NCBI GenBank assembly: GCA_025980465.1 | Contig: JAICXJ010000031.1 | Span: 1 to 36,245, forward strand | DNA from: Frankiales bacterium | GTDB taxonomy: Bacteria > Actinomycetota > Actinomycetes > JAFAQI01 | Direction: 5' to 3' | DNA length: 36,245 bases | Shown here: positions 1 through 36,245 of the stretch, one piece after another | Layout: every line of letters starts with the position of its first letter | How positions within the stretch are numbered: the first letter of the stretch is position 1 | Notes under the pieces: model-generated | Seen by the model: only the letters and a program-made list of their open reading frames with translations | What the model was told of the DNA's origin: nothing | The model's database searches: none | Position numbers and translations under genes: made by a program

Positions 1-1
1 C

Positions 2-961
2 GACGCCAACAACGGCGGCGCGGTGCTCTGGCAACACCTGTTCTGGTTCTTCGGCCATCCCGAGGTCTACATCGTCGCGATCCCGTTCTTCGGGATCATC
101 ACCGAGGTGATCCCGGTCTTCAGCCGCAAGCCGTTGTTCGGATACAAGGGGATCATCTTCGCTACGGTCGCGATCTCCGGACTGTCGATCACCGTGTGGG
201 CCCACCACATGTTCGCCACCGGGGCCGTGCTGCTGCCGTTCTTCTCGATGATGAGCTTCCTGATTGCCGTGCCGACCGGGGTGAAGTTCTTCAACTGGAT
301 CGGCACGATGTGGCGCGGCGCGATCTCGTTCGACACCGCGATGCTGTTCGCGATCGGCTTCCTCATCACGTTCCTGCTCGGTGGTCTCACCGGGGTGCTG
401 CTGGCATCGCCGCCGATCGACTTCCACGTGACCGACTCCTACTTCGTGGTGGCTCACTTCCACTATGTGCTGTTCGGAACTGTCGTGTTCGCGATGTTCT
501 CCGGCTTCTACTTCTGGTGGCCGAAGTTCACCGGCACGATGCTCGACGAACGACTCGGGAAGATCCATTTCTGGACCCTCTTTGTCGGCTTCCATACGAC
601 GTTCCTGGTGCAGCACTGGCTAGGGGTCGAAGGCATGCCGAGGCGATACGCCGACTATCTGCCGTCCGACGGTTGGACGACGCTCAACGATGTGTCGACG
701 ATCGGCGCCTACATCCTCGGGTTGTCGATGCTGCCGTTCTTCTACAACGCCTGGCGTTCGTGGGTCGGGAAGAACGAACGGGTCATCGGCGACGATCCGT
801 GGGGTTACGGAAACTCCCTCGAGTGGGCGACCTCGTGCCCACCGCCAAGGCACAACTTCACTTCCATCCCGCGGATCCGATCGGAGCGGCCGGCCTTCGA
901 CCTGCACTACCCACACCTGGTCGGCCCGGCTCACGAGCCAGTCAGGCTGGAGCAGCCCTAG
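2..961 (+). CDS. ctaD: Cytochrome c oxidase subunit I, C-terminal part (5' end outside window)
   Basis: This is the C-terminal 319 residues of the heme-copper oxidase catalytic subunit, which reduces O2 at the heme a3/CuB centre and pumps protons in the cytoplasmic membrane. The frame is open to the window edge, so the start lies upstream. Counting from the first visible residue, the motif [10 protein letters not shown] carries a CuB histidine (H19) and its cross-linked tyrosine (Y23). WAHHMF gives the other two CuB ligands (H68, H69), and HFHYVL gives the heme a3 and heme a ligands (H152, H154). Several hydrophobic helices follow, then a soluble tail with the usual [15 protein letters not shown] motif. 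All metal ligands expected in this part are intact. The TAG stop lies tail to tail with metE, sharing the bases CTAG. Confidence 0.96.
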
Positions 962-3354
962 GTTGATCCAGCGCGGCGGGGCCACCGAGTACGACGGACA
1001 GCGAGGCGCCGCCTGTCATCGGCCATCTCGGCGCGCACCTCTCGAGCTGCCGTCACCATGTTGCCCAGCGCCTCAGTGACCTGAGCTTCGGTGCGTGTCT
1101 TCAGGCCACAGTCCGGGTTGACCCACAACCGTGACGCTGGCACGTGTTTGACCGCTTCGCGCAGCAGACCCGCGATCTCGGCGGCAGCCGGCACGCGGGG
1201 AGCGTGAATGTCATACACACCCGGTCCGAGGCCGTAGCTCACGCCTGGTTGCCGGAGGTTCCAGCGTGCATGCGTGTGAGATCGTGCGGCCTCCAAACTG
1301 ATCACGTCCACGTCGAGTTCGGCGATCGCGTCGAGGATGTCGTCGAAGTCGGCGTAACACATGTGTGTGTGAATCTGGGTGTCGTCACGCACGCCAGCCG
1401 TGGCAAGCCGGAACGCATCGACCGCCCATCGCAGATACGCGGGTCGTGCGACCGCTTGCAACGGTAGGGTTTCACGTAGGCCTGGTTCGTCGACCTGGAT
1501 GATTGCGATGCCTGAGCGCTCGAGGTCGCAGATCTCGTCACGCAGTACCAGCGCCACCTGCCTGGCCGTCTCGACGATCGGCTGGTCATCGCGGACAAAC
1601 GACCAGGCCAGCATGGTGACCGGCCCGGTCAACATCCCCTTGACAGGAAGACGGGTCAGACGCTGGGCATGGGTCGTCCAGCGCACGGTCATGGGTTTTG
1701 TGCGCGACACGTCTCCGGCGAGAATCGGCGGTCGAACGCAGCGAGTTCCGTAGGACTGGACCCAGCCCTGCTCTGTCACAACGAAGCCATCGAGCTGCTC
1801 CGCGAAGTACTGCACCATGTCGTTCCGCTCGGGTTCGCCGTGCACGAGTACGTCTAGCCCGATCTCCTCCTGGAGCGCGATGACGTGGTCAATCTCAGCG
1901 CCGACAAGGCGCTCGTACTGCTCGACGGTGATCGAGGCGCGGCGCAGCCTGGCGCGAGCTGTTCGCAACTCCGGCGTCTGCGGGAATGAGCCGATGGTCG
2001 TCGTGGGCAGGAGCGGAAGATCGAGGCGCGACCTCTGGACAGCCACGCGGTCGGTCCCGTGATGGTGACGCCGCAAATCCTGTGCAGTGATAGCGGCTAC
2101 CCGGTCACGAACGGCGTCGACGTGGGCCGACGGGTCTCGGCGACGGGCGGCAAGCCGGCGTTGGTTGGCGACGACATGTGGGTTGGCGTCGAATCCGCCG
2201 CTCGCCAGCCGCGCGACGGTGACAACCTCGATGAGCTTTTGCTCGGCGAACGCCAACCACGACCGGACCGTCGATGGCAGGTGTGACTCCTGCTCGATAT
2301 CGAGCGGCACGTGCAGAAGGGAACTCGACGTGGAGACCACGAGTTCGTTTGCTTGGCCTTTTAGTTCCTGCACTGTGCTGATCGACCGGGCGAGGTCGTT
2401 GATCCACACGTTGCGTCCGTCGACCAGCCCAGCGACGAGACGCTTTCCTGGTAGGCCACCGCCTGCGGTGAGCAGGTCAAGGTTCCGACGGCTTGACTCG
2501 GTGAAGTCGAGCGCGACGCCATCGACCGGGGCGGCGCGCAGGAGCGGCAGCGCGGTGTCCGCAGCCCCGAAGTAGGTGGCGATCAGCAGTCTCGGACGGG
2601 ATGAGCTGGCCGACAGGTACTCGAAGGCGTCACGTGCGGCCTGCAGCACCTGGGCGGCAGGATCGGCGATCAGGATCGGCTCGTCGATCTGCACCCACGG
2701 CGCGCCGGCTTCCGCCAGCCGCGCCAGCAACTCTCTATAGACGGGGAGAAGGCGCGGGAGCAAATCCAGTGGCCCGAACTCGGAGGCGACTCCTGGTGCC
2801 CGTTTGGCAAGCTGCAAAAACGTCACCGGCCCGAGCAGCACCGGCCGCGGCTGGAGTCCCAGCCGCCGGGCTTCGCCAACCTCAACGACGGGCTTGTCGG
2901 CGTTGAGTCGAAAGGCCGTGTCCGGTCTGAGTTCGGGGATGAGGAAGTGATAGTTCGTGTCGAACCACTTGGTCATCTCCAACGGGGCCGCCGTAGCGGT
3001 GCCGCGAGCCATCGCGAAGTACTCGTCGAGCTCAGGGCGGTGGGACTCGGTCGATGTCATCGAGGTCGGGCGAGCGACCTGATGTCGTTCGGGGACGGCG
3101 CCGAGCAGCTGGATCATGTCCGCGACGTGGTCGTAAAACGAGAAGTCGTTGACGGGCACCTCGGTGATTCCGGCGGCTCTGAGCGTTCGCCAGGTCTCAC
3201 GACGCAGGGTGACCCCTGTAGCGCGTAGCTCATCACCCGACACCGCACCGGTCCAGAAGCCTTCGGTCGCCCATTTGAGCTCGCGCCGTCGCCCGATTCG
3301 CGGATAGCCGAGAACGGTTGCGCTGATGGGATGTGGTTGAACGTTCGATGACAC
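958..3354 (-). CDS. metE: Cobalamin-independent methionine synthase MetE
   Basis: This 798-residue protein is 5-methyltetrahydropteroyltri-glutamate--homocysteine methyltransferase, the last step of methionine synthesis without B12. The N-terminal repeat begins with the family motif [19 protein letters not shown]. The C-terminal catalytic barrel holds the zinc ligands: HMC in [10 protein letters not shown] (H664, C666), a glutamate in [10 protein letters not shown], and C749 in [11 protein letters not shown]. Length is slightly above the usual 750-770. The start is GTG with only a weak ribosome site. It lies 17 bp after the universal stress protein stop, so it is probably the last gene of the four-gene operon 5771-958. 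No cobalamin riboswitch is visible directly upstream, unlike many actinobacterial metE genes. MetE is oxidation-sensitive in enterobacteria, which may fit its stress-gene neighbours (inference). Confidence 0.96.
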
Positions 3355-3371
3355 GAATTCTCGATTGAAGG

Positions 3372-3863
3372 CTAGGAACGGACTACGAGGCCGGTGTCGG
3401 CCGCAGTCAGGTGTCCGTCAAAGCAGTGCGTCGGGACAACCACGACGGGACAGGTCGCGTGAGCCACACATCGGTGGCTGACCGAGCCGAGCAGGCTTCC
3501 AACAAATCCGCCGCGGCGACGGCTGCCGACGACAAGTAGATCGGCGCCGGCGGCGGCGTTGAGAAGCACGGTAACGGGGTGGCCTTGCACAACCTTGCGG
3601 CTGATGTCGATGTCCTCCGCGGGCACCGCAGCAACAGCGTCCCTTAGGCATTTCTCGCCGGACGCTAGGGGGTCCAAGACGACCGGCAACAATCCGCCGT
3701 CCCAACCTCCGGGCGTCTGCCAGGCATAGACCGCAACTACTCGTGCCTCGCGAAGTCGTGCCTCACCGACGGCGAAGCCCAGGGCGAGTGCCGATCCCGC
3801 CGAGCCGTCGACACCGACCACGATCAACTCGCGTGGACCCTCATGGTCGGTTTCCGCGGTCAC
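3372..3863 (-). CDS. Universal stress protein, UspA family
   Basis: This is a single-domain UspA protein of 163 residues, likely a cytoplasmic nucleotide-binding stress protein. The N-terminal strand IVVGVDGSAGSALAL (residues 14-28) contains the conserved VGVDGS. The C-terminal half has VVGSRRRGGFVGSLLGSVS (111-129), the ATP-binding loop, then CPVVVVP. In the usual G-x2-G-x9-G-S pattern the second glycine is arginine here (R116); related actinobacterial proteins often read GSRGRGG, so nucleotide binding may be altered. The GTG start overlaps the stop of the upstream DyP-like gene by four bases (GTGA), indicating translational coupling. metE follows 17 bp later. Confidence 0.93.
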   Translation of the reverse strand: MTAETDHEGPRELIVVGVDGSAGSALALGFAVGEARLREARVVAVYAWQTPGGWDGGLLPVVLDPLASGEKCLRDAVAAVPAEDIDISRKVVQGHPVTVLLNAAAGADLLVVGSRRRGGFVGSLLGSVSHRCVAHATCPVVVVPTHCFDGHLTAADTGLVVRS

Positions 3864-5215
3864 AGCAGCTCGACAAGGGGGAAGGAGCGATGCGCCCGAG
3901 GCGGCAGCAGGTAGTTCTGTCGGTGCGTGGTGACGAGCATCTTGGTAAATCCGAGATCCTCGTCGCGCAGGTCGTGCTGTGCCTTGAGGTCCTGGCTGTC
4001 CATCTCTCGACGCATCGTCTCGAAGTGCTGACCGGAGGGCCCGAACCCGACGAAGTGCACGCCAGCGCGATGGGTCGCCGAGACCGGACCGTCGGCCCAG
4101 AAGCCGAAGGGATTTTCCACAGTGTCGAAGTCCTGGCGCAGGAAGAAGACGGTGCCCTTGGACAACTTCTGGCCGTATGCCGTAGTCGTGTCCTCCTCGA
4201 GACGCGAGAGAAACTGCATCTGCTCGTTGTGTCCGACTAGCTTGAACGCCGCGGCGTCGTTGTCGCGCTGCGCTTTAAACGTCGAGGACGCCGGCGACTG
4301 GTCAGGTGTGAGGACTTCGTCGGTCTCAGTTCGGCGGGGATGAAACATGCGCTGTAGCCGTTGTTGCGGGCTGAACTCGTACCACCGCTGCAGGTCGAGG
4401 GCGATATGCGACAAGTGCATCGCGGTCCCATTGGCGAAGTAGCTGTCCGGCGTCTGGTCGGTGTAGCCGGGCAGCGTCTCGAAGCTCGGAAGGTTGCCTG
4501 CGGCGAGCCCATGGACATGGCTGGAGGTGAAACCCATGAACAGCATGGCGCCGGCCGGGATCCTGTCCGCGCCGGGTATTCCGAGTCGCTGCCCGAGGAG
4601 TTTGGGCATACTGCGCCCGGCGAAGCCGCGACGCATCGATGTGATCGTTAGCAGATCACCAACGTAGGCATCCTCGGAGGGGATGCCGTTGAGTAGTTGT
4701 TCACCGGGCTGGAACAACACCCGGACGACATCTTCGATGTGGTCGCGGTAGTCGCTCTTGAAATGGAAGCAGATCTCGTTGTTCTCGAGCACGAGGTCGG
4801 TGGGGTCCATCGGGAACCGGACGCTGTCGATGAGGGCAGGTTTGCCTTCGCTGCCGGCCATCGCGGACCTGGGCAGATATTCTTCGGTAAGCTTGTCCGG
4901 GATACGTCGCCGGAAGTACGGCGCGCCATAGGCGACCTGGATGAAGATGCCGCTTGGTGCGAGTGGGTAGACGTTTTCGATCTCGCTCAGCGCTGTGGTG
5001 AGCCTGCGTTGGGCGCGCAGGAGTGTCACGCGATCATCCACGTCGAACGCCAGCCGTGCGGTTACGACGGCATGCCATAGCGGGACGACCGCGACCGGTA
5101 CGTCCTGATGCAGTTCTTCGGTGATTCCGGGCAACTCGTACTGCGTTAGGGGAGGATCGACCTGCACCCGCTTCGCGTAGTCGACGACCGTTGTCCAGTC
5201 GAACGCCTCGCTCAT
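3860..5215 (-). CDS. Conserved protein distantly resembling DyP-type peroxidases
   Basis: This is a 451-residue soluble-looking protein with no obvious signal peptide or membrane helix. The C-terminal part reads GPVSATHRAGVHFVGFGPSG and continues HFETMRREMD, which resembles the end of the DyP peroxidase fold, where a conserved strand and helix pack against heme. The very end, THRQNYLLPPRAHRSFPL, looks like a family-specific motif. The canonical DyP GxxDG motif is not found, so heme binding and peroxidase activity cannot be asserted. I recall similar actinobacterial proteins of unknown function. The ATG start has a good ribosome site (ACGGAGG) seven bases upstream, and it lies 31 bp after the OsmC-like gene. 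Neighbouring OsmC and Usp genes suggest a role in oxidative or general stress (inference). Confidence 0.6.
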   Translation of the reverse strand: MSEAFDWTTVVDYAKRVQVDPPLTQYELPGITEELHQDVPVAVVPLWHAVVTARLAFDVDDRVTLLRAQRRLTTALSEIENVYPLAPSGIFIQVAYGAPYFRRRIPDKLTEEYLPRSAMAGSEGKPALIDSVRFPMDPTDLVLENNEICFHFKSDYRDHIEDVVRVLFQPGEQLLNGIPSEDAYVGDLLTITSMRRGFAGRSMPKLLGQRLGIPGADRIPAGAMLFMGFTSSHVHGLAAGNLPSFETLPGYTDQTPDSYFANGTAMHLSHIALDLQRWYEFSPQQRLQRMFHPRRTETDEVLTPDQSPASSTFKAQRDNDAAAFKLVGHNEQMQFLSRLEEDTTTAYGQKLSKGTVFFLRQDFDTVENPFGFWADGPVSATHRAGVHFVGFGPSGQHFETMRREMDSQDLKAQHDLRDEDLGFTKMLVTTHRQNYLLPPRAHRSFPLVELL

Positions 5216-5246
5216 GATCGGCCTCCGTTCATGTTGTTTCGGTTCG

Positions 5247-5771
5247 TCACGAACCCAGCAGGACGCCGAGCGCGAGAAGAGTGAGGCTGAGCGCCCCGAT
5301 CACCGCTCGGAGGGCGCCGGCGTTGCCGGCCTCGCGACGAACACGTTCTGAAAAGTCTGAATCGACTGGCTCGACAAGCGCTTGTTGGCGCGTGCGGCCC
5401 AGCCGTCGAGCCTGAGCGATGCCGCAGACGGTGGTGACGACAAGGACGGCTGCGATCGCTATGGAGGCGATCAGCGGACCGCTCCGGGAGCGGGCGGAGA
5501 GCAAGCTGGCACCGATCCCAAGAGCCACGACAAGAGCCGCCGAACTCACCGTGACATCTGCGCCCGTGAACAGACGTGAAACCGGGCACAGGTCCGCTGC
5601 CTCGGCGACGGCCGACTGGAATTCAGCCTCCCCAAGGCCGGACACGAGAGCACGAACCTCAAGAGTCGAGCTGACGATGGTTGGGCGACTGTCGATCTCG
5701 TCGAGGGCGAGAGTCGCCGAGACAGTCAGCCGTTCCCAGCCGGTTCGAGCGGTTCGTTCCGCGAACCTCAA
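5247..5771 (-). CDS. OsmC C-terminal half fused to a membrane tail
   Basis: This 174-residue protein has two unlike halves. Residues 1-78 match the second half of an OsmC/Ohr-type peroxiredoxin: ERTARTGWERLTVSATLALDE, then STLEVRALVSGLGEAEF, then the CPVSR motif with the second catalytic cysteine (C62). The N-terminal beta-rich half and the first catalytic cysteine are absent. Residues 78-174 form about three hydrophobic segments (78-93, 99-118, 152-172) that are not part of OsmC. The start is TTG, preceded by AGGGAG at good spacing, with an in-frame stop just upstream, so the missing half is not simply unannotated. No OsmC N-terminus was seen in another frame within 200 bp. It is the first gene of the operon that runs to metE. 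Peroxidase activity is unlikely with one cysteine; it may be a decayed or repurposed gene. Confidence 0.7.
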   Translation of the reverse strand: MRFAERTARTGWERLTVSATLALDEIDSRPTIVSSTLEVRALVSGLGEAEFQSAVAEAADLCPVSRLFTGADVTVSSAALVVALGIGASLLSARSRSGPLIASIAIAAVLVVTTVCGIAQARRLGRTRQQALVEPVDSDFSERVRREAGNAGALRAVIGALSLTLLALGVLLGS

Positions 5772-5849
5772 TGGGTCTCCCTACGTTGATCAGCCCGTTA
5801 GCCGAGCCCAGCCCCGCGCTCTACGCCATTGGTATCAACGAGTTTAGAT

Positions 5850-5880
5850 CATAAAAACAAGAGGTGGGAAGAAATCCCAC
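5850..5880 (-). terminator. Intrinsic terminator after the ferredoxin/STAS genes
   Basis: Read on the minus strand, a 6-bp perfect stem (GTGGGA/TCCCAC, 5864-5869 with 5875-5880) with a 5-base loop is followed by the T-rich tract CTCTTGTTTTTATG. This is a classical Rho-independent layout, rare in such GC-rich DNA. It lies about 105 bp downstream of the STAS-like gene and upstream of the OsmC-like gene, so it separates two minus-strand operons. Confidence 0.65.
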
Positions 5881-5985
5881 GACGGATTTGTCCGGCGCGG
5901 AGCCCTTGTGTTCGTCAAGGCCTGGGAACCGGAATCGTCGCGTGCGGGTGCTACTTGGCGAGCGGATCGCTCCTAGGCGAATCAA

Positions 5986-6471
5986 TTAGGCGCTTCGGGT
6001 GGTGCGGGAGGATGTGAGGCCCTGCCGCCGGCGGTCCCGGAACCCGACCGCGACCCAAGCTGCGGACATGAGATCGATGAGGCCTCTCAGCGCTGCGGCC
6101 GAGGTGTACAGCCGCAGACGCGTTTGGCCGGTATGGCCATCGAGTAGGCGCAGCCAACGGCGGGCACGGACAATGGCGGCACGGGCACTTTCACCAGAAC
6201 GGATGACACCGAGCCACTGGTGTCGTGACAGGCAGGCTTGTCGTGCCACGTCCAGTTCGTGTTGAGCCTCCGGGGAAAGCATTCCGAGATTACGCAGGTC
6301 GATAACGAGGGCGGGGTAGCGGGCGAAGGCATCACCGTCGATAACCGACCGGCACAGAAAGATGACGCTCCGAGCGTGTACGACTCCGCTGATGACGGCG
6401 ACGTCCCTCGCACCCGTAACCGTCAGCATTACCCGCGTTCTGTCCTCGCTTTCGCGGACACCGCCGGTCAC
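5986..6471 (-). CDS. STAS-like protein
   Basis: This 161-residue protein has a central stretch, ALVIDLRNLGMLSPEAQHEL followed by DVARQACLSRHQWLGVI (about residues 54-90). It matches the strand-turn-helix-strand core of STAS domains such as anti-sigma-factor antagonists. In true antagonists a phosphorylatable serine starts the helix; here a serine is present in MLSPEAQ but its alignment is uncertain. A basic C-terminal region (RRWLRLLDG, then FRDRRRQG) is outside the core. The GTG start overlaps the ferredoxin stop by four bases, with GAGGA upstream, so the two genes are co-transcribed and end at the terminator near 5864. A role in sigma-factor or stress control is inferred only from the fold. 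Confidence 0.55.
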   Translation of the reverse strand: MTGGVRESEDRTRVMLTVTGARDVAVISGVVHARSVIFLCRSVIDGDAFARYPALVIDLRNLGMLSPEAQHELDVARQACLSRHQWLGVIRSGESARAAIVRARRWLRLLDGHTGQTRLRLYTSAAALRGLIDLMSAAWVAVGFRDRRRQGLTSSRTTRSA

Positions 6472-6821
6472 GATTCCTCGACGGTGCGTGGCGCATGGCT
6501 GGCGACGAGCGGCGCGTCGACGCCGACTCTGCCGAGTTTGGCGGCACCTGCGGGGGAGCCGAGAGCCTCCTCACGTCCCGGCAGCACGTCGGTGAAGAAG
6601 CGCGCGTTGTCCTCGGTGTAGGCGGTCAGCTGGGTTGGAAGATCGTCCTCGTAGTAGATCGCTTCTACCGGACAGACTGGTTCACAGGCACCGCAGTCGA
6701 CACATTCGTCTGGGTGGATGTAGAGGGCACGAGCGCCTTCGTAGATGCAGTCAACGGGACACTCGTCGACGCATGCTCGGTCGAGGACGTCAACGCACGG
6801 TTCAGCTATGACATAGGTCAC
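6468..6821 (-). CDS. fdxA: 7Fe ferredoxin (3Fe-4S/4Fe-4S), FdxA/FdxC type
   Basis: This 117-residue ferredoxin has the full set of cluster cysteines: C9, C17, C21 and C25 in the first motif, and C40, C43, C46 and C50 in ECVDCGACEPVC. By family precedent C9, C17 and C50 hold the 3Fe-4S cluster, and C21, C40, C43 and C46 the 4Fe-4S cluster. Residues 51-105 match the usual C-terminal segment (YYEDDLPTQLTAYTEDNARFF), which ends about 10 residues beyond the typical 107. It is a low-potential electron carrier in the cytoplasm. The start is GTG with AAAGGTG upstream. It overlaps the STAS-like gene downstream. In mycobacteria, fdxA belongs to the hypoxia/NO regulon; no such operator was recognised here. 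Confidence 0.94.
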   Translation of the reverse strand: MTYVIAEPCVDVLDRACVDECPVDCIYEGARALYIHPDECVDCGACEPVCPVEAIYYEDDLPTQLTAYTEDNARFFTDVLPGREEALGSPAGAAKLGRVGVDAPLVASHAPRTVEES

Positions 6822-7063
6822 GCGTAGGCACCTTTCGTGAACGCGTAACAGCCTGGGCTACCCGCGTTCTCCCAACGTGTGACGCACGCCCATCGGCGAC
6901 GAGACCGTTGAGATGGAGCGGCGCAGTGTTGACGTGTAGGTCGGTTGGTTGAGTGACCTCTGCGCCCACCGGAAGTTTCCTCAGGTGAGCCGGCGAGCCC
7001 TGCGGCACGACGGTCGGCCCACGGGTCGATGGGCGGAGGGTCGAGGACGTTCGTATTGGTCAT
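6818..7063 (-). CDS. Small ORF upstream of ferredoxin, doubtful
   Basis: This is an 81-residue frame starting ATG (MTNTNVLDPPPIDPWADRR). Its stop overlaps the ferredoxin GTG by four bases, the style used by real gene pairs in this window. However, from about residue 25 the codon use becomes poor at third positions. A neighbouring frame (7008-6802) reads more naturally there (KLPVGAEVTQPTDLHVNTAP), with G/C-rich third positions. This could be a short gene with a frameshift near 6990-7000, or just leader sequence. I do not recognise either product. Confidence 0.25.
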   Translation of the reverse strand: MTNTNVLDPPPIDPWADRRAAGLAGSPEETSGGRRGHSTNRPTRQHCAAPSQRSRRRWACVTRWENAGSPGCYAFTKGAYA

Positions 7064-7147
7064 AGCGCGTTACTCTCAAGCGAACCGTAGAAACAATCTG
7101 ACTCAGTAATACTAGCCCCCCACACGCTGCTCATGCATGCAGGAGAT

Positions 7148-7226
7148 CTCGGTAGCCCCCCGCCTAGAATCGACGTTTGGCGTATAACCAGGTAGGGTCG
7201 TTTCTACCGAGCCGGTCCTAGACCGG
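7148..7226 (+). promoter_or_regulatory. Putative promoter/operator region of the hemerythrin-like gene
   Basis: Three elements are packed here. CTCGGTAG (7148-7155) and CTACCGAG (7204-7211) are exact 8-bp inverted repeats 48 bp apart. A -10-like TATAAC sits at 7183-7188 between them. A 15-bp palindrome, CCGGTC-CTA-GACCGG (7212-7226), abuts the proposed GTG start at 7227. Such an arrangement would let a bound repressor block initiation, but no regulator is identified. The preceding 7080-7130 is AT-rich for this genome and could hold the divergent ferredoxin promoter. Confidence 0.35.
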
Positions 7227-8021
7227 GTGCCGGCTTCGGCTGGCGAGGAGCTGAGCCGATTGTCCAAGTCCGCCAGCGCCGAGGTCCGTCCAGTCAGGTT
7301 CGGGCAGTACCAGAACGACCAGGGCACGCTGTCCCGCTTCCCCAGCAGCCAGGCCGGCCGACCTGATGCTTCCAGTTGTCGCCTCGATGACGAGCAGAGC
7401 GTTCTGCTATGGCAGGCCTGCGCCTACGCCCAGGATCTGATCGACGCGATCGCCTCGAACCACGATGCGGACGCCGCCCGCCGGGCGCTGTTGATGTTCG
7501 TCCACTCTTACCTACTTCCCTACCTGCATTTCGAGGAGTGGGCGTTCTTCGACCGGACAACTCCCGATGCACGCCTAAGCCGGCTGCAGCTCCTCGATCA
7601 CGACCGCATCCGCCTCGCCGCGGACACCATTGAAGTCACCGTCTCCCGCACTCAACTCGTGCTGGCCGTGCAGTCCCTAGTGGATTGTCTGGGCCGGCAT
7701 ATCGGGCGAGAGCAAGAATGGATGAGTGATTCCGATCTACCGGATCGGGTGCCGATCCCGGATGCGGCTCGGTGGACGCCGCCGCTGCTCGGCGATCGGA
7801 TCGACCTCGACTGGCTGTCCGCCGATGAGCGCGACCTCCTTGTGCTCGACCGGTTGCAGCGGATGCGGCCTGGTGCAGTCGTGAGATTGCGTGCAAGTGC
7901 TGACCTGCATGGCCTGTGGTGTCGACACCATGCCCGCAGCCCAGGAACACACATGTGGGTCTACGAGCAGACCGGTCCGCGCGACTGGCTGGTGCGGGTA
8001 ACTCGACGCGGGGGCGACTGA
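7227..8021 (+). CDS. Hemerythrin-like domain plus DUF2249 protein
   Basis: This is a 264-residue two-domain protein. Residues about 60-170 look like a hemerythrin/HHE four-helix bundle, with candidate iron ligands in LHFEEWAFF (H101, E103/E104), LLDHDRIRL (H125) and GRHIGREQEW (H158, E162/E164). Residues about 192-260 match DUF2249: LDWLSADERDLLVLDRLQ, then PGAVVRLRASADLHGLW and WVYEQTGPRDWLVRV. The same pair of domains occurs in proteins linked to nitric oxide or oxygen sensing and iron-sulfur repair. The first 50 residues are low in structure and the GTG at 7227 lacks a good ribosome site, so the true start could be further in. It is transcribed divergently from the ferredoxin genes and lies 178 bp before the pentose-phosphate operon. 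Confidence 0.65.
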   Translation: MPASAGEELSRLSKSASAEVRPVRFGQYQNDQGTLSRFPSSQAGRPDASSCRLDDEQSVLLWQACAYAQDLIDAIASNHDADAARRALLMFVHSYLLPYLHFEEWAFFDRTTPDARLSRLQLLDHDRIRLAADTIEVTVSRTQLVLAVQSLVDCLGRHIGREQEWMSDSDLPDRVPIPDAARWTPPLLGDRIDLDWLSADERDLLVLDRLQRMRPGAVVRLRASADLHGLWCRHHARSPGTHMWVYEQTGPRDWLVRVTRRGGD

Positions 8022-8199
8022 TCGTGACCGCGGTCGAAAGCAGCGCCGACCGCGTGGGCCGAACTCGGGAGCCGGTGACACGCCCAGCGGATCCGCCGTC
8101 GCCCCTGTGCTGGATGCGGCGAGCCGCGGGCGGTTTGCGAACTGCACCATCGACGTACCGGAAGCAAGGACCTGTCCGGCACTGCAAAGGAGACCGCAC

Positions 8200-8853
8200 A
8201 TGACCCAACCTCAGACGTTTGCTCTCGGCGCCGAGGTCTTGTGCACGGACGGTGAGGCAGGTCAGCTCAAGCGTGTCGTGCTCGACCCGATCGCACGCGC
8301 GGTCACTCACCTCGCCGTCGAGCCGCAGCATCGAGTGGGCAGCGGACGGCTCGTCCCCGTCGAGCTGGTGGAGTCCACCGAGCCCCAGATCCGGGTTAGG
8401 TGTACCGTCGCCGACTTCGCGGCCCTGGAGGAAGCCGACGAGACCCGGCTCCTGCCGATGGCAAGTGGAGTCTGGGGTTATCGCGGTGATGAGATGCTGG
8501 CGCTGCCGTATTTCGGTCTCAGGCAAGAAGGCATGTCTATGGCCGGCGGTGGCCTGGGTTCTCCTCCACAGGTGTCCACCTTCGACCGGGTGCCGGCCGG
8601 CGAGGTCGAAGTACGCCGCGGAGACCCGGTACATGCGACCGACGGCGCCATCGGACGGGTGCAAGGACTCGTGATCGATCCCAGCGACCATCACGTCACC
8701 CATGTCCTTCTCGACGAAGGCCACCTGTGGGGCAAGAAGCGGGTCGCCATCCCGATCACGTCGGTCGCAGACGTCGCCGACGCGGTGCGGCTTAAGCTCA
8801 GTAAAGACGAGGTGCGCGACCTCCCCGAGATCGACGTGGTCGACCCCAAGTGA
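8200..8853 (+). CDS. Double PRC-barrel domain protein
   Basis: This 217-residue protein contains two PRC-barrel-like domains: residues about 7-80 (GAEVLCTDGEAGQLKRVVLD) and about 125-205 (RRGDPVHATDGAIGRVQGLV, then HVTHVLLDEGHLWGKKRVAIP). PRC barrels are small beta domains that bind RNA, proteins or photosynthetic complexes, so a specific role is unknown. The ATG at 8200 is chosen because AAAGGAG lies seven bases upstream; an in-frame open stretch reaches further back to about 8107 without a ribosome site. Its stop overlaps the GTG of the Tal-Pgi fusion by four bases. It is therefore the first gene of the pentose-phosphate operon and may help organise or regulate those enzymes (inference). 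Confidence 0.8.
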   Translation: MTQPQTFALGAEVLCTDGEAGQLKRVVLDPIARAVTHLAVEPQHRVGSGRLVPVELVESTEPQIRVRCTVADFAALEEADETRLLPMASGVWGYRGDEMLALPYFGLRQEGMSMAGGGLGSPPQVSTFDRVPAGEVEVRRGDPVHATDGAIGRVQGLVIDPSDHHVTHVLLDEGHLWGKKRVAIPITSVADVADAVRLKLSKDEVRDLPEIDVVDPK

Positions 8854-11714
8854 GTCCGCGCGCAGCTACGCCGCTCAGCTTTGAACCCCACGGGCGAATC
8901 GCGGCGATCACCGCGACTGGTCAGAGTGTCTGGTTCGACAACATCCGGCGCGGTCTGCTCACCTCCGGGGAGTTTGAACGGATGGTGCGTGAGGACGGCC
9001 TGACCGGGGTGACATCGAATCCGTCGATCTTCGAGAAGGCGATTGTCGGCTCGACGGACTACGACGTGGCGTTGGCAGCTGCGCGCGAGGCCGCGGCCGC
9101 CTCCGGTGTCACGCCGGACGTCGAGGCCGTCTACGAGGGGCTGGCGATCACCGATTTGAGACAGGCGATGGACGTGCTGCGGCCGGTGTACGAGGACACT
9201 GATGCCGTCGACGGCTACGTGAGCATGGAGGTGGCCCCCGACCTGGCGCACGACACGGCCGGCACTGTCGCCGAGGCGCAGCGGTTGTGGGCGGCGGTCG
9301 ACCGACCCAACCTGATGATCAAGGTGCCGGGCACCGAGGAAGGCATCCCGGCGATCCGGCAACTGACCGCGCAGGGGATCAACGTCAACATCACCCTGTT
9401 GTTCTCGATCTCCGTCTACGAGCAGGTAGTCGAGGCGTACCTGGCCGGGTTAGAGGACCGACTGGCCAACGAAGAGTCGATCGACCGGATCGCGTCGGTA
9501 GCGAGCTTCTTCATCAGCCGGATCGACTCCGCCGTCGATCCGCAGGTGAGCAGCCCGCTGCAGGGCAAGGCAGGGATCGCAAGCGCCAAGCTGACCTACG
9601 TCCGGTTCAAGGAGTTGTTCGCGGGTGAGCGCTGGCAGACCCTACGGGCGCGCGGCGGCCACGTGCAGCGGGTGCTATGGGCCTCGACGAGCACCAAGAA
9701 CCCGGCGTACTCCGACGTCTACTACGTGGAATCGCTGATCGGGCCCGACACCGTCGACACGATCTACCCGGCGACCTACGAGGCGTTCCAAGCGCACGGA
9801 GTCGCCGATGTCACGTTGACCAAGGACGTGCCGGACGCGCGCGCGGTGCTCGAGGCGCTCGCAGCGGAAGATGTCGACCTCGACGAAGTCACCGCTGCGT
9901 TGGTCCGGGAGGGTGTGGAGAAGTTCATCCAGGCACAAGACAAGCTGCTCGACTCAGTCGCGAAGTCGCTGCAGGCACCAACCGGTCCGCCGTCGCCCGC
10001 GTTCAGTTGGTCGCTGCCCACGACGCTCGCCGAGCAGGTCGACGCGACGATCAGCGACTGGCAGGACAACGGCAAGGTCGCGAAACTGTGGGCTCACGAC
10101 GCCCGGCTGTGGACCGGCGCGGACGAGGCTGGCTGGCTCGGCTGGCTCACCGTCGCGATGGATCAACTCCATCACATGCATCGGTTCAGCGCGCTGGCCG
10201 ACGACGTCCGTGCGGATGGCTTTACCCACGCCGTGGTGCTCGGGATGGGTGGGTCGAGTTTGTGCCCGGAGGTGTTGGCGCTCACCTTCCCGCCGGTGGA
10301 CGGACTGCCGCAGCTGCGGGTGCTCGACTCGACGGACCCGCGGCAGATCAAGTCCCTTGAGGACTCGATTGAACTGTCGTCGACCCTGTTTCTGGTCTCC
10401 TCGAAATCCGGGACGACTCTGGAACCGAACATCTTCGCTGCCTACTTCCACGCGAGGCTGACCGATCTGCTCGGTCCCACTGAGGCCGGCCGCCGGTTCC
10501 TCGTGATCACTGACCCCGGCACCGCCCTCGAGCGGCACGCCGACCATGCCGGTTACCGCGCCGTCTTCCACGGCTGGCCCACGATCGGCGGCCGCTACTC
10601 CGCGCTGTCCAACTTCGGGATGATCCCGGGAGCCGTCGGCGGTATCGACGTCGCTGAACTGCTCGACCGGGCTGAACAGATGGCGCACGCCTGCGCCGCC
10701 TGCGTGCCGGCGGCGGACAATCCGGGGCTGGCGCTGGGCGCGATCGTTGCCGTCTGCGCGAACGCGGGCCGCGACAAGGTGACCGTGATCACGTCGCAGG
10801 GCATCCACGCGTTCGGTGCGTGGCTGGAGCAGTTGCTGGCGGAGTCGACGGGCAAGAACGGCAAGGGCGTCATCCCGGTCGACCGCGAGCCGATCGGCGC
10901 TCCGGGCCGGTACGGCGAAGACCGCCTATTCATCTACCTGCGGCTGGCCGCCGACGACGACTCCAGTCAGGAGAAGAAGGTCACCGCTTTGCAAGCTGCC
11001 GGGCATCCCGTCGTACGAATCGCTCTCGACGACCGGTCCGATCTGGGCGGCGAGTTCTTCCGCTGGGAGTTCGCGACCGCGGTCGCCGGGTCGATTCTCG
11101 GCATCGACCCTTTCAACCAGCCCGACGTCGAAGACGCCAAGATCGCGACCCGAACGCTCACCGACGCCTATGACGACACGCGTTCGCTGCCCGACCGACC
11201 GTGGTTCGCGGCGGGCGAGAGCCTGCGGTTGGCCGCTGACGAACGCAACGTCGCCGAGCTGCAGGATCTCGCGGGTGCCACAGCCTCGGCCGTCGGCTTC
11301 CTGGCCGCGCAGCTCGGCCGGGTCGCACCCGGCGACTACGTCGCACTGCTGGCCTACTTGCCGATGACCGCCGAGACCGAGCGACTCCTTACCGACATCC
11401 GCGTGCTCATCCGAGACCGGCTTCACGTCGCGACCTGCGTCGGATTCGGGCCGCGCTTCCAGCACTCGACCGGCCAGGCCTACAAAGGCGGCCCCAACAC
11501 CGGGGTCTTCCTGCAACTCACCTGCACCGACACCCTCGAGCTGCCCGTACCGGGCCACGCCTATTCGTTCGGGGTGGTCAAGGAGGCGCAGGCCCGCGGC
11601 GACTTCGACGCCCTGGTCGCCCGCGGCCGCCGCGCCCTACGAGTGGACCTGGGCGCCGATCCCATCGCCGGGCTGAGGGTTCTGCGGGATGCCGTCGAAC
11701 GTGCCCTGGCCTGA
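8850..11714 (+). CDS. tal-pgi: Bifunctional transaldolase/glucose-6-phosphate isomerase
   Basis: This 954-residue fusion joins two cytosolic sugar-phosphate enzymes. Residues about 15-370 are transaldolase: GVTSNPSIFEKAI near the start and NLMIKVPGTEEG with the Schiff-base lysine K158. Residues about 385-954 are phosphoglucose isomerase: VLGMGGSSLCPEV (462-474), SSKSGTTLEPN (517-527, the sugar-phosphate loop) and the QHSTGQAYKGGPNTG region near the C-terminus. Fusions of this type are known in several bacteria. The enzyme connects the non-oxidative pentose-phosphate branch to fructose- and glucose-6-phosphate, feeding Zwf encoded downstream. The GTG start overlaps the PRC-barrel stop by four bases; gnd begins 26 bp after the stop. 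Confidence 0.95.
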   Translation: MSPRAATPLSFEPHGRIAAITATGQSVWFDNIRRGLLTSGEFERMVREDGLTGVTSNPSIFEKAIVGSTDYDVALAAAREAAAASGVTPDVEAVYEGLAITDLRQAMDVLRPVYEDTDAVDGYVSMEVAPDLAHDTAGTVAEAQRLWAAVDRPNLMIKVPGTEEGIPAIRQLTAQGINVNITLLFSISVYEQVVEAYLAGLEDRLANEESIDRIASVASFFISRIDSAVDPQVSSPLQGKAGIASAKLTYVRFKELFAGERWQTLRARGGHVQRVLWASTSTKNPAYSDVYYVESLIGPDTVDTIYPATYEAFQAHGVADVTLTKDVPDARAVLEALAAEDVDLDEVTAALVREGVEKFIQAQDKLLDSVAKSLQAPTGPPSPAFSWSLPTTLAEQVDATISDWQDNGKVAKLWAHDARLWTGADEAGWLGWLTVAMDQLHHMHRFSALADDVRADGFTHAVVLGMGGSSLCPEVLALTFPPVDGLPQLRVLDSTDPRQIKSLEDSIELSSTLFLVSSKSGTTLEPNIFAAYFHARLTDLLGPTEAGRRFLVITDPGTALERHADHAGYRAVFHGWPTIGGRYSALSNFGMIPGAVGGIDVAELLDRAEQMAHACAACVPAADNPGLALGAIVAVCANAGRDKVTVITSQGIHAFGAWLEQLLAESTGKNGKGVIPVDREPIGAPGRYGEDRLFIYLRLAADDDSSQEKKVTALQAAGHPVVRIALDDRSDLGGEFFRWEFATAVAGSILGIDPFNQPDVEDAKIATRTLTDAYDDTRSLPDRPWFAAGESLRLAADERNVAELQDLAGATASAVGFLAAQLGRVAPGDYVALLAYLPMTAETERLLTDIRVLIRDRLHVATCVGFGPRFQHSTGQAYKGGPNTGVFLQLTCTDTLELPVPGHAYSFGVVKEAQARGDFDALVARGRRALRVDLGADPIAGLRVLRDAVERALA

Positions 11715-11740
11715 CCCGCGTGACGAAACGGAGACGAACG

Positions 11741-12760
11741 ATGCAGATCGGAATGGTCGGGCTCGGACGGATGGGGGCGAACCTGGTCCGGCGGCTGTTG
11801 CCCGCCGGCCACGACTGCGTCGTGTACGACGTCAACCCCGGCCAAGTCCAAGCACTCGCAGCCGAGGGCGCAACCGGCGCCGACTCTCTTGACCAGCTCG
11901 TCGCCAAGCTGGACAAGCCGCGGGCGGTGTGGGTGATGGTCCCGGCCGGGCGGATCGCCGCGGATACGGTGCGTGCGCTCGGCGAACGGATGGACCCTGG
12001 CGACGTCATCATCGACGGCGGCAACTCCTATTACCGCGACGACATCGACCGCGCCGCCCTTCTGGCTGAACAGGGCGTGCACTACCTCGACGTCGGTACC
12101 AGCGGTGGTGTGTGGGGGCTCGAACGCGGTTACTGCCTGATGATCGGCGGCGAAGCTGAGGTCGTTGATCGGCTCCGGCCGGTGTTCGCCGCCATCGCCC
12201 CGGGCATCGACGGCGCGGCTCGCACTCCCGGACGCGACGGTGAGCCCGTCGACGCCGAACGCGGTTACCTGCACTGCGGCCCGGTCGGCGCCGGGCACTT
12301 CGTGAAGATGGTCCACAACGGCATCGAGTACGGCGTGATGGCCGCCTACGCCGAAGGCTTGAACATCCTGAAGAACGCCAACGCCGGCACCATCGAACGG
12401 GAGAACGACGCCGAGACCGCACCGCTGGAACACCCGGAGTACTACCAGTACGACCTCGACATCGCGTCGGTCACCGAGGTGTGGCGGCGCGGCAGCGTGA
12501 TCGCGTCCTGGCTGCTCGACCTGACCGCCGCCGCGCTGGTCGAGTCCCCCGACCTGCACGAGTACTCCGGCAGCGTCTCGGACTCCGGTGAGGGCCGTTG
12601 GACCGCGATCGCCGCGATCGAGGAGAGCGTGCCGGCGCCGGTCCTGCTCACCGCGTTGGCGTCCCGGTTCGGCTCCCGCGGCCTCGACCACTTCGCCGAC
12701 CAGACGCTGTCGGCAATGCGCAAACAGTTCGGGGGGCACGCCGAGAAGCCGGTCCGATGA
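11741..12760 (+). CDS. gnd: 6-phosphogluconate dehydrogenase (decarboxylating), short type
   Basis: This 339-residue enzyme makes ribulose-5-phosphate and NAD(P)H from 6-phosphogluconate. The Rossmann motif is MVGLGRMG (residues 5-12). The substrate loop IIDGGNSYYRDD, the GTSGGVWGLERGYCLMIGG motif and the catalytic K189 with N193 in HFVKMVHNGIEYG are all present. It is the short form of the family (about 300-340 residues, compared with about 470), which in other bacteria often prefers NAD+. The ATG at 11741 is chosen over a GTG seven codons upstream because ACGGAGAC precedes it at good spacing and the protein then starts at the beta strand. The stop overlaps the following HAD gene (ATGA). Confidence 0.95.
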   Translation: MQIGMVGLGRMGANLVRRLLPAGHDCVVYDVNPGQVQALAAEGATGADSLDQLVAKLDKPRAVWVMVPAGRIAADTVRALGERMDPGDVIIDGGNSYYRDDIDRAALLAEQGVHYLDVGTSGGVWGLERGYCLMIGGEAEVVDRLRPVFAAIAPGIDGAARTPGRDGEPVDAERGYLHCGPVGAGHFVKMVHNGIEYGVMAAYAEGLNILKNANAGTIERENDAETAPLEHPEYYQYDLDIASVTEVWRRGSVIASWLLDLTAAALVESPDLHEYSGSVSDSGEGRWTAIAAIEESVPAPVLLTALASRFGSRGLDHFADQTLSAMRKQFGGHAEKPVR

Positions 12761-13434
12761 GGGTGCACGACCCGCTGGCGATCCTGTTCGACATCGACGG
12801 GACGCTGCTCATCACCGGCGGCGCCGGCGCCGCGTCGTGGCGGCTCGCGTTCGACGAGCTCTACGGCATCCCGGCCGACATCGGGCAGTTCACCGACACC
12901 GGCATGACCGACCCCGACGTCGGCCGCAAGACCTTCCAGGCCGTGCTGCACCGCGATCCCGAACGGCACGAGTTCACCAAGCTGCTCGAACGCCGCCTGT
13001 ACTACCTGCACAGCACCGTCGAAGAGTCCAAGGACTACCGGGTGCTTCCTGGCGTCGAGGACCTGCTGCCCACGCTCATCGACGGCGGCTACCAGCTGGG
13101 TCTGGTCACCGGGAACGTCGAAGCCGCCGCGCACATCAAGCTGCACCGCGCGAAGCTCAACCGGTTCTTCTCCTTCGGTGGCTACGGATCGGACTCCACC
13201 GACCGCGGCGAGCTCACCAAGATCGCGCTGCAGCGTGCCGCGCTGGTCTACGGCGAACCCGTCGCCCCCGAGCGGGCGTTCGTCATCGGGGACACCCCGC
13301 ACGACGTGGAAGGCGCGCACGCCGCCGGGATGGCCTGCGTCGGCGTCGGCAGCCACAACTTCACCGTCGCGCAGCTACGCGACGCCGGCGCGGACTACGT
13401 CATGGCCTCGCTAACGGAGGGGTTGCCGTTGTGA
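12757..13434 (+). CDS. HAD-superfamily phosphatase (phosphoglycolate phosphatase-like)
   Basis: This 225-residue hydrolase has the four HAD motifs: nucleophile D12 and D14 in LFDIDGTLL, threonine in LGLVTGN, a lysine in the HIKLHRAKLNRFF segment, and the acidic pair around VIGDTPHDVEGA. The cap between motifs I and II is alpha-helical, as in phosphoglycolate and beta-phosphoglucomutase-like enzymes. The substrate cannot be told; its position between gnd and zwf suggests a sugar-phosphate by-product such as a 6-phosphogluconolactone or phosphosugar repair product (inference). There is no pgl (6-phosphogluconolactonase) gene in the operon, but this is not that fold. The start overlaps gnd, and its stop overlaps zwf. 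Confidence 0.88.
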   Translation: MRVHDPLAILFDIDGTLLITGGAGAASWRLAFDELYGIPADIGQFTDTGMTDPDVGRKTFQAVLHRDPERHEFTKLLERRLYYLHSTVEESKDYRVLPGVEDLLPTLIDGGYQLGLVTGNVEAAAHIKLHRAKLNRFFSFGGYGSDSTDRGELTKIALQRAALVYGEPVAPERAFVIGDTPHDVEGAHAAGMACVGVGSHNFTVAQLRDAGADYVMASLTEGLPL

Positions 13435-14915
13435 CGAGATCGGGGTTGCTGGCGGGTCCTCCGGTGGTACCGCCTGCGCTCCCGGACGATCACGTCATGA
13501 TCCTGTTCGGCGCCACAGGTGATCTGGCGAGGCGCAAGCTGCTGCCCGGCCTGTTCCACCTGGTCGTCGCCGGAATGATGCCCGGCCGCTACCGAATCGT
13601 CGGTTCCGGCCGACCGGAAGACGCGCCGGACACCGAAGCCTTCCGCGCGCATGTGCGCCGCGCGCTCGAACAGTTCGGCCGGCGCGAGGTCCGCGACGAC
13701 ACCTGGAAAACGTTCGCCGAACGCCTGTCCTTCGCTCCGGCCACCGCCGATGATCCGCAGGCGTTGCTGGCGGCGGTCGCCGAAGCCGAGGCCGATCTCG
13801 ACCCAGCTGTCCGCCGGCTGGTCTACCTCGCCGTGCCGCCCCAGGCCTTCGCGCCGATGATCGACATGCTTAGTGCATCGAATCTCACGGAGCGCGCTCG
13901 AGTCGTCATCGAGAAGCCCTTTGGTAGTGACCTCGCCTCGGCCCAAGCATTGAACCGGACACTGCACAAAGGCTTCGACGAGGACCAGATCTTCCGGATC
14001 GACCATTTCCTCGGCAAGGAAGCCGTCCAGAACATCCTGGCGTTCCGGTTCGCCAACGGCCTGTTCGAGCCGGTCTGGAACCGCCGACACGTCGCCTATG
14101 TACAGCTCGACGTTCCGGAGCGGTTGACCATCGAAGGCCGCGCGGGGTTCTTCGAGCAGACCGGCACCTTCCGCGACATGGTGGTGACGCACCTATTGCA
14201 TGTGCTCGGCTTCATCGCTATGGAACCCCCGAGCCGCTTGGACGCTAAGTCGCTGCGCGACGCGACCGGCAAGGTGTTCGACGCGATTAAGCCGATCGAG
14301 CCGGACCGCGCGGTCTTCGGCCAGTACGACGGCTACCGGCGAGAGCTCGGCGTGGCAATCGGATCGACCGTCGAGACCTTCGCCGCGGTCGAGGTCGAGG
14401 TCGACAACCCGCGCTGGTCGGGAGTGCCGTTCTACCTGCGTACCGGCAAGGCAATGGCCGCGAGCCGCCACACAGTGACGCTCGGGTTCAAGGAACCGGC
14501 CCGAGACCTGTTCGCTCGCCTCCCGCACGACGATGGCGTCGCGCACCGTCCTAACGAATTGACCTTCGAGCTCTCCGATCCCGGGGTGATCTGGGTCGAC
14601 TTCCTCGCCAAGATGCCCGGCCCGACCACCACCGTCGGGCCAGCATCGTTGACATTCCGCTACGGCGAGTCTTTCGACGTCACCAATGATCTCGAAGCCT
14701 ACGAACGACTATTACACGACGCGATGCTCGGCGACCACACCCTGTACACACGCGCCGACGGCATCGAACGGCTGTGGGAGGTTTCTGCCCCGCTGCTCGA
14801 AAGGGCCCCGCTGCCGTTGCCGTACCCCCAAGGATCGTGGGGTCCGTCCGCGACCGAGCAGCTTGTTGCGCCCTACTCCTGGCATCTTCCCTATCCCGAC
14901 CGGCCAAATGGCTGA
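13431..14915 (+). CDS. zwf: Glucose-6-phosphate 1-dehydrogenase
   Basis: This 494-residue enzyme oxidises glucose-6-phosphate to 6-phosphogluconolactone and makes NADPH, the entry to the oxidative pentose-phosphate pathway. The dinucleotide motif is GATGDLA (residues 27-33). EKPFGSDLASA carries a substrate lysine, and RIDHFLGKEAVQNI holds the active-site D191, H192 and K196. Full length for the family. The GTG start overlaps the HAD stop (GTGA), with ACGGAGGGG inside the HAD gene as ribosome site. It is the last enzyme gene of the tightly coupled block that starts at 8200; the next gene is 123 bp away. Confidence 0.96.
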   Translation: MTRSGLLAGPPVVPPALPDDHVMILFGATGDLARRKLLPGLFHLVVAGMMPGRYRIVGSGRPEDAPDTEAFRAHVRRALEQFGRREVRDDTWKTFAERLSFAPATADDPQALLAAVAEAEADLDPAVRRLVYLAVPPQAFAPMIDMLSASNLTERARVVIEKPFGSDLASAQALNRTLHKGFDEDQIFRIDHFLGKEAVQNILAFRFANGLFEPVWNRRHVAYVQLDVPERLTIEGRAGFFEQTGTFRDMVVTHLLHVLGFIAMEPPSRLDAKSLRDATGKVFDAIKPIEPDRAVFGQYDGYRRELGVAIGSTVETFAAVEVEVDNPRWSGVPFYLRTGKAMAASRHTVTLGFKEPARDLFARLPHDDGVAHRPNELTFELSDPGVIWVDFLAKMPGPTTTVGPASLTFRYGESFDVTNDLEAYERLLHDAMLGDHTLYTRADGIERLWEVSAPLLERAPLPLPYPQGSWGPSATEQLVAPYSWHLPYPDRPNG

Positions 14916-15038
14916 CCCGAAGCCCCGTCAACTCACGCGGCGGGGCGCGATCCCGCTCACCGAACCCGAAGAACCACCATCCTCGGCTGAACCGCAACAA
15001 ATAGAGCCGTCATCACTCACCCAACCAGGAGATTCGCC

Positions 15039-15668
15039 ATGCGGCACTTCACCTTCCGTCCAACGTTGACACTGTCCGGCAGAAGCTTCAAGGGCTTGCG
15101 GGGCTGGTCAGGCAAGCCCTTACATCCGCCGCTGACAGACGTGCCGGTGACGGCGTACCTGTTTGTCGCGGTGTTCGACGTCCTTTCGATCGCCTTTCAT
15201 AGCTCGCATCCGGCTGTGGGCCACCAGTTGTTCCTGGCTGCCGGCTGGACCCTGGCGGGAGGCGTCGCGGTGTCGCTACTAACGGCGCTGACCGGTGCCG
15301 TCGACTGGTACACCTCGAGCGAACCCGGCACCCAGGCGCGCCGCACGATCAACGCTCACGCGATCACGATGATCACCGTCACCATGATCGTGCTGGTGGA
15401 CGTGATTGTCCGACTGACCGCGTACTCCGATCGTGCCTCGACTCCCGTCGCCATCGTGGTGCTGTCGGTCGTTGCCGCCGCGCTCGTCAGCTTCGGTGCG
15501 AGCCTCGGCGGAACTCTGGTTTATGACTACGGCTTCAACGTCGAGACGGCGGGCGACCATCCGGTGTGGCACAAGAGCGAGACCGACGTGATGCCGGGTC
15601 AGCACCAGTCCGTTCCGCCAGCGCTGGCCGGCGAGGAAACCTCCGGGTCCGCCGCGGGCGCGAAGTAG
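15039..15668 (+). CDS. DUF2231-type integral membrane protein
   Basis: This 209-residue protein has about four transmembrane helices (about 38-60, 73-100, 110-130, 140-165). Before the first helix it has the family-like motif KPLHPPLTDVPVTAYLFVAVFD, and after the last GGTLVYDYGFNVE, both typical of DUF2231. The C-terminal tail is polar and carries a histidine (HPVWHKSE). DUF2231 proteins have no established function; some are thought to bind heme or act in redox membranes. The ATG has AGGAG upstream. It is probably transcribed with zwf and lies 22 bp before the patatin gene. Confidence 0.8.
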   Translation: MRHFTFRPTLTLSGRSFKGLRGWSGKPLHPPLTDVPVTAYLFVAVFDVLSIAFHSSHPAVGHQLFLAAGWTLAGGVAVSLLTALTGAVDWYTSSEPGTQARRTINAHAITMITVTMIVLVDVIVRLTAYSDRASTPVAIVVLSVVAAALVSFGASLGGTLVYDYGFNVETAGDHPVWHKSETDVMPGQHQSVPPALAGEETSGSAAGAK

Positions 15669-15690
15669 CCACGGGCTCCGGGAGACGGCG

Positions 15691-16572
15691 ATGGTCACCG
15701 CATTGGTGCTTTCCGGCGGTGGCAGTCTTGGCGCTGTCCAGGTGGGGATGCTCCTCGCGTTGGCAGACCGGGGGGTGGAGGCGGACCTGTTGGTGGGTAG
15801 TTCCGTCGGGGCGCTGAACGCCGCGTTCCTGGCGGGGCACCCGGGTGCCGCCGGGGTGCGCGAGCTCGCCCGAATCTGGGTGAAACTGCGGCGCACGGAC
15901 ATATTTCCCACCGATGCCCCTAGGCTGCTGCGAGCGGTGGCCGGCAGGGTGAGCGGACTTGCAGATCCCGGTCCGCTGCGTGCACTCATGCATAAGAACC
16001 TCACGTATCGACGGCTGGAAGATGCTCCGCGGCGGGTCGCCGTCGTCGCGACGGACGTCCTCGCCGGGGAGGAAGTCGTCTACGGCGAGGGGCCAGCGGT
16101 CGAAGCGGTGATGGCCAGCGCCGCACTTCCAGCAGCATTCCCCCCGGTGCGAATCGGGCATCGACTACTGATGGACGGTGGTGTCGTCAATAACACGCCC
16201 ATCTCGGTAGCCCGCCGCTTGGGCGCGGACACGATCTACGTCCTCCCGACTGGTTACGCCTGCGCGCTGAGCGAGGCGCCTCGTTCACCGGTCGGCATGG
16301 CGCTGCACGCCGTGACCCTCGCCATCCAGCAGCGACTCGTCGCTGATGTCAGGGCGCTGCAGGACCGCATCGACCTGCACGTGGCGCCACCGCTGTGCCC
16401 GCTGACGATTTCTCCTATCGACTTCCGCCACACCGCCTCGTTGATCGACCGCGCCCGGTCCGCGACGGGCTCCTGGCTCGACCGGCCGGTGCCCTCCGAC
16501 CAGGCGCGCAACCTCGCGATGCACAGCCACGCGATCCTTGACACCGCCGCGGCCTCGAGCGGACCAACATGA
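15691..16572 (+). CDS. Patatin-like phospholipase (RssA/YchK type)
   Basis: This 293-residue protein has the Ser-Asp dyad of patatin hydrolases. The oxyanion loop is SGGGSLGAVQ (8-17), the nucleophile is S38 in GSSVG, and the catalytic aspartate is D162 in MDGGVVNN. No signal peptide is present, so it acts on the cytoplasmic side, probably on phospholipid or acyl ester substrates. The C-terminal 100 residues are helical and lack known motifs. The ATG has GGGAG upstream. It ends 46 bp before the convergent membrane-protein gene. Confidence 0.9.
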   Translation: MVTALVLSGGGSLGAVQVGMLLALADRGVEADLLVGSSVGALNAAFLAGHPGAAGVRELARIWVKLRRTDIFPTDAPRLLRAVAGRVSGLADPGPLRALMHKNLTYRRLEDAPRRVAVVATDVLAGEEVVYGEGPAVEAVMASAALPAAFPPVRIGHRLLMDGGVVNNTPISVARRLGADTIYVLPTGYACALSEAPRSPVGMALHAVTLAIQQRLVADVRALQDRIDLHVAPPLCPLTISPIDFRHTASLIDRARSATGSWLDRPVPSDQARNLAMHSHAILDTAAASSGPT

Positions 16573-16618
16573 TCGGTTCGGAGACGACAGGAAGTCCCGA
16601 CGACCGCCAACATGCCGG

Positions 16619-17101
16619 TCAGTCAGCGAGCGTCATGAACACCGCGACGACCGTGCCGTAGAGGACGTGCGCGACGAGGCTCACCGCAGGCGTCTGGAGA
16701 CCGTAGTTGCGAGCCATGAACCCCGGCGACTCGAGGAGTGCAACGCTGGCGGTGTCGCTGAGGGGTGAGCCCATCCGCGGATGCACCAGTGGCAGCAGCA
16801 CGTTGACGAGGACAGTTCCGGCGAACAGCCCTTGTCCTAGGCCGAATGCCGCTCCCAGCCACCAGTCGTGACGACCGAGGGCGACGAACATCGCGTAGTA
16901 GGCCATCGCGAAGACCAGGCCCATGACGAAGTGCGCGGCGTACCCGAGCGCCTTCGCTCGAATCCGGTCAGCGGTCAACGCCGTACCGAGTAGAAACGGA
17001 AGGTCCATTCGAGTCAGCTTCAGCTCGCTGGCGGTGCGCAGCATGGTCGTGAGCACCAAGGTCCCTGCGAAGCCACCGGCGAGCGCCGGCCACACGCTCA
17101 T
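16619..17101 (-). CDS. Small four-helix membrane protein
   Basis: This 160-residue protein has about four hydrophobic segments: 5-22, 51-74, 77-102 and 138-158. A conserved-looking loop, PRMGSPLSDTASVALLESPGF, lies before the last helix. I do not assign a family. The ATG start overlaps the GH15 stop by four bases (ATGA), so it is co-transcribed with and translationally coupled to the glycosidase gene. A longer open frame upstream runs through GH15 in another frame and is not used. Confidence 0.75.
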   Translation of the reverse strand: MSVWPALAGGFAGTLVLTTMLRTASELKLTRMDLPFLLGTALTADRIRAKALGYAAHFVMGLVFAMAYYAMFVALGRHDWWLGAAFGLGQGLFAGTVLVNVLLPLVHPRMGSPLSDTASVALLESPGFMARNYGLQTPAVSLVAHVLYGTVVAVFMTLAD

Positions 17102-18861
17102 CTGCTGGCCTCGGCGATCGCAGTGGCTGCACTGATCAACGACAGATGGCTCAGGCCCTGCGGGAGGTTGCCCAGGAACGCACCGGTGATCGGATCGACC
17201 TCCTCTGCATAGAGCCCCACGTCGTTGCCGAGCGCGACGAGCTCGTCGAGAAGAGTGCTGGCGTCCGCCACCAGCCCGACCCGAGCCAGCGCCTCGGCGA
17301 GCCAGAACGAGCAGCTCAGGAACGCTCCCTCGCCGCCAGCGAGCCCGTCCTGCCCGATATACCTGTACAGGTAGGGGCCGTGGCCCAGCTCGCGGCGCAC
17401 CGCCCCGACCGTGTCGGCCCACCGCGTCGAGCGCGGTTCGCCGTACCCGGCGAGCAGACCCAGCAGGACGCTCGCGTCGAGCTCGTCGCTGTCGGCGGAG
17501 CGCGAATAGCTTTGCTTCAATTCGGAGAAGCACCGCCGTTCGACGAATTCCCGGACCTGCTCGGCCTGCGCGCACCAGTCGGCGCGGTGGCGACGAGGCA
17601 ATAGCCCAGCGTCAGCGAGTCGGGTGGCTCGGTCGAGGGCGACCCAACACATCATCTTCGAGTGCGTGAAGTGTGCGGGCGCGCTCCGGACCTCCCAGAT
17701 GCCGGCATCCGGCTCGCGCCAAAGCCGGCACACCAGGTCCGCGACGGCTGCGAACCGCTTCCCGAGATCCGGATCGATCGGCTGACCTGCCTTCGCAAAC
17801 AACCATACGGTCTGGAGCAGCTCCCCGTAGGTGTCGAGTTGCCTCTGGTCGGCGGCGGCATTCCCTGTCCGCACCGGTAGCGAACCTCGATAACCCGAAA
17901 GCGGGAGACTGCGTTCGGCTGCGTGCGTGCCGCCGTCGAGCCGGTATAGGGGCTGTAGTCGTGGGCGCGTCAGCTGCGAAGCGTGCACCAGCCACCAGAA
18001 GTACGCCTGCGCCTCCGGCGCGCAGCCAAGCTGCAGCAGGGAGTCGAGGGTGAACGCGGCGTCGCGAACCCAACAGAAGCGGTAGTCCCAGTTGCGTTCC
18101 CCGCCGATCTGTTCGGGCAGCGAGGTCGTCGCCGCGGCTGCGACGGCACCAGACGGCGCATGCACGAGCAGCTTCAGGGCGAGCGCGCTGCGGGTCACCG
18201 CTTCCTGCCAGCGACCGGCGACTTGGCGAGCACCAACCCATTCGCGCCAGGTCGTCACGGTCCTGCCGAAACGCGCGTCCAACTCCGCCCGGGTGGGGAA
18301 CACGAGCGGTTCCTGATGCGCCGCGCACAGCGCGATCACGCTTCGCGACTCCGGCTGCGTTTCGAAACTGCTGCCGATAGACCCGCCGTCGATCTGCACC
18401 TCACCGGCATCGAACGCACACACCGCAACGGCGTCACTGCCGGAGGTAGCGATCGGGATGCGGCGTCGCCACTCGAGCCGGGTCGCCCCTTGCCCGTAGC
18501 CGAATCGTGGACTGACCTGCCAGCGGAGAGGAACACGTCCGGCAACTCCGTCAACCTGTCGCTGTAACTCCCGTGATGGTCCCAGGCCGTCGCCCAGGAC
18601 GGTCAACGCGTCGATGACTCGCGCTTCGCCGAGGTCGGTGAGGAATGTTGTCTCGAGAACATTCGTGCCTGGCAGGTAGCGCCTCGTTACCTGGTAGGGG
18701 ATGGTCGGCGCGAGGGTGAAGCAGCCGCCTGCTCGACTGTCGAGGACGGAAGCGAAAACAGCGGGCGAATCGAGGTCCGGCAAGGCAAGCCAATCGATCG
18801 CACCGTCGTCGGCGACCAGCGCGGCCGTTCGACCGTCACCGATCACGGCGTAAGCGCGCAA
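17098..18861 (-). CDS. Glycoside hydrolase family 15 protein (glucoamylase/trehalase-like)
   Basis: This 587-residue protein has the two-part layout of bacterial GH15 enzymes. The N-terminal beta-sandwich begins YAVIGDGRTAALVADDGAIDWL, and the (alpha/alpha)6 catalytic barrel starts at about residue 240 (LPEQIGGERNWDYRFCWVRD). No signal peptide is seen, as in mycobacterial trehalases of this family; substrates may be trehalose, maltooligosaccharides or glucans. The start is uncertain: the TTG at 18861 gives MRAYAVIG, while homologues usually begin several residues earlier, and the upstream in-frame sequence has no ATG or GTG. The downstream membrane protein overlaps its stop. Confidence 0.87.
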   Translation of the reverse strand: MRAYAVIGDGRTAALVADDGAIDWLALPDLDSPAVFASVLDSRAGGCFTLAPTIPYQVTRRYLPGTNVLETTFLTDLGEARVIDALTVLGDGLGPSRELQRQVDGVAGRVPLRWQVSPRFGYGQGATRLEWRRRIPIATSGSDAVAVCAFDAGEVQIDGGSIGSSFETQPESRSVIALCAAHQEPLVFPTRAELDARFGRTVTTWREWVGARQVAGRWQEAVTRSALALKLLVHAPSGAVAAAATTSLPEQIGGERNWDYRFCWVRDAAFTLDSLLQLGCAPEAQAYFWWLVHASQLTRPRLQPLYRLDGGTHAAERSLPLSGYRGSLPVRTGNAAADQRQLDTYGELLQTVWLFAKAGQPIDPDLGKRFAAVADLVCRLWREPDAGIWEVRSAPAHFTHSKMMCWVALDRATRLADAGLLPRRHRADWCAQAEQVREFVERRCFSELKQSYSRSADSDELDASVLLGLLAGYGEPRSTRWADTVGAVRRELGHGPYLYRYIGQDGLAGGEGAFLSCSFWLAEALARVGLVADASTLLDELVALGNDVGLYAEEVDPITGAFLGNLPQGLSHLSLISAATAIAEASR

Positions 18862-19161
18862 TGGTGCGTAACCGTCGTACCGAGGCGACGGGGCACGGCC
18901 TGATTTGTACGTAGAACGCGATTGGTATGCGATGGTCAGCTCGTTTCGCCAGGCGCGAACACGCAGCGTAACCGAGCGCCCGAGCGCTTACGGATCTCGC
19001 ACCACCGGTCGCTGGCGGCGGCCGGGCGCTTGCGCATTCGTCCCTGCTGTTCTGCACCCGTGGCCTCGCCGCGTCACATCCCGTGGGAGAGGCTGATCAC
19101 CTCCGGCGGGCAGAGCCGCACCGGGGGTTTCCCGAGCGCACCTGGGTGCCATGCTCTCGAT
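18862..19161. other. Intergenic region between divergent GH15 and nitroreductase genes
   Basis: This 300-bp gene-free stretch must hold both promoters. A weak plus-strand candidate is TTGTAC near 18905 with TATGCGAT about 16 bases later. A small palindrome TCCCGTGGGA lies at 19079-19088. I see no strong operator, terminator or RNA. Open frames here have no ribosome site. Confidence 0.4.
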
Positions 19162-20202
19162 ATGGGAAGCACTTCGCCGGACGCTGACTCAGCGCATCTG
19201 GATCTGGCGACGGTCCAGGCGGCGCTCGAGGTGGCGGTGCGCGCCCCTTCGATCCACAACACCCAGCCCTGGCGTTGGCGGCTGGAGGACGACGGGCTGC
19301 TGCTGCTCGCGGACCGGGAACGTCAGCTGTCCGTGGCCGATCCCGATGGGCACTCGCTGCTGGTGAGCTGCGGCGCAGCGCTGCACCTTACCGAACTGGC
19401 GCTGCGGGCCGCTGGGTGGCGATTCGAGAGCAGTTATCTGCCTGATGCGGCCGATCCGGACCTGCTGGCGTGGATCCGCCCGGTTGGACGCACCGATCCG
19501 GACGAGCAGTTGGCGTCGCAGGTCGACGCCGCCCGTCGCCGGCGCTGCGACCGGCGTCCGTTCGCCGAAGGGCAGATCGACGACGACGCTCGGAACGAGT
19601 TGCGGTCGGCCGGCCGGGACTCATCGGCGTATGTCGACTTCCCCGACACTCCAGAGCGGCACGTTGAACTCGCTGTCGCGGTGAGTTGGGCCGACCGGAT
19701 CGAGCGTAACGACGAGGCTTACCTGGCCGAGATGAGGCGGTGGCTGCGCGATCCCGACGTGCACACGCTTGTAGACGGTGTGCCCGTCGAGGCGATCCCG
19801 CGCGTGCCGGTCGACGCTCCCCGGCACACCGATATTCCGTTACGCGACTTCGAGGTCGGCGTCAGCGGGCGGCAGCTCATCGAGCACGGCGTCGACGAAC
19901 ACCCGCTTATCGCCGTCGTCTTCACCGAGACCAGTGAGCTCCGCGATCATCTGCGGGCCGGGATGTCGATGATGCGACTCATGGTGCGGGCCGACCTGTT
20001 AGGCCTCTCCAGCTGCCCGTTGAGTCAGGCGGTTGACTTCGCCGCGTTCCGGGCGCGGCTGCAAGCGCGGATGGGCTGGATCGGCTACCCGCAGATGATC
20101 CTGCGCTTCGGCCGTCCGGCGACGCCGATCACTGATCTGCTGCTCACCCCTCGACGGCCGGTGGCCGACGTCCTCGAGGTTGCCATCAGCCCTTCCGCGT
20201 AG
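19162..20202 (+). CDS. Acg-family nitroreductase-like FMN protein
   Basis: This 346-residue protein has the signature of the Acg/Rv3127-like nitroreductase family: VRAPSIHNTQPWRWRLEDDG (residues 26-45) near the N-terminus, an internal duplication of the nitroreductase fold, and GLSSCPLSQAVD and MGWIGYPQMILRFGRP near the end. Members bind FMN, and in mycobacteria they are strongly induced by hypoxia and nitric oxide; they may sequester flavin rather than reduce a substrate. The ATG at 19162 is chosen because homology starts there; a longer open frame extends 80 codons upstream without conservation. There is no clear ribosome site, so a leaderless transcript is possible. Confidence 0.87.
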   Translation: MGSTSPDADSAHLDLATVQAALEVAVRAPSIHNTQPWRWRLEDDGLLLLADRERQLSVADPDGHSLLVSCGAALHLTELALRAAGWRFESSYLPDAADPDLLAWIRPVGRTDPDEQLASQVDAARRRRCDRRPFAEGQIDDDARNELRSAGRDSSAYVDFPDTPERHVELAVAVSWADRIERNDEAYLAEMRRWLRDPDVHTLVDGVPVEAIPRVPVDAPRHTDIPLRDFEVGVSGRQLIEHGVDEHPLIAVVFTETSELRDHLRAGMSMMRLMVRADLLGLSSCPLSQAVDFAAFRARLQARMGWIGYPQMILRFGRPATPITDLLLTPRRPVADVLEVAISPSA

Positions 20203-20322
20203 CGGATGCGTGCGCATCGACCTCGGCGACGAGAAGCGGCAGCCGGGTCGGTCGGTCTTGAGCGTTGGCTGGAGGATGGCTGAGAACGGACGGGGTGTGT
20301 ACCCGATGTGTACCCGCCAGAG

Positions 20323-20751
20323 TCAGCCTTCCGCCTCGGACCAGGGGTTCACGAGCGGCAGGTTGAGGGCCTCGAAGTCGGTGATGTTCCGAGTAGCCAG
20401 AGTGGCGTCATGTTGCCGGCAGATCGCTGCGATCTGGACATCGAGCGCGCTCATGGTGCGTCCGCGACGTCGACCGGTCGCCACGATGTCGGCGTAGTGC
20501 GAGCTTGAACGTGAGTCAAAGGGAAGGACGTAGCCACCGAATACGTCGTTGATGACTCGCTCGATCTGCCTGCCGATCGTCTCCTTGCGCCGGCCGCGTG
20601 GGACAACGGCAACCCCAGCGCGGAGTTCGGCGGCAGTGATCGAGGTGATGACGAGCTCCGTGCTGTCCTGGTCGTCTACCCATCGCAGGACGTGCGGCGT
20701 GGGTGTCGGTTTGATCAGTTCGGATAGCACGTTGGTGTCCAGGACGATCAC
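20323..20751 (-). CDS. vapC: PIN-domain toxin, VapC/FitB type
   Basis: This 142-residue PIN ribonuclease has all four acidic residues expected for Mg2+-dependent RNA cleavage: D5 (VLDTNVLSE), E42 (AAELRAG), D104 (SALDVQIAA) and D125 (RNITDF). It is the toxin of a type II toxin-antitoxin pair and would cleave specific RNAs when free. The GTG start overlaps the antitoxin stop by four bases. The closest style is FitB/VapC with the N-terminus MIVLDTNVLSELIKP. The active site is intact, so it is probably functional. Confidence 0.92.
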   Translation of the reverse strand: MIVLDTNVLSELIKPTPTPHVLRWVDDQDSTELVITSITAAELRAGVAVVPRGRRKETIGRQIERVINDVFGGYVLPFDSRSSSHYADIVATGRRRGRTMSALDVQIAAICRQHDATLATRNITDFEALNLPLVNPWSEAEG

Positions 20752-20990
20752 GCGAGGTCCGCGATCCGCGCCTCGCTATCGCGTTCAGGAATCGGAAGGT
20801 CGGCTCCGCCGGCTTCAGTGAACTGCTCGTGGATAAATGTGCCGAGGCGACGAGTTGGTCGGATGCTTCCGACGGCTTCCTGCAGGGCCGCGCGCGCCTC
20901 GGCTTCCATCGATCGGCCGTTCGCGGCTGCTCGACGCCGTAGCCGCGCCTTGACCTCGGGATCCAGGTCGCGGATCACTAACGTCGCCAC
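20748..20990 (-). CDS. vapB: FitA/VapB-like antitoxin with ribbon-helix-helix domain
   Basis: This 80-residue antitoxin begins MATLVIRDLDPEVKARLRRR, a typical Arc/FitA ribbon-helix-helix DNA-binding start, followed by GRSMEAEARAALQEAV. The acidic C-terminal part (about 60-80) would wrap the toxin. The GTG at 20990 is chosen over an in-frame start 10 codons upstream because a near-perfect ribosome site, AGGAGG, lies five bases before it. It is translated first and coupled to the toxin; as a ribbon-helix-helix protein it likely autoregulates the pair through the palindrome at 21026-21046. Confidence 0.92.
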   Translation of the reverse strand: MATLVIRDLDPEVKARLRRRAAANGRSMEAEARAALQEAVGSIRPTRRLGTFIHEQFTEAGGADLPIPERDSEARIADLA

Positions 20991-21305
20991 AGCGCCACCT
21001 CCTGATAGCAACGCTAGCACTCCCTGGGACCTGGCTCGGAGGTCCCGGCCCTCATCGGGGCAGAATCCGTCGGAGTAGATGGGCTCCCCGGCGAGACGCC
21101 ATGTCGGGTTGCGCCAACCTCGTCAATGCCTCCTCGACCATTCGCGTCGACGTACCTGTCGTCGTCCCACCAACGAGCTGAGCCGGCCGGCTCGCCGGAG
21201 AGAGACACGCCCGTTGCTCCGGCTCGGCAGCCCGGGTAAGCAGCATCGGCGCCCGGCCGTGGTCCCGATTCGTTTCCCGTAGGATCCCCCGGGGGTAACG
21301 CAGGG
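20991..21305. other. Intergenic region between vapB and the giant cyclase gene
   Basis: This 315-bp divergent region holds the vapB ribosome site, the palindrome at 21026-21046 and, near the cyclase start, a perfect 10-bp palindrome CCCCCGGGGG (21286-21295). A -10-like TAGGAT (21280-21285) precedes it, with no good -35. Nothing between 21050 and 21270 was recognised. Confidence 0.4.
21026..21046. promoter_or_regulatory. Palindrome upstream of vapBC, likely operator
   Basis: GGGACCT (21026-21032) and AGGTCCC (21040-21046) are exact 7-bp inverted repeats with a 7-base spacer. They lie 36-56 bp upstream of the antitoxin start, where its promoter should be. Ribbon-helix-helix antitoxins bind such palindromes to repress their own operon, so this is the best operator candidate. 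Confidence 0.5.
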
Positions 21306-24300
21306 ATGCCGACCATGACCTGTGCGGGGTGCGGCCACGCCAACGGCGAGAAGGCCCGCTTCTGCGAGAGCTGCGGCAGCCCGCTGTCGCCGCGATGCAC
21401 CTCGTGCGGCGAGGAGTTGTCGGACAGGGCTCGTTTTTGCAGCAGCTGTGGTACGCCGGTGGCCGACGGGGCTGGCGCCACCGCCGCGCTGAAGGTGATC
21501 TCAGTAGTGTTCAGCGACCTCGTCGGTTCGACGGCGCTCCAGGAGACGCTCGAGCCCGAGTCGGTGCGCCGGGTGATGGCCCGCTTCTACGAGGCGATGC
21601 AGGGTGTCGTCAACCGCCACGGCGGAGCGATCCAGAAGTTCATCGGCGACGCGGTGGTGGCGGTCTTCGGCGCACCGGCGGTTGGCGAGGACGATGCGCT
21701 GCGGGCGGTTCGATGCGCCGCGGCAATGGCCAAGGAGCTGGCCGCCCTGAACGACGAGTTCGAGGCGGCCTGGGGCGTCCGGCTCGAGATCCGCACCGGG
21801 GTCAACACCGGCGAGCTCGCGGTCAGCGACGAGGGAATTTTCGTCGGCGACACGATGAACACCGCGGCGCGGCTGGAGCAGGCGGCCGCCGCTGGTGAGG
21901 TGCTGGTAGGCGAGGCGACGTGGCGCCTGATCCGGCACGAAACGGAGCTCGAGGAACTGGCCCCGCTTTCCCTGAAAGGCAAGACCGCGGCGGTTCGCGT
22001 GTGGCGACTCCTCGGGACCGAGACGCGAGGCGCGGCCGCAGCAGCGGCTCCGCTCGTGGGGCGTGACCGGGAGCTTGCGCGGCTACGTGTCGCGCTGGAC
22101 GCCGCGATCGACGCGCGCGCCTGCCGGCTGGTCTCGATCATCGGATCGCCCGGGCTGGGCAAGTCCCGGCTCGCGGCCGAGTTCGCGCAGGCGATCGACG
22201 GTGAAGCGACGGTCCTCGACGGGCATTGCGAACTGAGTGGGGAGGGGATCACGTTCCTGCCCGTCGCTGAAGTGCTGCGCGGCGCGGCGTCGATCGGTGA
22301 GGCGGATCTGCCCGAACAGGTGATCGCGAAGCTTGCGGCCATCGTCGAGGACGTGCCCGACGGCGACCGGGTTGCCGCGGGCGCTGCGAGCCTGCTGGGC
22401 GCCGGCTCACCCACCGCACCCGAGGAGACCTTCTGGGCGGTACGAACCGTATTTGAGTCACTCGGCCGAAAGCGGCCCCTGATGATCGTGCTCGACGACG
22501 TCCACTGGGGTCAGCCGATGTTCCTCGATCTGATCGAGCATCTCGTGGAGTGGGTCCGCGACGCCGCGATCCTGCTGGTCGCCCTTGCGCGGCCCGAGCT
22601 TCGCGAGGTGCGAGAAGTCCTGGCCGCCGCAGGGCGGCGTGCCGTCGACGTGATCGAGCTCGACGCGCTGCAGCCCGAGCAGAGCCGCGAGATCGTCGGC
22701 GGACTGCTTGGTCAGGTCGAGCTCCCGGATCAGTTACTCGCGAAAATTCTCGAGACCACCGGGGGCAACCCGCTGTTCATCGGCGAGCTGCTACGAATGC
22801 TCGTCGACGAGGGGCTGCTCGAGCGCGCCGGTGAGGTATGGGTCTTCGCCGGCAACGCCGAGACGATCCAGGTGCCCCCCACCATCCAGGCGCTGCTCAC
22901 CGCTCGGATCGAACGGCTTCGCGCTGGCGAGCGGTCCGTCGTCGAGCGGGCGGCGGTGATCGGCAAACAGTTCTACCGGGGCGCAGTCGCAGAGCTCGTT
23001 GCTCCGCCGGTCCGCTCGGGGATCGACGGCCACCTGGAGACGCTGCGGCGCAAGGACATCGTCGAGCCCGAGGGCACCTACTGGATCGACGAGCCGGTGT
23101 ACCGCTTCCACCACGTCCTGATCCGCGACGCCGCCTACCACCTGCTGCTCAAGGAGGCGCGCGCGGAGCTGCACGAGCGGTTCGCCGACTGGCTCGAGGA
23201 CAAGGCCGGTGAGCTGGTCGGCGAGCACGAGGAGGTGATCGCCTACCACCTGGAGCAGGCGCACGAGTACCGCCGGCAGCTCGGCCCGCTCGATGGGCGA
23301 GGAACGGCGCTCGGATCACGCGCTGCGCAGCACCTGGCGTCCGCTGGCCGGCGAGCGCTGGCCCGGGAGGATCTGGCCGCCGCAGCCAACCTGCTCCAGC
23401 GAGCGCTCGATCGCAAGGCGGAGGTCGCCGAGGAGGAGATCCGCTGGGACCTGGCCGACGCGCTGCTGTCCGCGGGCGACACCGCCGCAACCCACGCGGT
23501 CGTCGAGCGTCTAAAGGGTCCGCGCGGCGACGTGCTGGCGTCGCAACTCGCGGTGCTGACCGGCACCGACGTGCTCGAGGATGTCGTTGAACGCGTGACG
23601 GCGGCGACTACCGCTCTCGCAGCCCTCGGCGACGACCGCGGGGAGGCGAAGGGACACCATGTCGCGGCTCAGGTGCAGGCGCAGCTGGGACAAGTCGCCG
23701 ACGTGGAGGCCTCGCTCGACCGGGCGTTGCTGGCAGCCCGAAAGGCCGACGACCGGCGCCGGATCACCGCCGTGTTGGCGGCGGCGCCGCGGGCGGCGCT
23801 GTGGGGACCGTCCCCGGTGATGAGGGCGTCAGGTCGATGCCTGGACGTCGTGCGCATCCTGCGAATGAGCTCCGGAAACCGCCATGTCGAGCCGGTGGCG
23901 CTGCGCTGCCAAGCGGTGCTCGAGGCGATGCGCGGCCGGTCGGACGCCGCTCGCGAGATCCTCGCCGGCGGTCGCGCGACACTCGAGGAGCTGGGGCTGA
24001 CCTTCGAGCTGCACGAGCTCGGAATGCATGCCGGGATCGTCGAGTTGCTGGACGGCAAGCCGGGCGACGCCGAGGGCTTGCTGCGCGCCGCCCGGGACGG
24101 GTTCGCAACGCTCGGAGCGTCCGTCAGCGCCGCCGCGTCCGCGGCACTACTCGCCCGGGCGCTCGCCGATCAGCGGCGCGACGACGAGGCGATCGCCGAG
24201 ACCGAGTACGCCGAGGAGCATGCGGGCGGCGACCTGAAGACCACGATCACCTGGCTCGGCGTCCGCGCCGAAGCGCTGGTGCGCCGCGACCGGACCGAGG

Positions 24301-27062
24301 ACGCACTGGGCCTCGCCCGTCGCGCGGTAGCGCTGGCCGACCCGACGGATGCGTTGGCGGACAAGGCGGACGCGTACCTGGCACTCGCGCGGGTGTGCCG
24401 CGAATCGGGCCGGTCCGAGGAGGCGCGCGAAGCAGCAGCCGCCGCGCGGGCGCTGTATGCGGCAAAGGACCACGCGATCGGCGTGCGGTGGGCCGGCGAG
24501 CTGGCGTCAGGCCCCGCGCGTTCCGATCCGGCTGATGTGACCCCCGTTACCACGACGGCTGCCGCGGTCGACGAGCCGGAGCTGACCGCGTTCGCCGCCA
24601 GGTTCGGTGCGGTCATGGCCGTGCATGACGTCGAGGGTCTCGCCGCGCTGTGCGCCCCCGGCTGGGTGCTGATCGACCACCGCCAGCTCACGCGGGACAT
24701 GCACGATGACGTCCGGTCATGGATCAGCCCGATCTTCGAAGGGTCCCTCGACATCCGCCTAGACGTCGACGAGGTGATCGCAGCGGCACCGGGCGTCGTC
24801 GCGCTCCGGACGGCGTGGCGTGGGCACAGCAGCGACGGTGGCGGCGAGTTCGAGCTTCCGGTCGGGAACGTCCTCGCGATTCGCGGCGGACTGCTCGAGC
24901 GTGCGGAAGTATTCGACGTCGACGCCGAGACCTCGATGCGGGCGTGCTTCGAGGACCTCCGCGGCCGGATGCTGCTCGGAGACCGGCCGCCGGAACGCTG
25001 GTGGCGGACCTTCGTCGAGGCCTTCGCCCGACAGGACGCGTCCTGGCTTGGCGACCTGTACGCCGAGGACTACGTGCAGGTCGACCGTCGCGCGCTCGCC
25101 TGGGAGGACGTCCACGGTCGCGAAGCCGCGGTGCACCTGCTCGAATCGGCCTGGCGGATAGCGGCGGACGTCCGTTGCGTCATCGACCAGGTGCTCGCCT
25201 GTGACGACGAGCGAATCGCCGTGCGCTGCCGGTTTGCCGGCACGGCGCTCGACGGAGCCGGACCGATGGAGATTGCCCTTGGTTATGCCGGCGTGGTGAA
25301 CGATGCCATTGCTGTCCGGGGCGAGCAGTTCGACCCCCTCGACCGCGACGGGATGCTTGCCCGATACCGCGAGCTTGGCGGGGCGCTGGGTGCACGTGCG
25401 GTTCGGCCGCCCGAGAGGTTGCTGCGCGAGTACTTCCGACGGTTCGAGGCGCGCGACGTCGAGGCCCTGAGTCAGCTCGTGACCGACGACGTCTTCACTG
25501 CGGAGCATCGCCGCATCCGATTCGGCGCCGGGCAGGGCCGGGAGCGATTCGCCCGGACGCTTGCCTCGATCATCGCTGTCACGGCCGACTGGCACATCAC
25601 CATCGAGGAGGTCATCGCTAGCGACGAGCGCACGATCGTTGCGCAGGTCGCCTATCGCGGCACGAGTTCGCAGTATCACGTCGGCGCCACCGAGGTCATC
25701 ATCGGCGAGGTGTATGCGCTGCGCGACGGCGTCTTCTGCTCGATCGATCTCTACGAGCCCGACGACCGGGCGGCGATGATCGCCCGCTACGTCGAGCTGG
25801 GCGGCGGGCTGGGTCAGCTCGGCGACACTGAGCCCGAGCGGCTTTGCGCCGAGTTCGCCCGATGCCACGCCCGCCGGGACCTCGACGGGATGCTGGAACT
25901 GACCGACGACGACTGCCGGTGGATCGACCGGCGCGGCCTCGCGTGGGAGCCGACCGTCGGCCGTGACGGTGTCGCGGCGGTGACGGTCTCCGCCTGGCAC
26001 GACATCGGGCACATCCGGGTCGAGTTCGACGAGGTGCTGGCCGTTTCCGATCGGGTGCTGGCGGTGCGGTTCAGATGGGTCGGCCAGGACGGCCGCGGCG
26101 GCGCCTTTGAACTGCCGGCCGGACAAGTGAGCGTCTACGAGAACGGTCGCTGCATCTCGGTCGACCAGTACGACGCCGACGACCGCGAGGCGATGCTCGC
26201 CCGGTTCCGCGAGCTCGACGGCTCGCGATCGGTGCTCGGCGACCGTGCGTCGGAGCGTGTCCTCGCCGAGCTCCAGGCGGTGCTGAACGGGCGCGACTAC
26301 CGACGCCTCGCCGAGCTGATCAGCCAGGACGCGTACATCGTCGATCACCGACCGCTCGGTTATGACGACGTGCGCGGTCGCGATCAGTGCGTGCGAGATC
26401 TGCGGACGGTGTACGACGCCTCACCCGACGTCCATCTCGACTTCGACGAGGTTCTCGCCGCAGACGACCGGGTCGCCGTCACGTGGCTCGCCGTTCGCGG
26501 CCGCGGCGTGAAGGCCGGCGAGCTCGAGACGGCGTACCTGGCTGTCAGCCTGATCGAGGACGGCTTGTTGGTCGGTCTGGACTACTACCCGACCGACGAC
26601 TGCCGGACCGCCATCACCCGGTACGCGGAGCTCGGCGGCGGCGGCGGGCTGCTCGGCGACCGGCCACCCGAAGAGTTCTACCGGCGCTGGCTGCCGCTGT
26701 CGGCCGCTGCCGATGTCGATGCCTTGACCAACCTGGTGGCCGAGGACTTCGTACGGATCGATCACCGATCCTTGGGCTGGGAACCGTTACACGGCCGCGA
26801 TGCGAACGTCGCACTGTGGAGCTCGGCCTATGAAGGCATCGCTCACCTCCGGATGGAGATCGACGAGGTGCTGGCATGCGACGAGCGCGTCATCGCGCTG
26901 CGGTTCACCTGGCACGGCGTTGCGATCGGGGGTCCGGGCGAGTTCGAGGTCGGCGTCGGCCAGGTCAACGTGATCGAGGACGGGATCTGGCGCAGCTGCG
27001 ACCAGTACGCGCCCGAGGACCGGGAGGCGATGATGCTGCGATTCGCCGAGCACAGGCGTTAG
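21306..27062 (+). CDS. Giant class III adenylate cyclase/AAA ATPase/TPR protein with NTF2-like repeats
   Basis: This 1918-residue cytoplasmic protein combines several modules. A double zinc ribbon (C6, C9, C20, C23; C31, C34, C45, C48) comes first. A class III cyclase catalytic domain follows (about 64-235): metal aspartates D71 (FSDLVGST) and D115 (FIGDAVVAVFG), ATP-selecting K111 and D182, and N185 and R189 in GDTMNTAARLE. All key residues are present, so cAMP synthesis is expected. Next is an AAA/STAND-like ATPase (about 250-600) with Walker A GSPGLGKS (280-287) and Walker B VLDD (D397, D398), then a TPR-like helical region (about 620-1085). The C-terminal third is six NTF2/SnoaL-like repeats. 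The first three parts form a known actinobacterial architecture; the six-fold tail is unusual. The start is ATG 21306 or ATG 21315. It stands alone as a transcription unit. Confidence 0.9.
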   Translation: MPTMTCAGCGHANGEKARFCESCGSPLSPRCTSCGEELSDRARFCSSCGTPVADGAGATAALKVISVVFSDLVGSTALQETLEPESVRRVMARFYEAMQGVVNRHGGAIQKFIGDAVVAVFGAPAVGEDDALRAVRCAAAMAKELAALNDEFEAAWGVRLEIRTGVNTGELAVSDEGIFVGDTMNTAARLEQAAAAGEVLVGEATWRLIRHETELEELAPLSLKGKTAAVRVWRLLGTETRGAAAAAAPLVGRDRELARLRVALDAAIDARACRLVSIIGSPGLGKSRLAAEFAQAIDGEATVLDGHCELSGEGITFLPVAEVLRGAASIGEADLPEQVIAKLAAIVEDVPDGDRVAAGAASLLGAGSPTAPEETFWAVRTVFESLGRKRPLMIVLDDVHWGQPMFLDLIEHLVEWVRDAAILLVALARPELREVREVLAAAGRRAVDVIELDALQPEQSREIVGGLLGQVELPDQLLAKILETTGGNPLFIGELLRMLVDEGLLERAGEVWVFAGNAETIQVPPTIQALLTARIERLRAGERSVVERAAVIGKQFYRGAVAELVAPPVRSGIDGHLETLRRKDIVEPEGTYWIDEPVYRFHHVLIRDAAYHLLLKEARAELHERFADWLEDKAGELVGEHEEVIAYHLEQAHEYRRQLGPLDGRGTALGSRAAQHLASAGRRALAREDLAAAANLLQRALDRKAEVAEEEIRWDLADALLSAGDTAATHAVVERLKGPRGDVLASQLAVLTGTDVLEDVVERVTAATTALAALGDDRGEAKGHHVAAQVQAQLGQVADVEASLDRALLAARKADDRRRITAVLAAAPRAALWGPSPVMRASGRCLDVVRILRMSSGNRHVEPVALRCQAVLEAMRGRSDAAREILAGGRATLEELGLTFELHELGMHAGIVELLDGKPGDAEGLLRAARDGFATLGASVSAAASAALLARALADQRRDDEAIAETEYAEEHAGGDLKTTITWLGVRAEALVRRDRTEDALGLARRAVALADPTDALADKADAYLALARVCRESGRSEEAREAAAAARALYAAKDHAIGVRWAGELASGPARSDPADVTPVTTTAAAVDEPELTAFAARFGAVMAVHDVEGLAALCAPGWVLIDHRQLTRDMHDDVRSWISPIFEGSLDIRLDVDEVIAAAPGVVALRTAWRGHSSDGGGEFELPVGNVLAIRGGLLERAEVFDVDAETSMRACFEDLRGRMLLGDRPPERWWRTFVEAFARQDASWLGDLYAEDYVQVDRRALAWEDVHGREAAVHLLESAWRIAADVRCVIDQVLACDDERIAVRCRFAGTALDGAGPMEIALGYAGVVNDAIAVRGEQFDPLDRDGMLARYRELGGALGARAVRPPERLLREYFRRFEARDVEALSQLVTDDVFTAEHRRIRFGAGQGRERFARTLASIIAVTADWHITIEEVIASDERTIVAQVAYRGTSSQYHVGATEVIIGEVYALRDGVFCSIDLYEPDDRAAMIARYVELGGGLGQLGDTEPERLCAEFARCHARRDLDGMLELTDDDCRWIDRRGLAWEPTVGRDGVAAVTVSAWHDIGHIRVEFDEVLAVSDRVLAVRFRWVGQDGRGGAFELPAGQVSVYENGRCISVDQYDADDREAMLARFRELDGSRSVLGDRASERVLAELQAVLNGRDYRRLAELISQDAYIVDHRPLGYDDVRGRDQCVRDLRTVYDASPDVHLDFDEVLAADDRVAVTWLAVRGRGVKAGELETAYLAVSLIEDGLLVGLDYYPTDDCRTAITRYAELGGGGGLLGDRPPEEFYRRWLPLSAAADVDALTNLVAEDFVRIDHRSLGWEPLHGRDANVALWSSAYEGIAHLRMEIDEVLACDERVIALRFTWHGVAIGGPGEFEVGVGQVNVIEDGIWRSCDQYAPEDREAMMLRFAEHRR
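24564..27059 (+). repeat. Six tandem NTF2/SnoaL-like protein repeats (about 139-140 residues each)
   Basis: The C-terminus of the cyclase protein is built of six homologous units starting near residues 1087, 1226, 1366, 1506, 1645 and 1784. Most begin with GDRPPERxxxxF and share a core resembling LAWExxHGRxA, then DEVLAxDDRVxAVRxxWxG, then a closing segment like DQYDxDDREAMLARYxELGG. The near-constant period and whole-unit conservation show duplication of one domain. Secondary-structure order (helices, then long strands) and SnoaL-like patterns support an NTF2-type cone fold, a ligand-binding or protein-binding fold. Units 2-6 are alike in motif order; unit 1 and unit 3 are the most diverged. 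Confidence 0.75.
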
Positions 27063-27406
27063 CCGTCTGCTGCTACACGCCGTTGCGATGCAGCGGGGAG
27101 GGCTGAGTGCAGCACCTGGGATCGGCGCTGCTGTGCGCCGTCCGGTCGGACGTCGTGGGAATCAAGGCCCGGGGCGCTGGTGCCCCCGGTGGGACCCGGA
27201 CCAGTCCTCCGCAGGTTCATCGTTCTGAAATCGCGATTGCCGCTGTCCTGAAGTTCGGCGCCACTCTCGCTGACGCCGGCCAGGGCAGCTCGATGGACGG
27301 TTCGGTCGACGCCAGTGCGTAGCTGGCTACCGTTCGGCTCGCCGCCGAACTCCGGACGGTGCCGTATCAGGCGCTCCGTCGGTCGAGCTAGGCCGGTTCG
27401 GCGTTG
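27063..27406. other. Convergent intergenic region with repeat copy 1
   Basis: This 344-bp region lies between the cyclase stop and the ABC permease stop. A strong hairpin can form from CCGGGG (27169-27174) and CCCCGG (27184-27189), possibly a terminator without a U tract. Immediately after it begins copy 1 of the dispersed element (27196 to about 27253). No gene is supported; short open frames here have no conservation or ribosome site. Confidence 0.45.
27196..27253 (+). repeat. Dispersed intergenic element, copy 1 (partial)
   Basis: The core CCGGACCAGTCCTCCGCAGG, continuing TTC, is identical to copy 3 at 34691. The next 35 bases also align without gaps at roughly 60% identity (for example CCTGAAGTTCG here and CTTGAGGTTCG in copy 3). 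The left part of the element found in copies 2 and 3 is missing, so this copy appears truncated at its left end by the hairpin at 27169-27189. Confidence 0.6.
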
Positions 27407-28233
27407 TTATGCGTCGCGTCGTTCGAGCATCGCCCAGGCGGCGAAGTAGACGATCGCGACGAATAGGCAGAGCAGTCCGAAGCCGGCCCATGGCCCGAGA
27501 GTATGGGACGCGCGGGTGACATTGGTGATCTGGCTTCCTGCCCCGGTTGGCCAGAACTTGTTGATCGGGTTTTGCCATGAGGCCGGAAGGGCCTGGGCGA
27601 TGCCGGGAAGGACCAGCGCGACGGTGACCATGGCTGCGATGCCGGCAGCGGAGTGCCGGAGCAGGGCGCCAGTGGCGACGGCGAGGAGCGCTAGAGCGCT
27701 CATTAGCAGCCCTGCTCCGATCACCGCCCGTGTCACCGCGGCGTCGCCGAGGGATGCGGTCGGAGCGTGGCCGCTGATGACGGCCTGACCCACGAAGAAC
27801 GAGCTGAAGCTGGTGACCTCTCCGACGAGGAGCGTCACTGCGGCGAAGACAGCCGATTTGGCCGCGAGCAGGCGGCCGCGTTTGGGGACGACGGTGAGGC
27901 TGGTGCGAATCATCCCGGAGGAATACTCGGAGCTGATGAACAGTACGCCGAGCACTTCGATGGCGAGCTGGCCAATCGCCATCCCCGAGGTGCTGAGCGC
28001 CGCGGGGTCCCAGCTCGCCTTGCTCGACAGACTGCTGCCGGCGTAGCTGTGGCTCGAGGCCGCGGCGATTGCCGCTCCCAATCCGACTCCGAGCACGACT
28101 GAGACGCCCAGCGCCCAGAAGCTCGATCGCAGCGACCGGAGCTTGAACCACTCTGCGCGCAGCGCGTCGCTGAAACTCGCAGCTCGAGATGCCGCCCGGC
28201 TCGCAGCGCCGGCGTGCACGGTCGCGGCATCGG

Positions 28234-28237
<4 letters not shown>
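27407..28237 (-). CDS. ABC-2-type transporter permease
   Basis: This 276-residue membrane protein has about six transmembrane helices. It starts with a cytoplasmic segment and the motif LRAEWFKLRSLRSSFWAL, typical of ABC-2 permeases of the BcrB/NatB type. Between helices it has EVLGVLFISSEYSSGMIRTSL, where the E-Y-x-x-G-x-x-R-x-x-L pattern is conserved in the family. It would form the export channel with the ATPase encoded just upstream. The ATG overlaps the ATPase stop by four bases (ATGA). An open frame upstream in the same frame is inside the ATPase gene and is not used. Confidence 0.92.
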
Positions 28238-29151
<914 letters not shown>

Positions 29152-29209
29152 GACGCTACTGAGACGTCACCGAATCGCGTGGTAGGCGACCCGGCTACGA
29201 CGGCCGCCG

Positions 29210-30046
29210 TCACCGCGCTGACCGACTGAACGGGATCGCGAAGTCCTGGTAGGTGTCGGTCCCCCCCTCGCTCGGGAGATAGGTGATCCGCACACCCAGC
29301 GCGGCTAAGCGCACGTCTACCTCGTGCTGGTGCTGGTCGGTCCACGCCTCGAGTGATCGTCCGACCACTTGCCAGTTGGCGCCGTCGAGCTGTCCGTCGC
29401 CGATCGGTACGAACGCCTCCCCATGGGCCGGCTCGGAACGTAGGGTCAGCTCCGGGCAGCGGGCGGCGAGCGCTTCCGCCTCGTCCGCTGGCACGGGACG
29501 ACACCACTCGATCGGACCGTCGCTGTCCTCGCTGACCTCGCCCCAGAAGATCTGGAAGAACGCGCCGGCACGCCCCTCGATCGACGGCAGCTTGTAGTGC
29601 CGAAGCAGCGCGATGAACTCCTTGCCGAACGCCCAGGCCGCCTTCTCACCGGTGACGTTGCGCTTGACGCACAGCACGCTGCGCTCGGGCATCTCTCTCG
29701 TGGCGACTTCATTCATGGCCGGCCTGTTTCCGCTCAGCTCGTCGATCAGGTAGGTCGCGAGCGCACGCAGGGACGAGTGCTTTTTCTCGATTGCGGACCA
29801 GTGCTGCCGGACACGCTCGGCCGCTTCGACCGGCTCCAACGGCAGGATGGACTTGATCTCCGCAAGCGGGAAATGCAGCTGACGCAGTGCCGCGATCAGA
29901 CGCGCCTGCCCCAGCTGGCTGGCCTCGTAGAAGCGGTAGCCAGACTCCTCATCCACCCGCGCAGGCGGTAGCAGGCCAGCATCGTCATAGATCCGCAGCG
30001 CCCTAGCCGACAGCCGCGAGCGACTAGCGAACTCTCCGATGCCCAT
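29210..30046 (-). CDS. MerR-family regulator with GyrI-like ligand domain
   Basis: This 278-residue regulator has an N-terminal MerR winged helix (residues 1-70: MGIGEFASRSRLSARALRIYDDAGLLPPARVDEESGYRFYE in segments), a linker helix (about 75-110), and a C-terminal domain (about 120-275) resembling the GyrI/BltR effector-binding fold. That type senses drugs or lipophilic cations and activates exporters. ATG 30046 is chosen because MGIGEFA starts the helix-turn-helix; a GTG three codons earlier is an alternative. It is first in the operon with the ABC exporter, so it probably controls both itself and the exporter through the 19-bp-spacer promoter at 30094-30124. Confidence 0.92.
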   Translation of the reverse strand: MGIGEFASRSRLSARALRIYDDAGLLPPARVDEESGYRFYEASQLGQARLIAALRQLHFPLAEIKSILPLEPVEAAERVRQHWSAIEKKHSSLRALATYLIDELSGNRPAMNEVATREMPERSVLCVKRNVTGEKAAWAFGKEFIALLRHYKLPSIEGRAGAFFQIFWGEVSEDSDGPIEWCRPVPADEAEALAARCPELTLRSEPAHGEAFVPIGDGQLDGANWQVVGRSLEAWTDQHQHEVDVRLAALGVRITYLPSEGGTDTYQDFAIPFSRSAR

Positions 30047-30093
30047 CTCACCCACTTGCGCGCTCCTCAACGACACGACGCTTGCCGGACACC

Positions 30094-30124
30094 AGCCTGG
30101 GGCTTCACCCAACGTCAAGGTCAA
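30094..30124 (-). promoter_or_regulatory. MerR-type promoter with 19-bp spacer
   Basis: On the minus strand TTGACC (-35, 30119-30124) and CAGGCT (-10, 30094-30099) are separated by 19 bp, the long spacer typical of MerR-controlled promoters. The spacer contains an imperfect dyad, CTTGAC-GTTGG-GTGAAG (5 of 6 arm bases match), the expected MerR operator. The ATG is about 50 bases downstream. Confidence 0.6.
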
Positions 30125-30136
30125 GCCGCCGTCGAG

Positions 30137-30181
30137 AACGCAAGGTCAATACCGTCCGCGGCTAGCACCCCGGTATCGACC
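30137..30181. promoter_or_regulatory. Inverted and direct repeats upstream of the MerR promoter
   Basis: GGTCAATACCG (30144-30154) and CGGTATCGACC (30171-30181) are inverted repeats matching at 10 of 11 bases. On the minus strand, TTGACCTTGCGTT (30137-30149) also repeats the -35 region sequence TTGACCTTGACGTT (30111-30124), 25 bp apart. These may be a second regulator site, or an upstream site for the same MerR protein. Confidence 0.35.
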
Positions 30182-30398
30182 ACCGGCTCGTCTCCCCGAT
30201 CACCAGGGCCGAGCGCCGCGGACCCGCAGCGCCCCTTCATGGCCGCCGTCGCGCGGTAGATGTCACAGCGGTACGTACTGGTCATCGGTGCGGCCGCCGC
30301 CGTACCCATTTGCGATCCGCTCGATGACCCCGGCCCCGGACGGTGGACGGCCTATCTCACCTCCCGATTCAGTCGCTTGGACAGTCTGAGACACAACG

Positions 30399-30680
30399 AG
30401 GGTCTGCCGTCCGCTCAGTTTCGCTGTGCGTGACTCACCGGTCTTGCTGATTTGCCGACGCCCGCCGATCGCAAGTCGCGCAGGTCCGAATCACCCCTCG
30501 TAGCGCCGACACCGGCAGGCCAGACGGATACCCAAACCAGGCCGTGACCTGCGGGTTTGTGATGCAGAGTATCGATCTGGTCGATAGGGGGGAGCCGGAC
30601 CAGTCCTCCGACGCTTCGTACGCGTCCGCTCCCGTGTCGGGCTGGCTTGAGTGCCGACGGCACAGGTTCGCATTGGCCGG
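30399..30680 (+). repeat. Dispersed intergenic element, copy 2
   Basis: Aligned with copy 3 it shares, in order: AGGGTCTGC at the left end (30399), GCGCAGGTCCGAATC (30478), GACCTGCGGGTTTG (30546), CAGAGTATC (about 30565), and GGAGCCGGACCAGTCCTCCG (30591-30610). After that core it carries about 52 extra bases before the sequence CAGGTTCGCATTG (30663), which continues the element as in copy 3. The core forms a GGAC-CA-GTCC palindrome. The spaced pair CGCAGGT (30479-30485) and ACCTGCG (30547-30553) is exactly complementary, as in copy 3. Confidence 0.6.
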
Positions 30681-30753
30681 GGGTGCACCGGTCGGTACGG
30701 TGGTCACGTCATCGGGGTCCGGACGCGTTTGTCGTCCTCCGCGCGCGGGGAGA

Positions 30754-31191
30754 TCAGTTCGCCGGCGAAGTAACGGCGCGACCCGATCGGCGCATGCTGA
30801 CCAATGTCCGCACGACGAGGAACGCTTCGGTGAAGCCGATGATGGCGCCGATGGCCGAGCCGACGATGACGGCGTCCCACCGGCCAGCACTAATTCCGAC
30901 GTTGTGTTTGAACAGTTCGACTATCTCGCCAATCCCGAAACCGGCGCCGTAAAGGGCTAGTAGCGAAAGGCCGGTGCCGACGAGCCACCGACGCGCGGAG
31001 AACGTGAGGAACACGGCGACGATCCCGATGGCGACGAGGAAGAGGGGACTGGTGAACTCAGTGCCGTTCGCCATTGCGTGGGCGGCATGGGTTCCTGGCT
31101 TTTGCAGGTGAGCGGTCCAGGTGAGGATCGTCCCGAGGATGTTGAACCCGATGAGGGTCCACGCGGCGGTGCGGAAGCGATTGGCAGTCAT
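30754..31191 (-). CDS. Small four-helix membrane protein
   Basis: This 145-residue protein has about four transmembrane helices (about 8-28, 47-65, 70-90 and 105-128) and a short polar tail. I do not assign a family. The ATG at 31191 starts the hydrophobic region directly (MTANRFRTAAWTLIGFNILG); an upstream open frame has no conservation or ribosome site. It is divergent from the two-component genes, separated by 173 bp, so it could be a target of that system (inference). Confidence 0.7.
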   Translation of the reverse strand: MTANRFRTAAWTLIGFNILGTILTWTAHLQKPGTHAAHAMANGTEFTSPLFLVAIGIVAVFLTFSARRWLVGTGLSLLALYGAGFGIGEIVELFKHNVGISAGRWDAVIVGSAIGAIIGFTEAFLVVRTLVSMRRSGRAVTSPAN

Positions 31192-31364
31192 GGTGTCAGG
31201 GTGTGCTGCAGCATGGCCCCTGTCGTCAGCCTGCAGAGCGATTTTCCGGTAGCCCCTGCGACGACCGACGAGTCGTTCTTTTGGACGACGTCCGGCCCGG
31301 TACGACGCCGTACGCTCGCCAGGTGTGCAGAGCAGAAAGGGCCGTACCGTCGAACCTGCGTGCC

Positions 31365-33680
31365 ATGGGGAGCTGGTCGTCGTACGTCGACGGTGTGGTT
31401 GCCGGCGCCCTGTCCGCAGTTGTGCTCGGCCTCTGGGTAACCCGATCCTCGAACTCCGCCCTGACCGCTTCGGCAGTTGTCTGCGGGTTGATGACGACGA
31501 CGACGGTGGCATGGCGCAACCGGGCTCCTGAAGTCGCCGTGACGGTCGCCGGTGCCGGAGCCATCGGTGCCGAATGGCTTGCGAGCACTCACCGGCCGCA
31601 TGCCTTCGACTTGGTTGTCGTGTTGGCGGTATTGCTCGGGATGTACACAGCCGGCGCGAGGGGCGTCAACCGCCGCCAGGTCGCGGCGCTGGCCGCCCTC
31701 GTGATCTACGGGATTGCGGTGTGCGCCGTGGCCGCCATCGTCACCAGTTCGCTGAGCGTTGCGAACGTCATCGAATACGCACTTCCAATAGTTGTCGTAC
31801 CGGCCTCAGTCGGCTGGCTCGTCGCACGCCACCGCAGCCTGACAGCACAACTTGCGGCGGCGACGGCGCAGCTTCGTGCCGGAGAGGAGATGCGCCTCGC
31901 CCTTGTCTCCGAGAGCGAGCGCAACCGAGTAGCCAGGGAGCTGCACGATGTCGTCGCGCATGCCGTCAGCGTGATGGTTGTGCAGGCGGGGGCGGCCCGC
32001 ATCACCCTCACCTCCGAGCCGAACCTGGCCCGGGCAGCACTCGACGAGGTGACGCAAGCGGGACGCGCCGCGATGGCCGAGCTGCGTCGAATCATCGGAG
32101 TGGGCTTCGAGCGCCACAGCGAAACAGCCCCTAACGGGATAGCGGGGATCGACGCTCTGGTCGAGCACCGTCGCGCCGGCGGGCTCGTGATTCGGATGAG
32201 CGTGACCGGAAGCGAGCGGGCAATGCCGGCCGCAGTCGACGTCACGATCTACCGCCTGGTGCAAGAAGCGCTGACCAACATCGCCAAGCACGCCCGGCCC
32301 GCGGAAGCCGACGTGAGCGTGGCGATCGAGCAAGGAGCGGTGGCGGTGCGCGTCCGCAACTCAGCACCGAAAGGTCCAGCTCGCTCGATCGACTCCGGTG
32401 GGTCTGGGCAAGGCCTGGTAGGGATGCGAGAGCGCGTGCAATCCTGCGGCGGGCAGTTGTCCTACGGTCCGCTCCACGGCGGGGGTTTCGAGGTGCGTGC
32501 CCGGATCCCGCTGACCACTGCACGGGACGAACCATCGCGTGGACGGCCGTCGAGCGTGCTGACGGCCCGGATTCGCGCTCGCGGGCCGTGGCTGGCGATG
32601 GTCGCCGCGATGTGCATATTGGGTGCCGACGCCGATGCCAGCCCCGATCGCGGGCAATCGCTGGCTCTCAACATCGGCTTGGCCGTCGCCATGGCGGTTC
32701 CGCTGATCTGGCGCCGCAGGTCATCGCTCCTATTTCTTGTCGCGGTCAATCTCCTGGCCGTCCCGATCAGCAACTCGGTCGGGTCGGACAGCGACCTCCT
32801 CCTGCTGAGCACCTACGTATTCGTCGTACCCGTCTGGGCGGTCGCCGCCTGGTCTACCTCGGGTCCGGCCGTCACTGGGCTAGTCCTCGCCGGCGCCTTC
32901 AACGCGGGCGAATGCCTGTACTGGCATTTCGGCGTTACCGCCATAGCCGCCAACCTGTTGTTCACTGGATTGCTCTGGGGCGCAGGCCGAGTGGTGCGCT
33001 CGCAGCGGCTCCTAGCCGCTGACCTCGAGCGGACTCACTCCCGCCTCGCGGCCGAGCAACAAACACGGGAGCTGCTGCGACTGGCTGCGGAGCGCACTCG
33101 ATTGGTCGCCGAACTGCACTCGCTCGTCGATGAGCAGGTGAGCGCCATGGTCGGCGCGGCAGAGTCCACCAGGAGCATCATCGGCGCGGACTCCGCCGCA
33201 TGCGCTGCGTCGATCGCCGCCATCGAGCGGGCCGGGCGCGAGGCGCTGGCCCGGTTGCGGGAAATACTCGGGCTCCTCCGCACGGAACACGACCCGGAAC
33301 GGCTATCACCATTGTTCGGTGTTGAGCACCTCCACGACCTGGTCTCCCGCTATCGCCCATCGGGCAGCCCGACTGAGCTCGACGTGAGCGGTTCTCCGGT
33401 GCCACTTCTCGGCGGACTCGACGTCCTGGCCTACCGAATCGTCGAAGACGTGCTGGCCGCTGCGGGCGACATGGCGCCCTCCGTGGCGGTCAGCCTGCGA
33501 TTCACCGAGGACTACCTGGGTCTGGAGTTCGTCGTCGCCGGGTCACTCGTTGATTGGGCGCCGCGCGACACCCAAGCGAAGGTCCAACGACGGGGCGGTC
33601 GGGTCCGCCGTGAGCGCGTCGGTGTCCGGGAGCACATCATTGTCGAGTTACCACTAGCGTTGGCGCTCGTCAGTCAATGA
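31365..33680 (+). CDS. Two-component histidine kinase with a tandem second kinase module
   Basis: This 771-residue membrane kinase contains two copies of the NarL-type layout. Module 1: about five transmembrane helices (1-150), HisKA_3 with phospho-histidine H194 in VARELHDVVAH, and an intact ATPase domain with N box EALTNIAKHA and G box GQGLVGMRERV. Module 2 repeats the order: membrane helices (about 405-540), a HisKA_3-like segment with H585 in VAELHSLVDEQ, then an ATPase-like domain whose N box is degenerate (VEDVLAAAGDMA, no asparagine) and whose G box is not clear. Module 2 therefore cannot bind ATP normally but may dimerise or be phosphorylated. ATG 31365 is chosen because the membrane region starts there; the ribosome site is weak and the start is uncertain. 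The stop overlaps the response regulator (ATGA). Confidence 0.88.
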   Translation: MGSWSSYVDGVVAGALSAVVLGLWVTRSSNSALTASAVVCGLMTTTTVAWRNRAPEVAVTVAGAGAIGAEWLASTHRPHAFDLVVVLAVLLGMYTAGARGVNRRQVAALAALVIYGIAVCAVAAIVTSSLSVANVIEYALPIVVVPASVGWLVARHRSLTAQLAAATAQLRAGEEMRLALVSESERNRVARELHDVVAHAVSVMVVQAGAARITLTSEPNLARAALDEVTQAGRAAMAELRRIIGVGFERHSETAPNGIAGIDALVEHRRAGGLVIRMSVTGSERAMPAAVDVTIYRLVQEALTNIAKHARPAEADVSVAIEQGAVAVRVRNSAPKGPARSIDSGGSGQGLVGMRERVQSCGGQLSYGPLHGGGFEVRARIPLTTARDEPSRGRPSSVLTARIRARGPWLAMVAAMCILGADADASPDRGQSLALNIGLAVAMAVPLIWRRRSSLLFLVAVNLLAVPISNSVGSDSDLLLLSTYVFVVPVWAVAAWSTSGPAVTGLVLAGAFNAGECLYWHFGVTAIAANLLFTGLLWGAGRVVRSQRLLAADLERTHSRLAAEQQTRELLRLAAERTRLVAELHSLVDEQVSAMVGAAESTRSIIGADSAACAASIAAIERAGREALARLREILGLLRTEHDPERLSPLFGVEHLHDLVSRYRPSGSPTELDVSGSPVPLLGGLDVLAYRIVEDVLAAAGDMAPSVAVSLRFTEDYLGLEFVVAGSLVDWAPRDTQAKVQRRGGRVRRERVGVREHIIVELPLALALVSQ

Positions 33681-34339
33681 CCGTTCGGGTGCTGATTGCC
33701 GACGACCAGCAACTCCTGCGCGCCGGCTTCCGACTCATCCTCGAACGCCAGCCCGATCTCGAAATAGTGGCCGAAGCGACCAACGGCATCGAGACCGTCA
33801 ACTTGGTCCGGCAGCTCAGACCGGACGTCGTACTCATGGACATTCGTATGCCAGAACTCGACGGAATCCAAGCCACCCGGCTGATCCTCGCCGACCAAGC
33901 CACAGCCCACACCCGCATCGTCATCCTCACGACGTTCGACCTCGACGAGTACGTCTACGAAGCCCTGCGCGCTGGCGCGAGCGGCTTCCTGCTCAAGGAC
34001 CTGCCGCCCGAACAGCTCGCCGCCGCCGTGCTCACAGTCGGCCACGGCGACACGCTCCTCGCCCCCACCGTTACCCGACGTCTCATCGAGCACTTCACCG
34101 AAAGCGCCCGTCTCCCTGGTCCGAATCCCATCGTCAGTGACCTGACCCCGCGGGAGCTGGAAGTCCTGAGGTTGCTGGCGACAGGGATGTCGAACGCCGA
34201 GATTGCGGTTGCGCTCTTCATTGCCGAGACCACCGTCAAGACCCACATCGCGCGCCTGCTGACCAAGCTCCGCCTTCGCGACCGGGTGCAAGCGGTCGTC
34301 TTCGCCTATCAAAACGGCATTGCCGCAGCTGATCGATGA
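33677..34339 (+). CDS. NarL/LuxR-family response regulator
   Basis: This 220-residue protein has a receiver domain (1-120) with the acidic pocket D9/D10, phosphoacceptor D55 in VVLMDIRMP, T85 and K107 in FLLKD. The C-terminal LuxR-type helix-turn-helix (about 150-215) reads LTPRELEVLRLLATGMSNAEIA and then AETTVKTHIARLLTKLRLRDR. All phosphorylation residues are intact. It overlaps the kinase gene by four bases, so the kinase with H194 is its partner. Likely targets are nearby, perhaps the divergent membrane protein at 30754-31191. Confidence 0.95.
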   Translation: MTVRVLIADDQQLLRAGFRLILERQPDLEIVAEATNGIETVNLVRQLRPDVVLMDIRMPELDGIQATRLILADQATAHTRIVILTTFDLDEYVYEALRAGASGFLLKDLPPEQLAAAVLTVGHGDTLLAPTVTRRLIEHFTESARLPGPNPIVSDLTPRELEVLRLLATGMSNAEIAVALFIAETTVKTHIARLLTKLRLRDRVQAVVFAYQNGIAAADR

Positions 34340-34936
34340 CGCGCTGCACCCAAGCAGATGGGCGGGCCGTCGAACCCCGCGCCGCTGCTTGCAGGCCCGA
34401 TCATTGGGCTCAGTCCGGCCGGGGCGAAAGGGTCTGCTGTCGGTTCAGTTGACGGCGTTTGTGACTGAGGCGTGCTGCTTGAGATCGAAGGGCCCGCGGG
34501 GGCGCCCGCATCGGATAGCCGAGCAGGCGGGCGCCGAGGGCGCTGGACGACCAATCAGGTAGGCAAGCGGCCCCGTGCGCAGGTACGAATCGCTCGTGTC
34601 GGTGGCACACGGAGGGCTAGCGCATACTTGAAAGCCGGGCTCGACCTGCGGGTTCGCCTACAGAGTATCTGTCTGATTTGAAGGCAGGAGCCGGACCAGT
34701 CCTCCGCAGGTTCGTGGCATTGAGGTCCCGCGTGCAGCTCGCTTGAGGTTCGCGTCCGGTCCGCATCTTCGTTCGGCCGCACGGCCGGCCGGTTCTGGTC
34801 GGCCCCCTCGGCCGATGGCCGGGGATGCAGAACTGGCATTACCGATCGGTTGCTCAACCTGGAGAAGATCAACGCACTGCGTCAGCAGCGGCAGCTGTCG
34901 AGGAATCGGGCCAGCGCGACCCGGCGACGGCGAGCG
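34340..34936. other. Convergent intergenic region with repeat copy 3
   Basis: This 597-bp region separates the response regulator from the broken MFS gene. Most of it (34429 to about 34770) is copy 3 of the dispersed element, which includes a very GC-rich stretch at about 34490-34530. The first 90 bp and the last 165 bp hold nothing recognisable. No clear intrinsic terminator with a U tract was seen. Confidence 0.4.
34429..34770 (+). repeat. Dispersed intergenic element, copy 3 (longest)
   Basis: The left end AGGGTCTGC (34429) and TCAGTT match copy 2. After about 80 bases extra compared with copy 2 come GCGCAGGTACGAATCG (34577), GACCTGCGGGTTCG (34643), CAGAGTATC and the core GGAGCCGGACCAGTCCTCCG (34687-34706). 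The arms ACCTGCGG (34644-34651) and CCGCAGGT (34704-34711) are exact 8-bp inverted repeats bounding a 68-bp unit with internal hairpins. The right part aligns ungapped with copy 1. Confidence 0.6.
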
Positions 34937-36219
34937 TCATGCGGGCTCAGGCGCAGCGTCGCCGGGCGACGTCGTTGGCTTGGTCGCGACCGGCGGCTTG
35001 TCCAGGATGCGGTCGCCGACGAGGAGAAAGGTCGTGCCGATCGCACCCGCCACGACAGCGCCGCCCCACCAGACGGCGTCGGGCGAGTAGGAGAGCACCG
35101 CGCCGCCTAACGCCGGCCCGATCGCGAACCCTCCGGTCACCGTCAGGGCAAGGCCGAGATGTGGCGGCCGAGCAGATGCGGAGGAGCGAGGTCGACGATG
35201 ACGGGGCCGTGGACGACGGAGTGGACGCATTCGCCGATCGCGAAGACCGTCGCGATGCCGCACAGCAGCGCGGTCGCTCCGACCTCGGAATGGATCAGCG
35301 TCACGTGCAACACGCCGAGCAGCGCGACAGCGAACAACCCGCTCGCCGCCGCGAACGTGCACGCCGGCCGGACCCGCTTGAACAGTCGCGAAATTGGTAC
35401 CTGCGCTACCGCCACGAAGAAGGTGTTGAAGACGAAGAGGATCCCGATCGCGCCAGGGCCGACATGGGCGTGCGCCTTCACGAACGGGGCCAAGATGTTC
35501 GCGAACAACGCGTAACCGACGACGATGAGGATGAGGTTCACGGTGGCGAGAACGACGAACCGCCGGTCCCGGGCGACGGCCCGGAACCCTTGCGTGCCGG
35601 CGTCGAAATTCCGCCCGGCGGCACGCGAATTTGGCACCGCCGCGAGTACGACCAGCGCTAACGCGACGTACGTGATCGTGTCGAACAGATACAGCGCCTG
35701 GAACGACCGCAGGTCCTGCGCAGAGGACAGGACGAGGCCGGCGACCGCTGCGCCGAGGCCGAGCCCGAGGTTCTGCGCCGCTCGCCCGAGCGCGAACGAA
35801 GAGACGCGTTGCTCGGGGGTGATCAGGGTGATGAGCAGCGTCTGGTTCGCGGTGCGGGTCAGACCGACCCCGGCTCCGCCGATGAGCGCCCAAGCGAAGG
35901 CCTGCCACGGCCGAGTGACGAAAGCAAGGCCGGCGTAGCCGAACGCGCTCGCCAGGACGGCGGCGACGAGGATCGGCTTCGCGCGCCAGCGATCAAGCAG
36001 AGCCCCAGAGGGGAGCGTCACCACGGTGCCCGCGCCCAGGATCACGCCGAGTACCAAGCCGGCGGTTGCCGTCGAGAAGCCGCGGAACTGATGCAGATAG
36101 ATGATCTCGAACGGGAGGATCAGCCCGTAGCCGAACCAGCTGAACGCATTCCCGGCCTGCAAGATCAGCACCGCGCGAGGCAGTTCGGTCCGCCAGGCTC
36201 TTGCGAGAGATTGCCGCAT
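34937..36219 (-). pseudogene. MFS transporter, frameshifted near its C-terminus
   Basis: Frame 1 (36219 to 35143) codes about 358 residues of a major facilitator superfamily transporter with about ten helices and the family loop GALLDRWRAKPIL (compare GxLxDRxGRR). It reaches VDLAPPHLLGRHISALP and stops. The expected continuation lies in the next frame down to 34937: LALTVTGGFAIGPALGGAVL, then WWGGAVVAGAIGTTFLLVGD, the last two helices. A single missing base near 35146-35152 (on the plus strand, GGGCAAGG) explains this. It may be a real decayed gene or a sequencing error. The start is ATG 36219 or GTG 36222; no good ribosome site. It would export a small molecule, with no substrate implied. 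Confidence 0.85.
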
Positions 36220-36245
36220 CACTGTGCAGCGGCCTGTGCGTGCGA

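What the first reader, a model, noticed from the sequence alone, without database searches (positions are those of the whole stretch)
21306..27062. Giant adenylate cyclase ending in six tandem NTF2/SnoaL-like domains
Class III cyclase plus AAA/STAND ATPase plus TPR is a known actinobacterial architecture. Here it carries a double zinc ribbon in front and six near-equal 139-140-residue repeats behind, adding about 830 residues. All cyclase catalytic residues are intact. NTF2/SnoaL folds bind small hydrophobic ligands or partner proteins, so the array could be a multivalent ligand sensor or scaffold that sets the nucleotide switch and cAMP output. I know of no described system with this layout.
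Basis: partly seen in the sequence, partly recalled or inferred. Interest (0 to 1): 0.8.

Follow-up and report, generated by a model that had tools for sequence, protein, structure and literature searches.

The report
Giant cyclase with tandem NTF2 array
A very large bacterial signalling enzyme that should make the messenger cAMP ends in six copies of a small-molecule-pocket fold, and it belongs to an apparently undescribed family, found in about 40% of sampled Mycobacterium species, whose copies of that fold vary from 3 to at least 27 and evolve much faster than the enzyme itself.

Summary
Window 21306-27062(+) is one intact 1918-aa ORF: double zinc ribbon, class III cyclase with all six catalytic residues (D71, K111, D115, D182, N185, R189), AAA_16/STAND ATPase with intact Walker motifs, TPR, then six NTF2/SnoaL units (138, 140, 141, 139, 139, 132 aa). 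All six match Pfam SnoaL_2 (E 2e-57 for the protein). A two-unit AlphaFold model (pLDDT 94) gives two NTF2 cones, closest to steroid-binding Rv0760c, ketosteroid isomerase and limonene epoxide hydrolase (Z 14-15). It is a small member of a family in 80 of 198 sampled Mycobacterium species, plus Solirubrobacteraceae, Acidimicrobiales and other actinobacterial MAGs, with 3 to at least 27 units in proteins up to about 5000 aa. In mycobacteria two unit types alternate and arrays rearrange mostly in steps of two. Heads stay 92-95% identical while arrays are shuffled and units evolve 3-4 times faster (dN/dS 0.2-0.4 against 0.06-0.11). Best reading: a STAND-gated adenylyl cyclase whose NTF2 array is a modular, fast-changing sensor arm. 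Ligand and cAMP output are inferred. The window's contig is probably misbinned.

The parts
21306..27062 (+). whole gene, 1918-aa cyclase-STAND-TPR-NTF2x6 protein (P0001)
21321..21452 (+). double zinc ribbon, aa 6-49
   Evidence: Pfam DZR 39.2 bits, cut-off 27.3; same head in L103 and L058 and L032
21495..21992 (+). class III adenylyl cyclase catalytic domain, aa 64-229; D71, K111, D115, D182, N185, R189
   Evidence: solved relatives CyaB 3r5g and others
22050..22553 (+). AAA_16 / STAND NTPase core, aa 249-416; Walker A GSPGLGKS at aa 280, Walker B MIVLDDVHW at aa 393; GNPLF motif at about aa 487 lies just downstream
23655..24197 (+). TPR-region signature block, aa 784-964, containing ALWGPSP..RASGRCLDVVR; family marker
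24573..24986 (+). NTF2/SnoaL unit 1, aa 1090-1227
24987..25406 (+). NTF2/SnoaL unit 2, aa 1228-1367
25407..25829 (+). NTF2/SnoaL unit 3, aa 1368-1508
25830..26246 (+). NTF2/SnoaL unit 4, aa 1509-1647
26247..26663 (+). NTF2/SnoaL unit 5, aa 1648-1786
   Evidence: modelled
26664..27059 (+). NTF2/SnoaL unit 6, aa 1787-1918
   Evidence: modelled

Best explanation
The protein is a soluble signal-gated adenylyl cyclase built on a STAND-type switch. The N-terminal class III cyclase is the output, the AAA_16 ATPase with its TPR region is the switch, and the C-terminal string of NTF2/SnoaL domains is the sensor arm. Proposed mechanism: in the ADP-bound resting state the TPR and NTF2 arm holds the ATPase closed and the cyclase domains apart. 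Binding of a hydrophobic small molecule, or of a partner protein, to one or more NTF2 units releases the arm. ATP exchange then drives self-association, which pairs the cyclase domains (class III active sites form at a dimer interface) and raises cAMP. The array is modular. Lineages gain, lose and replace units, in mycobacteria usually as A-B pairs, so the same switch and output can be retuned to new inputs. Shown here: domain order, intact catalytic and nucleotide-binding motifs, NTF2 fold, family distribution, variable copy number, faster evolution of the array. Inferred: auto-inhibition, ligand binding, oligomerisation, cAMP production.
For: All cyclase residues for metal, substrate (K/D, adenylate type) and transition state are present and conserved in the zinc-ribbon branch. 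Walker A and B and the GNPL motif are intact and conserved across the family. Each modelled unit folds as an NTF2 cone: pLDDT 94, Z about 14-15 to the steroid-binding Rv0760c, ketosteroid isomerases, limonene epoxide hydrolases and designed steroid binders. The head is conserved while the array turns over: window against L042 is 62-68% identical in the head and 32-49% in the units. Among close mycobacterial pairs the head is 92-95% identical with dN/dS 0.06-0.11, while best-matching units have dN/dS 0.19-0.40 and lie at shifted positions. Unit number ranges from 3 to at least 27. Precedent: a single C-terminal SnoaL_2 domain contacts and controls the output domain in ECF41 and ECF56 sigma factors, including M. 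tuberculosis SigJ (PMC7730460).
Against: No ligand, cAMP production or oligomer has been shown. The TPR hits are weak. The six-unit model failed (pLDDT 55, pTM 0.26, only three sequences), so how the units pack, and whether pockets stay open or pair up, is unknown. BTAD-headed relatives have a different cyclase sequence at the substrate position (R where the zinc-ribbon branch has D), so their output may differ. Unit dN/dS stays below 1 on average, so positive selection is not shown; relaxed constraint on a spacer or scaffold would look similar.
Confidence: 0.5

Rival explanations
1. The NTF2 array is a scaffold or oligomerisation arm (NTF2 folds often dimerise, as in the CaMKII hub domain). 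It sets the size or clustering of the cyclase complex or tethers it, and has no pocket chemistry of its own.
For: A/B alternation and mostly two-unit steps in mycobacteria fit A-B pseudo-dimers as the structural repeat. Length varies widely without loss of the head. Units stay under purifying selection (dN/dS 0.2-0.4).
Against: In the window's own branch all units are one related type and array growth is not clearly paired (parity p = 0.11). A pure scaffold would not obviously need sequence turnover several times faster than the head.
Confidence: 0.27
2. The units are enzymes (ketosteroid-isomerase, polyketide-cyclase or epoxide-hydrolase type) and the protein couples a metabolic reaction to cAMP signalling.
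For: Closest solved folds are enzymes. Two-unit tandem SnoaL-like epoxide hydrolases exist (MonB, LasB). The Asp of the conserved D-[HR]-R motif aligns with an Asp of MonB in HMMER's alignment.
Against: Only a few positions are invariant among the six units (E3, D19, L26, R37, V68, A70, G84, G91, E94). The Asp of the motif is Glu in unit 3. The helix-1 position that I take to match the KSI catalytic Tyr (mapping from my own knowledge) is F, F, Y, F, L, W in units 1-6, so a full catalytic set is not kept. Six to 27 copies in one chain is unlike any enzyme I know of.
Confidence: 0.1
3. The family is a conflict or self-recognition system: the array is a hypervariable recognition surface and the cyclase makes an alarm nucleotide, comparable in logic to fungal NWD STAND proteins or Pycsar.
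For: Head conserved while the array is shuffled and replaced between close relatives: L089 against L091 has head 94% and array 62%, reciprocal-best units at several different offsets, patchy presence in 40% of Mycobacterium species with up to three copies.
Against: Average unit dN/dS is below 1. PADLOC only recognises the generic cyclase domain as PycC-like, and no dedicated effector gene was recognised next to the window gene. The neighbouring PIN/RHH pair looks like an ordinary toxin-antitoxin module and is not shown to be linked.
Confidence: 0.13

Closest known systems
Mclx proteins of M. tuberculosis (Rv0386, Rv1358, Rv2488c): cyclase - AAA/NB-ARC - LuxR HTH (PMC4452763)
   Same: N-terminal class III cyclase followed by a STAND-like ATPase
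   Different: Here a zinc ribbon or BTAD precedes the cyclase, there is no LuxR HTH, and the C-terminus is an NTF2/SnoaL array
ECF41/ECF56 sigma factors with one C-terminal SnoaL_2 domain, e.g. SigJ (PMC7730460)
   Same: A C-terminal SnoaL_2 domain appended to an output module and regulating it
   Different: One domain rather than 3-27; the output is a sigma factor, not a cyclase
TOMM kinase/cyclase fusion, TIGR03903
   Same: The cyclase-AAA-TPR stretch aligns (250.8 bits over aa 76-658)
   Different: Far below the curated cut-off (705.75); no kinase domain; the array is absent from that model
Tandem SnoaL-like epoxide hydrolases MonB and LasB
   Same: Two NTF2/SnoaL units in one chain
   Different: Only two units, biosynthetic enzymes, no cyclase or ATPase
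Rv0760c, a steroid-binding KSI-like protein of M. tuberculosis (PDB 2z77)
   Same: NTF2 cone, best Z (15.4, 2.2 A over 116 residues)
   Different: Free-standing single domain, 11% identical
Fungal NWD/HNWD STAND proteins (own knowledge)
   Same: STAND switch with a repeat array that turns over much faster than the rest
   Different: WD40 repeats rather than NTF2 units, and a different effector; resemblance of logic only, not tested

Membership tests
Class III nucleotidyl cyclase | Catalytic domain over the Pfam gathering score | tested here: met
   PF00211 66.5 bits against cut-off 21.9
Class III nucleotidyl cyclase | Two metal Asp, substrate Lys/Asp, transition-state Asn/Arg | tested here: met
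   D71, D115, K111, D182, N185, R189
Class III nucleotidyl cyclase | Makes cAMP | not testable with these tools
   needs an assay
STAND NTPase (AAA_16) | AAA_16 domain, Walker A, Walker B and downstream GNPL motif | tested here: met
   PF13191 78.4 bits; motifs at aa 280, 393 and about 487, conserved in the family
STAND NTPase (AAA_16) | Nucleotide-driven oligomerisation switch | not testable with these tools
   needs biochemistry
NTF2-like / SnoaL superfamily | Sequence match of each unit over the SnoaL_2 cut-off | tested here: met
   six stretches 41.8-48.5 bits against cut-off 27
NTF2-like / SnoaL superfamily | Cone fold of alpha-beta order H-H-E-H-E-E-E-E-H | tested here: met
   two-unit model (units 5-6) pLDDT 94.1; Z about 14-15 to NTF2-like structures; units 1-4 rest on Pfam only, the six-unit model being low confidence
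Mclx (cyclase-AAA-LuxR) | C-terminal LuxR-type HTH | tested here: not met
   no GerE match up to E = 1
TOMM kinase/cyclase fusion (TIGR03903) | Score over the equivalog cut-off, with kinase domain | tested here: not met
   250.8 against 705.75 bits; no kinase domain
Pycsar | PycC cyclase with adjacent PycTM or PycTIR effector | tested here: inconclusive
   generic PycC matches only (best 63.3 bits); no such effector recognised by Pfam among neighbours, but neighbours were not scanned with PADLOC
Ketosteroid isomerase enzymes | Catalytic Asp base with Tyr/Asp oxyanion hole in every unit | tested here: inconclusive
   motif Asp is near-conserved (Glu in unit 3); the supposed Tyr position is not conserved; not mapped on coordinates

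The most novel reading that the evidence does not exclude
A widespread, undescribed class of bacterial STAND receptors in which a tandem array of ligand-pocket (NTF2) domains, 3 to at least 27 per chain, acts as a rapidly reshuffled recognition repertoire feeding one cyclic-nucleotide output: a bacterial counterpart, with a new repeat fold, of plant NLR and fungal NWD recognition arrays.
Probability: 0.25. Interest if true: 0.85.

Novelty: new variant of a known kind. Interest (0 to 1): 0.62.

Why it matters
Cyclase-STAND-TPR proteins are abundant in actinobacteria, but what they sense is mostly unknown. Here the probable sensor is a folded, individually expressible domain with a small-molecule pocket, repeated many times. 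Ligand discovery can therefore start from single units. The family covers about 40% of sampled Mycobacterium species, including named non-tuberculous ones, and Pfam recognises only 2 of 21 units in a typical mycobacterial member, which may be why it has been overlooked. The contrast between a frozen head and a reshuffled array makes the question 'what is being recognised?' directly testable.

Tried and rejected
(1) Chance or low-complexity repeat: rejected, six independent Pfam hits. (2) TPR or PPR repeat: rejected, the model is an alpha-beta cone. (3) Unique or chimeric gene: rejected, family in isolates and complete chromosomes. (4) Recent DNA-level tandem duplication in the window: rejected, units are 47-56% identical in DNA. 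(5) search for related loci with the six-unit alignment and then with the array found nothing, because the array is too variable; the TPR block was the right probe. (6) One whole-protein class search failed on the server. (7) A mixed 33-row pair alignment was unusable (601 columns) and was replaced by a clean one. (8) The whole-array AlphaFold job gave low confidence, so I draw nothing from it about packing. (9) Per-position variability of units showed no clear face of the sheet, so I make no claim that pocket residues are the variable ones; the crude 3-mer unit typing there found strict alternation in 35 of 64 arrays, the first units being divergent. (11) Tetranucleotide profile could not settle the origin of the contig. 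(12) Eight literature searches found no description of the family; subscription journals are mostly not held, so absence is not proof.

Full report
1. Check of the observation. Window 21306-27062(+) is an uninterrupted ORF of 1918 aa. Pfam gives, in order, a double zinc ribbon, Guanylate_cyc, AAA_16, weak TPRs and SnoaL_2 in six stretches with E 2.1e-57. Unit boundaries, taken from the recurring '[PE]PER' start, are aa 1090, 1228, 1368, 1509, 1648 and 1787, with lengths 138, 140, 141, 139, 139 and 132. The units are 25-44% identical in protein and 47-56% in DNA, so they are old duplications, not recent copies. The own genome has 24 cyclase domains, but only this ORF has more than one SnoaL_2 match.

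2. Catalytic and switch motifs. The cyclase keeps both metal Asp (D71, D115), the adenylate-type substrate pair (K111, D182) and the transition-state pair (N185, R189); all eight zinc-ribbon-type members scored have the same six letters. Walker A (GSPGLGKS, aa 280), Walker B (MIVLDDVHW, aa 393) and a GNPLF motif (about aa 487) are present and conserved in nearly all family members. NCBIfam's TOMM kinase/cyclase model matches the cyclase-AAA-TPR part but at about a third of its cut-off.

3. Fold of the units. Units 5-6 were modelled from a 13-row alignment of window, L042 and L043 unit pairs: mean pLDDT 94.1, pTM 0.83, two successive cones of order H-H-E-H-E-E-E-E-H. Against solved structures the best matches are NTF2-like: Rv0760c of M. 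tuberculosis with a bound steroid derivative (Z 15.4, 2.2 A over 116 residues), ketosteroid isomerases, limonene epoxide hydrolases, polyketide cyclases and designed steroid binders. A profile of the six units also reaches MonB and LasB, which are two-unit SnoaL-like epoxide hydrolases. A six-unit model was of low confidence; its secondary structure repeats a similar order six times, but nothing can be said of packing.

4. It is a family. A profile of the units hit a 3564-aa open frame in a genome of the same class. A protein query from the TPR region to the array then found 11 genomes, the relatives mostly with frames of 1800-4900 aa. The TPR block around 'AALWGP[SN]PV..AGGRCLDVVR' is about 50% identical between the window and mycobacterial members and retrieved 190 relatives in GTDB r220, of which 79 loci were kept: mostly Mycobacterium in the broad sense, including M. 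asiaticum, M. scrofulaceum, M. colombiense, M. genavense and several Mycolicibacter, plus two Solirubrobacteraceae MAGs (the closest, 72-74% in this block), an Acidimicrobiales MAG and other Actinomycetota MAGs. In a sample of the genus, 80 of 198 species carry it, some with two or three copies, open frames mostly 1300-5260 aa. Other classes hold weaker homologues of the TPR block in frames of about 1070 aa, too short for an array.

5. Two heads, one plan. The window, L042, L058, L063, L103 and mycobacterial L032 have zinc ribbons before a canonical cyclase; most mycobacterial members have a BTAD/SARP head and a variant cyclase. The order cyclase - AAA - TPR - NTF2 array is constant. Unit counts run from 3 (L042) to 27 (L039, 4935 aa). 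A profile made from the window's six units alone already finds 25 units in L039 and 22 in L040 (first pass), so the count does not depend on circular model building. Pfam itself recognises only 2 units in the 21-unit L044.

6. Array evolution. In mycobacterial arrays two unit types alternate: units of the same parity are 35-48% identical, neighbours only 15-19% (permutation p = 0.0005-0.0075 in the four mycobacterial arrays of 10 or more units tested). Complete mycobacterial-type arrays are odd-numbered in 51 of 70 cases. Reciprocal-best units of related proteins are displaced by even steps, except in comparisons with L056. So the unit of gain and loss is usually a pair. In the window's branch the units of P0001, L042 and L043 largely group together apart from the mycobacterial ones, and alternation is only suggestive (p = 0.11): arrays appear to have expanded separately in different lineages.

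7. Head against array. Between the window and L042 the cyclase, ATPase and TPR parts are 62-68% identical, the array 32-49%. In 21 close mycobacterial pairs (heads 92-95% identical) head dN/dS is 0.06-0.11, while reciprocal-best units have dN/dS 0.19-0.40 and a mosaic of near-identical and replaced units; one further pair is nearly identical throughout. M. colombiense GF28 against GF76: head 94% over 1293 aa, array 62% over 1938 aa. Many of these are draft assemblies, but the contrast also holds for the complete chromosomes behind L046 and L049. The array is under purifying selection on average, yet several times less than the head and with unit turnover.

8. Mechanism. The layout is that of a STAND switch: effector, NTPase, then superstructure-forming sensor. 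I propose that ligand or partner binding to the NTF2 arm releases the ATPase, which assembles and pairs the cyclase domains. Shown: anatomy, motifs, fold, distribution, evolutionary contrast. Inferred from the families: need for cyclase pairing, NTPase switch. Inferred without test: the ligand and auto-inhibition. A regulatory C-terminal SnoaL_2 domain has precedent in ECF41/ECF56 sigma factors (PMC7730460). Rivals are a dimerising scaffold, tandem enzymes, and a recognition or conflict system; the last is the most novel reading and is not excluded.

9. Compared with what is known. The closest described architecture in mycobacteria is Mclx (cyclase-AAA-LuxR; PMC4452763), which lacks the array and has an HTH that is not found here. 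I found no paper on the NTF2-array cyclases in the held library, which is not the whole literature. I file this as a new variant of a known kind (actinobacterial cyclase-STAND receptors), not as a new kind.

10. Caveat on the host. The window lies on contig C93 of a MAG placed in the class of Mycobacterium, but its gene for a fused transaldolase-phosphoglucose isomerase differs from that genome's own separate pair on C72 (41-44% identical), fused versions were found only in other classes, and the cyclase's nearest relatives are Solirubrobacteraceae. C93 is probably misbinned, or a transferred island. This does not affect the family.

Noticed in passing
window 1-36245: The contig is probably misbinned or a transferred island: its fused transaldolase-PGI (8850-11714) duplicates a separate tal/pgi pair on the genome's C72, and fused versions were found only in other classes of the phylum.
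   Followed up: partly
window 20323-21020 (-): PIN-domain protein preceded by a small ORF (20748-21020) that reads like a ribbon-helix-helix FitA/VapB-type antitoxin: a probable toxin-antitoxin pair just upstream of the cyclase gene.
   Followed up: no
window 8850-14915: Pentose-phosphate run: fused transaldolase-PGI, 6PGD-like dehydrogenase, and a G6PD ORF that as listed starts 172 bases inside the preceding gene, so its long N-terminal part may be a mis-chosen start.
   Followed up: no
window 31203-34339: Histidine kinase ORF of 825 aa with Pfam matches only up to aa 438; the remaining C-terminal part has no Pfam match; followed by a LuxR-type response regulator at 33677-34339.
   Followed up: no
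L063:3610-14358: In L063 four inter-unit gaps exceed 90 aa, suggesting units missed by the profile or a further unit type.
   Followed up: no
L036/L115 (same gene) and L054:7091-10927: Some mycobacterial copies look broken or lack the array: G205's copy (L036, L115) has a TGA within the match and L054 ends right after the TPR region with no units.
   Followed up: no
BTAD-headed members, e.g. L017, L039, L064: Their cyclase has R where the zinc-ribbon branch has the substrate-binding D and a 2-residue insertion before the second metal Asp (GEGD), similar to what I recall of Rv0386-type cyclases; substrate choice may differ.
   Followed up: no
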